Shown piece by piece: positions 1 through 64,000 of a stretch of 64,000 nucleotides of DNA. The position numbers and the translations under genes are program-made. The stretch's first letter is position 1; each line of letters begins with the position of its first letter. Source of the stretch: a virus. The notes under the pieces are model-generated. The model searched no databases. It had not been told where the DNA came from and worked only from the letters and a program-made list of their open reading frames with translations. The stretch covers positions 50,038-114,037 of IMG/VR virus record IMGVR_UViG_3300046467_002136; one strand, 5' to 3'.

Positions 1-1231
1 CGTTCCGACCGTCGATTACCGCGAAGATCAAATCTTCTAGAGCCACATTTGCTTCTGTCACCACACCGTTGACCGTGTCCTGGCCGGTGATGTAGCGGAA
101 GTTCGTGGTGTCTCCCGACAGAGAGCGGGCTCCGTAAACTCGAAGCGAACCGTTGATCACTCTCAGTGCATTCACGAGAGCTACGTCTAGGGAGTCACCA
201 GAGATCTGATCGACTTCCAGCTCTGGGGAAACGACCCAGCGGGCGTTCGAAATGATTCCTGCACCTGCTTGCTGTGGGCCAACCTGATTGTGTGCCCGCG
301 AGCGTGTCGCCGCCACATAGCCATCCGGTGGGATCAAGCGAGTCACACCTGCTGTTGAGGTGGGGACGTTGATCCAAGGGAAGTAGCCAGCGGCATGTTC
401 CGTGTTGGTTTCACTCGCCGTAATCAGCTCAGACCATGTTTCAGCCTGAGCGACCGTCTGCGAAGCTGCCGGATGCAAGATGGCGATCCGGTTGTAGGTG
501 TTGGCGTGAACGATGAGAGCCTGATAAGTCGCTGTTGCCGAAGACTCTGGGTTTGATACGCAACCTGTGCCGTAAGCATGGTTGAACAGGGTCAACGCTG
601 CAGCGTGGCTTGAAGTCGTGATGGCCGCACGGTCATCCGTAGAAGCTGTAGTGCCGCCAGAGGGCTGATCCGAATAGGTCAGTGCCGTAGATCCGTGATT
701 GCCCGGAAGGTTGGTTCCCAAACTTGAAGCCGTCACATACTTCGATGCGACTGAGCTGCCGTTAATCTTGCCGATAACCTGATCCACTGTGGTGCAGTTG
801 CCCGAATTAAACACCTGAACGTTGTAGTAGAGAAGCTTAACAATGACGCTATTAGCGACAGTTCCTGCTTCAACGGTGAAGGTCATGTTTGCGGACCAGT
901 CGCCCGGCCCTACAGCGGTTAGCTGCATTGAGTCACCCGCAGAGCTATCGAGGAGCTTATATTTGCCCTCAGTGGCTGATGCACCGACAACGCGAACGAC
1001 ATAACACTGAGTGCCGCCCTCTTCAAAGAAGGTTTCTACAGTCGGATGCAAATACGCGTAAGACTGGTATCCACCATACTGTGATTCGAAGTCAGCAATG
1101 CTGGTGACCAGTGTGGCCTTTTCTTCAGGCCCTCTCAGAGCCAGACCGACAAAAAATGCTTGCGACGAATCGCGAATCGTGTCAGCTGATGGACCCGTTC
1201 TAACTGCTGTGGTAATAACTACGCCAGGCAT
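1..1231 (-). CDS. Phage tail sheath protein (partial, runs off left edge)
   Basis: The reading frame is open on the minus strand from an ATG at 1231 to the window edge, giving about 410 residues with no stop. The N-terminus (MPGVVITTAVRTGPS) and the segment FEEGGTQCYVVRVVG near residue 80 are typical of contractile-tail sheath subunits, where a beta-rich N-terminal domain ends in a G-x-x-C-Y-V-V-R-V strand. Sheath subunits polymerise around the tail tube and contract on infection, so this gene makes the phage a myovirus. A GGAAGG ribosome-binding site precedes the start. The C-terminal domain lies outside the window. It is the last gene in the window of the leftward structural block, after the head-tail joining genes. 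Confidence 0.9.
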   Translation of the reverse strand, partial: MPGVVITTAVRTGPSADTIRDSSQAFFVGLALRGPEEKATLVTSIADFESQYGGYQSYAYLHPTVETFFEEGGTQCYVVRVVGASATEGKYKLLDSSAGDSMQLTAVGPGDWSANMTFTVEAGTVANSVIVKLLYYNVQVFNSGNCTTVDQVIGKINGSSVASKYVTASSLGTNLPGNHGSTALTYSDQPSGGTTASTDDRAAITTSSHAAALTLFNHAYGTGCVSNPESSATATYQALIVHANTYNRIAILHPAASQTVAQAETWSELITASETNTEHAAGYFPWINVPTSTAGVTRLIPPDGYVAATRSRAHNQVGPQQAGAGIISNARWVVSPELEVDQISGDSLDVALVNALRVINGSLRVYGARSLSGDTTNFRYITGQDTVNGVVTEANVALEDLIFAVIDGRN

Positions 1232-1299
1232 AAGACCTTCCCGTTCCTAATTGGAGCTTCCGGGTACCGGAGCCACCTTGTTAATTCTACAAAACGCTT

Positions 1300-1330
1300 C
1301 CGCGTATTTGTGTAACTGTTGACTATAGAT
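1300..1330 (-). promoter_or_regulatory. Candidate promoter upstream of tail sheath
   Basis: The 143-nt gap between the sheath start and the next gene is AT-rich. On the minus strand it holds TATAGT (complement of 1322-1327), a good -10, about 90 nt before the sheath ATG. No clear -35 is visible 17 bp upstream. A separately transcribed, abundant sheath mRNA with a long leader would fit, but this is inference. Confidence 0.3.
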
Positions 1331-1374
1331 TATCAGACCAGAAGCTTTCTCTAGTGAGACTTTACAGTATGTAC

Positions 1375-1737
1375 TCACTTTGCTTCTCGTTCCCATTCAG
1401 TGCCGTCCTGTACAAGACCGTCACCATCACCATCTCTGGCATCAGGGTTGTATCCAGTAGCTTTAGTTGACGCGGCAGGTGGTGCCTTTTTCTTGGGGGA
1501 AGATTTTTTCGGAGAGCCGCCACTAATGAGGTTTAAAAGCCCGGCCTCTACTAATTTCTCTAAAATAGGGTTGCTTTCTGACACGCACCCGAAATGACCG
1601 ATGGGAACCGTGTGTCCTAGCTCGTCTATTTCGCGAATAGCGAGACCCATGTTGTAGACGACAACGTCGCCAGCCTTAACGTGGGCATCCGCTTTGTCGC
1701 GGTGCATGCTGTCAAACACATTAAATGAAATAGCCAT
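1375..1737 (-). CDS. Small protein ending in a basic patch plus DGDGDG (Excalibur-like) motif
   Basis: The 120-residue protein has an N-terminal domain of about 72 residues that I do not recognise, then a Pro/Lys-rich linker (SPKKSSPKKKAPP), then a C-terminal DARDGDGDGLVQDGTEWERE. The last motif fits DxDxDGxxxE, the acidic loop of Excalibur/EF-hand-like calcium-binding sites, with Gln where Excalibur has Cys. The same basic-patch-plus-DGDGDG unit recurs in four giant plus-strand proteins of this window (near 16511, 29521, 36160 and 41115), so this small gene is a stand-alone carrier of the module. It sits between sheath and joining genes, which suggests a virion component. Function unknown. 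Confidence 0.75.
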   Translation of the reverse strand: MAISFNVFDSMHRDKADAHVKAGDVVVYNMGLAIREIDELGHTVPIGHFGCVSESNPILEKLVEAGLLNLISGGSPKKSSPKKKAPPAASTKATGYNPDARDGDGDGLVQDGTEWEREAK

Positions 1738-1751
1738 ACCTTGATTGTACC

Positions 1752-2012
1752 TTATCCTTTGTGAAGCATATGTCCAATAGCGTCAAACTGGGCAATAACC
1801 TCTAAATGATCTGCAGCGAGTGCTCCAGAAATTAATTCTGTGTTGAGACACATCATATTACCTAATGGTTCTATTCTGTGACCACAACAACTACAAGTCT
1901 CAATTGTGTGTTGTGCTTTACTATGAACAACAATGCAGTTGGATCTTTCATAATCCATAGATATGGCATCAGCTGCACCACGCGGAACGGTTTGGCATAA
2001 ACAGCAACTCAT
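1752..2012 (-). CDS. Small Cys/His-rich protein, putative zinc binder
   Basis: This 86-residue protein has Cys pairs at its N-terminus (CCLC) and in the middle (CSCCGHR), so it probably binds a metal ion. It overlaps the upstream tail-terminator-like gene by 4 nt (start at 2012, stop at 2009), which argues for translational coupling and a real gene. I recognise no family. It may be a small tail or assembly factor because of its position, but nothing in the sequence shows that. Confidence 0.6.
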   Translation of the reverse strand: MSCCLCQTVPRGAADAISMDYERSNCIVVHSKAQHTIETCSCCGHRIEPLGNMMCLNTELISGALAADHLEVIAQFDAIGHMLHKG

Positions 2013-2668
2013 TCAGACGAACCTCCGGTAGTTGTGTATCCAAGGTTTGTTGGCAAATCAAGAGAGGTATCGCCGACACCTACATTCTTGACACCGATCT
2101 GGATGCCCTCTTCTTTGACCGTGCCGAGCTTGGTTCTGGAAACAACTTCATTGATGCCCATGGTGTAGCCGATATACGAACCAGCCATGACTCGATCACC
2201 TTTTACTAGTGTCAGGTCAGAAAACTCTTCACGCATCGTCGATTCGTCGATTTCTACTTTCCATGTGTCTCGCGCGTCTGTTGCTTTAAGACAGGGTCGA
2301 TCAAGAAGGGCAGCTCTAGTCACGGTTGTTAACCGATCGCGCATATAGGTCACAGCCTCAGAACCATTTGCTTTGGCCCAAATATAAGTACGCATTGTGT
2401 AATTAACTCGATACTCGGGTTCTGATGGTGTATCTGATGACCAGCCAAGTCTTTCCATATTTGCAGTCGATATGGCGACGGTAATAATCATTGGCCAAGC
2501 ATCGATAGCAACTGGTTCAAAAGTCAGAAATTTCAAAGGGTCAGGCAAAGTGGCACTGTCGACACCCCAACCGTTTCTGTATTCGACAAGACGAACAGGA
2601 AGATCCGTTTTTAAGAAATCGTTTACATAGCTCTTGGCGAACTGTGCACCATGCATAAGGTCTGCCAT
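2009..2668 (-). CDS. Probable tail terminator / head-tail joining protein
   Basis: A 219-residue protein with no signal peptide or membrane segment. It follows an adaptor-like and a tail-completion-like gene and precedes the sheath, the usual place of the tail terminator that caps the tail tube and sheath. Its start ATG overlaps the upstream stop (TAATG), a coupling signal. The composition (mixed alpha/beta with RMRTYIWAK-type strands) suits that role, but no diagnostic motif is visible and the assignment rests mainly on gene order. Confidence 0.55.
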   Translation of the reverse strand: MADLMHGAQFAKSYVNDFLKTDLPVRLVEYRNGWGVDSATLPDPLKFLTFEPVAIDAWPMIITVAISTANMERLGWSSDTPSEPEYRVNYTMRTYIWAKANGSEAVTYMRDRLTTVTRAALLDRPCLKATDARDTWKVEIDESTMREEFSDLTLVKGDRVMAGSYIGYTMGINEVVSRTKLGTVKEEGIQIGVKNVGVGDTSLDLPTNLGYTTTGGSSE

Positions 2669-3183
2669 TAGAGACTACCTTCTAATGCTTCGCGGCCTTC
2701 CGACATGTAGTCAACGGCCCATTTGCCCCAGCGGATATGAGCCTCATACGGTTCAAAAATAATTTGCCGCTTCGGCATCTTGCTCGTTCCCATTTGATGA
2801 AATTTTGCCCATTCGATATCTGTTCCAAAAACTGCTCGTTTGGCATGAATCTCGTTTGGATTTCCCCTCAAGCTCGACAAACTATTAAATAACCGACCCG
2901 TCTGTATGAGTGTCGTAGCTCCAGGAAAGCGAGCTGCTTTCCACGAGCCATACTGGGCGTCCAAAGGTGCCCAACCCCCTACGGGTAGTCCATTTGACGT
3001 GAAGTTTTTTGCCCAGTGCTGTTCTAGATCATCACGAATGCGTTCGAAAACTGGACCAAAGTCTCTGGCACGTCGTTGTACACCATTGATTTCTCGTTTG
3101 AGAGGTTGGGTATTGAACTTGGTGTCAAACTCAATTTGAACACCTTTTGCCCGCCGCGCTCTTTGGAGTGTTCGAAATGCCAT
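2668..3183 (-). CDS. Phage virion morphogenesis (tail completion) protein
   Basis: The 171-residue product resembles the virion-morphogenesis/tail-completion family (Mu gpG / P2 gpS type). The C-terminal half contains LIQTGRLFNSLSS followed by VFGTDIEWAKFHQMGTSKMP and RQIIFEP, the family's hallmark order. These proteins join the finished tail to the head. A longer frame extends upstream to 3297 inside the previous gene. I prefer the ATG at 3183, one base after the upstream stop, because that gives normal spacing and a compact family-like N-terminus. Confidence 0.75.
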   Translation of the reverse strand: MAFRTLQRARRAKGVQIEFDTKFNTQPLKREINGVQRRARDFGPVFERIRDDLEQHWAKNFTSNGLPVGGWAPLDAQYGSWKAARFPGATTLIQTGRLFNSLSSLRGNPNEIHAKRAVFGTDIEWAKFHQMGTSKMPKRQIIFEPYEAHIRWGKWAVDYMSEGREALEGSL

Positions 3184-3184
3184 G

Positions 3185-3820
3185 TTAAGCCACCCGAATT
3201 CGGCGATGTCGTTTGACCGCCAATAACTCCCTATCTGTAAACCCTGTTTCCATAGGGCCGATATTTCGAGGTTCGAGATCTTTGATGCCGACAACATCGT
3301 CGTGCATGTTCTGCATCTCTCTCGAAGCTGCCCTAAGAATCATCAACCTGAAAGTAGGAATACTGGCACCGGCAAGACCGGCATTATAGGTAACTGTCAA
3401 CTTGTCGTTTGCGCCGCCACGATAAACATCTACGCCGTACCGACGTGCAACATATTCAGTTCCGGCAGTCAAAGTCTCGGCGGCACTTCCGGGAGTTACA
3501 GGAGTAAGAACGATACTCGCAATCGAGTTAACAGGGCTCTCTCGTAAATATAGTGTTGCTGGAGGATCTGTATACGAAAGAATGCCGCTTGTGTTCGAGT
3601 CGAGTTTGTTATCGTAGAAGAATGAAGTTTCAGGCATGCCCAAATGATTCGAATCGAGAATGTAATCCTCGGTAAAATTGGCTGCTTCAATCTTGCGCCC
3701 TAAAAAAGTTTCTAGTTCTGATTGAAGACCGCTGAGAATAATGTCAGCAGCGTCTTGTTGACGTAAACTGAACTCAATATCCATGTAGGTTTTAAGATTG
3801 GCACGAGTTACTAGAGCCAT
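3185..3820 (-). CDS. Head-tail adaptor (head completion) protein
   Basis: A 211-residue protein starting MALVTRANLKTYMDIEF with a helical N-terminus, a central beta-rich part (ILSYTDPPATLYLRESPVNSI), the segment VTYNAGLAG and a helical C-terminus. This is the pattern of HK97 gp6 / SPP1 gp15-type adaptors that dock on the portal. 'LTVTYNAG(L/Y)' is common in the family. It is directly upstream of the tail-completion gene, as in many phages. The last residues are strongly basic (KRHRRIRVA). Confidence 0.7.
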   Translation of the reverse strand: MALVTRANLKTYMDIEFSLRQQDAADIILSGLQSELETFLGRKIEAANFTEDYILDSNHLGMPETSFFYDNKLDSNTSGILSYTDPPATLYLRESPVNSIASIVLTPVTPGSAAETLTAGTEYVARRYGVDVYRGGANDKLTVTYNAGLAGASIPTFRLMILRAASREMQNMHDDVVGIKDLEPRNIGPMETGFTDRELLAVKRHRRIRVA

Positions 3821-3832
3821 GGTGGCAGGCTC

Positions 3833-4012
3833 CTATCTAATTACACGCGGACGGCGCCTACGGCCTCTGCGGATAATGTCACGCACGCGCTCATTGGCTA
3901 TACGTCCACGACCACGGCGAGCTTCACGGCCACGCAAAAGAGAGCGAATGCTGCGGCGAATTCGCCCAGCTCGCCGAAAGTCAAATTCGCGTTCTTTACC
4001 GGGTGAGGGCAT
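3833..4012 (-). CDS. Small arginine-rich basic protein
   Basis: From the ATG at 4012 the frame encodes 59 residues, roughly a third Arg (RRAGRIRRSIRSLLRGRE, RRGRRRRPRVIR). Such a protein probably binds nucleic acid. A longer frame to 4057 exists, but AGGAAGG lies about 9 nt before the 4012 ATG and favours that start. It sits 12 nt upstream of the adaptor gene. It could be a DNA-condensing virion protein or a packaging accessory. No family recognised. Confidence 0.5.
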   Translation of the reverse strand: MPSPGKEREFDFRRAGRIRRSIRSLLRGREARRGRGRIANERVRDIIRRGRRRRPRVIR

Positions 4013-4087
4013 ATAACGGCACCTTCCTAGATGGAATCTAGTTCTAGTGTAGCGCACTAGGCCCTTACACTATATACCCGTTAATTG

Positions 4088-4654
4088 TTACCTATCGGCG
4101 TTAGGAGGTTTTTCTGTTGCGACTTCTTTTTTGTCGACAGTTCCGGGCGGAGCTTCCACTGGAACCCATGCCATCGAATAACGATGATTCGGAACTTTTC
4201 GGTGCTTAATGATCGAGCCATCCAGCATCAATTCTAATTCATCGCCCTTCATACAAAAACGAGCCACGAAATCTTCTACCGAAAACGCCTTAGATCTTTT
4301 CAGTTGTTTTACAATTCGAGATAGTTTATGAGCAACCATGTTCCCACGACCACGATTCAATTGAATGTGTAAGGCCATAGCCTCAGTTTCGCCACAATCA
4401 ATCACATGAACAGGTACGCCATCAGCAAACCGTTCTGACAGGTGTTTATTACCCCTGATTGCTCGCAGCCGCTGAGAGCCGTCAATTACGTTCATGCCGT
4501 CCTTCTGAACAACAAGTGGGGAAAGCACCCCATAATCCATTAGGGCCGCTGTCAGGACCAACAAATCCGGTCTAAGGATATATGTGGCATTCCACTCTGG
4601 AATATTGAGCTCCTCGTAATCCCGAACCCACATCGTGTATTGCTCTGCACTCAT
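4088..4654 (-). CDS. ParB/sulfiredoxin-fold protein (IbrB-like)
   Basis: The 188-residue protein has a ParB-like N-terminal domain: LRPDLLVLTAALMDYGVLSPLVV, then the signature VIDGSQRLRAI (DGxxR) at about residues 56-66, and a helical C-terminal part. ParB-fold domains of this type occur as nucleases, NTPases or adaptor subunits. It overlaps the PAPS-reductase-like gene by 4 nt. The pairing matches the known IbrA (PAPS-reductase-family) / IbrB (ParB-like) pairs of enterobacterial genomes and many phages, whose biochemical role is unclear. A second ParB-like gene lies on the other side of the reductase gene. Confidence 0.75.
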   Translation of the reverse strand: MSAEQYTMWVRDYEELNIPEWNATYILRPDLLVLTAALMDYGVLSPLVVQKDGMNVIDGSQRLRAIRGNKHLSERFADGVPVHVIDCGETEAMALHIQLNRGRGNMVAHKLSRIVKQLKRSKAFSVEDFVARFCMKGDELELMLDGSIIKHRKVPNHRYSMAWVPVEAPPGTVDKKEVATEKPPNADR

Positions 4655-5778
4655 GAGGCTTCCTCCGCTGCTTTCTGCCTCACTGTGTAGGCTCTGGTTT
4701 TTGGCCCCACGGGGGAGGCCGAAGTCGTGGTGAGTTCATTAAGTAGGAGATTCCTGATCAACCAATTTATTGGATACGAATGCGGATCTAAAGCATGCTT
4801 CTTCCTAAATTCAGCTGCATATGCCTTAGCCCTTCGAGCTTTTGAATCACCGATCATATAATCATCAATTACGTCGGTTACCCCGTCCCAACCTTCCTCA
4901 GCATAATTGTTGATCAGTTGTTCGATGTCGAAGTCCTTCCACCAGCGGCGCTGGGCGTCGATCTGGGGGAAACATTCATACAACCGATCATAAAATTCTG
5001 GTTCGGTGGCGACCACGTCACCAATGCGTCGAATCGCAACAGAGTGAAGTGGTATCCCGACCCGAGTATTTGAACCGGTTAATGCTGCCCTGTCGTAATA
5101 CTCGCAATAGGGGGCATTGTGTTCTTCAGTAATGAATTTGAATACATCGTTGACATTCCAGTCGTAGATGACTTTCGCAAACTTCAGAGGTGTTCCACGT
5201 TTTATACCGAAGGGTGTGACGATGTAGTTCTCGTGCAACTTTTGGACCAAGGATCGATAACGAATCATCGACTCAGCAGCCCGGACACCAGTAATGAAAG
5301 CAACGCTTCCTTGCTTCCCTTGCATCGTGTAAAAATCAACAGCTTCAGGTAGGGGTTGACCCCCTTCTAGCCCAAACGATTTTGCGCTAATCGCATCTTC
5401 CGGCATTTCGCGCACCCATCGTCCTGCCTGTTCCCGATATTCCCCCCATAACACCACAGGTTGTCGTCTGCCTAGAACCCAGACTTCTCCGCCGTAGGGA
5501 AGGCAATACCATTCCATGTCGATCCAATCGAAATTTCTGACCATTTCGACATATTCAAGAACGAGGGGACTTACCATCTCTTCATCCCTGAATATAACTT
5601 TGACTGGACCTAGGCCACGTTCTTCGTGTACCTCTTTAGCCAGATAGAGAACAGCGGTGCTGTCCTTGCCTCCAGAAAATTGAATACAGACGGTATCGAA
5701 AGTATCGTAGACATGACGTATCCGCTGACGAGCGGCTTCAAGACATGTGATGTCTAAAAACATCCGCTGACGAGTCAT
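4651..5778 (-). CDS. PAPS reductase family (adenine nucleotide alpha-hydrolase) protein, IbrA-like
   Basis: A 375-residue protein with the PP-loop SGGKDST at residues 35-41 following FDTVCIQF, as in PAPS reductases, DndC and IbrA. Large tryptophan-rich central and C-terminal regions (RRWWKDFD, DYMIGDSKARRAKAYAAEF) are shared by the phage/IbrA branch rather than by true sulfate-assimilation enzymes. The PP-loop binds and hydrolyses ATP or a related nucleotide between alpha and beta phosphates. It overlaps ParB-like genes by 4 nt on both sides. The trio could modify DNA, modify protein or counter host defence; the sequence does not decide. Confidence 0.85.
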   Translation of the reverse strand: MTRQRMFLDITCLEAARQRIRHVYDTFDTVCIQFSGGKDSTAVLYLAKEVHEERGLGPVKVIFRDEEMVSPLVLEYVEMVRNFDWIDMEWYCLPYGGEVWVLGRRQPVVLWGEYREQAGRWVREMPEDAISAKSFGLEGGQPLPEAVDFYTMQGKQGSVAFITGVRAAESMIRYRSLVQKLHENYIVTPFGIKRGTPLKFAKVIYDWNVNDVFKFITEEHNAPYCEYYDRAALTGSNTRVGIPLHSVAIRRIGDVVATEPEFYDRLYECFPQIDAQRRWWKDFDIEQLINNYAEEGWDGVTDVIDDYMIGDSKARRAKAYAAEFRKKHALDPHSYPINWLIRNLLLNELTTTSASPVGPKTRAYTVRQKAAEEAS

Positions 5779-6563
5779 AGTTCTGAATGCGCCTCGACAA
5801 ATGACATCAACTTCTCCGCAGTTGTGTCGCCCTCATAAGCCGGTTGCCCACGAAGCCATCGCACGAAGGTGTACCAATCTTTCTGCTGGGCGGGATCATC
5901 GAAAACCAAGGTGTACTGAACAACTGCTTTGCTTAACCCGCCCTGAGGCGTAACCGTGCTGCCCTGAATGGCAATATCGTTATGGTCAACGCTGTCGTCG
6001 GCGACAATCCTTCGTTCCCCATCCTCGCCATCCTGCACTAAAGCATCTAACGCATTGTCCATCCTGTCGATCAGAGATGGACGAGTAAATGTTGTGGTGC
6101 CGCCCTCTCTGTCAGCGGCAATTTCTGCCTGCTCTTCATAGAGGGAAATCTCGAAGTCGTCCCATGCCAAGTCACTCATGAGGTCGCCATACTCGTCAAC
6201 AACGCTCAGAATCATGTCAACGGCCTTGGTATTGTCCGTATGACCCAACTCCATTGTCCGGTTGTCGGCGAGTGCAAAAGCAACAGCCCGTTTGTCATCT
6301 CCGTCAAAAGGCACAGCAGCAATATGAGTCCAACCAAGTTTCTTAGCTGCTTCGACCTGATGGTTGCCAGCGATCACCGTGGCCTTATCGTTTTCGTTCA
6401 AACGAATCACGATGGGCTTCACTTGACCAAACTCATCGTATGACGCAGCAATCGCTTCAACATTTCCAACTCTTGGATTGTTGACAAGGGGCTGCAGGTC
6501 ACTCAACGGAATAAGTAGCTCGGTGAGGGACTCGTGGACTTTATGGTTGTTCTCCATGGTCAT
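5775..6563 (-). CDS. ParB-like nuclease domain protein
   Basis: The 262-residue protein opens with a classical ParB-like domain: LIPLSDLQPLVNNPRV (residues about 16-31), IAASYDEFGQVKPIVI, then VIAGNHQVEAAKKLGW with the GNHQ variant of the usual G-H/N-R box, and a VPFDGDDKRAVAFALADNRT segment. The C-terminal half is acidic and unrecognised. This full-length domain occurs widely in phages next to methyltransferases or PAPS-reductase-like proteins. It overlaps neighbours by 4 nt on each side and is part of the leftward operon. Confidence 0.85.
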   Translation of the reverse strand: MTMENNHKVHESLTELLIPLSDLQPLVNNPRVGNVEAIAASYDEFGQVKPIVIRLNENDKATVIAGNHQVEAAKKLGWTHIAAVPFDGDDKRAVAFALADNRTMELGHTDNTKAVDMILSVVDEYGDLMSDLAWDDFEISLYEEQAEIAADREGGTTTFTRPSLIDRMDNALDALVQDGEDGERRIVADDSVDHNDIAIQGSTVTPQGGLSKAVVQYTLVFDDPAQQKDWYTFVRWLRGQPAYEGDTTAEKLMSFVEAHSEL

Positions 6564-6898
6564 ACCTGTACCCGCACGTTGGCATTGAGGGTTCGCATCG
6601 CATCGATGGATGATCTTAAGGAGAGTAGCTTTTCCCGCTTCGATTTTAGTAGGGCTTCCGATATTTTGTACTCAAAGTGTTCGTCAGCCATTTTGTAGTC
6701 GGCCCAGGATTCCCGCTCCTTGATCGACCCCTTGGCAGACAGATACTCCTTAGCCCACGCCGACTTGTATCTTGCTTCTTTCTTAGCGTTGTCTTCAGCG
6801 AGGCTTTCGAAAGCTTCTGTTTCGTTTTCTAACTCGTCAAGGAAATGAAGCAGTCGTTGTTCGATCTCAACTTGGCTGATAGGGCCTCTAAAGTTCAT
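6560..6898 (-). CDS. Hypothetical coiled-coil protein
   Basis: 112 residues, charged and helix-rich (FLDELENETEAFESLAEDNAKKEARYKSA cut into heptad-like blocks, then ALLKSKREKLLSLRSSID), probably a coiled coil. Four-base overlaps with both neighbours place it in the operon. No family recognised. It may be a small structural or adaptor partner of the neighbouring ParB-like protein. Confidence 0.6.
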   Translation of the reverse strand: MNFRGPISQVEIEQRLLHFLDELENETEAFESLAEDNAKKEARYKSAWAKEYLSAKGSIKERESWADYKMADEHFEYKISEALLKSKREKLLSLRSSIDAMRTLNANVRVQV

Positions 6899-7767
6899 AA
6901 TATTCTTTCTTCAAAATAGGCTTCTACTTCAGCCAAGGTCGGAGTGTCCCAAAGCTCGCTCCTACCGTGAGCTACATCATATTTATATGTTCCGTAATAC
7001 TTGAAATCGTCGTGCAGCTTTGGCAGCCAGTGAGGCTGAGTCCATGTGGCCACGTCATCCGGTTCAGCGATGCGCACCGGAGTGTTGAGTCCGAAGAACC
7101 CTAAATAAGAAAGTCTTTCACCGGAAGTAACTGGCTTAACGGAGTGTGCAGCTATGTAATTGGCAGGAAAGTACATGCAATCACCAGTTGACAATCTGAC
7201 TGTGGTGTCTAGATATGGGAAGAAGAATTCACCGCCCTCGTAATCATCGTTGAGACCCGTCGCACAGGCAACAACCTGAGCGCCTTCTATCTGGTGAGAA
7301 GGCAACTCCCTTTTTCCATTATGTGAACTAAAGCTTGACGCCTGATCGTTGTGGGTGTCCATCCATTGCAAGTCGGTGTAGCTCAGGGCATATCCTCTGG
7401 TGCGCCACCAAAGTGTTTCCGCTAGCAACGGGTACTCCGTCATGTAATCAACCAAATACATGTATCGGAAGTCTTCTAAAACCCCCCACTCTAAATCGAT
7501 GTCCTCATCCGTATCCTGAGTCACCACTTCATGTATTCGTACCGGCTGCTGTGGGAGCATCGGCGTTTCAAGCTTGGCCCTGTCGCTGACGTAACGCTGC
7601 AGCATGGGCTCGATCGTCGTTACATCTCTATATATAACGACTCCCGGCGCAGGCGTTTCCTTCCGACCCAACCCCCATAGAGCTTCCTCCCAACAAGTTC
7701 TCGGGTGCATGATGGCGTCAATGAACTCTTCCACCTCGGGAGTGTAGGCATCCATTTTATTAGTCAT
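6895..7767 (-). CDS. 2-oxoglutarate/Fe(II)-dependent oxygenase (prolyl-4-hydroxylase type)
   Basis: The 290-residue protein carries the double-stranded beta-helix iron site: H139-N-D141 (HxD), the strand GLNDDYEGGEFFFPYL at 171-186, LSTGDCMYFPA at 192-202, distal H208 and R218 in HSVKPVTSGERLSY. These are the Fe ligands and the 2-oxoglutarate-binding Arg of the P4H-like family. Such enzymes hydroxylate protein side chains, nucleotides or DNA bases. It starts inside the end of the RuvC-like gene (8-nt overlap). The first 130 residues are a family-specific extension. The substrate cannot be read from sequence. Confidence 0.85.
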   Translation of the reverse strand: MTNKMDAYTPEVEEFIDAIMHPRTCWEEALWGLGRKETPAPGVVIYRDVTTIEPMLQRYVSDRAKLETPMLPQQPVRIHEVVTQDTDEDIDLEWGVLEDFRYMYLVDYMTEYPLLAETLWWRTRGYALSYTDLQWMDTHNDQASSFSSHNGKRELPSHQIEGAQVVACATGLNDDYEGGEFFFPYLDTTVRLSTGDCMYFPANYIAAHSVKPVTSGERLSYLGFFGLNTPVRIAEPDDVATWTQPHWLPKLHDDFKYYGTYKYDVAHGRSELWDTPTLAEVEAYFEERIL

Positions 7768-8299
7768 CGAATTTCCCTACCGCTCTTGACCAGTCGATGT
7801 TCTCCAAGGCTTCCAAGTGGTTCTTAGGCCATTCGTATTCCGAAGCATCAAAACGAGATCGACCCATTTGTTCGAGAATCCACGCATCACACATATCGTC
7901 GGCACCCTTGCCCTCCCAAACTAATCCAGTTCGGGCAGAGATTGCAGAGATGACTTCAACCTTTGACGCGTTTCCTCTTCCGGTTGCGAACTTGGCACGG
8001 CAGGTCGGAGGGATGTCTACGACGGTGTAGTTGTCCTCGTGCAGAGCAAGACGAATGACGCCACCCAGTTCTCCGATGGAATGAGCCTGACTCGCCCGCG
8101 AAGCAAACGAGTAGCCCTCAATCAAGACCACATCCGGGCGATGTTCCCGGCAGACGAGCATGACCTCATCCCTGATGGCCGCAAGCCGTTCCACACCCTT
8201 CTCCTTAACGGCGATTGCGCCCATGTCTTTGTCACAGGAATATCCCGTAGATGTAAGCGACAGGTCAAGACCCATAAACTTCATGGTTTTTTTCGCCAT
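7760..8299 (-). CDS. RuvC-like Holliday junction resolvase
   Basis: A 179-residue RNase H-fold protein: MGLDLSLTSTGYSCD near the N-terminus gives the first catalytic Asp, DVVLIEGYSFAS (residues about 57-68) gives the Glu, and GKGADDMCDAWILEQ gives the C-terminal Asp pair. This is the RuvC catalytic order. It would cut branched replication or recombination intermediates before packaging, fitting its place in the recombination operon. The ATG at 8284 would overlap the HNH stop as ATGA, like its neighbours, so it is an alternative start. The longer ATG at 8299 is given here. Confidence 0.8.
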   Translation of the reverse strand: MAKKTMKFMGLDLSLTSTGYSCDKDMGAIAVKEKGVERLAAIRDEVMLVCREHRPDVVLIEGYSFASRASQAHSIGELGGVIRLALHEDNYTVVDIPPTCRAKFATGRGNASKVEVISAISARTGLVWEGKGADDMCDAWILEQMGRSRFDASEYEWPKNHLEALENIDWSRAVGKFDD

Positions 8300-8661
8300 C
8301 CGGGGATAGCCAAGCCAAGCTCGATTGCAGTTGCCGGTTCACGTCCGATACGGTCATGACAATCACGACACACAGCCATAAGATTTTCTTCTTCAAGAAT
8401 GGAGCCACCCTGTGAGCGGCGTTTCAATTCGTGAATATCGACGCTTGCATTCCGTTTGTAAAGTGTTACCTCATCGTGCTGTGCCCAAATTGGGCATGCC
8501 TCACAGTAGGGTCGCTCTTGCAGGAGACGAGACACCACCTTCCTGCGTTCGACGTACTTCTGCTGCATCTTCTTGCTGCGTGGGTTAAGAGAGCCTGTTC
8601 GCTTTAATGAGCCACTTCGTTTAAGCGGCCCACCACGGTTCATAGGCTTCTTGCGTTTCAT
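8281..8661 (-). CDS. HNH endonuclease
   Basis: 126 residues with a very basic N-terminus (KRKKPMNRGGPLKRSGSLKR) and a HNH/zinc module: CEACPIW, then VDIHELKRRSQGG, then NLMAVCRDCHDRIG. Two CxxC pairs hold zinc; the first His is in the DIHE motif and the second in CHDRI. Phage HNH proteins of this size act as nicking or homing endonucleases or as terminase partners. It overlaps the upstream gene by 4 nt. The same 'MKRKKPMNR..LKRSGSLKR' start is typical of stand-alone phage HNH proteins. Confidence 0.85.
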   Translation of the reverse strand: MKRKKPMNRGGPLKRSGSLKRTGSLNPRSKKMQQKYVERRKVVSRLLQERPYCEACPIWAQHDEVTLYKRNASVDIHELKRRSQGGSILEEENLMAVCRDCHDRIGREPATAIELGLAIPGWRKKP

Positions 8662-9167
8662 ACGGCGTCACTGGTTACCTGATCAAAGTCCCACTTATTC
8701 TCCAACGCTGCCCACAAGGCACGATCAATAGCCGTATCTTCCAAGTCGTGCGCATCCATTAATTCGCGGTGCTTCAAAATTGCGCGACGGTAAAAATTAG
8801 CTGATTCAAACGGATTCATGTCAATAGGTTTACCGGTCTGAATCATTCCCTTAACTTGGCTCAAACGGTTATCAACATGGAACTTAAAACGTTCGACCTT
8901 TGTTTTTTTAGACGCATATGCATTTTCTGCCTCTTTGGCCAACTTGCGTCCGTCTTTACCCAGAGCCATATAGCGATTCGCGTCTGATTCGGCATCTGCA
9001 TCGATACTCTCAATCTGAGTCAAGAGGTTTTCAGACAATGCGTTCAGGGCGCGCTTCCAACGATCCCAATTTACCGACTCCAACAAAACTTTCCGGTGAC
9101 CCGGCGACAACTTGTTTTTGACTTCTTCCGCAACTAATTGCGCAAAAGAATCATCTGTTATTTGCAT
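8658..9167 (-). CDS. Hypothetical helical protein of the recombination operon
   Basis: From the ATG at 9167 it encodes 169 residues (MQITDDSFAQLVAEEV), largely helical and charged. A GGAG box lies 8 nt before this ATG, which follows the nuclease stop by two bases. An ATG at 9188 would add seven residues. No recognised motif. It lies between a RecB-like nuclease and an HNH gene, so a role in DNA metabolism is plausible but unproven. Confidence 0.6.
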   Translation of the reverse strand: MQITDDSFAQLVAEEVKNKLSPGHRKVLLESVNWDRWKRALNALSENLLTQIESIDADAESDANRYMALGKDGRKLAKEAENAYASKKTKVERFKFHVDNRLSQVKGMIQTGKPIDMNPFESANFYRRAILKHRELMDAHDLEDTAIDRALWAALENKWDFDQVTSDAV

Positions 9168-9169
9168 TT

Positions 9170-10396
9170 TCAACTCCAAGCAGGACACTGGGGCTTATAC
9201 GCACACCAATTGCACAACGCCGTTTTCCTGGTCTCAAATTCATGTGTCTCACATGAAACATCTATGGCCTTTTTAGTACTTACAACGTATTCGACAGTCT
9301 CATCAAAATCACTTTGGGTGAAATTGTGTTCTAGCCTCACGCCATCTTTTAGATACAGTAATTCTAATTTTTCGGTTTCACCCACTCCCAATACTCTGGC
9401 TAATGCGCCATAAATTTTGAGTTGGAGAAACTTGTCGTCACTATAGTTCGGATTCGGAGTCTTGCCGGTTTTGTAATCGCTGATAACCAGTTTGTCACCA
9501 GTCAAGGAATAGCGATCGATAAACCCTTTGAGAGTTACCCCTCCGAGCTCTCCATTGAGTTCATACTCCAAGCCCTCTGGTTCGATCGCCGTGGGCTCTT
9601 CGACCACCCACAAGTTTTCAACACACCAAACAGCACGCCATTTAAATTGACGGATGCGTTTGTCGCCCCTGACATATGGGTGAATCCGATTAATCCAGTC
9701 ACCCGACTCCCACACTTCCGCGAAGAGAGGAGTAATCAGTTCCTTGGTCCTCTCGCTGGAGTCGTACATGTAGAACTGTTCACAAACATCGTGAACCAAG
9801 TTCCCCAGCAGGGTCGCCTCACTGGGCTCATCGGGAAGCTTGTCTATTTTGCTGAAACGAAACTTCATTGGGCATTGGTTGTATGTGCCCATCGAAGACG
9901 GGGACAGATGTGGTGGTGCTTCTAACTTCTCAATCACCGAGGAACCTCCTGTGGTCGGCTCAGATATTTCAGGAAAAGAGATCCATTCCAAAACAGGAGT
10001 CAGCGAGCCGATGTATCGGTTACATGCTCGGCCACCCTTCGTTTTGCCATCACGGTCCACCACTGTCACATATCCAAGGCGCTGAAGCTCGTTGACTCTG
10101 GTTCTGGCGCTGGAATAGGCGGCTGGGCCGTAATGCTGGACGTAAAGTTCGTGAGCACGCTCTTGTGAGATCGGCCCGTTTTCACAGACGATGTTAAGCA
10201 CCCGAACTTTTAGTTCAGTCAGCTTTTCTTTGGTTATTGACCGAGCAGCCTCGTGCGACGTGTCTGGATCGTTGCGCTTAGCAACTGCCCCTTTGGCAAC
10301 TCCCAACAGTTGGTCAAATAGCGAACCATCTTCGAAATCGTCAAATAGCTGGCCATCACCCACTGGAGTCGCTGTCGTTTTCATCCTTTTCGACAT
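9170..10396 (-). CDS. Winged-helix plus PD-(D/E)XK (Cas4/RecB-like) Fe-S nuclease
   Basis: The 408-residue protein has two parts. Residues 40-130 look like a winged helix (TKEKLTELKVRVLNIV, then SSARTRVNELQRLGYVTVVD with a GR-rich wing). Residues 160-408 form a RecB/Cas4-type nuclease: LSPSSMGTYNQCPMKF (C175), GNLVHDVCE, GFIDRY (D294), ISDYKTGK (D307, K309) and a C-terminal C395-x2-C398-x5-C404 that with C175 can hold a 4Fe-4S cluster. It would supply the 5' end-resecting exonuclease for the neighbouring Rad52-like annealing protein. The DNA-binding N-terminal extension on this nuclease is unusual. Confidence 0.85.
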   Translation of the reverse strand: MSKRMKTTATPVGDGQLFDDFEDGSLFDQLLGVAKGAVAKRNDPDTSHEAARSITKEKLTELKVRVLNIVCENGPISQERAHELYVQHYGPAAYSSARTRVNELQRLGYVTVVDRDGKTKGGRACNRYIGSLTPVLEWISFPEISEPTTGGSSVIEKLEAPPHLSPSSMGTYNQCPMKFRFSKIDKLPDEPSEATLLGNLVHDVCEQFYMYDSSERTKELITPLFAEVWESGDWINRIHPYVRGDKRIRQFKWRAVWCVENLWVVEEPTAIEPEGLEYELNGELGGVTLKGFIDRYSLTGDKLVISDYKTGKTPNPNYSDDKFLQLKIYGALARVLGVGETEKLELLYLKDGVRLEHNFTQSDFDETVEYVVSTKKAIDVSCETHEFETRKTALCNWCAYKPQCPAWS

Positions 10397-11027
10397 ACTC
10401 TGCGTTGAACGACAGGCGAATTGCTTCTTCTGAGAGAGCCGTCAGGTCGGCTACGGTCGCTGTATCTAGCTGCGGCTTGGGCCTATCGTCAGAGAACTCA
10501 ACCCAAAACTCGTTGAGCTTGGCCTTCTGATCGCCGTCTAGAGTTGCCGCTACAGACGTAAAGGCTTCCCATGCCGCTTTGATTGCCGGATCGAGCGCCT
10601 CTTCTTCGGCAACCTCTTGCTCTAGTTGGAGTGATTCGTCCGACCTTGCGAGGTACAAGCCAACGCCAAGAGCCTGCGCAGCTTTCTTGAGAGCGTCAGA
10701 AACGGCACCTTTCATCTCATCGCCGAGATCGACGGGGTCACCGTTTTTCATTCGTTTGATCTTTTGGCCACCAAAGCCGTCTTTGTAAACAACATTGCTG
10801 TCGATCACAGCGGTGAGGCGAACATGTGCAATAGCCCAGTCGGAATCCACCGCATCACGGTGGCAATCCCTGACCTCATAAGACCAGTTCTCGATTCCCA
10901 GTACGGTATTGAGACGAGTGATGACTTCGCTGACAGGGATATAGGTGAGGGAGGTCCCTCCCTTTGTCAGACTGCGTTCGACTTCCCGTGGGAACGGTTC
11001 TGAAAGCTTTTGTAGTATGTCGCTCAT
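10356..11027 (-). CDS. Rad52/Sak-like single-strand annealing protein
   Basis: 223 residues. The N-terminal two thirds match the Rad52/22 fold: YIPVSEVITRLNTVLGIENWSYEV cut as LNTVLGIENW, then HVRLTAVID, DGFGGQKI and GDEMKGAVSDALKKAAQALG, the classic Rad52-type helix with the closing GVGLYL. Such proteins anneal complementary single strands and drive phage recombination. The C-terminus is acidic (EKDENDSDSSG), as in many annealing proteins, and may bind SSB or the nuclease. Its 3' end overlaps the nuclease gene by 41 nt. Confidence 0.85.
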   Translation of the reverse strand: MSDILQKLSEPFPREVERSLTKGGTSLTYIPVSEVITRLNTVLGIENWSYEVRDCHRDAVDSDWAIAHVRLTAVIDSNVVYKDGFGGQKIKRMKNGDPVDLGDEMKGAVSDALKKAAQALGVGLYLARSDESLQLEQEVAEEEALDPAIKAAWEAFTSVAATLDGDQKAKLNEFWVEFSDDRPKPQLDTATVADLTALSEEAIRLSFNAEYVEKDENDSDSSG

Positions 11028-11512
11028 AGGGCTTCGCCCCTCCTAACAATGACGCTGGTTTTTGGCTCAGATGGTTCGCAATATAGATCGGCGTTAAGGC
11101 CAATCTCGTTCAACTTCCCCACCCTCCAATAAGAAGGAGCAAGGTAGTCAAGCATTTGAAGGGCCATCTCTTTTGCAGTGACGACCACTTCACCGGTATC
11201 CATATCAACTGAGGACTGCTGAATTCGGTCCATCACCACGTTGGCGAGGACTTTGTGGTTCCAGCCCTTTCGGGTAGAACCCATCTTGCGTTCCACCTGA
11301 GCGCCATCGCGCAGGTCGATAAGTGGATCGTCGACCATGAGGTTGCCTAGCAACATTGAGACTCGGTCGTAAACAATCCCAAGTTCGACCTTGGCCAGAT
11401 TCAACTCTAAGACCAAATTGGCTACATCTTGGGTTTCGCCGTCTATCTCACCGACTCGATCATCAAGCTGTGCGAGAAGCAAACGGAGGGTTCTAACATG
11501 CTCCAAATTCAT
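11024..11512 (-). CDS. Hypothetical protein coupled to the annealing protein
   Basis: A 162-residue, mostly helical protein. Residues 70-120 contain IDLRDGAQVERKMGSTRKGWNHKVL, split around a basic RKGWNHK. Its stop overlaps the Rad52-like start (ATGA), so the two are translationally coupled. No family recognised with certainty. Position suggests a recombination accessory factor. Confidence 0.6.
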   Translation of the reverse strand: MNLEHVRTLRLLLAQLDDRVGEIDGETQDVANLVLELNLAKVELGIVYDRVSMLLGNLMVDDPLIDLRDGAQVERKMGSTRKGWNHKVLANVVMDRIQQSSVDMDTGEVVVTAKEMALQMLDYLAPSYWRVGKLNEIGLNADLYCEPSEPKTSVIVRRGEAL

Positions 11513-11547
11513 AACAACTCCGGTTAGTAGGGGGTATCGCTATTACT

Positions 11548-12855
11548 TCAGACAACGATAGCGATTCGTTTGCGCTGAGGCAACCCCAATCCGGTTAAGT
11601 GTGTGAAGGCCCCTGTGGCCGAGTCGACTTGATCGTCGTGATCGCAGGCTTCAGGGAAAGTGGATAATTCGTCAAGCCAGTCGGTCAGCCATGGTCCACG
11701 CACTGCTCTGACGTTGCCGTTAGCGAGTGCGGCAGCAAATGGGCGGGCACGGGTAACCTTGTCTCCGGTGGCGCGCATACCAATGAAATCGTAGCCGGGC
11801 ACGATATAGCGAGCGTACTGATCTACAAGGGCTTTTCCAGAGGAGCCCGGCTCTTGTTCCATCCTGATTGGAACTCCATGCCCATCTTCGTAAGCGGTTT
11901 GGGCGATCATTTGTTCCACTTTTTCCCCTTTGACCCTTGCACGCTTCACGTCAATAACGTAGGCAATTCCTTGATCAAACATCATCAGGGTTCCTACGGT
12001 CCAGTCAGGATTAGGGTTGGATGAGGACGGTTCGGTAGCAGCCAAGTCCCAGAAACGCACAGCCTTTGCCATCGAAGTCAACTCTGGGATTTCGTTCTGA
12101 TCCAACAGGACAACCGATTCCCTATCGAACAGAGAGCCTAAAGTGGTAGACCACCAATCGCCTTCTTCGAGTCGTCTACGTTCCACGGGGTCCAAAGCCT
12201 GCAACGATTGTCGGTATGACTCAGCATCAATGCCCGGGTTGTCTTGTAAATAAGATGGAACGAAAACTCGTCCCTCATTCTGACCCTCGATAATGAAACG
12301 CTGTCTAACCCAGTTAGGCGCGGGGTTAGAGGCACATCTCATCCGCAGAGGAACTTTTGACAGTGGACCTGACGCCGGACGGCGCAAGCGAGAGAACAAG
12401 TAGCGATAATCGGCTTCCCGGATTTCCGTGACCTCGTCCATCCCGATGAATTGAAATTCCGCACCTTTATACCGTAAGTAGTCCTGGCTGTTGTTTAGGT
12501 AGCCAAAGGTGATGCGTGCGCCAGAGGGGAAAGTCGCCGTGTAAGTGTTGGCGTTCCAGCGGATTTCGTCGTTTGGCCCTGTCCAAGCTTGGAAACGATC
12601 CATGATCGCTCCCGGCAGGGCAAGGTCGGCGTAAGTGCGACGGAATAGAATGGCCGAGTAATTGGGCACATCAACATATTGGAGTGCTGCCATTAAAAGG
12701 GCTGAACTTTTCCCACCACCCGCAGCACCACCGAAAAGAGCTTCCAACGAATAAGTGCGTAAGAAAACTTTTTGAGTAAGAGACGCTTCCTCTGGGCAGT
12801 AAGGTGATGCGCGCGGCTCTAGGTAATCGAGTATCTTATTCCAATCCGTAGTCAC
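11548..12855 (-). CDS. terL: Terminase large subunit
   Basis: The 435-residue protein has the packaging ATPase and nuclease domains. Walker A is GGAAGGGKSS (residues 42-51), an arginine-rich strand AILFRRTYADL follows, and Walker B with the catalytic Glu is FIGMDEVTE (D140, E141). The RNase H-like nuclease starts with RFWDLAATEP (D270) and ends with the acidic DHDDQVDSATGAF. It cuts concatemers and pumps DNA into the prohead through the portal. It starts at a GTG preceded by GAGGTGA. It is transcribed away from the portal gene from a palindromic promoter region. The best small-subunit candidate is 35 kb away at 48137. Confidence 0.95.
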   Translation of the reverse strand: MTTDWNKILDYLEPRASPYCPEEASLTQKVFLRTYSLEALFGGAAGGGKSSALLMAALQYVDVPNYSAILFRRTYADLALPGAIMDRFQAWTGPNDEIRWNANTYTATFPSGARITFGYLNNSQDYLRYKGAEFQFIGMDEVTEIREADYRYLFSRLRRPASGPLSKVPLRMRCASNPAPNWVRQRFIIEGQNEGRVFVPSYLQDNPGIDAESYRQSLQALDPVERRRLEEGDWWSTTLGSLFDRESVVLLDQNEIPELTSMAKAVRFWDLAATEPSSSNPNPDWTVGTLMMFDQGIAYVIDVKRARVKGEKVEQMIAQTAYEDGHGVPIRMEQEPGSSGKALVDQYARYIVPGYDFIGMRATGDKVTRARPFAAALANGNVRAVRGPWLTDWLDELSTFPEACDHDDQVDSATGAFTHLTGLGLPQRKRIAIVV

Positions 12856-12875
12856 TCAATCACCTCGCAGTCTTA

Positions 12876-12913
12876 GCCTATTCTAGAATAGGCGACAAAG
12901 CGCAGCCTATTCT
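12876..12913. promoter_or_regulatory. Palindromic divergent promoter/operator with a repeated half-site
   Basis: Bases 12876-12893 form a perfect 18-bp palindrome, GCCTATTCTAGAATAGGC. It contains TAGAAT readable on both strands (12884-12889 plus, complement of 12880-12885 minus), a good -10 in each direction. The left half, GCCTATTCT, is repeated at 12905-12913. It lies between the start codons of the leftward terminase operon and the rightward head operon, so a bidirectional promoter under a dimeric repressor is the simplest reading. No good -35 is visible. The regulator is unknown. Confidence 0.6.
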
Positions 12914-12933
12914 TGACTATTGTAAGAGGGCAC

Positions 12934-13110
12934 ATGAACATTTGGATGAAACTCAGAAACCTGCAGGAGCAAGGAGTAATAGCAAACGCTCTAATGGTAT
13001 CATTTATCATACTTACAAGCGTCGGTGCAGCGATGGTATATCCGCCGTTGGGCCTTATAGTAGGGGGTCTAGCTTGTGGCATATTCGGATTTCTACTGGG
13101 TCTTGAGTAA
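12934..13110 (+). CDS. Small two-helix membrane protein
   Basis: 58 residues from an ATG at 12934, preceded by AAGAGGG. After a short amphipathic start (MNIWMKLRNLQEQG) it has two hydrophobic stretches (IANALMVSFIILTSVGAAMV and LGLIVGGLACGIFGFLLGL) separated by YPP. It ends two bases before the portal gene. It could be a holin-like or membrane-anchoring peptide, but there is no lysis gene beside it. No family recognised. Confidence 0.6.
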   Translation: MNIWMKLRNLQEQGVIANALMVSFIILTSVGAAMVYPPLGLIVGGLACGIFGFLLGLE

Positions 13111-13112
13111 CA

Positions 13113-15107
13113 ATGGCGTGGAACTCTACTAACAATCAGTCTTTAGAAGATACAGCTCAGCGGAAGACCGCTATTGGACCCGGCGCGCCCATAGCCACAA
13201 ATCCGACACTTGCTGGACAACCTTATTATGACGCATGGGACATTGAACGGGCGTACCGAGAAGGCATGCAGAAGGTCACATGGGTGGCCCGTTGCGTAGA
13301 TGTGATCTCAGGCAACCAAGCACGCCTCCCAGTTGTTCTTCGTGAGGGTAATGCCCCAGATGGAAAACTAGTTACAAGTTCTTCCGTTATGAAGGAAAGC
13401 ACAATACTAGATATCTTGAATACTAAATCTAATATTGGTGAAAATTCATTTATATTCAGATACCGGCTTTCAGCCCAACTGCTGATGAGTAGCCGTGGTG
13501 CCTTTATAGAGAAAGTGCGTTCTAGAGACGGAAGAATTATCGGGCTAAATCTGCTTCCCCCTCAACACACCGCACCAGTACCTCATCCAAAAACATTTGT
13601 GTCTGGTTATGAAGTCGCCATGCCCGACGGAAAGAAAGTACGTCTTAAGCCAGAAGATGTTGTTTGGGTTCGGAGACCACACCCCATAGACCCTTACCTG
13701 TCGATGACCCCAATGGAGTCTGCGGGCGTTGCTATAGAAATCGAAAACCTCGCGAAGCTGTATAACCGTAACTTTCTTCTTAATGATGGTCGGCCCGGTG
13801 GCCTTTTGGTTCTCCGTGGAGAAATCGACGAAGACGATAAGAACGAATTGAGATCACGATTCAGGGGCAACCTTGGTCGGGTTGGTTCAACCACAGTGGT
13901 AGCTGCTGACGATGGAGTTGACTTTGTCGATACGTCATCGAACCCGCGTGATGCCGCCTACATTCAAATGCGGACAATCACAAAGGAAGAAATTTTTGCA
14001 GCATTCGGAGTTCCCGAAACTGTTATCGGCAACGCTTCAGGTAGAACGTTCAGCAACGCGGGAGAAGAAATTCGTGTTTTCTGGATGGAAACAATGCTTC
14101 CTCATCTCGAACCCATAGCTCGTGCTTTGGATGAACTTGATCCAATTCATTACATCGACTTCGACACTTCAACGGTTCCCAACCTGATTATTTATAAACA
14201 AGAACGCGATCGTTACTTGATGGATGAACTCCAGAACGGGTTGATAAGCATCAACGAATATCGTGACATGACAGGCAAAGAGACAGTTAAATCTGACCTT
14301 GCAGATTCATTACTTATGAACCCGAATTTGACGCCTGTCGCAAATACTGAGAAGGAAATGGAGCAGCCCAACGCAATGATGGGCGGGCAACCGGGCATGA
14401 TGCCACCTCAGCCCGGGATGCCAACGCCGGGAGCGGAAGGTCCGCAACCGGGTGAACAACCCCTTGACCCGAACACGATGCAAGGCTCTTTGGCTCAAGA
14501 ACAAGAAAGTCCACCGGCTGCTGGGCCACCTGCTGCAACTCCCGACATGGGGCAGCTCTCAGGTGAACCATACGACGTTGAGACCAAAGCAGGTGAGCTG
14601 GGTGTGGACTATGAACGTTGGACGGGCATTCTCGACCGCAGCTTCGAACGTTTGTTCGAAAGACAGCAACGAGTTATTTTAGAAAAGGCTGCTGGACGGA
14701 AAGCGCGCACACTTCTAACCGAGGGCACATTGGACATCAAGAATATTATGACTCTCGGCACATGGGATCGGCAGATGGATGAAGACATCCGACCCGTTTT
14801 GAATTCAATTATTAAAGACTCTCAAGAAAAGCAGTCCAACGAATCCGATCAGTATGAACCCCCTTCTGGGGAAGATATTCAAGTTCAACTGAATGCTCAA
14901 ATGGATCGCATTAAATCAATCAATTTAAATACAGAGCAGATTATTAATCAAAAAATCACCACCTGTATGGCATTACAGGACGAGGATCGCCGTCATGCGG
15001 CAGTTAAGGGTGAGTTGGTCAGCGTATTCGCCAGTCTTCTTGCAAAAACACCAGCGGCTTTGGCTGAAGATGAAGCTCGAAGGGCTTGGGTTTTTCCAAT
15101 TAGTTAA
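13113..15107 (+). CDS. Portal protein (HK97-type) with long C-terminal extension
   Basis: 664 residues. The first 400 match HK97-family portals: AYREGMQKVTWVARCVDVIS, LLPPQHTAPVPHP, PEDVVWVRRPHPIDPY, NRNFLLNDGRPGGLLVLRG, and FGVPETVIGNASGRTFSNAGE, the usual tail-proximal segment. The portal dodecamer is the DNA channel of the head. Residues about 415-480 are a Gln/Pro/Gly/Met-rich linker, and about 490-664 form a further helical domain I do not recognise. Portals of this family are usually near 400 residues, so this one carries a large extra domain that may sit inside the head. Confidence 0.9.
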   Translation: MAWNSTNNQSLEDTAQRKTAIGPGAPIATNPTLAGQPYYDAWDIERAYREGMQKVTWVARCVDVISGNQARLPVVLREGNAPDGKLVTSSSVMKESTILDILNTKSNIGENSFIFRYRLSAQLLMSSRGAFIEKVRSRDGRIIGLNLLPPQHTAPVPHPKTFVSGYEVAMPDGKKVRLKPEDVVWVRRPHPIDPYLSMTPMESAGVAIEIENLAKLYNRNFLLNDGRPGGLLVLRGEIDEDDKNELRSRFRGNLGRVGSTTVVAADDGVDFVDTSSNPRDAAYIQMRTITKEEIFAAFGVPETVIGNASGRTFSNAGEEIRVFWMETMLPHLEPIARALDELDPIHYIDFDTSTVPNLIIYKQERDRYLMDELQNGLISINEYRDMTGKETVKSDLADSLLMNPNLTPVANTEKEMEQPNAMMGGQPGMMPPQPGMPTPGAEGPQPGEQPLDPNTMQGSLAQEQESPPAAGPPAATPDMGQLSGEPYDVETKAGELGVDYERWTGILDRSFERLFERQQRVILEKAAGRKARTLLTEGTLDIKNIMTLGTWDRQMDEDIRPVLNSIIKDSQEKQSNESDQYEPPSGEDIQVQLNAQMDRIKSINLNTEQIINQKITTCMALQDEDRRHAAVKGELVSVFASLLAKTPAALAEDEARRAWVFPIS

Positions 15108-15131
15108 TTTCCGTAAAATAGTTTACGGAAA
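15108..15131. terminator. Perfect AT-rich hairpin after the portal gene
   Basis: TTTCCGTAAA (15108-15117), a 4-nt loop and TTTACGGAAA (15122-15131) form a perfect 10-bp inverted repeat just after the portal stop. No U-run follows on the plus strand, so it is a weak intrinsic terminator at best. It may instead be a processing or attenuation site that lowers read-through to the protease gene. The rest of the 98-nt gap holds TATTAT (15180-15185), a possible -10, and a GGAGG ribosome-binding site before 15206. Confidence 0.45.
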
Positions 15132-15205
15132 CTACGACGCTTACACTTGTTACTTACACCGTAGAAGCTTTCTGTCACTTATTATGTATTGACGGAGGTT
15201 TCAAC

Positions 15206-18200
15206 ATGCCAAATGAACTGCTTGATGACATTCAATTTAAAGCCCGAAACGGTGCTCAGATCAGCGTTGACAGTGCCCAGGGGATTGTCGAATGTTTTGT
15301 TTCTGGCATAGGCAACAAAGACAGCGTTGGCGACATCGTTCTCCCTGGCGCCTTCAATGAAAGTCTAAAAAGAAGAAAGCCCAGAGTGGTCTGGGGACAT
15401 AGTTGGAACGACCCCATCGGGAAGGTTCTGGAAATCTATGAGGTCTCCAATGCGGACCCTCGACTTCCGCCGAAAATGAAGACTGCCGGAATCGGCGGTC
15501 TCTTCGCAAAAGTCCAGTTCAATTTGGCCGCAGAAAAGGGACGGGAAGCATTCGCTAACGTCGCCTTCTTTGGAGAAGAACAGGAATGGTCAATCGGTTA
15601 TAAGACCCTTCAAGCCACTTTTGACCCAGTTAAACAGGCCAATTTGCTCAAAGAGGTCGAACTTTATGAAGTAAGCCCTGTACTACATGGTGCCAACCAG
15701 CTAACAGGCACGATTTCTGTCAAGGACGGAGAATACGGTGCCTGCGGAACTGACGGTTGTGAATGTGGCACAAAAAGTCACATTGCTTCAGAACCAGATA
15801 TTCAGGTCGAAGCAGAGGAAGCTTTCATTTTCGAAAAGGGTCAGATGATGGGGCGAGTCCCCATGCAGATGATTATCATTCCAATGCCCAAGAAACCAGA
15901 TAGCGACCCCCACGACGCCGATAGCGACATTTGGGCTCGCGGTGAGGCTGGTCCTATTGACATGGAAGCCCGCATGGGGCTAGCACGAGAAATTCACGGG
16001 CGAACGAAGGTACCGATCAAAATCATTGAGGCCACCGAGAACATGGTGGTGTTCCTCAGAAAGATGGTGGATGGCACTACTCGTATGTACCGGATGCCGT
16101 ACCACAAGACGGATTCTGGACAATACACGTTTGGGAAACCGGCACGGGTCAAGCCCCAAACGGTTTATACACCGGTTCAACCGAACATGCCGCCCGTCGG
16201 CCCAATGAGTCATAAACCGAATCATTATGTCAGTCCGATTCAAGGAAAAGAAACTATAGAAGAAGCTAAATCTGATTATCTGATTTCCTGTACGTTGGAC
16301 AACATTTTTGAATTCAAAGATACGCTTCAACCAATTTTCGATTATTACGAAGTGACAGTGACCCCTAGCGTTAGTGGGTTGTTATGTAGTGATTATCCGT
16401 CTGGATTCGAGGACGCAGCAGATACGGCTATCAAAGCTCTAGGTGGAAGACTCGGGCGAGGTGGTGGCCTGGGAAAAGGCCGTAGGGCTGGGAGAGCCCT
16501 CGCCGCAACGTTCGACCCAAAAGCTTGGGATGGTGATGGTGACGGAATAGTTCAAGAAGGTACGCCTTTTCAGCGTCCTTCTATTCCCGGCATTAACACA
16601 AATTGGCCCGGCGATCCCAAAACCAGAGTAAAACCCGACGATTATCCTGACGACAGTGCCCAAGTTAGAGATGCACGGAAGCCTCGTCGTGACCCGAATC
16701 GCATGCGTCCGGGCAAAGGACCTGCTCGTCGTCGTGGCGTAATCGATGCAAGGTGGGCGGCAGGTCTGCGCTCGATTAGTCCAAGTAAGGCTGTCAATGC
16801 TTCTCTAGATAAGACCTATCAGGAGTTGGTAGATGAGGGGCTTTTCAAGTACCCAACCAAGCCGCATGTGGCTGGTAAACCCATTGCGGTAGCACATGGT
16901 GCACCGGACCTCGCCAAGTTGGAAGAAATTGTAGAGAAGGGCTGGAGACGGGAAGGGGGGTACGAGCAAAGACGTATTTATTTCTTTCCCGAAGGACATG
17001 AAAGCTATATGGATTGGGAAGGCGATTACGCATGGGCTCCAGAGGACCCTGTCGTTGATGCAGGAGTCACGGCACAGGTAACTCCCAAAAAGCCGATCAC
17101 TATTTTCCACGAAGATACGCATGGCTCCGTCAACGCGCAGATTGCAAAGCAGTTGGGTATCTCTGAATCAGAACTCAAGTCCACCCTGATGGAACAATCC
17201 GAGCTGGTGCCGGGAACGTCAGAGGTCGCAGATACTGCGAGGGCAGCGAAGCCAGCGTGGCCCGACGACCATCGGTCGCCACTCAGCTTACACAGGGCGT
17301 TTGGTGTCGACCTATTTGCAGATTACACAGACAACAAAAACGACGGAGGTAATGGCCATACCTTGCGCGGCAATATGGGTTCAGAAATAATCGTTATGGA
17401 TAAAGACATCATCGAAGTCGTCGGTGTGCGGCAAACCGGCTGGAACGAAGACCAGATGGTATTCCACGGTGGTCGACGCTTATACCGGAGTCGCAACTGG
17501 GAACAGGGTCGGGATCGTGAGGTTCTTGATGAAGACAAGTTCCAAGAATGGAGATCGCGCACGAATGAACTCGCTTCTTCCGGTATGCGTTCACGTTCAG
17601 GGGGGAGTTCTGGAGATTGGGAAGACTTAAAATCACAACTTCCATCGCAAGCTATTAGAAATATGTCTGTTAAGGAACGTAAAGGCCGACTTGCGGATCT
17701 GGATAAGAAAATTGATGTTTTAGAACATGACATGGACGAGATGGGATCGCTCGACCCTGAATATAACGAAATGAAACAACGTTTATCGCAGTTGGATTCA
17801 GAACGAACAAAGCATCTGATTTCTGCGGCAATTGATAATTGGGAAGGTGGACAAAAAAGTTTTGTTCGATTGCCCGTCGACTCTAAGGGTGTTGAACTTG
17901 AGTTAACACAAGATGAGATCGATTCACTTCGTTCCCATATAAAAGCACTGATTGGTAAAAGCAAAAACAACAAAGTAAATGGCATTTTAGCAAAATATGA
18001 TCAAAGACTTGTTGGTAATAAAGATGGTGTAGTAAAAATCCCTAAAGAGCAATTTAGCGACCTTATTAAAGCGTGGGACCAGATTTCTCCGCCTGCCCAA
18101 AGTCGGATGCATCCCAAAACGGGTCGTGACATACTCGAATTTGCTGCACTTTCACCAACCCAAAAATTTAGGTCGTCGCAACTCGATCTGCCAGACAATA

Positions 18201-20437
18201 AATATAGAGGATTCGGGGATAAGAGAATCAACAATGGTGCTCATCCTGACATAACTCCAGCCAATCAGGCAAAAATGATGGAAGCTATAGGTGCTCCAGA
18301 GGGTGAACGTCGGGGTCTTTATTTGCCCGGTCATGACTATTTGATGTTCGCAGACTTAAAAGAACACGGCTCTGGTTCACCCCGACGGTGGGCAATCATG
18401 GAAGGCCAGTTCATACACGACACCCAACAGGGGCGTTCGCGAGCAGATCTGCCCCAACTCCCCGGTGAGCCGCTTGTCGAAACGTTAAGGGGTGCCCGTA
18501 GGGCCAATATGGGTGGACCCAATATGGGTAGAGGTGGCCGCACGAGAAGACAATCTCGCAGTGGTCCCCAGTCGCTTCGTGCCATGCCGGGGGACGTGGA
18601 TGCCCTATTTGACGAACCTGGTGTCCCGGACGTAAGTCCTGATATCGATGTAACGCCAGAAAATAAACCAGTAGATACCGCTGCACTTCGTCGTCTAACC
18701 GATCGCAGATATGGACCGCCGTTGACAGCAGCGCAAGCGAGGGAACGTCGAGTTGAAAGACTCGCAAGGCGTTCAGATTCGGTTAATCGACGACGGTCAA
18801 ATGATCTTTTGTCCCGATGGGATGAAGCAGCCAGTGGCACCAGTCGCGACCCTATGCGTCGTGGCTTGAGGTCGGAGCAAAAAATCCCACAAAGGGCAAC
18901 TGCCGACCAAGCTAAACCAGAGACTCGTGGTCGCCCAATGGGACATGTCGTAGAAGATTCTCAAAAACGCTTTAAGGGTAAGAAGTTTGAAGAAATCAAA
19001 CCCAGCGATTGGGACGATTTGAGCACTGAAGATAAATTCGCTCTTCTCAGTGCGGAATTGACTCCGAAGAAGAGCGGGATAAGACAAATCGACTATGACC
19101 GTATCTACAATGAATTAGACAAGATTATAGAAAAAAGGGAGCTTCGTAGAGGCCGCTCAGAGGGTCGCTTTGAAACAATGGCGGAACGACGCGCCCGAAG
19201 AGGTGGAGTCGTATTGTCACCCAATGTTCGCAAGCGTGAATCCGAAGATAGAGAGCCCAAACGAACAACGGCACAAGCAGCCAAAACGGAACGCAAAAAG
19301 GTTCTTAATCACCTGGAGTCGTCGTTCGCCAATGCCGATAGTAGAGCAACCGGCGGCGGGGACGCAGTTAGAAGTGAACACGCAGACATTTGGTCCGAAG
19401 CTTTAGACATAGTTTCAGAGTCGGATGATTTAACCCATTCCCAATTGCGTGCTCTTGATGGATTGTTTGACAGTTATCTCAGTAGAGAGTCTGGCGACTT
19501 GTCACCGGTTGAAGGCGAACTGCGCGCTGCCGCACTAAGTCGTAAGAGCCACATTGAAGATCTTCTTTCTGACTATGAGAGTGATCGATTTATTTCTGAA
19601 GGAAATACCCCTGAAGTTCGAACCTTGGGTGGGGGTGGCGACGATCTCGACATTATGGAAGTCAACAACCTTGAACTGTTTTCTTCAGGCGGCATGCGAT
19701 CTATCCGACAAAACAGGAGCAAGCTGCCGGGTACATCAACGCAAGAGTATGTAGATGCCAGACGACGACAAGGTTTGCGTTCGCAAGCTCATACATCCAG
19801 AGAAGAAAAGATCGGAGATCTTCGCAACCTTTGGAGTAACGCGCGAGCAACTGGTGACAAAGAAGAAATGGATCGTCTGGAACGCCAATTGCGAGAGCTT
19901 GGAGCTAAACCCAGTAGGGGCAATCCTCGACCACAGTATTCAGCTCCATCACGCAGACTCAACCAAAATAATGAAACCAGTACGGGCAACCGAGGCATGC
20001 GATCAGAGCGCGAAGGCCGTGCTCAGATTGCGGGCGAAGCCACATGGTTTAAAAAAATTGAAGATTCTCTTCAAAAAGAAATCGATATGGCTTCACGAGA
20101 TAAAGATAAACAAACAGCTGACGCCCTCCGAACCCTAAAACAAACATTGGCTCGCCAGGAGTCGGGTAAAACCGGCGACAAGCGCACCAACGCTGGCACA
20201 TTGACTGTCACTCAGGCAGAGATTGACACAATGCTCGATGCTCTAATGCATGTTTTGGATCGTCAAACTGCTGAAAAGGGGTCCCGAACAGCGATGTTTG
20301 CCGAATTAATTGAAAAGCTTTCTTCCGCAGCTATTTCAACTTTTATATTGAGAGAAACAGAAGAAATTCAGAGTAGAACGCGAAGAGCGACCAACGAAGC
20401 AGGTCGTGGAGTCAACATCCCAAATACGGATTTATGA
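15206..20437 (+). CDS. Prohead protease fused to a 1.5-kilo-residue multidomain tail with GMRS motifs
   Basis: 1743 residues. Residues 1-180 are an HK97-type prohead protease (family S78/U35): DSVGDIVLPGAF, WGHSWNDPIG with H65, and EEQEWSIGYKT with S129 as likely catalytic residues, then YEVSPVLHGANQ. Known members are 150-250 residues, so about 1500 residues are extra. At 436-452 is the module FDPKAWDGDGDGIVQEG, preceded by a Gly/Arg-rich patch. Around 560-680, VAHGAPDLAKLEEIVEKGW and ITIFHEDTH suggest a transferase-like fold that I cannot name firmly. GMRS occurs near 793, 1495 and 1597 and GLRS near 520, 1220 and 1522, between Arg-rich low-complexity spacers. Processing at these sites by its own protease is a hypothesis. 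Confidence 0.85.
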   Translation: MPNELLDDIQFKARNGAQISVDSAQGIVECFVSGIGNKDSVGDIVLPGAFNESLKRRKPRVVWGHSWNDPIGKVLEIYEVSNADPRLPPKMKTAGIGGLFAKVQFNLAAEKGREAFANVAFFGEEQEWSIGYKTLQATFDPVKQANLLKEVELYEVSPVLHGANQLTGTISVKDGEYGACGTDGCECGTKSHIASEPDIQVEAEEAFIFEKGQMMGRVPMQMIIIPMPKKPDSDPHDADSDIWARGEAGPIDMEARMGLAREIHGRTKVPIKIIEATENMVVFLRKMVDGTTRMYRMPYHKTDSGQYTFGKPARVKPQTVYTPVQPNMPPVGPMSHKPNHYVSPIQGKETIEEAKSDYLISCTLDNIFEFKDTLQPIFDYYEVTVTPSVSGLLCSDYPSGFEDAADTAIKALGGRLGRGGGLGKGRRAGRALAATFDPKAWDGDGDGIVQEGTPFQRPSIPGINTNWPGDPKTRVKPDDYPDDSAQVRDARKPRRDPNRMRPGKGPARRRGVIDARWAAGLRSISPSKAVNASLDKTYQELVDEGLFKYPTKPHVAGKPIAVAHGAPDLAKLEEIVEKGWRREGGYEQRRIYFFPEGHESYMDWEGDYAWAPEDPVVDAGVTAQVTPKKPITIFHEDTHGSVNAQIAKQLGISESELKSTLMEQSELVPGTSEVADTARAAKPAWPDDHRSPLSLHRAFGVDLFADYTDNKNDGGNGHTLRGNMGSEIIVMDKDIIEVVGVRQTGWNEDQMVFHGGRRLYRSRNWEQGRDREVLDEDKFQEWRSRTNELASSGMRSRSGGSSGDWEDLKSQLPSQAIRNMSVKERKGRLADLDKKIDVLEHDMDEMGSLDPEYNEMKQRLSQLDSERTKHLISAAIDNWEGGQKSFVRLPVDSKGVELELTQDEIDSLRSHIKALIGKSKNNKVNGILAKYDQRLVGNKDGVVKIPKEQFSDLIKAWDQISPPAQSRMHPKTGRDILEFAALSPTQKFRSSQLDLPDNKYRGFGDKRINNGAHPDITPANQAKMMEAIGAPEGERRGLYLPGHDYLMFADLKEHGSGSPRRWAIMEGQFIHDTQQGRSRADLPQLPGEPLVETLRGARRANMGGPNMGRGGRTRRQSRSGPQSLRAMPGDVDALFDEPGVPDVSPDIDVTPENKPVDTAALRRLTDRRYGPPLTAAQARERRVERLARRSDSVNRRRSNDLLSRWDEAASGTSRDPMRRGLRSEQKIPQRATADQAKPETRGRPMGHVVEDSQKRFKGKKFEEIKPSDWDDLSTEDKFALLSAELTPKKSGIRQIDYDRIYNELDKIIEKRELRRGRSEGRFETMAERRARRGGVVLSPNVRKRESEDREPKRTTAQAAKTERKKVLNHLESSFANADSRATGGGDAVRSEHADIWSEALDIVSESDDLTHSQLRALDGLFDSYLSRESGDLSPVEGELRAAALSRKSHIEDLLSDYESDRFISEGNTPEVRTLGGGGDDLDIMEVNNLELFSSGGMRSIRQNRSKLPGTSTQEYVDARRRQGLRSQAHTSREEKIGDLRNLWSNARATGDKEEMDRLERQLRELGAKPSRGNPRPQYSAPSRRLNQNNETSTGNRGMRSEREGRAQIAGEATWFKKIEDSLQKEIDMASRDKDKQTADALRTLKQTLARQESGKTGDKRTNAGTLTVTQAEIDTMLDALMHVLDRQTAEKGSRTAMFAELIEKLSSAAISTFILRETEEIQSRTRRATNEAGRGVNIPNTDL

Positions 20438-20482
20438 TGACGCTGTCTAGTAATACTAATAAGATGCAACAGGTAGGATACA

Positions 20483-22285
20483 ATGTCTAATAGCGGTCTC
20501 AGAGGCAAACAATCGAAGTACCAATGCATGTTGAGCGGCGAAAAGGTCGCGAAACCGTGTGTTGGCTGCGTCAACCCTAAGGGGTGTCTGTCCAGAGCCA
20601 TGCAGTACAAGGAGCCTAAACAAATGGGTCTGGAAGAAGAAAACGTAGTCAAGCTGAATGCCGATGGTTCGGTTCTTAAGTGTGCTAAGGACTACAGTAC
20701 AAGTGATTGCGAGTATACTGCAGGTAGTAAGATATGTGGTAAATGCGGCGCATCAGCGATTGAACTGAAAGAGAGTCCAATGGAACAAGCCATCGCTAAC
20801 GATGAAACTCTGGACGACGAGGACGCAGTGCTGATTAAGGCACTTGAAGAAAAAGCCAGCGTCATGGACGAGGTGTCCGAAGTCGAAGCCGAAAAACGTC
20901 GTATTGAAAAAGACACTCGCGATACCTCCGATACACAATTGGAGGACGACGACGACGATCCGGATCACGATGACCACGAAGTCACAGAAGCCAAATCTGA
21001 AGATGATGTGGAAGAAAAGGTCGAAGACGAACCAATCGACGAAAAGACTGAAGACGATGGTTGGATCGGCCTAGAGGAAGAAGAGAAGGACGAAAAGGCT
21101 GGCGTTATGATGCGCGAAAGCCGTCTCAACGTCGATGATGAGGAAGAAGAGGAAGAAGAAGAGGAAGAGGCTCCTGTTGCTGCTGCTCCTCCTCCTGCTC
21201 CTCCCGCTGCTCCTGCTCCCCCTCCTGCTGCCGCTGCGCCACCCGCTGCGCCGCCTCCAGCAGAAGAAGCCCCTCCGGCTCCTATTGCCGAAGAGGAAGA
21301 GGCTCCCCCGGCCCCAGCCCCAGCCCCAGCTCTTGCTGAGGAAGAGGAAGAGGAAGAGGAAGAGGAAGAGTACGACGAATCCTCAGCCAAGAAATCCATG
21401 GGTGCATATTTGTGTGCCCTTGACCGAAAGGTCTACCCCGGCAACGCCTCTGTTTGCGACGACTGCCCAGGCGGTTGCGTCTCTGAAAAGGGCATGCCCA
21501 GCTTGCTCGAAGTCGAACAAGCTCTTGAAATTCAATTCAAGGGCGACGAATATGCAACGGTAATTGATTCCGTGTATTCCGATCGCGCAGATCTTTTTAT
21601 CTGCGATCTTGATGTCGATGGCAAAAAGGTCATCGAAGTATTCGTTGAAGCTAAGTCCGGAGAGGTTCTCGGATTCAGCCGTCTTGACGATTCTGTCTTT
21701 GAACAAAAAGATGCTTTCGAGACAATTGACCTTGTTGACTTCAGCGAGGCTGCCGAAATCGCAGTTAAGACAGTCGAAGGCGTAGTCAACGCTGTGGAGC
21801 CAGACGTGTTTGAATCTTTCGACTGCTACGCGGTAGAAATTAATGGCGTAGACGGCAAGTCCCATGATGTGTTCGTTGCTCTTGACGGTGAAGTCTTGGG
21901 TTATGACACATACGAACCAGATGAGGCAGAGGCCATCGAGGCCGAAGCTGCTGAAATCGCCCTTAAACGTGCGTTCTCAGACGATGAACGCGAAGGTTTG
22001 GCCGAAGAAGGCCACGCCATGAAGGATGGTTCGTATCCAATTGTGTCGGAAGAAGATCTCCGCAATGCGGTTCAGGCTTATGGTCGGGCAAGTAACAAAT
22101 CAGCAACAAAAGCTCATATTATGAAACGAGCTAAAGATCTTGGTCTGGAAGAACTCATTCCAACCAACTGGGTTTCTGGTAGTAACGAAAAAGCGATCAT
22201 GAGTGCAGACGATGCCGAATTCATGGTTTCTCTGATCGAATTTGAATTACTCGCGGAGGAAACCAATAACAACGGTCCCATTTAG
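20483..22285 (+). CDS. Probable scaffolding protein with Glu and Ala/Pro low-complexity core and Cys modules
   Basis: 600 residues. The N-terminus has Cys pairs (YQCMLSGEKVAKPCVGCVNP, LKCAKDYSTSDCEY, CGKCG), and a similar unit returns at about 307-330 (YLCALDRK, CDDCPGGC). The middle (about 100-300) is very acidic, with Glu runs flanking an Ala/Pro stretch. The part at 330-480 repeats a PepSY-like alpha/beta unit (VIEVFVEAKSGEVLGF, HDVFVALDGEVLGYD). Near 510-560, DGSYPIVSEEDLRNAVQAYG then AHIMKRAKDLGLEELIP is a segment common in actinophage protease/scaffold proteins. Position between protease and capsid and the acidic composition fit a scaffold. Two homopurine tracts encode the Glu runs. Confidence 0.65.
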   Translation: MSNSGLRGKQSKYQCMLSGEKVAKPCVGCVNPKGCLSRAMQYKEPKQMGLEEENVVKLNADGSVLKCAKDYSTSDCEYTAGSKICGKCGASAIELKESPMEQAIANDETLDDEDAVLIKALEEKASVMDEVSEVEAEKRRIEKDTRDTSDTQLEDDDDDPDHDDHEVTEAKSEDDVEEKVEDEPIDEKTEDDGWIGLEEEEKDEKAGVMMRESRLNVDDEEEEEEEEEEAPVAAAPPPAPPAAPAPPPAAAAPPAAPPPAEEAPPAPIAEEEEAPPAPAPAPALAEEEEEEEEEEEYDESSAKKSMGAYLCALDRKVYPGNASVCDDCPGGCVSEKGMPSLLEVEQALEIQFKGDEYATVIDSVYSDRADLFICDLDVDGKKVIEVFVEAKSGEVLGFSRLDDSVFEQKDAFETIDLVDFSEAAEIAVKTVEGVVNAVEPDVFESFDCYAVEINGVDGKSHDVFVALDGEVLGYDTYEPDEAEAIEAEAAEIALKRAFSDDEREGLAEEGHAMKDGSYPIVSEEDLRNAVQAYGRASNKSATKAHIMKRAKDLGLEELIPTNWVSGSNEKAIMSADDAEFMVSLIEFELLAEETNNNGPI

Positions 22286-22309
22286 GGACTCCCCGAAAGG
22301 TGGGTCCGA

Positions 22310-25300
22310 ATGACCGAGTTCTCTCCAAAAAAAAGAACCTACCTCTCAGCAAGAATCCGTCGTAGACGACGAGATTTAGAAGCTGCTGGGCTGGACTTTC
22401 TTGAACGTAGAAACGTTCTTGCTGCACAGCCAACCCTTAACGCTCAAATTGTAGTTAAGGCGCTTGATGGCAGTATCGGAGATTCTCCTGAAAAGGAAAA
22501 AGATAAGTCCAAGAAGCGCACAGCTGGTTCAGGGGTTAAAGAGATAGAGCCCGAGGTTCGTTACGACCCTAAAGGTGTTCGTGATCCTGGACAAGTTTTC
22601 AAACTGCATGTCACTGCTCGTGACCTCAAAACAGGTGAAGACAATTTCGGGTGGATTGATCCGCCCGAGGCAGTGCCGAAAGAAAAACAGCGCTCCAGTA
22701 TGGCTGACGCTATGCAGTGGCGGGCAACTCGGCCTCAGATTCGGATACGGACTTACGATCAGGACCCAAGAACGGGTCAACCAATCGTTGAGACTGAGGA
22801 AGAAATTCAGGTCAAAGGTCTCGGTAGAACCCTCAAAGACACCCTTCCGGGCCAAAGTCTTGGGGGGCGTGCGGCCAGCGGCCTTGGTCTCATTGTTGAC
22901 GCTTTAGGAAAATTCCGTTGCCCACCCGGCACTCCGGCGGCCAATCAGTTCACCGACGAGTTCGGGACAAACTGTTTCTCGCCTGTAGAGATATTACGCG
23001 ACACAGTCCGGGGTCTTGTCAATAGTCTCAGATCCAGCAGAGGCCGAAGCTGGTCATTACCCGGTCGAGGCGATAGCGAAGCGGAACAGCTGAGGTCCAA
23101 TATCGCAGAGCGGCGCGCAGCCGCCGGTAAAGCCGGACAGCTTATTGGTAATACTGCGTCGATTGAAGCAGCCTTGATTGAACGCAACACCGTTATTCAA
23201 TCTTTAATGGATCAGTACGGCATTTCAGCTGGAGACGAACTAAACGAGGATATGTGGTCATTGTTGGAAGCAATGACCGATGTAGATACCGGTGATTTCC
23301 CCGACCTGGAATGGAAAGGATTGTTCACCAGCATGTTCGGAGATGAACTCTGGGATGAAAATCTTACGATGCGTCAAAATTTGGAAAAGATGCGTGCGGC
23401 AGTTCGCGAAGACGTATTCAGTTTCATGGGTGCACAAACCAAAACGGGTGCACAAGCAATCCGGGATTCGTATAACCATAGAGACCCCAAAGCGATGGCA
23501 ATGGTTGACGGTCTTGTTGGTCGACACGAATCAGCGATGCGAGGATTCTTAGGTTCGACTCTTCACGAGTTCGGAGACGATCCGAGAGCCATGAGCGGTC
23601 TCAAAAAGATTTCTTTCCGAGCCTACAACCCAGATATTGACGACTTCCAAAGCTATTGGGGTACCGAAGGGGAATGTATTCCCCTCTGGGAAGGTACCGG
23701 CACCGGGATGGCCACCAAACTCCAATTCAACGCTACTGCCATTGCCCTGCGACCGTTTCAAGAGGGTGGACTGACTCATGAGGGTCCGGACGGTCGACCA
23801 AAACTCGTACAGGTTGATGCTGGAGGCGCCTTTTCGGCATCAGTAACAGACGCCGAGAAATGGGCGGCAATCGCAGACTTTCTTGCACATACTGAAAAAA
23901 TGGAATACTGGCATAAACAATATGCAAATGACCTTACTGCCTCTGCTCACGGTGGAAGCCTCGAAGCCTTTTCCATGCATGTCGGATATCACGAACTTGC
24001 ACACGTTAAACAGTATCAACAGATCGCACAACGAGTATTAGAAACCTATGAGCGTGATGGTCAATTCTCGATTTACAAAAGAGACGGCACTGGACTCGAA
24101 TTATTAACTGCGAATCCTTCTGAATGGACAAACGAACAGTTCGCTATGGCCGTTGCCTCCACATTCCAAGATGCGCTTCCACCCGGCACCACTACCGACT
24201 TTCCCCCGATGGACATGGTCCAATTTGAGGGAAGCATGCTGCATCTTCTCGCAGGACAATATTACCAAGACCTGGTTCAAGGTTTCCTGCAAGCAACCTC
24301 TGGTGGTTATGCAGAAGATATTACTCCGGGTCAATATGTGAGTCCTTTGGACGCCAGAGGACTACCTGTTCACAATTCGGCGAAAGCCCACCTCAACCTG
24401 TTGTTTCTAGAGGGAACAGCTGAACTAGCGGCTCTTAAACGAACCGGAGGCATCGCAGGCGACGAACTCAATGAAGTTCTTGATTGGATGGACGCAGACA
24501 TAGCAGACGTTGTCTACGGGATTCCAGAGGTTGACGTTCCGTTTAAACCCGGTTCCATTGTTTCCGACACTGACATGGGTGAAGCGCCTTGGGACACTCC
24601 TCTCGAACCGGGCGAAGTTATGACGCCATCAGGCATCATTATTCCGACTAGTGCTGTGAAAAAGATAGAAGCAGCAGCGGCGAGGAAGAGGCAAGAACGC
24701 CAACTAACTACGGAGAAGCGAAAGCTCGAAACTGCTAGACGATTGCGGCATCGAACAGAAATACACAGTTGGGGCAGCGGCGGGGACGGTGAAATCAAAA
24801 CTGCGTCTGATGGAACAAAATATGTTTGGATCGGAGCATTAAGTGGTGAGGGCGAATGGCAGGTGCTATTTGATGACCTGTTTGAACCAGCATTTCTGGA
24901 GGAGCTAGAAGGTGTCACCCCACCCGAAGTGGACTATGACCTTCCACCCGGCATGCGCTCTGGCGGTATGCGCTCTAGGCGAGAATTGGGCCAATTCGAC
25001 AACGGACCCAGAGTCGGAAAGTTTTCCGGAGAAACACACGAAGAACCAGACGGCTCAGTCTGGGAGTTTCGCCCTACTCTTCGGGATCGTCCAGAAAAAG
25101 GTGGTTTCTGGCGTGATATGACAGACCCTGCAAACCGACGAGAAATAGCCGAACGCGCCACACGCAGACGCCAATTGGAAGCTCAAGAGGGTCGAAGCAT
25201 GGGACGACTTGCTCGCCCGGGGGCTGGAAGCGAATGGGAAAACATTGTCCGGAGGGGCGATGGCGGGATGCGTTCCACAAGGGCCACTGTGGGACAAAGT

Positions 25301-28300
25301 CTCACTCCCGAGGAGATCAACGATCACGCAATACTTGACGACCTAGAACTAGAACTGGAGAGATTAGACGCAGCGTCCCCCACCCTTCTGGGGCGGTTGC
25401 GTCAAAAGTTTGGTGGCCACAAAGGGCTCGAACAGCGCAAAGAGAGACACCGAGAGAGTATTGCAGCCGTTAAGGAAGCATTAGCTGAGGGCAGATTCGT
25501 CGAAAGTCTGGATGATTACATAAACCTTACCGACGAAGACAAGATGAAGTTTTTCGGACCTGAATACCATGGCAAGCCTCTCGTCGTCACCGCCGATCAG
25601 ACAGAACTTGCAATGAGAATCATCTTGGATAGTTATCGCCTCAACCCTGACGAATCTGATTCCGACAAACTCATGCACGTCAAAATTGTTCCCACTGATT
25701 CAATTACCGGAGAAGAGATCCAATCACTGCTGCATAAGGAATTCGCTGAGGCATTGGAAAACGGAATGCCTATTGCAGAGGCGCTAGAACAGGGTAATGA
25801 CATTGAAGCACAGCGCTTAATCGCAGAGTTCAACGCTAGCGACACCCCATTCATGCTCGGTAAAGAACATTATGACTTATGTAAGGTTTCCGTAGCGGGC
25901 TCAAACATGTTCTGTTATGACCACGAAGGCATATTGCGAAACAGCATGCCTCAGTTCAGTGGCCCTGTCTGGGATTTCGACACAGAAGAACACCAAAAGG
26001 TGTATGAAGACGCTATGACCAAGCTCGCCAACGCAGCCGGTCATGTCGACCCCTCAACGGATGAGTACGAAGACTGGTTCAAGTCCCCGGAAGGATGGGC
26101 CGCTAGGCAGGAAGCCCACAAGGAAGTGTTAGATGCAGGGGGCCAGGCGACGAAAGCCGCAACACTCTGGCATCAACAATTTGAAGAGAAGAAGAGACGA
26201 CTCATGTCGGAAGGGATGAGCGAAGCAGACGCCCTTCAAGGCGCAGCGGACGCAACCCAGTTCGGAGCAGATTCCACTCGTCAATTGATCGATCACTTAA
26301 GGGCAAACGGTGTTCGGGTCGAGGGTGGATTTGGCAAAGAAGATTTACGGCCCGATTCCGCCCGGATTGACGCCCCTGGCGATGATCTGGAAACCGGCAC
26401 AGAGAACCCGATCAAGAAAGCTTTGCTATTTCTTAAGGCCAGTCAGAACGAACTAATCGGACCCAAGGTGATGAAAGAAGCCCGGAAGGCGACCATAAAA
26501 CAACCTGACGGGACATACATCAAAAACCCGGACCACTGGCTCTTTAAAGGATTCGATGGTTCTTCAGATCCGATTTTGGTTACCGACGACGGGTTCATTC
26601 TTGATGGTCATCACCGCTGGGCAATGCTCGTAGCGGTTGCCAGTCTGACGGGAGATGAAGACGAAATTTTGGGCCACAAGAACGTTGTCGTCGTTCATAT
26701 GCCCATCAACGAAGCCTTGTCTTACGGGGTGGCCTTTGCCGACGATATGGGTATGCAGCGGGCACCCGCTGGACCGGATGAAGCTGCCCCACATCCTTCG
26801 ACGCTTCCTGACGTATCAGGAACGTGGGCGAAACGACAGGCTCTGGCTGACGAGAAGAAAAGTTTATTGCCTGAAAGTCCGGTCGAAGAACGTGGGATGC
26901 GATCCTCCCGTCGCATGCAAGGCGATTTCGACGAAATCACCCGGGTCGGAAAATTCCATGGAGAAACTCACACAGAACCAGATGGTTCAGTCTGGGAATA
27001 CCGCCCAACTCTTCGAGATAGGCCCGAACAAGGCGGGAATTGGATTGATCTTTCTGATCCCGGCATGCGACGACATATGGCTGATCGCGCAAGAAAAAGG
27101 CGTCTGGCAGAAGGCGAAGCCGGTGCTTTCGGTGGCTATGACCGTCCTAGAGGGCGTGCAGGTATGCGCTCCGAGCGTCTACCTCAAAGGGACGAAGAAA
27201 CCCGCCCAGGGTGGGACCATGCTCCGCATCGAGGCCGAGGGGTTCCTGATGGTTCGCCGAACCGCTTCCGTGAGGTACGCGGTGGTCAATATGTCAATAG
27301 CGAATGGGACGACATCAGTCGCGGCGGGATGCGTTCCCAGCGCAGAGAAATAGAACTGCGGAACATGGAACGTGAAATCCAAGCCGCAGTAGGGCGTGAA
27401 CGGGCTCTCGAAACAGATCTTCTTCAGCTCCGAGAAGATGAAGATGGTTTCGTTATTACTCGTGAAGAATTTGACAATTCGGTTGCCGAAATATCTATTG
27501 AGCGACAGGCATTGAAGGAGCGTAAGCAGCGACTGCAGCAACAGCACTCGATCCTTAAGCGCCATCGCGACAGGGGTTCTAGAACGGGCATGCGGTCGAT
27601 TCGTGTGAGAAAGCAAAGCGACAACCCCGGCGCAGCAGAAATGATGACCAATCGCAACGCCAGCTTGGCTGAAGCGATTCCGGATTCAGCGTTCTCTGCT
27701 CCCAGTGGTTGGGGAAGCAACTATGGAACTGATCGCACTTCTAGAGCCTTGCCGCCAATCCAAAGTCGCAGTAGCGCACTCTCGGATCACTATGAAAAAC
27801 TCGACAGTTCACTGGAAGATTTACTAGGAAGTGAAGACGGGCAATACCTGCAAGGGCCTAACCTGTCATTTTTGGAGTTCGACCCGGAAGTTGTCGAATT
27901 CCTATCCAACCACGAAAAAGACGAAGTTAGTGAGACTATTGCCAAAGCAGCCGTTCAATTCCATCGTGGATTCGACCGGAGACCAAGAGTCCTACTCGAT
28001 TCAGATGAATTTGAAAATCTGTTAGAAACAGGCAGCCACTCCAGACCAGATGTTCCATACGGCGAAAACAGTGTTGCGGATTTACGCATGGACTATGACC
28101 TTCGTAACGGTTTTGACACAAATACCCCGGCGTCTCAGCGTCCGGTAAGTGGACACCTGTATCACGCCATGGATGATGACCAAATATCCGAACGCCTCGA
28201 TGCCATTGATGGGCCGTTGATGGAACGACTCCCTGACTTCTGGGATTCAGAAGGAACGGCCCCTTGGGGAGATCCAGCAGCAATGGGTGGAGACATCGAC

Positions 28301-29041
28301 ATCGTTTTACGCCCAGAGGTATCCGACAGAACTCATTACGGATCAGGCGACGCTATGGGCCGTGGGGCCATTCCGACGCCCATGAACTCAAATGACGCAA
28401 ACGAAATTCTTGCTGCTCAGACCCCACGCTGGAACAGCGGGCAAGAAGATGGTCCCTTCAAAAACACTGTGAAAATGCACGACCTGTTAAAAGCGGGGGC
28501 AACTGGAAACTATAGAGATCTCTCCCCCGACGGTGAGCACCATGAAGCACAAATCGCTGGGGGTATCGATATGGACGACATTGAGTTTGTCCGCTATCCG
28601 GTCAACAAGCTCAATTGGCGCAATCTCAAACTCAGCGATGCAGATACAGGGAAAAACGACGAATCTGCAGCAGCCCGACTGCGCACTGCAGGATTTAGCG
28701 ATGCCGAAATTGGTTACTTCTATGACGCTATAAGCGATGGGCGAGTTGCAGGTTTACGAAATGTCAACTGGCTTCGCCAACATCTTGCAGCTCAAAAAGC
28801 ACAAGAACGATTCGATCGTCTTGGAGTTGATGTCAAATTCACAAACCCAGACGGGATAGACCTTATGAATGTTGATTCGTTCATGAGCAATCTTCCAGGA
28901 GCTATTTCAAGCACAACGCCTGCAGACGTTTTACGCAAACGGATACATCTTGAAATCGCAGAGCGCGCAACTGAGCTACTTCAAGATATTCGGAAAGAAA
29001 TGAAGCCAAATCGCAATGCCGCCGCAGGAGTTTTGGTCTGA
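22310..29041 (+). CDS. Giant multidomain virion-associated protein: Cys module, HELAH zincin, DGHHRW ParB-like domain, ART-like C-terminus
   Basis: 2243 residues. Near 203-225, CPPGTPAANQFTDEFGTNCF is a paired-Cys module shared with the 33480 gene. Near 555-710, YHELAHVKQY (H561, E562, H565) with LEGTAELAAL about 140 residues later is a gluzincin-like metalloprotease pattern. Residues 1200-1480 hold YDLCKVSVAGSNMFC and then VTDDGFILDGHHRWAM, a ParB-like domain pairing seen in actinophage proteins. A module of about 85 residues (GETHEEPDGSVWEFRPTLRD) occurs at about 890-985 and again at 1537-1620. GMRS occurs seven times from about 881 to 1760. The C-terminal 370 residues start LLDSDEFENLLETG and resemble the end of the 35417 protein. 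No signal peptide. Its function as an injected effector is inference. Confidence 0.8.
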   Translation: MTEFSPKKRTYLSARIRRRRRDLEAAGLDFLERRNVLAAQPTLNAQIVVKALDGSIGDSPEKEKDKSKKRTAGSGVKEIEPEVRYDPKGVRDPGQVFKLHVTARDLKTGEDNFGWIDPPEAVPKEKQRSSMADAMQWRATRPQIRIRTYDQDPRTGQPIVETEEEIQVKGLGRTLKDTLPGQSLGGRAASGLGLIVDALGKFRCPPGTPAANQFTDEFGTNCFSPVEILRDTVRGLVNSLRSSRGRSWSLPGRGDSEAEQLRSNIAERRAAAGKAGQLIGNTASIEAALIERNTVIQSLMDQYGISAGDELNEDMWSLLEAMTDVDTGDFPDLEWKGLFTSMFGDELWDENLTMRQNLEKMRAAVREDVFSFMGAQTKTGAQAIRDSYNHRDPKAMAMVDGLVGRHESAMRGFLGSTLHEFGDDPRAMSGLKKISFRAYNPDIDDFQSYWGTEGECIPLWEGTGTGMATKLQFNATAIALRPFQEGGLTHEGPDGRPKLVQVDAGGAFSASVTDAEKWAAIADFLAHTEKMEYWHKQYANDLTASAHGGSLEAFSMHVGYHELAHVKQYQQIAQRVLETYERDGQFSIYKRDGTGLELLTANPSEWTNEQFAMAVASTFQDALPPGTTTDFPPMDMVQFEGSMLHLLAGQYYQDLVQGFLQATSGGYAEDITPGQYVSPLDARGLPVHNSAKAHLNLLFLEGTAELAALKRTGGIAGDELNEVLDWMDADIADVVYGIPEVDVPFKPGSIVSDTDMGEAPWDTPLEPGEVMTPSGIIIPTSAVKKIEAAAARKRQERQLTTEKRKLETARRLRHRTEIHSWGSGGDGEIKTASDGTKYVWIGALSGEGEWQVLFDDLFEPAFLEELEGVTPPEVDYDLPPGMRSGGMRSRRELGQFDNGPRVGKFSGETHEEPDGSVWEFRPTLRDRPEKGGFWRDMTDPANRREIAERATRRRQLEAQEGRSMGRLARPGAGSEWENIVRRGDGGMRSTRATVGQSLTPEEINDHAILDDLELELERLDAASPTLLGRLRQKFGGHKGLEQRKERHRESIAAVKEALAEGRFVESLDDYINLTDEDKMKFFGPEYHGKPLVVTADQTELAMRIILDSYRLNPDESDSDKLMHVKIVPTDSITGEEIQSLLHKEFAEALENGMPIAEALEQGNDIEAQRLIAEFNASDTPFMLGKEHYDLCKVSVAGSNMFCYDHEGILRNSMPQFSGPVWDFDTEEHQKVYEDAMTKLANAAGHVDPSTDEYEDWFKSPEGWAARQEAHKEVLDAGGQATKAATLWHQQFEEKKRRLMSEGMSEADALQGAADATQFGADSTRQLIDHLRANGVRVEGGFGKEDLRPDSARIDAPGDDLETGTENPIKKALLFLKASQNELIGPKVMKEARKATIKQPDGTYIKNPDHWLFKGFDGSSDPILVTDDGFILDGHHRWAMLVAVASLTGDEDEILGHKNVVVVHMPINEALSYGVAFADDMGMQRAPAGPDEAAPHPSTLPDVSGTWAKRQALADEKKSLLPESPVEERGMRSSRRMQGDFDEITRVGKFHGETHTEPDGSVWEYRPTLRDRPEQGGNWIDLSDPGMRRHMADRARKRRLAEGEAGAFGGYDRPRGRAGMRSERLPQRDEETRPGWDHAPHRGRGVPDGSPNRFREVRGGQYVNSEWDDISRGGMRSQRREIELRNMEREIQAAVGRERALETDLLQLREDEDGFVITREEFDNSVAEISIERQALKERKQRLQQQHSILKRHRDRGSRTGMRSIRVRKQSDNPGAAEMMTNRNASLAEAIPDSAFSAPSGWGSNYGTDRTSRALPPIQSRSSALSDHYEKLDSSLEDLLGSEDGQYLQGPNLSFLEFDPEVVEFLSNHEKDEVSETIAKAAVQFHRGFDRRPRVLLDSDEFENLLETGSHSRPDVPYGENSVADLRMDYDLRNGFDTNTPASQRPVSGHLYHAMDDDQISERLDAIDGPLMERLPDFWDSEGTAPWGDPAAMGGDIDIVLRPEVSDRTHYGSGDAMGRGAIPTPMNSNDANEILAAQTPRWNSGQEDGPFKNTVKMHDLLKAGATGNYRDLSPDGEHHEAQIAGGIDMDDIEFVRYPVNKLNWRNLKLSDADTGKNDESAAARLRTAGFSDAEIGYFYDAISDGRVAGLRNVNWLRQHLAAQKAQERFDRLGVDVKFTNPDGIDLMNVDSFMSNLPGAISSTTPADVLRKRIHLEIAERATELLQDIRKEMKPNRNAAAGVLV

Positions 29042-32000
29042 TGAAAGCTATTCATGTTGCCAATACGGGTGATAGCCGAATTTATTATCTATTGGAATCA
29101 GATAACGACTCTACCGGTGTAGTGGTCAAACGTAATTCTCCTCCAACATTCGTAAACTTTTTTGCATATGTCTCCAAAAAGCCGCAGATTCAACGTCTTA
29201 TGGATTCAGATTTTCATAAATTTCTTTGGACTGGCAACAAGGGGAGTTTGAAACCTCGCTGGGAACACGTCTTCATTGACCGAGTTGCCGAACCGGTTGA
29301 TTTGTTGGTTGGCGTAAACGTGATCAGCAAATTTAAAACAGACGACGGGCCTAATCGTGTCCGACAGATGGAAGAGAAAGCCAATCGAGCTATCGAATAT
29401 CGATCGCTGGTATCCGCAGGGCTTAACGAAAAAGCTTTTGCTAGGAGTGTCGGCAGAATGGCCGGTCGTGCAGCAACGGGAGCCGTCAGAGGTTTCCGTA
29501 GAGGAGTTCGATTTGATCGACATGCTCGTGACGGTGATTTAGATGGCTTTCTTCAGGAGGGCACAGAGTGGGCTAGAGCTGCCACGCCGTCACGAACAGA
29601 TCTCACTACGCAGGAAACGGTTGGATATAAGCAACCAGGACGACCACGGTTTATGAAAGATAAGCCGCCAGATCCCACAACTTTGTTTGATGCTTCACGG
29701 GAAGAGCTTCGGGCTGCCAAGGGTCGTTATTACCGCTGGAAGAAGGCAGAAGCGGGAGCATCCGCACACGGCGTCGGTCTTGTCGACCCCGAAGAACTCT
29801 TGCAAAGTTGGATCGATTTAGAAAATGAATTGAGTGAAGCGTTTCTTGATGGGCGTCCCATACGAACTACTGACGATTTTCGAGAAGTTGCAGCTCAACT
29901 TCACAGCGGATTCGGACCCAACCTCAATCAAAAGATGAAAATTGTTTACGATTCGAACGGAGATCCGGTAGACCGTAAATATGACATATCGGGGGGCAGC
30001 TATTTCGACTTGATTACCCCCGATCGGAAAGGCGACGAAGAGTTATCTCTGTATGAAAGATATACGGCATTAGCTGTCATGAGGGGATTAAGAGATAACC
30101 CTGATCTTCAAAACCACACCTTGCAAATTGCTCATGAGGACGATCTGGTCCCGAGTAATCCAGTCATCAATGGACCCAAAGGAGTTGGAGGTCAAGCGGG
30201 CGGTCTGATGGGCTGGAACTGGAAGGTCAACAAGATAGCCCTGCAACTATTGAGGGCTACTACGGGTACACGGGAAGAACGAAACAAACGGTTCTCCGAA
30301 CGCCTTGACGAAATGCTCGAAATTGACAAAGTGCCGTCTCAACGCAATCGTCACCCAAAACCGAGAATCACTATCGGCTTACGCAAAGAAAAAGATCATT
30401 CGAACCTACTTGATTTTGAAATCGGTTTAACTGCTGAATATGCTTCAAAAATGGGTCACAACACTGCCACTACTGCTCTGGTTGTCTTAGCGGCCCACCT
30501 TGACAATGTGCCCCAGAGTGAACAGGCGTCAGTTGTCAAACGAGGTAAAGCAATTTTTGGAGCCACGATCGCAACACACGAGTTCTCCGGACATGGAAGT
30601 CACACTTCAAATATAAAATCATTTGCAGATAAAGATGCAGGTGGTGATCACAACGCATTAAAACGGGCGTTTGAACGAATAAAAGAACATCTAGGAAAGA
30701 ATCCAATCGCTGACAAAACCGCGCTGGATCTCGATAGCGAACAGATAGACAAAACCGGCAAGGGTGGTTACAACTTGGCTCATGGAGCATTCGGCCCAAA
30801 GGCGATTGTGAGCATGGATAAAGCTTCTGCAAAATTATCAAACCAAGGTAAAGTCCGAGGCGTTCTAAGTGTCGAACCCGACACTATGGGGGTCGGACAA
30901 TGGCTGGGTTATCTCGACCAGAAGGAAAAGCCAGGTTCGAATCGAGTTGAGCGACTTCATGAATGGTTGAGGCAGCCCATCATGGATGGTGACGGCAACC
31001 CATTTACAGCCACTCCCGGACTCGCCCAGTACTTCAACGCATTGGCAGGTGAGGCTGGCCTTAGTTGGCCGGGTATCGATTTAACAATATCCCAGGGTGA
31101 AGAATTAACTCTTGCGCACGTTTTGTACGGGATGTCTCCCAGCATCAACTTCGGAGAAATTCAATTGCTTTCCGCCGAAGCCTCCAACATGGGCCTCACC
31201 AGATTGTCAGATCATCGAAAGGGTAAATACCTCAGCTACAGGCCAAGAACAGGAACTGCTTCTGGAGCGAACTGGACTGATATTACTGACAAAGCAATAT
31301 TTGTACGGGTTGGTGATGATATGAAACCATTAGATAGCATACCCAGTGGTGTGTTGGATCAAATACCCTGGTATATGAGCGTAGGCGGCGTAGAGTTATT
31401 TGATCAAGGCGTTTTACCCGCACCTACGGTACTCAGGGAACACGGAATACCTGCATTCAAATTTCCCAATACCCAAGGTTCATCGATTGACTCCTCAGGG
31501 CCGCACAGCTCGAACACGAGTTCCAGCGATCCGGTGTCGCCAGAAGATGTCGCACCGTTACTCGATGCTCATGCAGTAGTAAATCGGATTTTGGCTGATG
31601 AAAAATCTTCTATTCCAGTCACTCCACCCCCTGTCACCAATGTGCAAACTGCTTTTAAAGATCCATTCAACCCTACAGACCTAGAACAACGTGCCAACAA
31701 AAAGCGATTGAATGAGGAAGAGGTAAAAAGAAATCAAAACTATTTGGCCAAGCTTCTCAAAGTGAGATTTAATAAAATCAAAGAATCGAAAAGCGAAGTT
31801 GGCACAACAGGATTACCGATTACTGAATTAGTTTCAAATAAAAGTCCTGCACAAAGAGTCGAAATAAGACAACGATTAGTTGACCAGCTACTCGCTTCTC
31901 TCATCTATGACCACAAATTCATCGACCAAAGCCGACGTTCCAGCACCGCCCGCATCGACAAACCCCGGGGAGAAGGTGGCATAGATGCCATGAGAGATCA

Positions 32001-32394
32001 TCGCGTCTTTGAAGAGGGTGGACCACTCGAAGAGATTCTTAGTAACTTGGTCAGCGCTATTGTTCAAGACGGCAGCTTCTGGGATGGCTTAAATGACACA
32101 GACATCGACCTGCTGAAGAATTTATCAGATAATCTTGGGTATAGGGCTTATGGCAGTTATTCGGGTGCACACACTCCGCACGCTCTTCTCGACGAGCTAA
32201 CAGGAGGAGGACGCCACGAACTAGTAGCAGAATTTATGACTCTTATGAATACTGGAATGGATTTTCCGATTTGGGGTCCGAAAGGCCGTCGACCACTTAC
32301 CCCTGCGGAAGTTACTGCATTAACCCGCTTATTCAAATGGCTTTCTCCTAAAGGAACGCCAAAAATACGATCAGGAGGAATCACATATGACTAA
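29041..32394 (+). CDS. Large multidomain head-region protein with DGDLDG motif
   Basis: 1117 residues. The N-terminal 140 residues are a compact alpha/beta domain (IHVANTGDSRIYYLLESD, HVFIDRVAEPVDLLVGVNVI). A basic patch GRAATGAVRGFRRGVRF then leads into RHARDGDLDGFLQEGTEW near 161, the same module as in 1375, 15206, 35417 and 40461. The remainder is unrecognised. IATHEFSGHGSH (H513) looks like a metal-binding cluster but is HExxxH, not canonical HExxH. A Ser/Pro/Thr linker lies near 815-860. The gene overlaps its upstream neighbour by one base and the next by 8 nt. No GMRS motif, unlike three of its neighbours. Confidence 0.75.
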   Translation: MKAIHVANTGDSRIYYLLESDNDSTGVVVKRNSPPTFVNFFAYVSKKPQIQRLMDSDFHKFLWTGNKGSLKPRWEHVFIDRVAEPVDLLVGVNVISKFKTDDGPNRVRQMEEKANRAIEYRSLVSAGLNEKAFARSVGRMAGRAATGAVRGFRRGVRFDRHARDGDLDGFLQEGTEWARAATPSRTDLTTQETVGYKQPGRPRFMKDKPPDPTTLFDASREELRAAKGRYYRWKKAEAGASAHGVGLVDPEELLQSWIDLENELSEAFLDGRPIRTTDDFREVAAQLHSGFGPNLNQKMKIVYDSNGDPVDRKYDISGGSYFDLITPDRKGDEELSLYERYTALAVMRGLRDNPDLQNHTLQIAHEDDLVPSNPVINGPKGVGGQAGGLMGWNWKVNKIALQLLRATTGTREERNKRFSERLDEMLEIDKVPSQRNRHPKPRITIGLRKEKDHSNLLDFEIGLTAEYASKMGHNTATTALVVLAAHLDNVPQSEQASVVKRGKAIFGATIATHEFSGHGSHTSNIKSFADKDAGGDHNALKRAFERIKEHLGKNPIADKTALDLDSEQIDKTGKGGYNLAHGAFGPKAIVSMDKASAKLSNQGKVRGVLSVEPDTMGVGQWLGYLDQKEKPGSNRVERLHEWLRQPIMDGDGNPFTATPGLAQYFNALAGEAGLSWPGIDLTISQGEELTLAHVLYGMSPSINFGEIQLLSAEASNMGLTRLSDHRKGKYLSYRPRTGTASGANWTDITDKAIFVRVGDDMKPLDSIPSGVLDQIPWYMSVGGVELFDQGVLPAPTVLREHGIPAFKFPNTQGSSIDSSGPHSSNTSSSDPVSPEDVAPLLDAHAVVNRILADEKSSIPVTPPPVTNVQTAFKDPFNPTDLEQRANKKRLNEEEVKRNQNYLAKLLKVRFNKIKESKSEVGTTGLPITELVSNKSPAQRVEIRQRLVDQLLASLIYDHKFIDQSRRSSTARIDKPRGEGGIDAMRDHRVFEEGGPLEEILSNLVSAIVQDGSFWDGLNDTDIDLLKNLSDNLGYRAYGSYSGAHTPHALLDELTGGGRHELVAEFMTLMNTGMDFPIWGPKGRRPLTPAEVTALTRLFKWLSPKGTPKIRSGGITYD

Positions 32395-32806
32395 ATGGCC
32401 CGAACTCTCTGACGAACTCCCGGGTGCTGAATTTTTCACAAAAAACAACGAGCGGGCAGAAAGACAAAAACCTTCAACCCAAGATTGGCAAAGCCTGTTA
32501 GAACGGGCACTCGGTTATAAACCAAGCCAATGGACTGGACTCAGTCATAGTCGTGACGAACTAGTTGGGATTCTTCGTCAATTAGAAGATGGATCTGATC
32601 CACATGTTGACGACCGAAGAAACCCTATTGAAGAGCGTATCGAACGCTACCAACACAGCAAACAACGGACAAGAGATGACAGAGATGAACAGCTAGAGCA
32701 GGTTGTGGATCTTGGAAGTTTCTTATTTCCTCAATGGCACACACACAGGGGAAGAACCACTCGGCCATTGAATCCTGAACACTTCGCCGATCCAGGACTG
32801 AATTGA
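32387..32806 (+). CDS. Hypothetical charged protein
   Basis: 139 residues, rich in Arg, Glu and Asp, with WQSLLERALGYKPSQWTGL and RDELVGILRQLEDG as probable helices. An AGGAGG box precedes the ATG, which overlaps the end of the previous gene by 8 nt. No recognised domain. Probably a small partner or chaperone of the adjacent giant proteins, judged only from position. Confidence 0.65.
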   Translation: MTKWPELSDELPGAEFFTKNNERAERQKPSTQDWQSLLERALGYKPSQWTGLSHSRDELVGILRQLEDGSDPHVDDRRNPIEERIERYQHSKQRTRDDRDEQLEQVVDLGSFLFPQWHTHRGRTTRPLNPEHFADPGLN

Positions 32807-32832
32807 ACGTAAACTATTATGGGTGACTACAC

Positions 32833-33477
32833 ATGACAACTGACAGTTACGACATCAAAGGGCCACAGGACGTTCTACTCGATCTCCCCCAGGAGAGATT
32901 GACATCAATTACTCGTGGCCATGGACCAAGACGAGGCAATCTAGAGCGATTGCTTAGATATTGGCGCCCAATCATGAAAAAGCCCGGCGGGTTCACACGC
33001 TGTCGTGTCATTCTTAAAAATCACCCAGAGCTATACCCCCTGGAAAGAATTTGTGCGTGGCTTCATCACGAAACCACCGGCAAATGGCCCAATGAAGGCT
33101 GCCATCATCCGGGTATGAAGAACTGTAAAGGAAAACTTCGAAAGTTGGGATGGACAGATGCCGAGTGGGGCAAGCGAATACGCAAACGCTTCAAGAAACG
33201 TAAAAAAGGTTTTGATGAATCTTGGGATCAGGAAGACGTATTCTTCGGAGACTTCTTAGAGTCTAAGAGCTCTTATACGACTATAGAGTATAATCCTGTA
33301 GTAACTACAAGTGACCTCAAGCATGCTTCAACCGTTTTAGCTGATTTCGTTGTGATGGAAAAGGACTTCACGTCCTACCTCCGAGATCACAACAATTGGG
33401 AATTAGTCGGAGAAGGCGACGACGGCGACGAATGGGTTGCGGATTTCAGCGAAGCTAAGGACTGTGGGTGCGAATAA
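32833..33477 (+). CDS. Hypothetical actinophage head-region protein
   Basis: 214 residues. Residues about 33-75 read RRGNLERLLRYWRPIMKKPG and then FTRCRVILKNHPEL, ERICAWLHHETTGKWPNEG, a well-ordered segment I have the impression is conserved among actinobacterial phages near capsid genes. It is followed by a Lys/Arg-rich stretch (RIRKRFKKRKKG) and an acidic C-terminus ending CGCE. No catalytic motif is obvious. A role in the head is likely from position. Confidence 0.65.
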   Translation: MTTDSYDIKGPQDVLLDLPQERLTSITRGHGPRRGNLERLLRYWRPIMKKPGGFTRCRVILKNHPELYPLERICAWLHHETTGKWPNEGCHHPGMKNCKGKLRKLGWTDAEWGKRIRKRFKKRKKGFDESWDQEDVFFGDFLESKSSYTTIEYNPVVTTSDLKHASTVLADFVVMEKDFTSYLRDHNNWELVGEGDDGDEWVADFSEAKDCGCE

Positions 33478-33479
33478 AT

Positions 33480-35417
33480 ATGGCGACTTCCTACACCTAC
33501 ACGAAGGAATTGGATTGCTGCGGCGGCTTGGAAGTGCAGGTCAAACGAACAATCTTACGAAAACTTGACGACACCATTCCTTCGGGTCTAATCCGGCATA
33601 CACGCGCATCTGACGAAATCATTGGCGAATACAAAGCCTTATCTCATAGAAATGGAAATACTCGTCAGTACGACATCAGCGTAACTACCAAAGCGGGTTT
33701 AGTCAGATCGGGCTCCCGTCTCGGGCAGGCAGCTCAGGCAGCGGGTTCGATCATCACACCTGGAAACATTTCTAGAGTTCGAAGTCCCCTACGTTCGGCT
33801 GGATGGCGGGCACTCACCCCTGGCCTCCCCGGAGGCGGACGAGGTATTCGCAAACGTGGACGGGCACACCGATGCCCAGAGGGCTACCAATACGGTGGTC
33901 GATTCACTGACAATCAACTATCCACTTGCGGCCAACAACTTTTTGATATTCCATCTGCCCTCGGTGCAACCATTGCCGCTATCCGCAGAGCCGCTGCCGG
34001 TGCACCCACGGCACCCGAAGGTGAGGTAATTCGTGGACGCCCGGGCCGAAACGTTTTACAAAGCCGTAAGCCAGACATTCCTCGCGTCGGGAACGACAAT
34101 CGCCAAGAACGTATTCGTGCTACAGGAAAAGTCATAGAAGCCATGGGTAAGCCCGACATAGACACGGCTCGGCTTGTTCGACGCGATGGCTTTCAGCTTG
34201 AACCAGTAGTTCCTCCCGCAGTATTGCGCACCATCCCCGACAACAGGGACATGGAAGGCGCCACCTACCTAATGAATCTCACATCCGTTGATGGAATGGG
34301 TGGCGAAGAGTTGGGTCTCCTCTCCAATACGGGAGTTACCAATATCTCTTACGTTCTTCCTGACGGATCTTCTCTTTCTATTGAAAAGGTTCGAGGGCTC
34401 ACAGTCGGTGAGCGTAGGAAACTGGGCCGCACTGTTAATGCTGCCATGAAAAAAGACAATTCTAAAGATCCTGCGGCCAGACTGAAATTTGTCGACGAGG
34501 AGACCGGAACGGGCATCGCATACACCGAGAACTGGGCAGGATCAGCTCGTTCCGTTGCGGATGCCCTCAAGTCCAAGCCAGGAAAAACACCCACGGTGGA
34601 AGCTGAAGCGCCCGAGGCTGAAGTGCCCGAAGGTGTTGGCGACAAAATCAGTAATGTCAGTGACGCTGTAACCCACATCAACGGTGGGGGCAGTCTCGCT
34701 GGAATTGATCCATCTATTCTCCAAGCTGCGATGCGAAAAGCGGGTAAAAAACGACCCGGAGGCATCATCGAGGTCGGCGATAACCGTTATCTTATGCAGT
34801 CTTCGAAAACCGATTTCGACCATTTGCACGTTGCTACGGCAGCGGAAATACAAAATCATCTAGGTCTGGCAGCATTCCCCCCAGCGTTTGCGGGGAAGGG
34901 TGGCAAGCGGCGCGACTACGTTCTCGCTGCTCCATCTATGGATACTGATCGAACATTCGACGATGTAGACCCAGCAGACGCGGTACGCATGCTCCTGGCT
35001 GACTTAATTCTCGGGGTCAACGATAGGCCGCCCACCGCTGTAGGAATACAAGGCGAAGCAACAGTACCGACACACATACCGTCTGCACTTGAAGATTTGG
35101 ATAAAATCAGCATACAAGAGAGAATTGAAGAAAGTATTTCTTCGATGAGACCACTTGCAGATGAAAGTATATATTCCTCGCATTATCAACAATTACGAAT
35201 AGCTCAACAGGAAGAATTCCGCAACGAACTTGAACGCCTTCTTGAAAGGGCTCGTACATTCAATTTTACTGATTATAAAGATCGCCTTTATCGTGACGGT
35301 TCTTTATCTGCAGCCGAAAAAACTCATCTAAATGTTATTCAAACAATTGTTGAAGCTCGCATCCAAACACTTGCTGCTTCCTATGACGCGATTCTTGACC
35401 GCTTGGACGGTAACTGA
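33480..35417 (+). CDS. Head-region multidomain protein with paired-Cys module and kinase-like segment
   Basis: 645 residues from the ATG at 33480; a GTG at 33468 overlapping the previous stop is an alternative. The N-terminal 100 residues are followed by a Gly/Arg-rich patch (GGGRGIRKRGRAH) and RCPEGYQYGGRFTDNQ with a second Cys near 148, matching the Cys module in the 22310 gene (RCP-G, then FTD, then C). After a Glu/Pro-rich linker, residues about 428-540 (IIEVGDNRYLMQSSKTDFDH, then AVRMLLADLILGVNDRP) resemble the beta-lobe and catalytic DR region of atypical (HipA/Fam20-like) kinases, although the metal-binding residues are not clear. The kinase reading is tentative. Confidence 0.65.
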   Translation: MATSYTYTKELDCCGGLEVQVKRTILRKLDDTIPSGLIRHTRASDEIIGEYKALSHRNGNTRQYDISVTTKAGLVRSGSRLGQAAQAAGSIITPGNISRVRSPLRSAGWRALTPGLPGGGRGIRKRGRAHRCPEGYQYGGRFTDNQLSTCGQQLFDIPSALGATIAAIRRAAAGAPTAPEGEVIRGRPGRNVLQSRKPDIPRVGNDNRQERIRATGKVIEAMGKPDIDTARLVRRDGFQLEPVVPPAVLRTIPDNRDMEGATYLMNLTSVDGMGGEELGLLSNTGVTNISYVLPDGSSLSIEKVRGLTVGERRKLGRTVNAAMKKDNSKDPAARLKFVDEETGTGIAYTENWAGSARSVADALKSKPGKTPTVEAEAPEAEVPEGVGDKISNVSDAVTHINGGGSLAGIDPSILQAAMRKAGKKRPGGIIEVGDNRYLMQSSKTDFDHLHVATAAEIQNHLGLAAFPPAFAGKGGKRRDYVLAAPSMDTDRTFDDVDPADAVRMLLADLILGVNDRPPTAVGIQGEATVPTHIPSALEDLDKISIQERIEESISSMRPLADESIYSSHYQQLRIAQQEEFRNELERLLERARTFNFTDYKDRLYRDGSLSAAEKTHLNVIQTIVEARIQTLAASYDAILDRLDGN

Positions 35418-38400
35418 TGAGACAGTTCGCTATTATCAAAGACGTTAGTTCAGACAAACTTTTTGCAATTATTGTCAAAGGTGATGATTTTACTGTCTGC
35501 CACGGGGTTCATCCTGTTGGCAAACAGTGGGCTGACAGTTACAACAAGGGTTTAACCAAATCCATTTATGACGACCTTCAGCCGGGAATTTCGGTTGGGT
35601 CGTTCGCTCCGGTAACCACAACAACGCAAGCTTTGATTGATGAGGCAATCGAAGGGAAACCCGTTCGTTTTCCTGATCACTCACAGCTTACATATGTCAA
35701 GTCAGTTAACTACAGATATGACGGAGAAATCCCCCAAGTAAAAGATGCAGGGCTATCAAATCTGACAGATAAAGATTTCTTTGTTGGGGCAGACTATAAG
35801 GGAGTAGCTTTTCGTGCCGATGCTGCAAGACTTTCACTTTTGGCCAAAGCTCGTTTAGGGCATTTTGGAACTGATTCTAAAGGTTTCAATTTTACTGAAA
35901 AGGGAACAGATCAGAAAGCTCTAAACGAAGAATTGTTTCAAACTGCTCGGGGGTCCGGCAATGTCCGTCGTGCAGCTAAAGCAGTGCTTTTAGAAAAGCA
36001 TTTAAACTTAGAGGAACATCCGGGGTATCTCGGAACAAGAGAACATTCGTCACCTATCCGTACAAAAGCCAATCGTCTTGGTCGAAGAATTGGCCGAGGA
36101 GGAGGCAGAGGTAGGGGTGGCGGAGGTATTCGCAAAATTGGACGATCGATGCAAGACCCGTTCGATCCAAAGGCTTGGGATGGAGATCATGACGGGATAG
36201 TTCAGGAGGGCACCATATGGGAACGCCCTTCAATACCGGGAGTTAACACGAATCTTCCGGGCCAACGTCGCACCCGAACAAAGCCTCGCAACTACCCAGC
36301 CGATGACGCAGACGGTGTCGAATTCAGATTGCGTAATCGTCGTGAAGAAAACCGTGCCCAAAATGAAATTCTAAGTACTCCGGTTGGAGAGGTTATTGAA
36401 GAATTCCCCGAAGCAACCGAAGCTCTCAGAAACACACTTTCAGGATTCCCTGAAGGCGATGACATCTGGGAAACTCCACTAAGAGACATCACAGATAATG
36501 GAGAATACTTCGGTGAGGATGATTTAGATCGACTTCTTGATGCTGCTGTACCACGGCGTCGAGAAGGTGCCACTGACAGCTTCTATCGCGATGAACAAGG
36601 CATGCGCTCCCAAAGAGACGCACCTCCACCTCCTCCGGTTCCCGAGCGTGAAAGTGAGCGTGATTTTGGCGACCCGCCTCCTCCCCCGCCTGTACCCGAA
36701 CGACGCGATTTACCTGAACCGCCAGAGCCTGGACCCCGAGCATCCGCTCCCGCTCCAGAGCCTCCAGAGCGGAAGCCACAATTAGTTCTACCTCACGCGG
36801 GTACGAGCCATGGGCAGATGACCCCTGAACAGCGACGAGAGCAACTCGACGCTATGGAATACGAAATCCCTGCCGCCAGAGCGAAGTCACGCCAAATGCG
36901 AGAAATCGCTCAAGAACGTAATCAAGATCTGAATTTCTTTAGGGGACGAGGCGCAGACGGGAAACGCCGAAACCGGCATCGTCCTGGCAGTGAGGCAGCA
37001 GCAGAGCGTGGTGAAAAGCCCTCAGGTATGAACGAGAACGCTTGGCATCGCAATGAAACAGAATGGCTTCAAAGACAGATCGACAGTGCCAACGAAGGCG
37101 TGTACTTTTGGGACCAAACAGATTACCAATGGTCCTTACAGCAGCAGAGTCTGCGAGAGTTTAATGCCCGTGGTGAAATGGCAGCCCCCCGGGGTATGCG
37201 TTCTGAACGATATGACATCACACAAGATGAAGCTGGCAAATGGCGTGTGATGGATACGGGCAACAGAAACATGCGGCTTCCCGAAGAATATGACAACCGC
37301 GAGGACGCTTTAAGAGAAGCGATACGAAGAGATAACCCCCGTGGTGGCATGCGATCTACGCGACCGCTTACGCCCGAGGAACGTGCTGACCACGAAGAAC
37401 GATTCGGCCCGGGAACACGAGATGGTACGCGACCGCTTACGCCCGAGGAACGTGCTGACCACGAAGAACGATTCGGCCCGGGAACACGAGATGGTACGCG
37501 ACCGCTTACGCCCGAGGAACGTGCTGACCACGAAGAACGATTCGGCATGCGTTCCTCAATTGAAGTTGGATCTGGACGCCCTAGTGGAGAACGGATCGCC
37601 AGGGCGCGGGAAGAAGTCGCCTTGTCAGCTGGACCCCAGCGGACCAGTGATGGCCGTCTGTATGACGAACGAACTCACGGAGAACTAGTAGATGCCTTCA
37701 CAGGTGCAGGATTGTCTATCTCTGAAGCAGAAGCAGAAGCAGATCGGAGAATGCAACATCGATTTGGTGACAGGTGGCTGCAACACCCCTTAAACCGTGA
37801 TCGCATATCTGGTCGAGGCGGCATGCGCTCGGAAAGCGGAGGCGAATCTCAACAAGATCGAATCGATCGCCGAGAACGAGGCGAGTTCGACGAAATGACC
37901 CGAGTCGGGCGAGCCGCCAGAGAAACTCATGAAGAGCCAGACGGTTCAGTTTATGAATTCCGTCCTACTCTTCACGACAAACCTGAACGGGGTGGCAATT
38001 GGATTGACATTACAGACCCCGGCCAAAGATCTGAAATGGCTAGGCGTGCTACGCAAAGGCGTCAACACGAAGCCCAAACGGGCACGAGCATGGGGCGGTT
38101 AGCGCGACCGGGTGCTGGCAGTGAATGGGATCGAACTACGAGAGGTGGAATGCGCTCTAGGACGCGTGATGCTTCAGTAGATCGTGCCTCTCAATTGCAA
38201 GGCATGCGCTCAGGCGGCAGACGACGCCGAGGCCAAGCTCAACCTGGACTTGATCGTCACTCAGACATTGACGGTCAGATTTGGGAAACTCTTACCGACG
38301 CTGAAAGAGCACATGTCGGAACGGCGATTGATACAGAAATGCGTAGACGCATGCACGGACTCGCATGGAACGACATGGACGGCATAGATCCTCGCAAGCC

Positions 38401-40147
38401 AAAACAAAAAAAGCGTTCAGAGATGACCCCCGAAGAAGAAATGGAAGCAACCTTCCACGTCAACCCCCTCGGAGGGATCGTAAAACAGTATTTCGATCAA
38501 GAAATCAGGCCAGGCTTTAAAAAAGACTATGACGGTGACGAACTTGCCCAAAAACTTAGGGACTATGTTTTCACCGACACCGACATCGACACCATCGAAG
38601 CCGCGATAGAAAGTCAAATCGAAGCGACTGGTGACGCAACTGACAAAGCTGCCGACCAGCTGAAAGATCAGTTAAGGGAAATTCGGATCTACCGAAACAT
38701 GGTCGAACAAAGCAATAACGGCAAAGACTCTGACGCCTTCCAATTCCTTGAGCATCTTACGCCAACACAGCGCGCCCGAATCTATAACCGTGCAAACGGT
38801 GCTGACAAGGATCGTCTGAAAACAAGTAAAGCTTCTTGGGGTCTCAGTAAGGGCAATCGCATCAATTCAACTATCGGCAGCACGTTCACTGAACGCCAGA
38901 CCGCCATTGACTCCGTTAAGCCCGGTGTGAGGCGTCGTGCAGGAGAGTTCTCCCGGTCGATGGCACAACGCATTTGGGCTCCAAACCCGAACAGTGCTTA
39001 TCGTCGTGCGCTTAGAAAGGCTCGACGCGGAGGGGCAGGAAGTTCTCTTCCCGGTTTCCGTCGTGAAGAGGATAAAAGATCAATAGTTGCCCGCCGTGTC
39101 GCTCAACTGCGACGCAAGTTGCGGGTCGTTAAGGGTCGTAAAGGTATTCAAGGCGCAATCAATGCTTCTGAAAAGAAACAAATCAAGAAAGCAGTCGATT
39201 TCGACGCAGACGGCAAGTTGGTTACAAGCGACGAAGGTATCGCACGTCTCGGCAAAGCCTCCAGAGCACTACTCGGCGACAAGTCGCTCCTGAAAGATGT
39301 CAGGATGAAGGGTCGTGGCGGTAAGGGCACGGACGGAGCTAGCGAAGATGAGGTCGAGAAGATACTCAATCAGAACCCAGAAATGGCTGTCATTTGGGAC
39401 GCTATGGGCATGAATGATTTGCCGGTTGTTGTAGACGATGACAACTTCGAAGCCCTGATTGATGCTGGCCATCCCGTTATAGGTCGAGGACACGGAAGCG
39501 CTAGCAATGCGACCGATTATCTTGATGACGAATTACGTTTCCTCCCCGGAGGAGGCGGTGAAGCATCAGGCAAGGGTGAGTATTGGTCAACCGGCCAAGG
39601 CAGTTGGGGTAGTTGGCAAACTACAGAAGGAGGCAACACAGCTGCTGTTCTTACACCCAATGTTCGTCGCATGGACGGAGACACTTTAGACGCCGAATCT
39701 ACCGCTAATAGATCCGTTAGTCAGGCATTCGAGCTTGTGCGAGCAACCTATCCCGGAGATGAATTAGAAAAAGCAGACATTGCCGAAGTCGTCTCCAAGA
39801 TGGATGCTGAAATAGCAAAAATAACAGATCTTGCCGAAGGTGCCCCTATTTGGGAAACCGAAGTTGGTCAACTCTGGACACACTTGTTGGATTCGATCCG
39901 CACCAGCGGCAACCCCGACTCTTTGAATGCCATGTTGCTGCTTAACAAAATTAATAACACCAGAGGCGGCAGAAACCTTATTGCCCCCATCTTGGGTTAT
40001 GACACAATCCAGTCGGGTAGCGTAGAGTTGGTGATGAACCGCAGTGCCGTCATCACCCTAGGCAGAACCCTTGGTTCTTCAGGATTGAGTCAATTCTTTA
40101 AGCAAGCATCAGATGTACGCAGCGAAGGCAGAAGGGCTAGAGCATGA
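35417..40147 (+). CDS. Giant GMRS-repeat protein with DGDHDG motif, tandem repeats and ART-like C-terminus
   Basis: 1576 residues. An N-terminal alpha/beta domain of about 190 residues (FAIIKDVSSDKLFAIIVKGD) leads to a Gly/Arg patch and FDPKAWDGDHDGIVQEG near 248. Then comes a Pro-rich region (APPPPPVPERESERD), a 23-residue unit TRPLTPEERADHEERFGPGT repeated almost three times, and one copy of the ETHEEPDGSV module (about 823-914). GMRS occurs seven times between about 395 and 929. The C-terminal part contains VVVDDDNFEALIDAG then GRGHGSASNATDYL (about 1356) and GKGEYWST, an order like ADP-ribosyltransferase folds (R...S...G-x-G-x-Y). Delivery with the DNA is hypothesised, not shown. Confidence 0.8.
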   Translation: MRQFAIIKDVSSDKLFAIIVKGDDFTVCHGVHPVGKQWADSYNKGLTKSIYDDLQPGISVGSFAPVTTTTQALIDEAIEGKPVRFPDHSQLTYVKSVNYRYDGEIPQVKDAGLSNLTDKDFFVGADYKGVAFRADAARLSLLAKARLGHFGTDSKGFNFTEKGTDQKALNEELFQTARGSGNVRRAAKAVLLEKHLNLEEHPGYLGTREHSSPIRTKANRLGRRIGRGGGRGRGGGGIRKIGRSMQDPFDPKAWDGDHDGIVQEGTIWERPSIPGVNTNLPGQRRTRTKPRNYPADDADGVEFRLRNRREENRAQNEILSTPVGEVIEEFPEATEALRNTLSGFPEGDDIWETPLRDITDNGEYFGEDDLDRLLDAAVPRRREGATDSFYRDEQGMRSQRDAPPPPPVPERESERDFGDPPPPPPVPERRDLPEPPEPGPRASAPAPEPPERKPQLVLPHAGTSHGQMTPEQRREQLDAMEYEIPAARAKSRQMREIAQERNQDLNFFRGRGADGKRRNRHRPGSEAAAERGEKPSGMNENAWHRNETEWLQRQIDSANEGVYFWDQTDYQWSLQQQSLREFNARGEMAAPRGMRSERYDITQDEAGKWRVMDTGNRNMRLPEEYDNREDALREAIRRDNPRGGMRSTRPLTPEERADHEERFGPGTRDGTRPLTPEERADHEERFGPGTRDGTRPLTPEERADHEERFGMRSSIEVGSGRPSGERIARAREEVALSAGPQRTSDGRLYDERTHGELVDAFTGAGLSISEAEAEADRRMQHRFGDRWLQHPLNRDRISGRGGMRSESGGESQQDRIDRRERGEFDEMTRVGRAARETHEEPDGSVYEFRPTLHDKPERGGNWIDITDPGQRSEMARRATQRRQHEAQTGTSMGRLARPGAGSEWDRTTRGGMRSRTRDASVDRASQLQGMRSGGRRRRGQAQPGLDRHSDIDGQIWETLTDAERAHVGTAIDTEMRRRMHGLAWNDMDGIDPRKPKQKKRSEMTPEEEMEATFHVNPLGGIVKQYFDQEIRPGFKKDYDGDELAQKLRDYVFTDTDIDTIEAAIESQIEATGDATDKAADQLKDQLREIRIYRNMVEQSNNGKDSDAFQFLEHLTPTQRARIYNRANGADKDRLKTSKASWGLSKGNRINSTIGSTFTERQTAIDSVKPGVRRRAGEFSRSMAQRIWAPNPNSAYRRALRKARRGGAGSSLPGFRREEDKRSIVARRVAQLRRKLRVVKGRKGIQGAINASEKKQIKKAVDFDADGKLVTSDEGIARLGKASRALLGDKSLLKDVRMKGRGGKGTDGASEDEVEKILNQNPEMAVIWDAMGMNDLPVVVDDDNFEALIDAGHPVIGRGHGSASNATDYLDDELRFLPGGGGEASGKGEYWSTGQGSWGSWQTTEGGNTAAVLTPNVRRMDGDTLDAESTANRSVSQAFELVRATYPGDELEKADIAEVVSKMDAEIAKITDLAEGAPIWETEVGQLWTHLLDSIRTSGNPDSLNAMLLLNKINNTRGGRNLIAPILGYDTIQSGSVELVMNRSAVITLGRTLGSSGLSQFFKQASDVRSEGRRARA
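37357..37546 (+). repeat. 69-bp perfect tandem repeat (about 2.75 copies) inside the 1576-aa gene
   Basis: Units start at 37357, 37426 and 37495 and look identical base for base; the third breaks off after TTCGGC. The period of 69 bp keeps frame and encodes 23 residues (PLTPEERADHEERFG plus linker). Identity at synonymous positions points to very recent duplication by slippage or recombination. Confidence 0.9.
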
Positions 40148-40458
40148 TTACTCCAGAAAATCATAAGGAATATCACATAATGCTCTCAACGCTTCTGCGG
40201 TACCCCCCGTTCTCCACTGAAGACGACGAAAACGGCGACGAATTGGATTACATCGCTGGTAAAGAACTAATGGCCTACCACGACGAGGTTATCGCGCCAG
40301 CATCCAAAGGCGGAAACCTAGATTGGGAATTAGAGGGTGAACCCTTCGAAGAGTTCAGAGAAAAATGGAAAGACGAACTTGAAGAGGCTGAACTTTACCA
40401 ATCCAGACATGGTGACGATTTCGCTGCCGCCGCAAAAGCTGCCAGCGGCGATGAATAA
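40144..40458 (+). CDS. Small acidic hypothetical protein
   Basis: 104 residues, strongly acidic (DDENGDELDYIAGKELMAYHD, EKWKDELEEAELYQ), helical, ATG overlapping the stop of the preceding giant gene. No motif recognised. An acidic small protein between two basic giant proteins could act as an assembly partner; this is position-based inference. Confidence 0.65.
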   Translation: MITPENHKEYHIMLSTLLRYPPFSTEDDENGDELDYIAGKELMAYHDEVIAPASKGGNLDWELEGEPFEEFREKWKDELEEAELYQSRHGDDFAAAAKAASGDE

Positions 40459-40460
40459 CG

Positions 40461-43205
40461 ATGCCCGAGGCGCGCACGGACTCCGAAACTGCCAAGAAAG
40501 CACAGGCTCTAAGAGAGGCTGCTGAACTCGGCTGTACTGGTGCGCACCGTCATCCCGATGGAACATGGATGGCGTGCAGCACAATGCAAGAATATGAGCG
40601 TCTCACCAATGGCGAAAAAGAAAAAAGCTCTTTAGATCTCATTGAGGAAACCCAGAAGATCCGTTCCCAAAAGGGTCGCAAGCGCAAGAAGAAAACTAAG
40701 CGCCAATGGGACAAGTTAAGGGAGCGAGGTGTCACTGGAATTGACACTCTGTCTGGTGGTGGACTCGTATCCGGTAAGGGTATGACTTTTCGACCCGTAG
40801 ACGGTGACACAGACGTTTTCGACAACATCAACCAAGCGCGTCGTAGAGCACGCCAATTGGGATGTATCGGTGTATCTAGACGTACTTCCCGTAGTGGACG
40901 TAGGGTTTGGACCCCGTGCACCAACATGACGGACTATGCGCGCGCCACTGGTAGTACGGCTCTTGGAAGGCGCTACCAGCAAAGACTGGAACGTCAACGA
41001 ATACGAAATATTGTTCGTGAAGAGCTATCTAAAATGAAACGACGTAAAAAGCGTTTATTTGAAGAAGTGTACGAAGCCAAAGGTATCGGTCGCCGTATCG
41101 GACGTGCTGCACGGTTTGACCCGAAGGCTTGGGATGGCGATCATGACATGATTGTCCAAGAGGGCACCCCATTTGAACGTCCTGCCATTCCTGGAATTAA
41201 TACCAATCTTCCGGGGAGAAAAAAAAGAGGTATGCGCTCTGTTTGGGATGGGAAACCCGGCACAGTTCAACGCCCAGAACCTAAAGCAAAACCAAAACCC
41301 GTAACCGACGAAGTCAGAATGGCGTCTCTCGGTAAGGAAATTGACAAGTTGCGGATAGGGAAACTTAACCCTCTGCTTCAAGAACTCAAAAAAGCCCAAA
41401 AAGAAGGCGACCACGCGGGAGTTCTTCGCATCAGAAACTTGATGGCGCCACTTCAACAAGAAGAATCACGTCTTCGTGAAGAACTCGGCACCGCCATGGG
41501 TAAAAGCAGATCGGATCTATCGTTAGGAGCTTCTGCAAATGGTGGCGTGCGTTCCCGCCGTCAAATCGATCATATGCTTCAGACTCCGCAGCAAAATATT
41601 GCCGATATGGAAGCTGACATAGATGAGTATTTCGCCTTTTTGGATGAACATAGTCGAATTGATTTTCAGAGACATTCCATCTATCGACCTGGCGATAAAC
41701 GTATTCGGAAAATAGGAGAACCGTCAACAGACCAATATTCGAGTGGAGAAGAGTATGGAGCTTTACCTGAGATAGACCAAGACATTATCGAAGAGCATGA
41801 CGATCTTTGGGGAAAGGTCGAGTGGTGGGCGAACTTTATTGAACAGTCAAGGATTGAACGCAACGACTTGACAACCGAACTTAGAGAAAAAGAAGACGCG
41901 TTAGATAGCGCAACGGAAAGCGCTCATAGGCCATATCACGCAGATACTAGAGATTTCTTAAAAGCCATCGACGGTGACGAAGATAGAGACACCTTTATTG
42001 AGCGCACATACGGCCCCTTCGAAACCAACCAGAGAGATCTGGAATACGGTGGCAGTAGTGAACCTGAGTGGCGTGAAGATCAATGGGGAAGGGATACCTT
42101 CAACCAGTACACCGACTACTGGGATGATTTGATTCGGATACGAGAAGAAACTTCATATATACAATATGAAATAAACTCGATTCAGGATCAGATTGATAAA
42201 TACCATGGGAACGGTACTGAATTCGCCAGAGACGATTATCGTAAAGCTCTAGAAGCCAAGCTGTCTAAAAAGACCAGCTCAGAAGTGATCAAGGGTGAGC
42301 TCGCTGAAGGGCGAATTGCTCTTGATCCTACTCAGGGTTTGCGTTCGCGTAGAGATCGTTTAAGCCCTAGTGAAAAAGAGTGGCTTAAGATGCTTCAAGA
42401 TAATCCTGGTCTTTGGGCTGAAGCCCCAGCAAGCGTGCGAGCGATTGCTTCAGACAAGATGAAACGTGAAGCACTCCAAATACGCAACGATTTTTCAGGT
42501 GGGATGCGAAGCGGACGCTTTGGTAGCGGCGGAAAAGCAATGGGCCAGCGAATACTTGCCAAGGTCAAGCCAGAACACAGAAACAAGGAAGATAGAACCC
42601 TTTACTTCATTGGCGGCACAACGGGTTCCGGTAAATCCACTTTAGTAAAAAATGGCTCCTTCGGCGTTCCGAACGATACTGAAGCTGCCCACATAGATCC
42701 GGATTTCATCAAAACGGGCTTAGAGGGCTGGGACCCCAAAAACGCCACCGCGTTTCACGGAGCATCCGTTACAGCAACTCGCGGCGTTCTAGATAGTGCT
42801 GCCAACGCCAAGATGGACGTTGTTGTACAAGGCACAGGGAAACGAGCCGAACACCTCCATACTGCCAGATCGCGCGGCTATTCGACTGTTGGGCATTTTG
42901 TTTATGTCCCCGGCAACGAGGCGAATAAAAGAATTGCTCAACGAACAGCGGCTGGTGGGCCTGACATCCCAACCGGTTTTGGTACCCAAATCGCTGGAGA
43001 ACTAAAAGGCCATGTAAGCAGACAAATAACACAAGGCTTATATGACGAGTTCTTCTTATGGGACAATACGGGAGATACACCAAGATTGATAGCATTCAGA
43101 AATAGGGATGGGCATTTCGAAATCAATAGCAGAACTGAGTTCGATGCTTTCTTTAGTGAGACCGGCGCAAAGTATGTAGAAAGGTATTGGAAAGATAACC
43201 AATGA
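40461..43205 (+). CDS. Multidomain protein ending in a zeta-toxin-type kinase
   Basis: 914 residues. Two related units at the N-terminus (AAELGCTGAHRHPDGTWMAC near 23 and RQLGCIGVSRRTSRSGRRVW near 131, each with C-x-x-M-x-x-Y) suggest internal duplication. FDPKAWDGDHDMIVQEG follows near 219. GMRS is near 257 and 680, GVRS near 362 and GLRS near 626. The last 210 residues are a P-loop kinase of the zeta-toxin family: FIGGTTGSGKSTLVKNG (Walker A, 718-727), AHIDPDFIKTGLEGW, VVVQGTGKRAEHL and a final FFLWDNTGDTPRLIAF. Zeta toxins phosphorylate UDP-N-acetylglucosamine and block wall synthesis; whether this one keeps that substrate is unknown. No epsilon antitoxin-like gene is adjacent. Confidence 0.85.
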   Translation: MPEARTDSETAKKAQALREAAELGCTGAHRHPDGTWMACSTMQEYERLTNGEKEKSSLDLIEETQKIRSQKGRKRKKKTKRQWDKLRERGVTGIDTLSGGGLVSGKGMTFRPVDGDTDVFDNINQARRRARQLGCIGVSRRTSRSGRRVWTPCTNMTDYARATGSTALGRRYQQRLERQRIRNIVREELSKMKRRKKRLFEEVYEAKGIGRRIGRAARFDPKAWDGDHDMIVQEGTPFERPAIPGINTNLPGRKKRGMRSVWDGKPGTVQRPEPKAKPKPVTDEVRMASLGKEIDKLRIGKLNPLLQELKKAQKEGDHAGVLRIRNLMAPLQQEESRLREELGTAMGKSRSDLSLGASANGGVRSRRQIDHMLQTPQQNIADMEADIDEYFAFLDEHSRIDFQRHSIYRPGDKRIRKIGEPSTDQYSSGEEYGALPEIDQDIIEEHDDLWGKVEWWANFIEQSRIERNDLTTELREKEDALDSATESAHRPYHADTRDFLKAIDGDEDRDTFIERTYGPFETNQRDLEYGGSSEPEWREDQWGRDTFNQYTDYWDDLIRIREETSYIQYEINSIQDQIDKYHGNGTEFARDDYRKALEAKLSKKTSSEVIKGELAEGRIALDPTQGLRSRRDRLSPSEKEWLKMLQDNPGLWAEAPASVRAIASDKMKREALQIRNDFSGGMRSGRFGSGGKAMGQRILAKVKPEHRNKEDRTLYFIGGTTGSGKSTLVKNGSFGVPNDTEAAHIDPDFIKTGLEGWDPKNATAFHGASVTATRGVLDSAANAKMDVVVQGTGKRAEHLHTARSRGYSTVGHFVYVPGNEANKRIAQRTAAGGPDIPTGFGTQIAGELKGHVSRQITQGLYDEFFLWDNTGDTPRLIAFRNRDGHFEINSRTEFDAFFSETGAKYVERYWKDNQ

Positions 43206-43276
43206 GAATTGCTTCACTTATTTGCGCTTCGTCATTCGCGATAGCTGTCTATTGGCATTACTGGTTTAAAAAATAA
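43202..43276 (+). CDS. Possible 24-residue membrane peptide
   Basis: An ATG overlapping the TGA of the zeta-kinase gene opens a 24-codon frame, MRIASLICASSFAIAVYWHY, ending WFKK. The hydrophobic core and basic end fit a single-span membrane peptide. The stop lies inside the following hairpin. Coding is plausible because of the ATGA overlap but cannot be proved by composition at this length. Confidence 0.35.
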   Translation: MRIASLICASSFAIAVYWHYWFKK

Positions 43277-43281
43277 ACCAG
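43261..43281 (+). terminator. Hairpin closing the giant-protein operon
   Basis: CTGGTTTA (43261-43268), a loop of five A and TAAACCAG (43274-43281) form a perfect 8-bp inverted repeat after the last gene before the capsid promoter. It lacks a U-run on the plus strand, so it is a candidate terminator or RNA-stability element rather than a certain one. Confidence 0.45.
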
Positions 43282-43299
43282 AAATAAACACCTGAATAT

Positions 43300-43346
43300 T
43301 TGACAGTCTTCCCCTACTGATACCACTATCACTAGTATGCTATAAC
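43300..43346 (+). promoter_or_regulatory. Candidate capsid-gene promoter(s)
   Basis: TTGACA (43300-43305) is followed 18 bp later by CACTAT, and a separate extended -10, TGCTATAAC, ends at 43346. Either could start a leader of 80-100 nt to the capsid gene, whose GAGGAGGG ribosome-binding site (43417-43424) is the strongest in the window. A dedicated promoter fits the high demand for capsid protein. Confidence 0.5.
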
Positions 43347-43428
43347 GTGTACCGGCTCGGGTGCTTACCTTGGGATCGGACGAACAATTAACAACCCACG
43401 TCCAATAACAAATCCCGAGGAGGGAAAT

Positions 43429-44763
43429 ATGAGCGAGGACACCTCCCGTCTTTCCGAATTGCAAACCGCAATGCGGACAAAGATGGATACAAACAAGGAG
43501 ATCGCCGATTCTTTCGAAATCGAAGACGGCGTAGTCCAAGTCGATGCAGAACAGAAAACTGCTTTCGACAAAAACATGAAAGACATCAAAGAGATCAAAG
43601 GTCTCATTGATGGCATTCAGGAGATGGAAAAGACTCGCGAGTGGGGTTCACAGCCCACAACCGAGTCGGTAGCCGCAGAAGCTGCTGCCGAATGGGCGAG
43701 CACCCCTGAGATCAAAGAGGCCGTTCAGCAGTATCGCACTGTTGGCGCCGCCTTCCTTGACTCTGCGGAGTTCAAAGCCCTTGCCAATGGTGCTGCTGGC
43801 GCAAACATGCCTGCTCCGTTCACTGTCCCCGGAAGCCTTGCTTCTAAGGACATTTACGGTCAGAAAGATGTTTACACCGCTCTGCCGACCGGCACTCCTG
43901 GTTCTTTCGGAACCATTCAGCGTGACCCAATCGTCATGCCTCCACAGCGTACAAAGCGTGTTCGTGACTTGTTCCCGAGCCGCACAACCAACGCTGCTGT
44001 CATCGAGTACTTCCGGATGTCCGGCTTCACCAACAACGCTGCTGCAGTGTCTGAGCGCTCAGGTTCTCCTGAGGTCTTCACGGCCAAGCCGCAGTCGACG
44101 TTGGCGTTCGTCGGTGAGCAGGCCCCCGTGCGCACCCTTGCACACTGGGAAGCTGCTCACCGCAACGTGCTGGCAGACGAGCCGCAGCTCCGGTCGATCA
44201 TCGACAACGAGCTTCTTTACGGCCTTCGCCTTCAGGAAGATGCGCAGATCATCAGCGGTGACGGTACCGGTGAAAACCTCACTGGTATCACTGTCGCCAC
44301 TGGTATCCAGACCTACAGCTGGTCTGCAGGTGCATTCACTCCAGTACCCGACACCAAAGCGGACGCCATCCGGCGTGCGGCAACTCTGTCGTTCCTTGCA
44401 TACTACGAGCCCACGGGCGTCGTAATGCATCCGAACGACTGGGAAGACGTTGAGCTCACCAAAGATTCCAACGGCCAGTACTTGGTCGCGGTTTCTGTGG
44501 CGCTTGGCGGCGAGCCTCGCGTGTGGCGACTCCCTGTCATTGAGACTCCGGCAATGGCTGAAGGCACTTGTGTCGTCGGTGCATTCGGTACCGGTGCACA
44601 GCTCTATGACCGTGAGCAGGCCAGCATTCGGATCAGTGAACAGCATTCGGACTTCTTCATTCGTAACGCCATCGTGGTGCTTGCGGAGCAGAGGCTCGCT
44701 CTCGCTGTGAAGCGCCCTGAAGCGTTCGTGAAGGTTACCTTCAACAACGCTCCGACTTCCTAA
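43429..44763 (+). CDS. Major capsid protein (HK97 fold)
   Basis: 444 residues. The first 100 are a charged helical delta-like domain (SRLSELQTAMRTKMDTNKEI, KNMKDIKEIKGLIDGIQEM) that acts as internal scaffold in HK97-type phages. The rest is HK97-fold: MPPQRTKRVRDLFPSR, FVGEQAPVRTLAHW, DNELLYGLRLQEDAQIISG, GTGENLTGI, and the C-terminal P-domain strand QHSDFFIRNAIVVLAEQRLA. The codon usage is more G/C-ending than in the giant genes, as expected for a highly expressed gene. No GMRS motif occurs here. It is flanked by its own promoter region and a strong terminator. Confidence 0.95.
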   Translation: MSEDTSRLSELQTAMRTKMDTNKEIADSFEIEDGVVQVDAEQKTAFDKNMKDIKEIKGLIDGIQEMEKTREWGSQPTTESVAAEAAAEWASTPEIKEAVQQYRTVGAAFLDSAEFKALANGAAGANMPAPFTVPGSLASKDIYGQKDVYTALPTGTPGSFGTIQRDPIVMPPQRTKRVRDLFPSRTTNAAVIEYFRMSGFTNNAAAVSERSGSPEVFTAKPQSTLAFVGEQAPVRTLAHWEAAHRNVLADEPQLRSIIDNELLYGLRLQEDAQIISGDGTGENLTGITVATGIQTYSWSAGAFTPVPDTKADAIRRAATLSFLAYYEPTGVVMHPNDWEDVELTKDSNGQYLVAVSVALGGEPRVWRLPVIETPAMAEGTCVVGAFGTGAQLYDREQASIRISEQHSDFFIRNAIVVLAEQRLALAVKRPEAFVKVTFNNAPTS

Positions 44764-44829
44764 TCTGACTTAGGAAGATGCTCTGCTTAGCAAATAGCTA
44801 GGTGGCACAGAGAAAAGCACAATAGAAAG

Positions 44830-44858
44830 CCCCCGGTCCACAAAGGGCCGGGGGTTTT
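44830..44858 (+). terminator. Rho-independent terminator after the capsid gene
   Basis: CCCCCGGTCC (44830-44839), loop ACAAA and GGGCCGGGGG (44845-44854) form a 10-bp stem with one G-U pair, followed by TTTT. It sits 67 nt after the capsid stop and is the clearest intrinsic terminator in the window. Confidence 0.95.
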
Positions 44859-44884
44859 CTACTTCTATTGGGGTTTACAAGTAG

Positions 44885-44890
44885 TAATAT
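44885..44890 (+). promoter_or_regulatory. -10 element for a leaderless transcript
   Basis: TAATAT ends 6 nt before the GTG at 44897, so transcription would begin at or next to the start codon. No ribosome-binding site is present. The -35 region is weak. Confidence 0.55.
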
Positions 44891-44896
44891 CTAGTC

Positions 44897-45067
44897 GTGG
44901 CCAAGAATGCAAACGCAGATAATGACTACTGGGAAGAATACCAACGTCTCGGCAAAGACTTTAGGGGTGATCCTGAGGACTTTGAAGACTTAGTTGTCGA
45001 AGAAGAGCATCCGCGAGCTATAAGAAAAAAGCGGGCCGAGAACACGAAGTTCACCCAGAATGATTAG
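44897..45067 (+). CDS. Small acidic hypothetical protein (leaderless GTG start)
   Basis: A GTG-initiated frame of 56 residues, VAKNANADNDYWEEYQRLGK, then acidic DFEDLVVEEEHPRAI and a basic end. It begins right after a -10 element and ends 11 nt before the thermonuclease start. No family recognised. The first gene of the replication-side plus-strand cluster. Confidence 0.6.
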   Translation: MAKNANADNDYWEEYQRLGKDFRGDPEDFEDLVVEEEHPRAIRKKRAENTKFTQND

Positions 45068-45078
45068 GAGAAGTATTC

Positions 45079-45480
45079 ATGGAATGCCAATGTGATCCCA
45101 ATTGCGAATGCCGTATGGAATCTAAATACTTCTATGCGGCAAAGGTTGTACGAGTAGTCGATGGTGACACTATCGACGCCATGATCGATGTCGGTTTCGA
45201 CATTCATCACAAAGCTCGTCTTCGTCTTCTTGGGATAAATACCCCGGAGACTCGTACCAAGGATTTGATTGAAAAGGCTGCGGGTAAGGCTGCCACGGCT
45301 TACGCCATCGATTGGCTTGATGGTCTCGACACGATCTACATTCAAACTCACAAAGACAAGAGCGGCAAGTTCGGACGAATATTGGCCGACATCTATTCTG
45401 ATGAGAATAAGAGCGCCTGCTTGAATGAGGATCTGGTCGATGGGGGTCACGCCACGGTTTATCATGGCGGTAAGCGCTGA
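45079..45480 (+). CDS. Thermonuclease (staphylococcal nuclease-like)
   Basis: 133 residues. After a Cys-rich start (MECQCDPNCECRM) comes an SNase OB-fold: AAKVVRVVDGDTIDAMIDVG with the calcium-site Asp pair, then ARLRLLGINTPETRTKD with the catalytic Arg/Glu region, and KFGRILADIY with the second Arg. It degrades DNA or RNA in a calcium-dependent way. There is no signal peptide, so it acts inside the cell or virion. An AGGAGAAG box precedes the ATG. The N-terminal Cys cluster is not a usual part of the family. Confidence 0.85.
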   Translation: MECQCDPNCECRMESKYFYAAKVVRVVDGDTIDAMIDVGFDIHHKARLRLLGINTPETRTKDLIEKAAGKAATAYAIDWLDGLDTIYIQTHKDKSGKFGRILADIYSDENKSACLNEDLVDGGHATVYHGGKR

Positions 45481-45545
45481 TCGTCATTTCAGAATCTTAA
45501 ACCCAAAGACGCCGCAAAGCAACTCCCCCGTGGTTCAATGTAGGT

Positions 45546-45971
45546 ATGACAACGGAGCATCGCAAATCTCCCCGACGCTCCATTGAGCGAATCGAACGAC
45601 TCGGTGGTTGGGGGAAAGTCAAATACCACCACCACTTAGAGTGTGGCCATATAGAGGTCCGCAACAGGGCGTCTACGGCACCCAAGATTGCCTGTGTTTG
45701 GTGTTTGAAGACAGCTGAGCGAGACTCCGAGTGGAGAAATCCGGGGGCCGCAGAAGAAAATTCCATCATAAGCGTTGACTACGACGCCATTCTAGGCCAA
45801 GATGAATTATTCATCGAGCGGACTCGTGCAGCACTCGCCAGAGAGCTCTCGGTTCCGTCCGATGCTATAGACATAGTCGCCGTGGACGCCGGGGGAAGCT
45901 TGGAAATCCAGTCTGCGTTGGTGTTTCTATCGGTTGACGACGTAAATCGGATTACTAGGCGGAAGAGATAG
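45546..45971 (+). CDS. Hypothetical zinc-motif protein
   Basis: 141 residues. The first half has a Cys/His cluster (YHHHLECGHIEVRN, then KIACVWCLKTA) that could hold one zinc. The second half is alpha/beta (FIERTRAALARELSVPSDAI, LEIQSALVFLSVDDV). The arrangement 'HLECGH...CxWC' is common in small actinophage proteins. Function unknown. It is next to a WhiB gene, so a regulatory role is possible. Confidence 0.65.
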   Translation: MTTEHRKSPRRSIERIERLGGWGKVKYHHHLECGHIEVRNRASTAPKIACVWCLKTAERDSEWRNPGAAEENSIISVDYDAILGQDELFIERTRAALARELSVPSDAIDIVAVDAGGSLEIQSALVFLSVDDVNRITRRKR

Positions 45972-45972
45972 C

Positions 45973-46353
45973 GTGACTACAGAAAAGCCACCTCCCATGC
46001 CACCCCTAACGGGAGCCTGTACTGGGAAACCTACAAACTGGTGGTTTCCTCTCCGAAAAAAAGAGACAGTGGGCGTCGAACTGGTGGAAGCCAAACGAAA
46101 CGCACTTGCAGCAAAGTCAATTTGTCGGTCGTGTCCTTCTAGCAGCGAGTGTTTGGAATATTCTCTTCATCACGAACCCCTAGGGATATGGGGTGGTCTA
46201 GATGAAACAGAACGTGCGATACTAAGACGCGCTAGAAATATTTACGCTGATCGTTCCGCTAGAGTATATTTACCGGGTGCCCGAAGTGGGCGTGGTGGAA
46301 CACGGTCTTCGAATCCAACAGGGTATAGCCCGGGCCGACCTAAGCAAAAATGA
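45973..46353 (+). CDS. WhiB-like Fe-S transcriptional regulator
   Basis: 126 residues with the four WhiB cysteines: GAC at about residue 15, then SICRSCPSSSEC (C-x2-C-x5-C) near 50-60, followed by the diagnostic turn GIWGGLDETERAIL. A 4Fe-4S cluster bound here lets WhiB proteins bind the host sigma factor. The basic C-terminal tail (GRGGTRSSNP) may bind AT-rich DNA. WhiB proteins are confined to actinobacteria and their phages, which fixes the host phylum. GTG start; its stop overlaps the primase start. The gap between the first and second Cys is long, with a WWFPLRKKE insertion. Confidence 0.9.
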   Translation: MTTEKPPPMPPLTGACTGKPTNWWFPLRKKETVGVELVEAKRNALAAKSICRSCPSSSECLEYSLHHEPLGIWGGLDETERAILRRARNIYADRSARVYLPGARSGRGGTRSSNPTGYSPGRPKQK

Positions 46354-48134
46354 AATATAATCACACCGCCGACTTTTTAGATCACCTGAATGGTGTTACT
46401 GCTTCCAGTAACGGATGGGAAGCCCGTTGTCCCTGTAGACAAGACGACAATAATCCATCGTTATCCATACATGAAAAAGATGATGGACAGATATTGGTTC
46501 ATTGTCACCGATCTGCAGGAGCGTGTGGCGCCCTAGAGATAGTTACGGCTGTCGGTTTAACTCTGGCAGACTTGCGTCCGGATAAGAAAAACACAACAAC
46601 AGATTTCGATCCACCTAAATACGCAAAATCGACACCTAAAACACTCACCTTCGTCAGCAAATATGAATACAAAGACGCTGATGGAGTGGTGTTATTTGAA
46701 AAAGTACGGTTCACGGAGCCCGATGGGAAAAAGACATTTCGCCAAAGACGACCTGACGGCTCAGGCGGGTGGACTTACAAACTGGGGAGCACACCGAAGG
46801 TTCTCTACAACTTGCCACTGGTCCTAGCTGCCAAGGAGACTGGTGCGTCTGTCTTTGTCGTAGAAGGCGAAAAGGACTGTGACACCCTCACTGAAATGGG
46901 TGCCTGTGCTACAACCATGCCGGGTGGCGCAGGAAAGTGGCTCGACATACATACTGAGGCTCTTGCTGGAGCAACGGTAGACATTATTATTGACAATGAC
47001 GAGATAGGCAGAAAGCACGCTCTCCATGTTTACGGGGAGCTTAAAAAGGTCGAATGTGATGTCGAAATCTTCAAATGTCCAAAAGCGAAGGACATCACTG
47101 ACCATGTTGAAGCGGGGGGCTCAACAACTGAACTCATAAAAGTTGAGCCGGACACGCTTAAGTCTGAATTCGAGGGTCAGGAAACCCAACTTCAAGAAGA
47201 AGAACTTCCCGAAGAAGAGCTTCCACCTCCGACAAAAGAAGAGTTGGCACTTGAACAAATACGTCAACTGCTTGACGATCCGAATAAAACACCAACACAA
47301 ATACTTAATAAGGCACAACAGTTAGCCCAAACCCGTGATGAAACAACTCTCAGAGATGAGGGTCGTTTGGTCATCTGGGATGAGTTTCTCCAAGAAACCG
47401 TTAACGATGATTATGACTGGCTCATTCCTGGCCTTCTAGAACGTAGAGAACGGGTAATGGTCGTGGCCGCAGAAGGCGTCGGCAAAACCATGCTCGCACG
47501 ACAAGTCGCCATTTGTGCCGGTCTAGGCGTTAATCCATTTACCTTCCAAAAGATGCCTCAAATTCGAACACTGACAGTTGACTTAGAAAATCCTGAACGA
47601 ATTATTCGACGTACCTCCAGAAATATCGTTGGTGCGGCCAAGTCGATGGGCTTCGCTGACAAAATGCAGGCACATTTATTCATTAAACCAGATGGGCTTG
47701 ATTTGTTAAATACCCATGATCGAATTCTGTTAGAGCAACACATAGAGGAAACCAAACCAGACATATTGGTGATGGGACCGCTCTATAAGGCTTTCCTAGA
47801 TCCAGGAACTCGCACTTCTGAAGCCGTAGCCGTTGAGGTCGCTCGATACCTGGACACTATTCGCACCATCTACGGGTGCGCCCTTTGGTTGGAGCACCAC
47901 GCTCCCTTGGGAAGCTCGATGAGTAGTAGGGAATTGCGTCCTTTCGGATCAGCCGTTTGGTCTCGTTGGCCCGAATTCGGGCTTGCTTTACAACCAGATC
48001 CTACTCATATGGGAGAATATGTATATACAGTTAATCATTTCAGGGGTGCACGCGACATAAGATATTGGCCGTTGCAAATGAAGCGCGGGAAAAAGTTTCC
48101 CTTCGAAGTAACAGAGTTTATGGATGTAAGTTAA
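46350..48134 (+). CDS. DNA primase-helicase (zinc, TOPRIM and RecA-like ATPase)
   Basis: 594 residues. The N-terminus has a CHC2-like zinc motif (C27, C29, then C52 and C59). VFVVEGEKDCDTLTEMG near 170 and IIIDNDEIGRKHA form the TOPRIM acidic core. A Glu/Pro linker (about 285-305) leads to a RepA/AAA_25-like ATPase: MVVAAEGVGKTMLAR (Walker A), TLTVDLENPERIIRR (Walker B region), and CALWLEHHAPLGSSMS near the end. Such fusions prime and unwind DNA at the phage fork. The gene starts with an ATGA overlap with the WhiB gene. Confidence 0.85.
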   Translation: MKYNHTADFLDHLNGVTASSNGWEARCPCRQDDNNPSLSIHEKDDGQILVHCHRSAGACGALEIVTAVGLTLADLRPDKKNTTTDFDPPKYAKSTPKTLTFVSKYEYKDADGVVLFEKVRFTEPDGKKTFRQRRPDGSGGWTYKLGSTPKVLYNLPLVLAAKETGASVFVVEGEKDCDTLTEMGACATTMPGGAGKWLDIHTEALAGATVDIIIDNDEIGRKHALHVYGELKKVECDVEIFKCPKAKDITDHVEAGGSTTELIKVEPDTLKSEFEGQETQLQEEELPEEELPPPTKEELALEQIRQLLDDPNKTPTQILNKAQQLAQTRDETTLRDEGRLVIWDEFLQETVNDDYDWLIPGLLERRERVMVVAAEGVGKTMLARQVAICAGLGVNPFTFQKMPQIRTLTVDLENPERIIRRTSRNIVGAAKSMGFADKMQAHLFIKPDGLDLLNTHDRILLEQHIEETKPDILVMGPLYKAFLDPGTRTSEAVAVEVARYLDTIRTIYGCALWLEHHAPLGSSMSSRELRPFGSAVWSRWPEFGLALQPDPTHMGEYVYTVNHFRGARDIRYWPLQMKRGKKFPFEVTEFMDVS

Positions 48135-48136
48135 CT

Positions 48137-48814
48137 ATGGCAGAAAATGCAACCAGCAAAGCCCTAACTAGAGAGTTTCTAGCAGAGCGCGACCTACGCA
48201 TGTTCAAAATGCGGCAAGGGGGCGTTCCGGTCAACGAAATAGGTCGTCGCTTTGGGGTCTCCACTTCTGTAGTTTCAAAATCCATCGGTCGACAACTAGA
48301 ACGCCTCAACCGTGAAGCCCTCATGGCTTATCCGGAAGTTCTACGAATGGAATTGGAACGTCTAGATTCGTTACAAGCTGCCATTTGGCCCATGACCCAA
48401 CATCGCAGGGTTTCCCTAGACGATGGCACGGAAATCCAAGTGGAGCCAGACATGAAAGCAATTCAGCAAGTGCTGTCCATCATGGATCGACGCTCAAAGC
48501 TTTTAGGTATGGAAAGTAATAATATCTCTATTCAAATGGATATGCCCACCAGCCTTTCTGATCCCATTCGGGTATCTATGATTGGCGATGAAGCTTCACC
48601 ACTATCTCAGTTTTCCCCTGAGGAAGAAGCCAAAGAATTGTTGCAATTGATGGCCAAAAGCGGTGTTTTGCCACAAGAAGAAGTAGACAAAATGTTGGGT
48701 TCCAAGGTATTAGATGTTCCCGAAGAAGACATCTCAGACTCCACTGATGACGGCATCGTCGATGCTGAGATTATCGAACTTCCCCTACCGGCGCAGCCAG
48801 AGGACGTAGACTGA
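48137..48814 (+). CDS. HTH protein, candidate terminase small subunit
   Basis: 225 residues from the ATG at 48137, two bases after the primase stop. Residues about 25-60 form a helix-turn-helix (GVPVNEIGRRFGVSTSVVSK). Residues 65-135 are helical with VLRMELERLDSLQAAIWPM and QQVLSIMDRRSKLLGMES, the latter typical of small terminase subunits ('I..RR..LLGM'). The C-terminus is acidic. If so, it would recognise the packaging site. Its distance from terL (35 kb, opposite strand) is unusual, so a plain regulator remains possible. Confidence 0.65.
   Translation: MAENATSKALTREFLAERDLRMFKMRQGGVPVNEIGRRFGVSTSVVSKSIGRQLERLNREALMAYPEVLRMELERLDSLQAAIWPMTQHRRVSLDDGTEIQVEPDMKAIQQVLSIMDRRSKLLGMESNNISIQMDMPTSLSDPIRVSMIGDEASPLSQFSPEEEAKELLQLMAKSGVLPQEEVDKMLGSKVLDVPEEDISDSTDDGIVDAEIIELPLPAQPEDVD
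48807..48812 (+). promoter_or_regulatory. -10 element overlapping the end of the HTH gene
   Basis: TAGACT ends 7 nt before the ATG at 48820, consistent with an internal promoter giving a leaderless mRNA. No ribosome-binding site is close to that ATG. Confidence 0.45.
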
Positions 48815-48819
48815 TATAC

Positions 48820-49404
48820 ATGAGCGACTCAACGAATATACCGCTGTCTCACTACCTCCCCACCGACGCCCCAGACAATGACGAGGAATCGGAAAAGACA
48901 GAAGTTGTTGAGACCGACGAACTCCAAGATTTTCTCGACGAGATGGAAGAGATCGAGGCCGCTTTGAAATCAGAACCAGAACCAGAACCAGCAGTTGACT
49001 ATATCGACCCGCTTCAGGCTGCTGCTACTTTATCCCAAAAAATCCATGATGACAGTGAAGCTGTTCTTAAACAAGACAACGTCGAAGCAGCTATGGACAA
49101 ACTGGCGGAAACCTTAGATCCCAAGATTTCTACAAAGATCAGCGATGACGATGGTCCGGCAGATAAGCAGATTCTTATTCGCTCCACACAAAAAGATCAT
49201 GAGCGGTGGAAAGTCGCAGCCGAGCGTGAAGGCAAGTCGTTGTCTGGATTTATTCGCGACATCGTCAATTTGTCAGTTACAGAAATTTTAGATTGTTCTC
49301 ATCCCGAAGAATACCGACAGCGGTATCCCTGGAAAGAGACCTGCCTAAAATGTGATACCACGCTGTGGCAAAAGGTCGAAACCCATCTTGAGAATCGACG
49401 GTGA
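48820..49404 (+). CDS. Acidic protein with ribbon-helix-helix-like C-terminal domain
   Basis: 194 residues. The N-terminal 110 are acidic and probably disordered (DEMEEIEAALKSEPEPEPAV). Residues about 122-150 read KQILIRSTQKDHERWKVAAE and EGKSLSGFIRDIVN, the strand-helix-helix pattern of ribbon-helix-helix regulators. The end has a Cys pair (TCLKCDTTLW). It could bind DNA as a dimer; the target is unknown. Its stop overlaps the next gene (GTGA). Confidence 0.6.
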   Translation: MSDSTNIPLSHYLPTDAPDNDEESEKTEVVETDELQDFLDEMEEIEAALKSEPEPEPAVDYIDPLQAAATLSQKIHDDSEAVLKQDNVEAAMDKLAETLDPKISTKISDDDGPADKQILIRSTQKDHERWKVAAEREGKSLSGFIRDIVNLSVTEILDCSHPEEYRQRYPWKETCLKCDTTLWQKVETHLENRR

Positions 49405-49550
49405 TTGAGCTCCGTCCTGCGGAGAAATACGCATTCTGTCTTGAATGCGATCGGTTCAAGAGGCTTACTAAGCGTTGCAAAGAATGTGGTTGCTTTATGC
49501 CGTTAAAGGTTCGTGTTCCGGGTCTTCATTGTCCTATCGATAAATGGTGA
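49401..49550 (+). CDS. Small zinc-ribbon protein of the myovirus 'CPlxKW' type
   Basis: A GTG at 49401 overlapping the previous stop opens 49 codons: YAFCLECDRFKRLTKRCKEC, then GCFMPLK and HCPIDKW at the very end. Two Cys pairs form a zinc ribbon. Small proteins with CxxC, CKxCGCFM and a terminal CP-x-x-KW are common in T4-like and cyanophage genomes, without known function. Confidence 0.75.
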   Translation: MIELRPAEKYAFCLECDRFKRLTKRCKECGCFMPLKVRVPGLHCPIDKW

Positions 49551-49553
49551 TCT

Positions 49554-50312
49554 ATGCGGTCCAAATTGAATCTCGGCTGTGGCTATGACCATCGGCCCAT
49601 TGGTTGGATAAACGCCGATGTTGATGAGCGGATCTTTCCTGACCTAACAGTGGGGGGATATCAGCAACTTGATGACTCTGGTACTGAAGAAATGCTTCTT
49701 ATCAGAGGAAACGACGCTCCTGATTTTTACGGCTCATACCTACCTATAGGCCAAGGCGAACTCAAGCAAGTAATGGCGTGTCACATATTTGAGCATGTCG
49801 ATAAAGCAAATGTTGTTTCTTTACTTAGGGAGATTCGACGAGTGCTTGCTCCGGGTGGTCAGCTCTTAATTGTTTGTCCTGACATAGATACCATTATTCG
49901 GCATTTCGTGACATTGGATGGTAGCCGGTTGGGTGGAAACGCCAAATTCTCCGACAATCCTTCACCTTGGGGTTCCACTCCAGATGAGAGATGGACAGGA
50001 GACACCGCAGTGGAACTACTTATGGAGGCAGTTCTCGAAGACGATCCCGATGATCGGAGACTTCCGACTTCTGAGCATCAGTGGAACACCTATGGAAGTC
50101 GTTTATCAGATATAACGAGAAAAGTTTTCCCTGATACTGTTCTTTTGGGTGTAGCTGGTCCACCCCAAAAGATTGTTGAACAGAGTTTCGATGCGAACAC
50201 AACGAACTTCGGCAAGTGTCGTGTCACTTGGGTCGATCCGGATAGTGGATACGAGTGGCCCACTGCCGGTTGGCACAATTTCTCGTGTGCCGTGTTAGCC
50301 ACGGCCTCCTAA
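49554..50312 (+). CDS. SAM-dependent methyltransferase (class I)
   Basis: 252 residues. The N-terminus is LNLGCGYDHRPIGWINADVD, the glycine-rich SAM-binding loop with the acidic end of strand 2. VMACHIFEHVDK and LREIRRVLAPGGQLLIVCPD follow in the order of class I methyltransferases that act on small molecules or sugars ('EHI/V...E..RVL.PGG'). No DNA-methylase DPPY/NPPY motif is seen. The substrate is unknown. The middle holds an insertion with WGSTPDERWTGDTAVELL. Confidence 0.8.
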   Translation: MRSKLNLGCGYDHRPIGWINADVDERIFPDLTVGGYQQLDDSGTEEMLLIRGNDAPDFYGSYLPIGQGELKQVMACHIFEHVDKANVVSLLREIRRVLAPGGQLLIVCPDIDTIIRHFVTLDGSRLGGNAKFSDNPSPWGSTPDERWTGDTAVELLMEAVLEDDPDDRRLPTSEHQWNTYGSRLSDITRKVFPDTVLLGVAGPPQKIVEQSFDANTTNFGKCRVTWVDPDSGYEWPTAGWHNFSCAVLATAS

Positions 50313-50316
50313 ATGG

Positions 50317-50322
50317 TAACTT
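50317..50322 (+). promoter_or_regulatory. -10 element for a leaderless zinc-ribbon gene
   Basis: TAACTT ends 6 nt before the ATG at 50329, and no ribosome-binding site is present, so transcription probably starts at the start codon. The -35 region is weak. Confidence 0.5.
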
Positions 50323-50328
50323 TGATAC

Positions 50329-50547
50329 ATGGCTCACAAATACTCTTGTGAATGGTTATACCACTTCACCTGTTCAGACTGTAAAAACTGGTGGTCGTGG
50401 TCTTTGAGCCAGCCCGGACTTCAATATGTCCAAAAAAGCTGGCATTGCCCACATTGTGGGAAAGTCAACACGATACAAGATACGGCGATTCGAGACCATT
50501 CGCAGTCACCATTTGGTTCTGGGCCGGAAACACCTGACGAAAACTAA
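50329..50547 (+). CDS. Small zinc-ribbon protein
   Basis: 72 residues with two Cys pairs, FTCSDCKNWWSW and WHCPHCGKVN, separated by 22 residues: a zinc ribbon. Tryptophan-rich. No signal peptide. It converges on the ferredoxin gene, whose stop is the next base. Function unknown; probably a small nucleic-acid or protein-binding adaptor. Confidence 0.7.
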   Translation: MAHKYSCEWLYHFTCSDCKNWWSWSLSQPGLQYVQKSWHCPHCGKVNTIQDTAIRDHSQSPFGSGPETPDEN

Positions 50548-50841
50548 TCAGCCAATCTCGATGTAAATGCACTCGCCAGGGCACTCGTCTGCTGATTCGA
50601 CGACGGCGTCTAAATGCTCCTCAGGGACTCCGGCCAAACCCGTAGCCATCTGGTAGGCAGGATCACCCTTACCGCCATCTGGTCCGGCAATTGATTTCCA
50701 TGTCACTTCCTTGACGTAAGCCAACCCGTCGTCGTGCATCTCAAAGATGTCAGGGCAAATCTCGGCACAGAGGCCGTCGCCGGTACAAAGGTCCTGGTCG
50801 ATCCAGACCTTTATTTGATCGGACACGCCCCACCGTTGCAC
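50548..50841 (-). CDS. Actinobacterial-type ferredoxin
   Basis: Up to 97 residues; a GTG at 50826 gives a more usual N-terminus (VSDQIKVWIDQDLC). The cluster motif CTGDGLCAEICP with the distal CPGECIYIEI matches 3Fe-4S / 4Fe-4S single-cluster ferredoxins of actinobacteria (C-x5-C-x3-C-P ... C-P). It is a soluble one-electron carrier. It overlaps the end of the ribonucleotide reductase gene, which suggests coupled expression and possibly a redox link, though B12-dependent reductases are normally served by thioredoxin-like reductants. Confidence 0.9.
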   Translation of the reverse strand: MQRWGVSDQIKVWIDQDLCTGDGLCAEICPDIFEMHDDGLAYVKEVTWKSIAGPDGGKGDPAYQMATGLAGVPEEHLDAVVESADECPGECIYIEIG

Positions 50842-52736
50842 TCGTCGAGATCAAGCTCGTGGTTTCCATTTTCGTGAGTCAGCTCAACAGAAAAGTCGAT
50901 CTTTCCATACGCCTTGTCGTACTCTTCTTCGGTGATTTCCTCGTAAGGCGGTAGAGGGAAGTTGTGATCGCTGTGCAGCAGGAAAGAAACTGACTTGATG
51001 GACTTGGTGTAATTAGCTTTCAGCCATGCCTGAATTTCCTTGAGTTCCCCCTTCTGATAATAGACCGTTACCGACACGCAATTGTCGGCCCAGTCGGTTT
51101 GCATCCGCTTGACCCATTCCAACTGATCCACGGCGGTCATGTCAGCGGCCAAAATGGCACCTTCGGGTGACATGCAGGGGAATTCAACGACATAGGAGGT
51201 GTGGTCCTCGCGCCCATCCAACCCAACGTCATACTGGACCTTGTAACCGCGTTGACGACATGTGTCTACGAGAGGATCTGTCGAACGGAACCGGACTCGC
51301 CTGATGTAGAACTTGGCGTATGAAGGGTGTATGCCTGGTGTAACCCCTGGGAGTAGAGACAGCGTCCCTGAGGGTTGAATCGTCGTCAGTCTGACTGACC
51401 GGGGGAGTCCCATTTTCTCCGATTCCTTCTTATCCAACTCGTCTAGAAATTCGTAGATCATCGGCAGCCATTTCAACTGCTTTTCGGAACATTGCAGCAC
51501 GCCGGTAATCGACTGTCCCAGTCTGGCGTTTTTTCGAACCACATTCGTAGTCTTTTCGAATGGGTAGTCCAACTGCGTAACCATCTTCTGGGTTTTGTAC
51601 AGAAGTTGGGAAATCTCTAGTGCTTCCTTCAGCGAATCAATGTTCGGGAGAAAAATCGTCGCAAGATTGCAGCTTTCCCCATCCCCAAGCGCTATCTCGG
51701 CGCAGGGGTTAAACCCTTCAACGCTATTGTCTGCCTTACTCTCTCCGAGTCTGCCAACCTTGCGAGCCAGCTTACGATTGACGAGTCCATACGGTTCTCC
51801 ACTTCCGTCGTACCCTTTCCAAAGCTCGGGCATGACTTCATCAAACGAATCGGCATAGATCGAGTTATTGCTACTTGACCGCCAAGCTGGAACATTGCCT
51901 GTTCCCCAGTTTTTGGCACGCAAGAAAAGCATGTCGTCAGGGTCGCCAATCGCGATCTGCGCCGATCGACGAGATGATCCCGAAACAACAATTCTTCCAA
52001 TGATGTTACATATATCTAAAACATCTACGCTCCGGACCTTTTTGCCTACCCGGTTATCTAGAACGCCACAGATGTCCTTCAACCCGTCGATCAGAGCCCC
52101 CGGACCAGAAGCGGTACCACCGAAAGTCTTGAGCTTGGCTCCGAACTCGCGAACCAGAATCGTCGAGTAGGAGAAAGATTTGCCGGTCTCGAAATATGAC
52201 TTGAGGACGGCGTGCAGCATCCGAGACCATCCGTGCCGTGAGTCGGGCACGATGATGTCGGCATCGTTGGTGCGTTCATGAGTGATCTCAACCCCGGCCT
52301 TGACCTTGGGCAAGTCGTGAATCTTGGCCCTTTCAACGGAATAACCAACACCACCACCCAGCATGAGCATGTCAAACAAGAACTCAAAATCCTCGATGGT
52401 CTCGATGTTCGTGTAATAACAGTTATTCAAACTCGCGCCGTTGAGTGTTCGAACTAGCGGGGTGCCCAATTGCCAGAGAGCCCGCCCTGAAAATGAACAC
52501 TTCAGGTTAAACATCAAATCGAAAAGACGCTCTGCTTCGCGTTTTGTGTAATGAACACCGATTTCGTCGGCACCATTAATAACCCGTTGGATGGTTTCCG
52601 GCCAGGTCTCAACTGTGCCGTCCCCTTTCGAACGGCTGTAGGTTCGGAGGAACACGATTTCGCCCATGCCGCCAAACCCCCACGGGGGTGTCTTGGATGC
52701 ATAGTTGTCCACGAATTCTTGGCTTAGCAGGGTCAT
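50811..52736 (-). CDS. Adenosylcobalamin-dependent (class II) ribonucleoside-triphosphate reductase
   Basis: 641 residues of the monomeric RTPR type: GEIVFLRTYSR near the N-terminus, SGRALWQLGTPLV, SLNNCYYTNIE, the active-site segment NPCAEIALGDGESCNLATIF and IQPSGTLSLLPG. The C-terminus LDECNGGACPIK supplies the C-x4-C pair that re-reduces the active site in this family. Lactobacillus RTPR is about 740 residues, so this is compact. It makes deoxynucleotides for phage replication and depends on host B12. A leftward operon with ferredoxin downstream. Confidence 0.95.
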   Translation of the reverse strand: MTLLSQEFVDNYASKTPPWGFGGMGEIVFLRTYSRSKGDGTVETWPETIQRVINGADEIGVHYTKREAERLFDLMFNLKCSFSGRALWQLGTPLVRTLNGASLNNCYYTNIETIEDFEFLFDMLMLGGGVGYSVERAKIHDLPKVKAGVEITHERTNDADIIVPDSRHGWSRMLHAVLKSYFETGKSFSYSTILVREFGAKLKTFGGTASGPGALIDGLKDICGVLDNRVGKKVRSVDVLDICNIIGRIVVSGSSRRSAQIAIGDPDDMLFLRAKNWGTGNVPAWRSSSNNSIYADSFDEVMPELWKGYDGSGEPYGLVNRKLARKVGRLGESKADNSVEGFNPCAEIALGDGESCNLATIFLPNIDSLKEALEISQLLYKTQKMVTQLDYPFEKTTNVVRKNARLGQSITGVLQCSEKQLKWLPMIYEFLDELDKKESEKMGLPRSVRLTTIQPSGTLSLLPGVTPGIHPSYAKFYIRRVRFRSTDPLVDTCRQRGYKVQYDVGLDGREDHTSYVVEFPCMSPEGAILAADMTAVDQLEWVKRMQTDWADNCVSVTVYYQKGELKEIQAWLKANYTKSIKSVSFLLHSDHNFPLPPYEEITEEEYDKAYGKIDFSVELTHENGNHELDLDECNGGACPIK

Positions 52737-52806
52737 AATTAGTTCTCTCGGGCTTCTAAACTTATTCAGCCTTCTGATTGTAGCGAATCAGAAATTGCGG
52801 AAACTG

Positions 52807-53127
52807 TCAAATCAATCCTAAGTTTCTAGCCTCATCTATAGGGATGAGTTTCCCCTTAGCATATTTTAAAACTGTAATAGTTATGCCACCCGCCAGCTGA
52901 CGTTCTTCAGTTATATCTTCTTCAACTAGATGTGTTTGTCCATCCCCATATCCAGAAATATGATTTGGAGAAGAATCAACACCCTCTGGTTTGCAGTTAC
53001 CTGACGGGTCGCCGCAAACAGGACAGGCCATAGGGGCAGCACGGAGTACCTCAATGTTGTACTCGCCTACGCGTATCGATTCCGACATGCGTTGCTCATA
53101 AGCGCTGTCCGGGGGGTATCCAACCAT
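52807..53127 (-). CDS. Hypothetical zinc-motif protein
   Basis: 106 residues. A Cys trio, ACPVCGDPSGNCKPEG, suggests a small metal site. The C-terminus is LIPIDEARNLGLI with a preceding VLKYAKGKL strand, as in some actinophage small proteins with a 'DEA..LGL' end. On the minus strand TAATGT lies 5 nt before its ATG and there is no clear ribosome-binding site, so it may be leaderless. Function unknown. Confidence 0.65.
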   Translation of the reverse strand: MVGYPPDSAYEQRMSESIRVGEYNIEVLRAAPMACPVCGDPSGNCKPEGVDSSPNHISGYGDGQTHLVEEDITEERQLAGGITITVLKYAKGKLIPIDEARNLGLI

Positions 53128-53141
53128 CCCCCAACATTACA

Positions 53142-54038
53142 TCAGGAACCGGACTCCCACAGGTTGTCGAGACCTCGGACCATGCCGCCACCTCGGAGAA
53201 ACTCGACTGCGATAGATAGCCGGAAATGGAACCGGTCGGGTGTGCCGGGCGGGTACCGTTCCTCCAGCAGCAGGATGGTCTGCTCGAATGGATACCCATC
53301 CCACTCAGCGTCAAAGAGGTCGTAATCGGAGGAAAGCCCAATAGGGGGAGCTATGTCGATGTCGGTGTCGGGCTGGGGAGGAATCGGGTCTGGCTCCAAC
53401 GGAGCAGGTAACGTCGTAGTGGTAGCTGGAGCAGCCGTCGTCGTTGTAGCCGGTGCGACTGTCGTAGTTGTCGTGGCCGGAGCTACCGTCGTCGTCGCGG
53501 GAAGATTCGAAACCCACACGCCGTCTTCGTTGATCTCCATGACCGGGATGGAGTATCCGTAGTTGCCCATGCAGAGCGACTGCCAGACAGTCCACGATGG
53601 GGTCATCGGGTTCGCCGCAGCCCAGTAGGGATCGTTGAACCGGCGGATGACCATGTTGGCGTCCAGAATCCATTCGGGGATTAGACCTGAACTGAACATC
53701 AACGCTTCGATCTCGGGATAGTTGCCGTTGGCCCAATCATCAATGGACAGAATCTGGCCGTCTGTCAGGTTCCTAGCCCACACAACCCTTGGGTCTTCGA
53801 GACCCTTGCCGCCATGAAGTGCTTCGTTATAACGGAACACCACACCGGGCGGGATTGTGCCGTCAGCTTCCATCGTGGTGATGTGGGCTGCCCACTCGTC
53901 GTAGGTCATGTGAATGAAGCCGTACTCCGTAGAGCAGGGTGAGTAGATCGTGTCGTGAGTAGCGGTTGCAGGACTTGCAAACATCAACAAACCTGCAAGA
54001 ACGCTTACCGTCAAAAACGGCAACGTTATTTTTTTCAT
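53142..54038 (-). CDS. Secreted protein with TTTTVAP linker
   Basis: 298 residues. A classical signal peptide (MKKITLPFLTVSVLAGLLMF, then ASPATATHD as cleavage region) opens the protein. Residues 30-175 form a globular domain rich in Trp/Tyr (YGFIHMTYDEWAAHITTME). Residues about 178-215 are a Thr/Val/Ala/Pro linker (TTTTVAPATTTTTAAP type), typical of secreted actinobacterial proteins, and the C-terminal 80 residues include DAEWDGYPFEQTILLLEER and a helical end. No catalytic motif seen. It may act in the host cell wall or on the cell surface. Confidence 0.75.
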   Translation of the reverse strand: MKKITLPFLTVSVLAGLLMFASPATATHDTIYSPCSTEYGFIHMTYDEWAAHITTMEADGTIPPGVVFRYNEALHGGKGLEDPRVVWARNLTDGQILSIDDWANGNYPEIEALMFSSGLIPEWILDANMVIRRFNDPYWAAANPMTPSWTVWQSLCMGNYGYSIPVMEINEDGVWVSNLPATTTVAPATTTTTVAPATTTTAAPATTTTLPAPLEPDPIPPQPDTDIDIAPPIGLSSDYDLFDAEWDGYPFEQTILLLEERYPPGTPDRFHFRLSIAVEFLRGGGMVRGLDNLWESGS

Positions 54039-54046
54039 GTTGATTC

Positions 54047-54346
54047 CTATGAACGCGCCTTATTAGTCCTGCGGCCTTCCAGTGCTTGCCGCAGTCGCGC
54101 TTCAACTAGTAGATGGGCCGTCAGGATACCCCAAATTGCTTGAAGAGCAAACCCCCCCCAAGAGGTTTTGCTGAGCCTCCAGAAGCTCCTAGTAAGGGTT
54201 TCTACCCTCTGTGTCCTTATAGCCCACAAGTCCCAAAGGATCACCGTCACGCTAAGAAGGAGCCATCCCGTCGCCCCTGTCTTTCGCTGCCCCTTCTCCA
54301 AGTCGATGGGACCCAGATATTCCTTTACGAAATCGTTGCGAGTCAC
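54047..54346 (-). CDS. Small membrane protein with two predicted spans
   Basis: 99 residues: a hydrophobic stretch TGWLLLSVTVILWDLWAI, a basic/Trp loop RVETLTRSFWRLSKTSWGG and a second hydrophobic stretch FALQAIWGILTAHLLVEARL. It resembles small actinophage membrane proteins with a second span ending in 'HLL'. A holin role is possible, but the endolysin is 6.7 kb away and nothing proves it. Its ATG overlaps the stop of the upstream gene (ATGA). Confidence 0.65.
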   Translation of the reverse strand: MTRNDFVKEYLGPIDLEKGQRKTGATGWLLLSVTVILWDLWAIRTQRVETLTRSFWRLSKTSWGGFALQAIWGILTAHLLVEARLRQALEGRRTNKARS

Positions 54347-54975
54347 CCAAATTCCTGGACATTAAATCCATTTTCGGTCAAAATGCTCATAATCCTGTCT
54401 ACGTCTTCACCCAGGACATCAGGGTCGGGGTATTCCGAGATGCAGCGGGCTATCGTCGCAGGAATTTTTGCATTCGTAAGGACATCCCCAACACCTCTCT
54501 CAAAACCTATGGCATCGCCCCACACGACATGTCTGCCCAAAAGGTATTGGTATGGCACGCTAACCAGCGTGGCCATGGGCGTGTTGAAATCATCCATCTC
54601 GACATGCGTGGCTGTCAAAACTTCTTCAATTTCCGAACTTTTATCAAGAAATGCCTTGAATATGTCCTCCCCTTTAAGCATTTCTGGAGTTTTTGACTGA
54701 AACCCTTCTGCAACAAGCGTGATTTCTTCACATTGCCAGTACATGCGCATCGCTTGTATTGCGTGTTCGCACTTTTGTAAACGTGCAGCAGCAGGCTTCT
54801 TCATGTCTGCTTTAGAGCACTGAATTATTAATATTAATTCGTTCTCACACCAGCCAAAAAAGTTGAAAGGAAGATCCTCGCCCACTCCCAGCTCTTCAAC
54901 GAGATTTTCTTTGGCATGTTGAGCCGCAGTCATCGAAAGGGCCAGCTTGGAATAGGTATCCGGGTAGGTCTCCAT
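54343..54975 (-). CDS. Hypothetical cytoplasmic protein
   Basis: 210 residues from the ATG at 54975 (METYPDTYSKLALSM). The frame stays open to 55155, but that extension is only the antisense of the Lys/Ala/Pro repeats of the 55025 gene. The protein is alpha/beta with ELILIIQCSKADMK, EEITLVAEGFQSK and a segment YQYLLGRHVVWGDAIGFE. No catalytic motif recognised. First gene of the leftward reductase operon. Confidence 0.65.
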   Translation of the reverse strand: METYPDTYSKLALSMTAAQHAKENLVEELGVGEDLPFNFFGWCENELILIIQCSKADMKKPAAARLQKCEHAIQAMRMYWQCEEITLVAEGFQSKTPEMLKGEDIFKAFLDKSSEIEEVLTATHVEMDDFNTPMATLVSVPYQYLLGRHVVWGDAIGFERGVGDVLTNAKIPATIARCISEYPDPDVLGEDVDRIMSILTENGFNVQEFG

Positions 54976-54982
54976 TGTTATG

Positions 54983-54989
54983 TAGACTA
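54983..54989. promoter_or_regulatory. Bidirectional -10 element TAGACTA
   Basis: TAGACT reads rightward at 54983-54988 and TAGTCT reads leftward at the complement of 54984-54989, inside the palindrome TGTAGACTACA. The leftward copy ends 8 nt before the ATG at 54975 (leaderless), and the rightward one would give a leader of about 30 nt with AGAGGA before 55025. Confidence 0.5.
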
Positions 54990-55024
54990 CACAAGGTACA
55001 GGACGGATAGAGGACACCTCATTT

Positions 55025-55348
55025 ATGGCTGAAAAGAAGAAACAACCCGCAGCTAAAAAGAAAGCTCCAGCCAAAAAACCTGCAGCTAAAAAGCCTGCGG
55101 CCAAAAAGCCTGCAGCAAAAAAGCCTGCAGCAAAGTCTGGGACTCGCGCTACCACTCCACCACGGAACCCGGCAGCAAAAGCTCGACAGGCATCTGAGCC
55201 GAAAACGGAGAAAAAGCCCTACGCTCCGAAGCCTCCACCCAAGAAAAAAAGTCCCGTAGCAGAACTGCTTAAGGACGCCACCCCGACAGGACCAATTGTC
55301 GTGAAGAAACGAAATTTCTTCTCCCGATTGTTTAGGCGCCGCCAATGA
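55025..55348 (+). CDS. Histone-H1-like Lys/Ala/Pro-rich basic protein
   Basis: 107 residues. Residues 5-40 are AAKK-P repeats (PAAKKPAAKKPAAKK), as in the tails of actinobacterial HU (HupB) and histone H1. A Thr/Pro-rich basic middle and a C-terminal FFSRLFRRRQ follow. Such tails bind DNA without sequence preference. An independent HU domain is missing. It could compact phage or host DNA. The ATGA overlap with the next gene suggests that the two are made together. Confidence 0.75.
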   Translation: MAEKKKQPAAKKKAPAKKPAAKKPAAKKPAAKKPAAKSGTRATTPPRNPAAKARQASEPKTEKKPYAPKPPPKKKSPVAELLKDATPTGPIVVKKRNFFSRLFRRRQ

Positions 55349-56202
55349 GCACTCTGGTTCATGAGACATTTGAAGATGGATGGCAGGATTCCTGGAGCGG
55401 GAAGGTTCATAACGCTTATGTAAGCGGTGACTCTTTGCGGCTGATGTTCCGTGAAGGAGATCATTACGGCTGTGCTCTATACAAGGAAGTGCCACCCTCC
55501 CGCCATGTGAAAGTTTCCTACATGGTCAGGGCACTCAGCAATTGGAATTCCCACAGTACGGGAAAGACGCTGGGGTTTGCCGATCTACGATTCAAGAACG
55601 CCAGGGGCCAATCCTACGGTCACGGCAACAGACAGCCCGCGCCCGACGGTTTCTCGTTCCGCACATGGTTCGGTAAGACCAAGGATGGATTCATGCCCAT
55701 CGGCATGTACTTCTACCATCTGGGTCAGGTCCCGAAGTGGGGTGATTCCGTCAAGGTCGGACAACTCAAAATTGGCGGCAATGCCGTTCTCTTTGAATGT
55801 GAAGCCGACTTCGATGAGGGTTTCATTCGAGCCCGGGTAGACGGAGGCGACTGGGTTCGACATAACCTAGTTGTAACAGATAAAACTGCTGTTACTTGGG
55901 CATGGTTGGATGCCTACTACGGCGGACCAGCCGTAGCCCCCGAAAACATGGCGTGGGACATCTCCGACTACAAGTTGGAAAACCTCGGTGCCGATATCGC
56001 AGACCCAGGAATCGACTGGGATGCAATCGCCAGGATGATCGCCGAGAAAGAAGAGGCTGCTAAGGAAACCGCAGCATCCGAAAATCCGGTGAAACTCATC
56101 AAAGCACCCCCGAAACCGGTAGACACGATGGCTGAGATGACTCCGAGCCTGTCTGAACAACTCAGGAGAATCGCAGACCAGATTGAGGCTCTAGACTCAT
56201 AG
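55345..56202 (+). CDS. Jelly-roll (concanavalin-like / polysaccharide-lyase-like) protein
   Basis: 285 residues. Residues 1-215 have the pattern of polysaccharide-lyase or lectin jelly rolls: HETFEDGWQDSWSGKVHNAY, SGDSLRLMFREGDHYGCALY, HVKVSYMVRALSNWN, DGFSFRTWFGKTKDGFMPIG, GNAVLFECEADFDEGFIRAR and MAWDISDYKLENLG. No signal peptide. The last 70 residues are a linker and a helix (LSEQLRRIADQIEAL). It may be a virion surface or tail-associated carbohydrate-binding protein or a capsular depolymerase. Catalytic residues cannot be named. Confidence 0.7.
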   Translation: MSTLVHETFEDGWQDSWSGKVHNAYVSGDSLRLMFREGDHYGCALYKEVPPSRHVKVSYMVRALSNWNSHSTGKTLGFADLRFKNARGQSYGHGNRQPAPDGFSFRTWFGKTKDGFMPIGMYFYHLGQVPKWGDSVKVGQLKIGGNAVLFECEADFDEGFIRARVDGGDWVRHNLVVTDKTAVTWAWLDAYYGGPAVAPENMAWDISDYKLENLGADIADPGIDWDAIARMIAEKEEAAKETAASENPVKLIKAPPKPVDTMAEMTPSLSEQLRRIADQIEALDS

Positions 56203-56203
56203 G

Positions 56204-56359
56204 GTGGCCAGAGAAAAGTACGAAATCAGCCAACTCATCCCCGTCCTTGCCAATCCAGAATTCTGGATTCACTGGGTAGACGACAACGGCGAAGTTCACC
56301 ATACTCCGCGTTCACTTGCAGCCATCATTCCGCCAGACGCAAAAGTCGTCGTTAATTAA
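56204..56359 (+). CDS. Small hypothetical protein (leaderless GTG)
   Basis: 51 codons from GTG: VAREKYEISQLIPVLANPEF, then WIHWVDDNGEVHHTP and a hydrophobic end. TAGACT (56192-56197) ends 6 nt before the GTG. No domain recognised. Confidence 0.5.
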   Translation: MAREKYEISQLIPVLANPEFWIHWVDDNGEVHHTPRSLAAIIPPDAKVVVN

Positions 56360-56361
56360 TC

Positions 56362-56466
56362 ATGAGCTCATTAATCGCTTTAGTTGTCGGCAGTTGTCTC
56401 GTGTTTCTCCTGCTTGTACTGGCCGACAGCAAAGGTTGGCTTCCTACTCGCAAAAACCGGCCCTAA
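56362..56466 (+). CDS. 34-residue single-span membrane peptide
   Basis: MSSLIALVVGSCLVFLLLVL followed by ADSKGWLPTRKNRP: an uncleaved membrane span with a basic cytoplasmic tail. It starts two bases after the previous stop. Short, so coding is probable rather than certain. Confidence 0.45.
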   Translation: MSSLIALVVGSCLVFLLLVLADSKGWLPTRKNRP

Positions 56467-56468
56467 CT

Positions 56469-56612
56469 GTGTCTTACAAGCCATACACCTACTCTGATTA
56501 CATCCGTGAACTATATGACCACGGACTTTCAGTCAAGTCGATTTGTTGGAACTTGAAGATCAAACCCGAAACGGTCGAAAAATGGGTCGACAAATCTATT
56601 ACTCGTCGATAG
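56469..56612 (+). CDS. Small HTH-like protein
   Basis: 47 residues from a GTG: VSYKPYTYSDYIRELYDHGL, then SVKSICWNLKIKPETVEKWV. The pattern, with a turn at the Gly-Leu-Ser and a second helix ending in TVEKW, is that of a Sigma70-region-4 or transposase-type HTH. It probably binds DNA. It starts two bases after the previous stop. Confidence 0.6.
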   Translation: MSYKPYTYSDYIRELYDHGLSVKSICWNLKIKPETVEKWVDKSITRR

Positions 56613-56622
56613 GAGGTGAAAC

Positions 56623-56802
56623 ATGTTCTCAACTATTTCCGATGAAATCCAGACAGCCTGCTGGAATGCATGCCTTGAATTAGAAAAACTCACTTTGGGC
56701 GATGATGCACAGGTTCAAATAGACATCATCAAAGAAGCAGTTAAAGAGCCTCCCAATAGGGAATACCGAACTGCCGAAAACAAGCAGCACTGGCACGGCT
56801 AG
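56623..56802 (+). CDS. Small hypothetical protein with strong ribosome-binding site
   Basis: 59 residues (MFSTISDEIQTACWNACLEL) after a perfect AGGAGGTG box. Helical and charged, ending KQHWHG. Its stop overlaps the convergent lipoprotein gene by 4 nt. No domain recognised. Confidence 0.6.
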   Translation: MFSTISDEIQTACWNACLELEKLTLGDDAQVQIDIIKEAVKEPPNREYRTAENKQHWHG

Positions 56803-57815
56803 TTTTCGAACACTCCCAGAAGATAGGGAATAGCTGAAGTTGTATACCAATCTTCAGCCGTCATGCCAAACGTGTCGCTGAACGCGACCTCCCAAGCCGA
56901 CCGAGTTGAACTACTCGGCTGGTTTATCGCTAACCACAATTCGTTAACTTTCGCGTCCCCAAAGTCGTAAAACAATTTCTCGTTGACGAGCAGACCCATC
57001 GAATACTGGATCTCTCGTGTGCATTCATAGTTCTTCGTCACCGAATTGTGTTGGGTACGCTGCAAACGTTCCAATAGGTCATTTTCAGTCAACCTGTCAG
57101 AATTCGTAATCTGCCAGATTCGTAGACCGCGCAAGGTACCGGGCTCCGACCCAAATGGAATCGTGTACAACTCCGCGTGTCCCTCAATAAACCAGCAGGG
57201 CAACAGCGTCCACGGACACGGCATCGACCAGTTCTCCCACCCCATTACCGTTTCCCAATTCGGGTTTGAACACTTGTCGGTCATCCAACCGCTTGCCTGA
57301 TATTGGTACCAATGAGCGCTTTCATGATGGGCTATCAACGCGGCACTAAACGCACCAAAATGTTCAAAATCCGTCTTGCTTCCGGACGCCACAATGACGT
57401 GCGGCATTCCAGTCTCATCAGTATCCACCATCCCAACAGTTCCCCCTGACCGGACGGAACCTTCCCACCAGTGTGGGGAGAACAAATCACGCGGTCCTCT
57501 GGTAGTAGTTGACTCCCACCAGTCTCGGTCCCCTGAATCCATCACCGTAAGGGGAAGTGCTACATCAAAATCGAACGCCCCTGACCAAAACCCGATGGCC
57601 TCTTCGTACAAGCCCATTACGGCGTCTAAACGATCAGCGGGAAAATCGGGAGCTACCCGTAAATCAATTTCTTGACCCGGCCTGTGACGGTCAGTCGCAA
57701 GATCGCGGACATCCTCGTACACCTGCTCCCAAGCGGGCGGCGGAGGTTCACTCCAATAATCCACTCCGGAGCATTGATTTATTAGTAGGGGTAGTGCTAG
57801 TAGTAGTGATTTCAT
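56799..57815 (-). CDS. Secreted lipoprotein-like HExxH metallopeptidase
   Basis: 338 residues. The N-terminus MKSLLLALPLLINQCSG is a short signal peptide with a lipobox-like Cys. Around 165, IAHHESAHWYQYQ has the zinc motif HESAH, and about 45 residues later WFIEGHAELYTI supplies the gluzincin Glu (E-G-H-A-E). Four or more Cys after the motif (CSNPNW, MPCPW, LLPCWF) may form disulfides outside the membrane. It would act on host cell-surface proteins. The EG-x-AEL block is the same as in the zincin domain of the 2243-residue protein at 22310. Confidence 0.75.
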   Translation of the reverse strand: MKSLLLALPLLINQCSGVDYWSEPPPPAWEQVYEDVRDLATDRHRPGQEIDLRVAPDFPADRLDAVMGLYEEAIGFWSGAFDFDVALPLTVMDSGDRDWWESTTTRGPRDLFSPHWWEGSVRSGGTVGMVDTDETGMPHVIVASGSKTDFEHFGAFSAALIAHHESAHWYQYQASGWMTDKCSNPNWETVMGWENWSMPCPWTLLPCWFIEGHAELYTIPFGSEPGTLRGLRIWQITNSDRLTENDLLERLQRTQHNSVTKNYECTREIQYSMGLLVNEKLFYDFGDAKVNELWLAINQPSSSTRSAWEVAFSDTFGMTAEDWYTTSAIPYLLGVFEN

Positions 57816-57824
57816 TCACACTGG

Positions 57825-58853
57825 TCAGTACATGTAAATACGCCAGTTTCCTAACCGGTTGCGAGTGTTGTCCATCAAATGTCGTGCCATGCGCAGGTTG
57901 CAATCGACATCAAGCAACATTACCTCCAGATCCCATCCTTCACACACCCTGAATACGGCTTTGCGGTGAATCGAATTGATCTGCACAAGGCCGTAATCAA
58001 CTGAACCATCTGAATTCAACGTGTCATTGACTACCGTCGGCCTGCAGCGGCTTTCCTTCCAAGCAACATACGACCAAACGTCGACAGGAACGAGGCCGTA
58101 AGCAACAAACGTTTCCTCCCACTCAGGGCAACGCTTCTCGGGGTCCATCGGATAGGCGTAGCCGCCATCTCCAGCTATTTCATCCAAACTGAAAATCATC
58201 TCGACAGGCTTCCATTGTCCTAGCCGAACAAGAGCCTTGATGTGTTCTCCACGAGTGATTGGGCCATAAATGCCGTCTATATCCACATCCAAATAGTCCT
58301 GAAGAATTTTTACATCCTCATCAAAACGAAAAAATGTGTATTCGTTCTGAAGGATCTCATGAAGAAGCTCCAGCATCACTTCTTCAACAAAATCTCCAAT
58401 GTATTCTGAGTCTTCCCACACCTCAGGAACGTTTGCGATTTCTTCCCTATGAGTATGATTAAATTCATCGTCATAAAACTCTGCGGTGTGATTATCGGGA
58501 GGACACTCCGGATAATCGTTCATGTCTCCCCAGTGGTCGGGCCAGTCAGGAAGTGGATGTTCCCATCCTTCCGGTATCTCACTAAAGACCACACAGTCTG
58601 GAGGTATTTCTAACAGTTCCTCTATTGGAATAACCCCAGAAGTCGTCGTGGTAGCCACCCAAGTAATCACCGGCTGAATAGTCGTAGTGGGACTGAGACT
58701 CAACCCCGATACAGGCAGATCTTCGCGCACGAGATTAAAGGACTGTTCGTCAACATTTCTGTCGTCAACCAATATCGTCAAACCGTAAAGGCTCAGAATT
58801 AAGACCGAAAAAATTGTCAAAGCTTTGACACGGCTGCGGATGTCGTATCGCAC
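57825..58853 (-). CDS. Membrane-anchored or secreted transglycosylase (lysozyme-like) with peptidoglycan-binding-type domain
   Basis: 342 residues from a GTG with a perfect AGGAGG box. Residues 10-30 are a signal anchor (ALTIFSVLILSLYGLTILV). A Thr/Pro linker and acidic region follow. Near 200, VKILQDYLDVDIDGIYGPIT is a PGBD-like repeat. The C-terminus has the SLT pattern VWSYVAWKESRCRPTVV with the catalytic Glu, then DYGLVQINS and LDVDCNLRMARHLMD. It would cleave peptidoglycan, perhaps late in lysis or during entry. It lies 9 nt upstream of the metallopeptidase gene in one operon. Confidence 0.8.
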   Translation of the reverse strand: MRYDIRSRVKALTIFSVLILSLYGLTILVDDRNVDEQSFNLVREDLPVSGLSLSPTTTIQPVITWVATTTTSGVIPIEELLEIPPDCVVFSEIPEGWEHPLPDWPDHWGDMNDYPECPPDNHTAEFYDDEFNHTHREEIANVPEVWEDSEYIGDFVEEVMLELLHEILQNEYTFFRFDEDVKILQDYLDVDIDGIYGPITRGEHIKALVRLGQWKPVEMIFSLDEIAGDGGYAYPMDPEKRCPEWEETFVAYGLVPVDVWSYVAWKESRCRPTVVNDTLNSDGSVDYGLVQINSIHRKAVFRVCEGWDLEVMLLDVDCNLRMARHLMDNTRNRLGNWRIYMY

Positions 58854-58862
58854 TTGATCCTC

Positions 58863-59141
58863 CTACAAGTTTTCGGCTACCAGATACTCCTCGGACTTGG
58901 CTGTAAAAAACGCCTCAATGTCCTCAAGCTTGCAGGTCGCCGTAATAGTATCGTCATCTGTTGTTTCTGTAATGGTGAATCCCATGGATTCCAACAGCAA
59001 GTCTGCCCATTCCTCTGCGTCATTGTACTGCTCGTCCAACTCAGCGTCGGTAAGACTCTCGTCGTCGTCCGAAATGGCCAACAACATCACTGTGATGTGC
59101 TTAATAATTTTCAGTCGCAAATCAGCATTTTTCATGGGCAT
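58863..59141 (-). CDS. Hypothetical acidic protein divergent from SSB
   Basis: 92 residues from the ATG at 59141 (or 90 from 59135): LRLKIIKHITVMLLAISDDD, then acidic helices (AELDEQYNDAEEWADLLLES) and a short beta part (TITATCKLEDIEAFF). The frame extends much further upstream, but that part is antisense to ssb and is rejected. TAGCAT ends 8 nt before the ATG. Function unknown. Confidence 0.65.
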   Translation of the reverse strand: MPMKNADLRLKIIKHITVMLLAISDDDESLTDAELDEQYNDAEEWADLLLESMGFTITETTDDDTITATCKLEDIEAFFTAKSEEYLVAENL

Positions 59142-59149
59142 GGTTGACG

Positions 59150-59174
59150 ATGCTACCCGAACCGGTGTTAGAGT
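59150..59174. promoter_or_regulatory. Divergent promoter pair between the acidic gene and ssb
   Basis: TAGCAT reads leftward (complement of 59150-59155) and TAGAGT reads rightward (59169-59174). The left -10 predicts a leaderless mRNA and the right one a leader of about 45-50 nt for ssb. No clear -35 elements. Confidence 0.45.
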
Positions 59175-59228
59175 GCAACCCACACAACGATGGGGGTTCT
59201 CCCCCAAACCCAAGAGAAGCGAGCTGAA

Positions 59229-59675
59229 ATGAACAATTCGACATTCACTGGTTGCGGCAACGTAACCCAAGACCCGGAAATGAAATACACCGATTCGGGC
59301 ATCTCCAAGCTCAAGTTCAGCATTGCCTGTAACCGCAGCTGGAAGAACGCCAAGACAGACGAATGGGAAGAGGACACTTCCTACTTCAACGTCATCGCAT
59401 GGCGAAAGCTTGCTGATGATGCAGCAGACGTTCTGGAGAAGGGCGTTGGCGTCATCGTCACCGGTCGCATGGAACAGCGCGTCTGGGAAAAAGATGATGG
59501 GACCAAACAAAACATCGTCGAAGTGGTGGCTGAGAACATCGCCATCCAGACTCGCAGCATCTCCGACTTCACTCGCAAGCGCGCTGGGGACAACGCAGAA
59601 GGTGGCTCCAAGAGAGCTACGGCTACGTCTCCGCGCAAACAAGTAGAAGAGGAACTGGTCAAAGACCCGTTCTAG
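59229..59675 (+). CDS. ssb: Single-stranded DNA-binding protein
   Basis: 148 residues from ATG 59229 (MNNSTFTGCGNVTQDPEMKY). OB-fold blocks are clear: STFTGCGNVTQDPE, KLKFSIACNRSWKN, EEDTSYFNVIAWRKLADDAA and VGVIVTGRMEQRVWEKDDG. The C-terminal tail is short and only moderately acidic (EEELVKDPF) but keeps the terminal Pro-Phe that docks replication partners. It coats single strands at the phage fork and works with the primase-helicase and annealing protein encoded elsewhere in the window. Confidence 0.95.
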   Translation: MNNSTFTGCGNVTQDPEMKYTDSGISKLKFSIACNRSWKNAKTDEWEEDTSYFNVIAWRKLADDAADVLEKGVGVIVTGRMEQRVWEKDDGTKQNIVEVVAENIAIQTRSISDFTRKRAGDNAEGGSKRATATSPRKQVEEELVKDPF

Positions 59676-59715
59676 GTCGCGCGTAGGTAACGCGGAAACC
59701 ACAGCGCGAGAGATT

Positions 59716-59775
59716 AGGGACCTCTTCTGGCATTGCCCGGTACAGAGATACATGGGCAACCCGGAAGGGGTCCCT
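59716..59775 (+). ncRNA. Long interrupted stem-loop after ssb (structured RNA or terminator)
   Basis: Arms at 59716-59730 and 59761-59775 pair over 15 bp (two G-U pairs), and an inner stem, TTGCCC with GGGCAA (59733-59738 and 59754-59759), closes a 15-nt loop. ATTTCTCTCT follows, too poor in U for a classical terminator. It may protect the ssb mRNA 3' end, act as a terminator, or be a small RNA. The rest of the 192-nt gap to the first tRNA holds no convincing ORF. Confidence 0.6.
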
Positions 59776-59835
59776 ATTTCTCTCTCAGACAGCCGCACAG
59801 CCCTTCTGAGACGTTCCCACCTTCTTACTAGCCCC

Positions 59836-59864
59836 TTGGAGGTACAAGCAACTATTACTAAGAC
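59836..59864 (+). promoter_or_regulatory. Candidate promoter of the tRNA cluster
   Basis: TTGGAG (59836-59841) and TAAGAC (59859-59864) are spaced by 17 bp and end three bases before the mature 5' end of tRNA-Leu. The elements are moderate matches, so this is a candidate only. Confidence 0.4.
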
Positions 59865-59867
59865 ACG

Positions 59868-59951
59868 GGCGGTGTGGTGGAACAGGCATACACAGGAGAC
59901 TTAAAATCTCCCGACTCTTGAGTCATGCGGGTTCGAATCCCGCCATCGCCA
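59868..59951 (+). tRNA. tRNA-Leu (anticodon TAA)
   Basis: Acceptor GGCGGTG pairs with CATCGCC. The anticodon stem GGAGA/TCTCC encloses CTTAAAA, giving anticodon TAA. A long variable arm (GACTC/GAGTC) marks a class II tRNA, and the T arm is GCGGG-TTCGAAT-CCCGC. CCA is not encoded. Confidence 0.95.
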
Positions 59952-59955
59952 CTTC

Positions 59956-60028
59956 GGGAGCGTAACTCAATTGGCAGAGTAGCGGACTTTTAATCCGACG
60001 GTTGCGGGTTCGATTCCCGCCGCTCCCA
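59956..60028 (+). tRNA. tRNA-Lys (anticodon TTT)
   Basis: Acceptor GGGAGCG/CGCTCCC, anticodon loop CTTTTAA (TTT), T arm GCGGG-TTCGATT-CCCGC. The outermost anticodon-stem pair is a G-A mismatch. Four nt after tRNA-Leu. Confidence 0.95.
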
Positions 60029-60032
60029 CAAA

Positions 60033-60104
60033 GCCCCCATCGTCTAGTGGTTAGGACGCCAGCCTTTCACGCTGGTAACACGGGTTCGATCCCCGTTGGG
60101 GGTA
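60033..60104 (+). tRNA. tRNA-Glu (anticodon TTC)
   Basis: Acceptor GCCCCCA/TGGGGGT (one terminal G-U), anticodon stem CCAGC/GCTGG around CTTTCAC (TTC), T arm ACGGG-TTCGATC-CCCGT. The three bases after the discriminator are CCA (60105-60107), so CCA may be encoded here. Confidence 0.95.
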
Positions 60105-60108
60105 CCAG

Positions 60109-60181
60109 TCGGCGGTAGTTCAACTGGCAGAACGCCGGGTTTTGGACCCGGAGGTTGGAGGTTCGATCCCTCCCCGCCGAG
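60109..60181 (+). tRNA. tRNA-Gln (anticodon TTG)
   Basis: Acceptor TCGGCGG/CCGCCGA, anticodon stem CCGGG/CCCGG around TTTTGGA (TTG), T arm GGAGG-TTCGATC-CCTCC, discriminator G. CCA is not encoded. Confidence 0.95.
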
Positions 60182-60186
60182 CTAGA

Positions 60187-60260
60187 GCCCCCGTGGCGCA
60201 ATTGGATAGCGCAGCGGGCTTCTATCCCGAAGGTTGTAGGTTCGAATCCTGCCGGGGGCG
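60187..60260 (+). tRNA. tRNA-Arg (anticodon TCT)
   Basis: Acceptor GCCCCCG/CGGGGGC, anticodon loop CTTCTAT (TCT), T arm GTAGG-TTCGAAT-CCTGC, discriminator G. It reads the rare Arg codons AGA/AGG. It ends one base before the stop of the convergent gene. Confidence 0.95.
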
Positions 60261-60503
60261 CTACTTGATTGACTTGTCAGAAACTGTTGTTAAGTCTTCA
60301 AGCCAAGAATCAAATTTTTCACGCATCGCAGCCAAACGGATACGACGCAGCACGATTCCCCAATGTGGCAACCTCTCGGCAGTTTTGAAGAAATCATCCA
60401 CCAAGGTTTTAGCCTCAGCAGCCAATTCGTCTAACGACATATCGGCTCTGGGCACCCTTGGCGTGACCTCCCATGTTGTATCTGGAATGGACTCGGGGGA
60501 CAT
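60261..60503 (-). CDS. Hypothetical helical protein
   Basis: 80 residues: MSPESIPDTTWEVTPRVPRA, then helices LDELAAEAKTLVDDFFKTAE and VLRRIRLAAMREKFDSWLED. TAGTGT ends 7 nt before its ATG, which has no ribosome-binding site, so the mRNA may be leaderless. It shares its -10 region with the divergent gene at 60522. No family recognised. Confidence 0.6.
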   Translation of the reverse strand: MSPESIPDTTWEVTPRVPRADMSLDELAAEAKTLVDDFFKTAERLPHWGIVLRRIRLAAMREKFDSWLEDLTTVSDKSIK

Positions 60504-60509
60504 ATCAGG

Positions 60510-60516
60510 TACACTA
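60510..60516. promoter_or_regulatory. Bidirectional -10 element TACACTA driving two leaderless genes
   Basis: TACACT (60510-60515) ends 6 nt before the rightward ATG at 60522. On the other strand TAGTGT (complement of 60511-60516) ends 7 nt before the leftward ATG at 60503. The two -10 elements share five of their six base pairs, and neither gene has a ribosome-binding site. Confidence 0.6.
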
Positions 60517-60521
60517 GTACG

Positions 60522-60692
60522 ATGGCCACTTGGGACGGGGAACTACAAGAAATCGAAGCTGTCGTCGGAGCTTTACGCGACACCGTAGACGATTTGCGAC
60601 GACGTTTGCAGATGATGGAATCTAAAATGATCACACTTGAGCAGCAACAAGGACTGATGCTCAAAGAAACCGCGAAGCGGCGACAGATCTAG
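60522..60692 (+). CDS. Small coiled-coil protein
   Basis: 56 residues, MATWDGELQEIEAVVGALRD then DDLRRRLQMMESKMITLEQQ, a continuous heptad pattern ending in a basic tail (KRRQI). Leaderless from the shared TACACT. Its stop overlaps the convergent endolysin stop. Function unknown; the size and coil recall small regulators or lysis-timing peptides, but without proof. Confidence 0.6.
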   Translation: MATWDGELQEIEAVVGALRDTVDDLRRRLQMMESKMITLEQQQGLMLKETAKRRQI

Positions 60693-61516
60693 TCGAACAA
60701 CTCTGTCCAAGACGCTGGACCGACAATACCGTCGCTCGTAAGACCCTCATTTCTTTGGAACTGCTTTACGGCACGCTCAGTGCCGCGTCCAAAGATCCCG
60801 TCAATACCTTTTCCAGCTATCGTGCGACTCGCAGTCTTAGCCGTTCCGATGCCCTGCTTCTCCAACAACATTTGAAGCAGCTTCACCGCATCTCCACGAG
60901 AACCCTTGCGTAAAACCTGACGGCGGGCACGAGCAATCGCTTCAGCGATCTCCACCAACACCGAATGGATCGACACCGGAGGCTTAGGCTTAGCCAACTC
61001 CGCCTCTTTGTGACGCACAGCCTTCTCAACGTCTTCGCCCTTCAGCGCCGGAGCATCAAACCAATCCCACTGTCCGTTTAGAAAACGCCCATAAGGCTGA
61101 TGATGCCACCACTCACCCTTCACTGTAGGGTGTAAGCCATACTGCTTAGCCACATTGTTTACTTCCCAAGTGGACAAGTCTTTGCCAGTAATACGAAAAT
61201 CGACAGCAAATCCGTAATTATCGAATGAGGGCTGACACATGTGCCAGCTCCCCTGAAAGCCATTTCCAAATAATCTGGAGGGATTTGCGGCCAAGTTTCC
61301 CTTGCCAGATTTGTACTTGTCATATAACGCCTGTTGTGCAGCCATAGTTCTCACACCAGAGCAGATGGCCACCCGACCACGAATAACCGAATCGTCAAAA
61401 AACGCCGCTAAGCGCAATTTGAACCGAGGATGCAACTCATCGAGACGCACCCAACGGGATGTTACTGGTAGGTCGATGTCCACAGCACTATCACCTTCAG
61501 TCGTTAGCCTAACCAA
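60689..61516 (-). CDS. Endolysin: VanY/M15-type peptidase plus peptidoglycan-binding domain
   Basis: 275 residues. Residues 45-145 form a LAS-type metallopeptidase: ICSGVRTMAAQQALYDKY, SWHMCQPSFDNYGFAVDF with zinc ligands H92 and D106, and GEWWHHQPYG with E135/H138. It cleaves peptide cross-links in peptidoglycan. Residues about 195-275 are a PGBD-1-type binding domain (LRKGSRGDAVKLLQMLLEKQ, GIDGIFGRGTERAVKQFQRN, DGIVGPASW). There is no signal peptide, so it needs a holin. The given start is a TTG; a GTG 11 codons in is an alternative. Confidence 0.9.
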   Translation of the reverse strand: MVRLTTEGDSAVDIDLPVTSRWVRLDELHPRFKLRLAAFFDDSVIRGRVAICSGVRTMAAQQALYDKYKSGKGNLAANPSRLFGNGFQGSWHMCQPSFDNYGFAVDFRITGKDLSTWEVNNVAKQYGLHPTVKGEWWHHQPYGRFLNGQWDWFDAPALKGEDVEKAVRHKEAELAKPKPPVSIHSVLVEIAEAIARARRQVLRKGSRGDAVKLLQMLLEKQGIGTAKTASRTIAGKGIDGIFGRGTERAVKQFQRNEGLTSDGIVGPASWTELFD

Positions 61517-61532
61517 AGACTAGCAGCTGAGG

Positions 61533-61561
61533 TTTACAGCGACGGGTAAAGCTGCTAACGT
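61533..61561 (+). promoter_or_regulatory. Promoter for the 61569 gene
   Basis: TTTACA (61533-61538), a 17-bp spacer and TAACGT (61556-61561), ending 7 nt before the ATG. This is a good sigma70-type promoter giving a leaderless mRNA. Confidence 0.65.
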
Positions 61562-61568
61562 CACAACT

Positions 61569-62075
61569 ATGGATGAAGTCAGCACAGAAGCCATAAACAA
61601 AATCGAAGCCATGAAAACCCGGTTCCTCGAACGAGCTCAAGCCGTATCCAAATCCGGCATGCCCCCACTAGAAGGCGTCATGCGTCGCAAATGGGTTCAG
61701 CAAAAAGAAATCGACTACCAAGACTTCCTCATGATTTCCGACTGTGCCGTTGAAGTTATCGACGGCATCCTCACATTCTCACTCGATCTTCGACCCGCGA
61801 TCTGTGACGCCACAATGAGGCAGTCCCCCAACGGGATAACCGACAAGACCGCAGAACACGAAACCCAGGTTGCGATGGAAAACATTGCGCAAGCACTCCC
61901 AACCGACGGAAACAAAATCACCCCCAAAATGCTTGACTCCAAAGCCGACCTTCAAGCCCTCATAGACGGAGCCGAAATGTTCCGAACCGTCGAACAAATA
62001 CAACCAATCGTTTCCAACGACCCATTCATCGAAACTATCGGTACTAAAAAAAAATTAAAAAAAGAGTCGGGCTAA
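61569..62075 (+). CDS. Hypothetical protein, leaderless
   Basis: 168 residues: MDEVSTEAINKIEAMKTRFL, then MRRKWVQQKEIDYQDFLMIS, a middle SLDLRPAICDATMRQSPNGI and a basic end (KKKLKKESG). Mostly helical. The coding strand is rich in C and A and poor in G and T, like the next three genes. No domain recognised. Confidence 0.65.
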   Translation: MDEVSTEAINKIEAMKTRFLERAQAVSKSGMPPLEGVMRRKWVQQKEIDYQDFLMISDCAVEVIDGILTFSLDLRPAICDATMRQSPNGITDKTAEHETQVAMENIAQALPTDGNKITPKMLDSKADLQALIDGAEMFRTVEQIQPIVSNDPFIETIGTKKKLKKESG

Positions 62076-62115
62076 GCGGATACAACCCCAACTTCGAATA
62101 CGGAGGCGAATGCTG

Positions 62116-62283
62116 ATGTACACCGACAACCTCGGGCACATGCGCTGGGAAAAACAAGACTTCCAAAAGCACGGAACAATCGCCAAATACCTGATCGGCG
62201 AATGCCGATGCGACCCATGCAAAAAACACATCACCAAACCCGACCTCGAACAACCCCTACGACCCAGATACAACTTCGACTAG
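62116..62283 (+). CDS. Small Cys-motif protein
   Basis: 55 residues (MYTDNLGHMRWEKQDFQKHG) with CRCDPCKKH near residue 35, a possible half zinc site. GGAGG lies 9 nt before ATG 62116, which I prefer to the ATG at 62110. Common small-protein pattern 'GTxAKYxxGCRCxxC' of actinophages. Function unknown. Confidence 0.65.
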   Translation: MYTDNLGHMRWEKQDFQKHGTIAKYLIGECRCDPCKKHITKPDLEQPLRPRYNFD

Positions 62284-62290
62284 GACACAC

Positions 62291-62449
62291 ATGAACATCA
62301 AATCGTTATTCTTCGGCATCACCCTCGCCATCTCAGGCGGAATCATCTCCGGAGGACTCGTCGGCGAATGGTGGGCCTTCGCAACCCTCATCCCCGCCGG
62401 AGCCTACGCAGGATGGACACTCGGAGAACGCAAACCCCGCAACCCCTAA
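62291..62449 (+). CDS. Small two-span membrane protein
   Basis: 52 residues. Hydrophobic segments LFFGITLAISGGIISGGLVG and WWAFATLIPAGAYAGWTLG, then a basic tail GERKPRNP. Positioned about 0.8 kb beyond the endolysin start on the opposite strand, so it is one possible holin. No family recognised. Confidence 0.55.
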   Translation: MNIKSLFFGITLAISGGIISGGLVGEWWAFATLIPAGAYAGWTLGERKPRNP

Positions 62450-62507
62450 AACCCATGCAACAACAAAAGAAAACAATCCCCTCAAAAATTTTTAGGCACC
62501 CCACAAC

Positions 62508-62870
62508 ATGAACGGGGCTGAACAACCCACACCCCCACCCCAAAAAGGCCCCACGGGACCCAGACAACACACAATCTACGAAGCCCTAGAAATTTATTTA
62601 AACGAACTCGGCCACCTATCCTTCAACGAAACACCCGACGACTACCTAAAAACAAGCCTCGTCATAGAAAACCTCATGGAAATCCTCCTAAACAGCGACA
62701 ACTACGACACACACGGCATCATCATCGACGGAGACGAACTCACCAAAGACGCCTACAAAAAAGGCATCAAACTCTACAACAAAAAAAAGAAACAACTCCA
62801 CCTGCAATGGACACTCACACTCATCACAACCATCACACTCATCACCATCCTCCACTCCGCACTCTCCTGA
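62508..62870 (+). CDS. Tail-anchored hypothetical protein
   Basis: 120 residues. A Pro-rich N-terminus (EQPTPPPQKGPTGPRQ), a soluble helical middle (IYEALEIYLNELGHLSFNET) and a C-terminal membrane anchor (LTLITTITLITILHSALS) after a basic KKKKQ. The coding strand is strikingly rich in A and C. It could be a spanin-like or lysis-control protein, but this is only topology-based. Confidence 0.6.
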   Translation: MNGAEQPTPPPQKGPTGPRQHTIYEALEIYLNELGHLSFNETPDDYLKTSLVIENLMEILLNSDNYDTHGIIIDGDELTKDAYKKGIKLYNKKKKQLHLQWTLTLITTITLITILHSALS

Positions 62871-63139
62871 ATTAAACCAGAGAAACATACACACCAAAAT
62901 TCTGTATGCGTGCCCCCACAGCCCGAACGTGTGTTCGAAAAGTTTGCGGGACTATGAAGTGACGGTTCGGTAACTTCGTTCGGATTCGCTGAGGGTTGGC
63001 TCATGGTTTCGTTTGCGTGTTGTTCGTGGTTGTTCTTCGGTTGAGCTTGCGAAACGGGGCGGAAGACAACTCGGATGCTCGGTAGGTCGAGAGTGGGGAT
63101 GGTATCCCTTGGCTTTTCTCAACAATCCGTGTTGCGAGG
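62871..63139. other. Intergenic region with strand-composition switch
   Basis: No convincing gene. Up to about 62870 the plus strand is rich in A and C. From about 62930 to 63120 it becomes rich in G and T, with many short GTTCG/TTCGGT/GTTCGT repeats. Such a switch together with short repeats can mark an origin, terminus or regulatory RNA. Minus-strand frames here (for example 63001-63240) lack a ribosome-binding site and run into the next promoter. Confidence 0.4.
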
Positions 63140-63168
63140 TTGCAAGTCGTTGGCATAACCGCTAGGCT
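63140..63168 (+). promoter_or_regulatory. Promoter for the LysM-like gene
   Basis: TTGCAA (63140-63145), 17 bp, TAGGCT (63163-63168), ending 7 nt before the ATG at 63176. Leaderless. Confidence 0.6.
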
Positions 63169-63175
63169 CGTTTCC

Positions 63176-63463
63176 ATGACAGGGCTAATCAGAATCGCAG
63201 TCACCACAGCAGCCGCCGCAATCTTCATGGTTCTCGCCATCGGATTCTTCGGCTGGTCGAACGAACGTCACTCCCGTTTCACTTGTGAGGGTGAGACGCA
63301 TGTGGCCCAACCGTTCGACACCATATGGGACATCGCACGCACCCGGTGTGAAGGCAACCTAGAGAACGCCGTGTACCACTTCGTCCAACTCAATGGTGGG
63401 ACGGCATCGATCCAGATCGGTCAGGAAATTCGCGTGCCCTCTACGGGTAATGCTGATGAGTAG
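63176..63463 (+). CDS. Membrane-anchored LysM-like protein
   Basis: 95 residues. MTGLIRIAVTTAAAAIFMVL plus AIGFFGW is a signal anchor. After it, VAQPFDTIWDIARTRCEGNL and HFVQLNGGTASIQIGQEIRVPS follow the LysM order (a DT-x-W start, a GG turn and the I-x-x-GQ-x-I-x-VP end). LysM domains bind peptidoglycan, so the protein probably holds at the outer face of the membrane. A Cys pair (TCEG, RCEG) may be disulfide-bonded. It overlaps the WhiB gene by 8 nt. Confidence 0.7.
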   Translation: MTGLIRIAVTTAAAAIFMVLAIGFFGWSNERHSRFTCEGETHVAQPFDTIWDIARTRCEGNLENAVYHFVQLNGGTASIQIGQEIRVPSTGNADE

Positions 63464-63734
63464 AGAGCCGTGGAAGCACAAGGCAGCCTGCATCTCTGCT
63501 GACACCACTCTCTTCTTCTCCAAACGTGGAGGCAGTAGAGGTCCAGCCTTGGAGTACTGCCATCATTGTGATGTGAGAGATTCCTGTCTCGCTGAGGCCG
63601 TCGTTCAGCCTGACCTCCTTGGTATCTGGGGCGGCACTACTCAGAGGGAACGTAGGAACATCCGACATCAGGAGAAGCTTTCGCCCTCCATGTCTTTCGC
63701 TGATGTCCTCGCTGTCATCCGGAGCCTTGACTGA
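63456..63734 (+). CDS. WhiB-like Fe-S transcriptional regulator
   Basis: 92 residues from ATG 63456 (MSREPWKHKAACISADTTLF). The four cysteines are AAC near 12, YCHHCDVRDSC (C-x2-C-x5-C) near 34-43, followed by GIWGGTTQRERRNI. This is a canonical WhiB spacing, closer to host WhiB1/WhiB-type proteins than the copy at 45973. Phage WhiB proteins can displace or mimic host WhiB on the sigma factor. A frame to 63393 lies inside the LysM gene and is rejected. Confidence 0.95.
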   Translation: MSREPWKHKAACISADTTLFFSKRGGSRGPALEYCHHCDVRDSCLAEAVVQPDLLGIWGGTTQRERRNIRHQEKLSPSMSFADVLAVIRSLD

Positions 63735-63746
63735 TGTTGCCCCTCC

Positions 63747-63775
63747 TTGACACGACGTTGACATCCAACTAAGAT
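63747..63775 (+). promoter_or_regulatory. Strong promoter at the right edge
   Basis: TTGACA (63747-63752), exactly 17 bp, TAAGAT (63770-63775), ending 6 nt before ATG 63782. A second TTGACA lies at 63758-63763. This is the best consensus promoter in the window and predicts a leaderless mRNA. Confidence 0.8.
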
Positions 63776-63781
63776 GCGCAC

Positions 63782-64000
63782 ATGACGAAGAGGGAACAGT
63801 TCTTGGAGGTACAGACGCACTCGCACCCTTGCGAAGAAGGATGTACCTGTTATCGACACGCCACAATGAGCCGCCTCTGCCCATTAGTCAATCCCGAAAC
63901 TGGACGGCGCTGTGTCAAGAAACTCAACTGCAAAGGCATGTGTCGCAATCACTATGTAACAGCAGAGAAGTATGGCGACCCTTTCCATGTGGAGATCCAC
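63782..64000 (+). CDS. Partial Cys-rich protein (runs off right edge)
   Basis: 73 codons are visible with no stop: MTKREQFLEVQTHSHPCEEG, then CTCYRHAT, a zinc-ribbon-like RLCPLVNPETGRRCVKKLN and CKGMCRNHYVTAEKYGDP. The C-x-x-x-C...CRNHY pattern resembles small phage HNH-type or zinc proteins with a 'C..H...W/Y..GDP' end. Driven by the strong promoter just upstream. Function unknown. Confidence 0.6.
   Translation, partial: MTKREQFLEVQTHSHPCEEGCTCYRHATMSRLCPLVNPETGRRCVKKLNCKGMCRNHYVTAEKYGDPFHVEIH

What the first reader, a model, noticed from the sequence alone, without database searches (positions are those of the whole stretch)
42600..43205. Zeta-toxin-type kinase at the C-terminus of a putative virion protein
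Residues about 705-914 of the 40461 protein have Walker A GGTTGSGKST, AHIDPDFIK and VVVQGTG in zeta-toxin order. Zeta toxins poison cell-wall precursor synthesis by phosphorylating UDP-N-acetylglucosamine. A copy fused to a capsid-region protein and without an adjacent antitoxin suggests delivery of a kinase with the genome, possibly to arrest the wall synthesis of the host or of competitors.
Basis: partly seen in the sequence, partly recalled or inferred. Interest (0 to 1): 0.8.

Follow-up and report, generated by a model that had tools for sequence, protein, structure and literature searches.

The report
Zeta-like kinase in phage head polyprotein
An uncultured phage of actinobacteria carries a kinase related to bacterial zeta toxins as the last building block of a modular protein made beside its capsid, preceded by a recurring four-residue motif that may be a cutting site and encoded next to a small partner gene that could restrain it; all of this is inferred from sequence and untested.

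Summary
Residues ~701-914 of the 40461-43205 ORF form a zeta-fold P-loop kinase: Pfam Zeta_toxin 4e-10, and an AlphaFold model whose best PDB matches are all zeta toxins. In 49 distinct relatives the Walker lysine, the catalytic Asp (zeta D67) and the R158-position Arg are invariant. But zeta's essential E116 is Gln here (acidic in only 10 of 49) and R171 has no counterpart here, so UDP-GlcNAc as substrate is not supported.

The surroundings say more. Four large ORFs between portal and capsid genes contain 24 copies of G-[MLV]-R-S (about 0.6 expected; none in 37 other ORFs checked). Modules bounded by this motif move between genes with homology ending at it, and sister lineages carry GLSS, GFAS or GFSS instead. 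One copy lies 34 residues before the Walker motif. The first of these ORFs starts with the S78 prohead protease. I infer packaged, proteolytically released modules.

A 104-aa ORF (40144-40458) precedes the kinase gene and tracks the kinase: 33 informative loci with both, 20 with neither, 1 kinase alone, 0 partner alone. Only 3-4 evolutionary events underlie this: suggestive. Zeta-like kinases in phage polyproteins were proposed in 2017; motif-bounded layout and partner gene look new.

The parts
42513..43202 (+). Zeta-fold P-loop kinase module (aa 685-914 of the 40461 ORF)
   Evidence: Pfam PF06414 4.4e-11 on this segment; AF2 model and Foldseek
40461..43205 (+). 914-aa modular head-gene protein: DUF3721 (PF12518) near the N-terminus with a second similar stretch at about aa 130-160, DPKAWDGDxD module (aa 221-255), GxRS-bounded linker modules, C-terminal kinase
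42501..42512 (+). GMRS motif (aa 681-684) just before the kinase: candidate processing site
41229..41240 (+). GMRS motif (aa 257-260)
41544..41555 (+). GVRS motif (aa 362-365)
42336..42347 (+). GLRS motif (aa 626-629)
40144..40458 (+). 104-aa acidic helical protein (conserved PPF..., EEAxLYQxR); co-occurs with the kinase; candidate partner, antitoxin or chaperone
15206..20437 (+). 1743-aa ORF: S78 prohead protease at the N-terminus (aa ~8-176), then a DPKAWDGD module and 6 GxRS sites
   Evidence: PF04586 1.3e-10; 39-42% identical over this part to head maturation proteases of phages Chidiebere and Cantare
22310..29041 (+). 2243-aa ORF with 7 GMRS sites; HELAH (HExxH-type, aa 561-565) and DGHHRW (aa 1432-1437) motifs
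35417..40147 (+). 1576-aa ORF with 7 GMRS sites and the DPKAWDGD module
43429..44763 (+). Major capsid protein, HK97 type; no G[MLV]RS motif
   Evidence: PF05065 4.9e-46
13113..15107 (+). Portal protein
   Evidence: PF04860 1.5e-47

Best explanation
The feature is a zeta-fold small-molecule kinase carried as a cargo module of a phage head polyprotein. Shown by sequence and model: the fold, conserved Walker lysine, catalytic Asp and the R158-position Arg, purifying selection, fixed place just before the capsid gene, modules bounded by a G-[MLF]-x-S motif that shuffle between head genes, and a small ORF that co-occurs with the kinase. Inferred: the polyproteins enter the procapsid through their N-terminal parts, the S78 prohead protease (or another virion protease) cuts at or near the motif, the freed kinase is ejected with the DNA and phosphorylates a nucleotide-type metabolite early in infection. 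The substrate is probably not exactly that of the wall-blocking zeta toxins. The small upstream protein probably keeps the kinase inactive, or guides it, while virions are assembled in the producing cell.
For: Kinase: (the only sub-0.01 PDB sequence match is zeta 1gvn, E=0.0014). Residues: K 47/47, D 47/47, R144 49/49 in distinct relatives. Selection: dN/dS 0.09-0.15. Place. Motif: 24 G[MLV]RS sites in 6477 aa against about 0.6 in shuffles and none in 11,551 aa of 37 other window ORFs; G[MLF][RAS]S 202 against 24 for the reversed motif in 95 non-redundant related head ORFs, 0 in capsid and portal proteins; flanks poor in hydrophobic residues, 0 of 2000 random draws as low. Module shuffling with homology ending at GxR^S; GFAS/GFSS at the orthologous boundary in a sister lineage. 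Protease: S78 domain 71-96% identical across these phages and homologous to annotated head maturation proteases of cultured phages. Partner ORF: 33 both / 20 neither / 1 kinase only / 0 partner only. Precedents: polyvalent proteins (PMC5512222); a giant-phage prohead protease cutting many head proteins, with Ser preferred at P1' (PMC10052503).
Against: No proteomics, cleavage or activity data. The major capsid protein, the usual substrate of a prohead protease, lacks the motif, so the motif may be a docking signal or may serve another protease. A zincin-type HELAH motif in ORF 22310 is a rival protease. E116 to Gln and absence of an R171 counterpart leave open that the domain is inactive. Kinase and partner changed together only about 3-4 times on the capsid-protein tree, and only 2 independent pairs are supported (sign test p=0.5). 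The small protein has no fold match to known antitoxins or anything else.
Confidence: 0.5

Rival explanations
1. Classic zeta mechanism: the injected kinase phosphorylates UDP-GlcNAc (or UDP-MurNAc) and blocks wall synthesis of the host or of competitors.
For: Closest solved structures are UDP-sugar-kinase zeta toxins; D67 kept; T118 (36/49) and a basic residue at the R120 position (39/49), which contact the UDP phosphates, are common.
Against: E116, essential in zeta, is acidic in only 10/49 and Gln here; E100 is Arg here; no R171 counterpart. A lytic phage gains little from an early block of host wall synthesis (inference).
Confidence: 0.2
2. Counter-defence or metabolic kinase acting on another nucleotide-type ligand (NAD, a second messenger or nucleic-acid ends).
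For: Zeta-fold kinases with other substrates exist: AvrRxo1 phosphorylates NAD (PMC5491322, PMC5087710; titles and abstracts). Six of 14 members weakly match the XopAJ/AvrRxo1 model, best 3.3e-5. After zeta toxins the next fold matches are polynucleotide kinases. A phage protein annotated 'Anti-CBASS protein Acb1' also matches the kinase model. Cultured phages with a related capsid encode RNA ligase and, in one, a VIP2-like ADP-ribosyltransferase between portal and capsid genes.
Against: No direct substrate evidence; the XopAJ similarity is weak and the window member itself does not match it.
Confidence: 0.35
3. G[MLF]xS is not a cleavage site but a short docking motif that recruits cargo to the procapsid, or a scar of module recombination.
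For: Capsid protein lacks it; codons at the sites are mostly GGN-ATG-CGN-TCN, suggesting common descent; many copies per chain would suit docking.
Against: Third codon positions vary freely, so selection acts on the protein; sites sit at module edges in linkers and lineages carry parallel variants, as expected of cleavage sites.
Confidence: 0.3
4. The kinase domain is a catalytically dead structural or scaffold module.
For: Two of five residues essential in zeta are not kept in the window.
Against: Walker Lys, catalytic Asp and Arg144 invariant over relatives down to about 25% identity; low dN/dS.
Confidence: 0.15

Closest known systems
Polyvalent proteins of phages and conjugative elements (Iyer et al. 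2017, PMC5512222)
   Same: Large multi-domain proteins near head genes, predicted to be packaged and injected; zeta-toxin-like kinases fused to MuF domains are explicitly named.
   Different: No MuF domain detected here; modules are separated by one recurring tetrapeptide; the prohead protease itself is a module of one polyprotein; a co-occurring small ORF.
Zeta/PezT toxins (PF06414; PDB 1gvn, 3q8x, 2p5t)
   Same: Fold, Walker A, IDxD catalytic Asp, R158-position Arg.
   Different: E116 and R171 not kept; not a stand-alone toxin gene; the neighbouring small protein shows no fold match to epsilon.
Internal (ejected) head proteins of T4 and giant phages processed by prohead proteases (e.g. SPN3US, PMC10052503)
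   Same: Head proteins cut by a phage protease at a recurring motif, some ejected into the host.
   Different: There mostly one N-terminal propeptide per protein; here many sites per polyprotein, with enzyme-like cargo; cleavage not shown.
Gordonia phage Chidiebere / Brevibacterium phage Cantare head region
   Same: Capsid protein 47-48% identical, portal and S78 protease homologous, toxin-like or RNA-ligase genes between portal and capsid genes.
   Different: Protease is a separate 417-452 aa gene; no G[MLV]RS polyproteins and no kinase match.

Membership tests
Zeta_toxin (PF06414) fold family | Profile match above gathering score | tested here: met
   39.8 bits against 22.3; 14 of 14 relatives match
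Zeta_toxin (PF06414) fold family | Zeta structure | tested here: met
   Foldseek top 8 PDB hits are zeta or PezT, E<=3.4e-6; TM-score moderate, 0.55-0.60
UNAG-phosphorylating zeta toxins | K46, D67 and R158 kept | tested here: met
   47/47, 47/47, 49/49; R158 placed by spacing and alignment, not by a structure superposition
UNAG-phosphorylating zeta toxins | E116 kept | tested here: not met
   Q in window; acidic in 10 of 49
UNAG-phosphorylating zeta toxins | R171 kept | tested here: inconclusive
   Pro at the likeliest equivalent position in the window; Arg there in 26 of 49 relatives; exact equivalence uncertain
UNAG-phosphorylating zeta toxins | UNAG kinase activity | not testable with these tools
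   needs an enzyme assay
Epsilon/zeta toxin-antitoxin pair | Adjacent cognate antitoxin | tested here: inconclusive
   Co-occurring small helical ORF upstream, but no fold match to epsilon or anything else
Polyvalent proteins | Several unrelated domains in one chain, encoded near portal/head genes | tested here: met
Polyvalent proteins | MuF domain carrying the zeta kinase (phage form described in 2017) | tested here: not met
   no MuF match in Pfam or PHROGs
Prohead-protease substrates | Cleavage at the motif | not testable with these tools
   needs virion N-terminomics or purified protease
Prohead-protease substrates | Same motif at the capsid-protein delta-domain boundary | tested here: not met
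   no G[MLV]RS in the capsid protein; boundary sequence varies among relatives

The most novel reading that the evidence does not exclude
A family of actinobacterial phages uses cassette polyproteins, cut by a fused S78 prohead protease at a lineage-specific G-[MLF]-x-S code, to load interchangeable effector modules into the capsid, and makes a dedicated small inhibitor so that the packaged zeta-type kinase is harmless during assembly but active after ejection: a virion-borne toxin-antitoxin-like pair in which only the kinase is delivered.
Probability: 0.25. Interest if true: 0.85.

Novelty: new variant of a known kind. Interest (0 to 1): 0.6.

Why it matters
If the motif is the protease site, the effector repertoire of a large group of uncultured actinobacterial phages could be read from sequence by splitting polyproteins at the motif, and new effector domains could be cut out and tested one by one. 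The kinase-partner link offers a testable case of how a phage protects its producer cell from its own packaged enzyme. It also shows that a Pfam 'Zeta_toxin' label need not mean UDP-GlcNAc phosphorylation.

Tried and rejected
DNA and protein searches of 50,697 phage records found no relative of the kinase, so no isolate with proteomics could be used. Major capsid protein as carrier of the motif: rejected by alignment. Small ORF as known antitoxin: no PHROGs, PADLOC or fold match. Pfam on single modules of the other polyproteins gave only chance-level hits. Kinase-partner linkage as statistically proven: rejected, too few independent events. Genome-collection scan gave one contig labelled as an Acidimicrobiia MAG (L113). 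MuF-fusion reading: no MuF domain. Loci L199, L201, L204 and L212 were left out of the contingency because the kinase ORF runs off the locus edge.

Full report
What is there. The 914-aa ORF at 40461-43205 ends in a kinase of the zeta-toxin family. The profile match is well above Pfam's cut-off, all relatives match it, and the AlphaFold model (pLDDT 85) has zeta and PezT toxins as its best solved relatives, followed by polynucleotide kinases and other P-loop kinases. By sequence the only sub-0.01 hit in the PDB is the epsilon/zeta structure 1gvn.

Is it a working kinase, and for what? In 49 distinct relatives the Walker lysine (K46 of zeta), the catalytic Asp (D67) and an Arg placed like R158 are invariant. 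The literature reports K46, D67, E116, R158 and R171 as essential in zeta (PMC6356619), and E100, T118, R120 and T128 as substrate contacts (PMC3062530). Here E116 is Gln, and only 10 of 49 relatives are acidic there. The likeliest R171 position is Pro in the window and Arg in 26 of 49. E100 is Arg. T118 and a basic residue at R120 are mostly kept. So a phosphotransferase with a phosphate-rich acceptor is likely, but UDP-GlcNAc is not supported. dN/dS of 0.09-0.15 shows constraint.

Where it sits. Upstream lie portal, an ORF beginning with the S78 prohead protease, several large ORFs, a 104-aa ORF and then the kinase gene; the capsid gene follows. A WhiB gene at 45973 (PF02467, 1.8e-13) points to an actinobacterial host (reasoning as in PMC6802176). 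The window is part of a 114-kb virus record. Capsid, portal and protease are related to those of Gordonia phage Chidiebere and Brevibacterium phage Cantare, which encode RNA ligase and, in Chidiebere, a VIP2-like ADP-ribosyltransferase between portal and capsid genes.

The motif. G[MLV]RS occurs 24 times in four ORFs (15206: 6; 22310: 7; 35417: 7; 40461: 4) and nowhere in the 37 other window ORFs checked. Shuffles give about 0.6 in total. Segments between motifs are found in other genes of other phages with homology ending at the motif: aa 523-795 of ORF 15206 recur, 86% identical, inside the kinase gene of L015, from GLR^S to GMR^S; a 51-aa module of ORF 35417 recurs in the protease genes of L022 and L023. 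Other lineages carry GLSS, GFAS, GFSS or GLAS, with the orthologous boundary of the last module of ORF 15206 showing GFAS or GFSS. In related head ORFs G[MLF][RAS]S occurs 202 times against 24 for its reverse, and 0 times in capsid and portal proteins. The motif at aa 681-684 precedes the kinase; in several sister lineages where the kinase is internal, a similar motif also follows it. A processing site is the best reading, but the capsid protein lacks the motif and no cleavage has been observed.

The partner. A 104-aa acidic protein, predicted all-helical (pLDDT 78), is encoded directly upstream. Its family (conserved PPF and EEAxLYQxR) is found upstream of the kinase gene in 20 of 21 loci examined. 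A search with the small protein alone found loci not reached by the kinase search, and these too carry the kinase. Among relatives chosen only by capsid protein and with at least 4 kb upstream, 33 have both, 20 have neither although they keep the N-terminal DUF3721-type part of the kinase gene, one (L226) has a kinase without it, none has it without kinase. Four further loci are cut at the contig or locus edge and are uninformative; some of the 33 and 20 are near-copies. Because the small gene and the kinase domain are separated by that retained part, joint loss is not a single simple deletion. On the capsid tree, however, the kinase state changes only about 4 times and the partner 3 times, and the sign test has 2 supported pairs (p=0.5); the link is suggestive. 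Many loci without the kinase have a different small ORF in the same slot.

Known or new. Zeta-like kinases in injected phage polyproteins were proposed by Iyer et al. 2017, including the suggestion that they weaken the wall. What I did not find there is the motif-bounded cassette layout with the prohead protease as a module and the co-occurring small gene. I read selected sections of that paper, not its supplements. Hence: new variant of a known kind.

Noticed in passing
window 35417-40147, 22310-29041, 15206-20437: Three further large ORFs built of GxRS-bounded modules; ORF 22310 has a HELAH (HExxH-type) motif at nt 23990-24004 and a DGHHRW motif at nt 26603-26620, both reminiscent (from memory) of polyvalent-protein peptidase and ParB-like domains.
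   Followed up: partly
window 16523-16537, 36173-36187, 41127-41141: A DPKAWDGDxDGxVQEGTxxxRPxIPGxNTN module (looks like a calcium-binding loop) near the first third of three head ORFs, also in 56 unique ORFs of related phages; possible common packaging or scaffold-binding element.
   Followed up: partly
L178, L179, L183, L185, L190, L195, L213 directly upstream of the DUF3721-type ORF: Phages without the kinase carry a different small ORF family in the slot of the 104-aa partner.
   Followed up: no
window 37357-37546: Perfect 69-bp tandem repeat, 2.8 copies, in frame inside ORF 35417 (TRPLTPEERADHEERFG units).
   Followed up: no
window 59868-60261: Cluster of five tRNA genes (Leu, Lys, Glu, Gln, Arg).
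   Followed up: no
window 50811-52736 (-): Ribonucleotide reductase ORF matching the B12-dependent class insertion domain and the barrel domain.
   Followed up: no
BFVD A0A6J5LTH6: A 1134-aa phage protein annotated as anti-CBASS Acb1 also matches the kinase model by fold, hinting that anti-defence and zeta-like domains share polyproteins.
   Followed up: no
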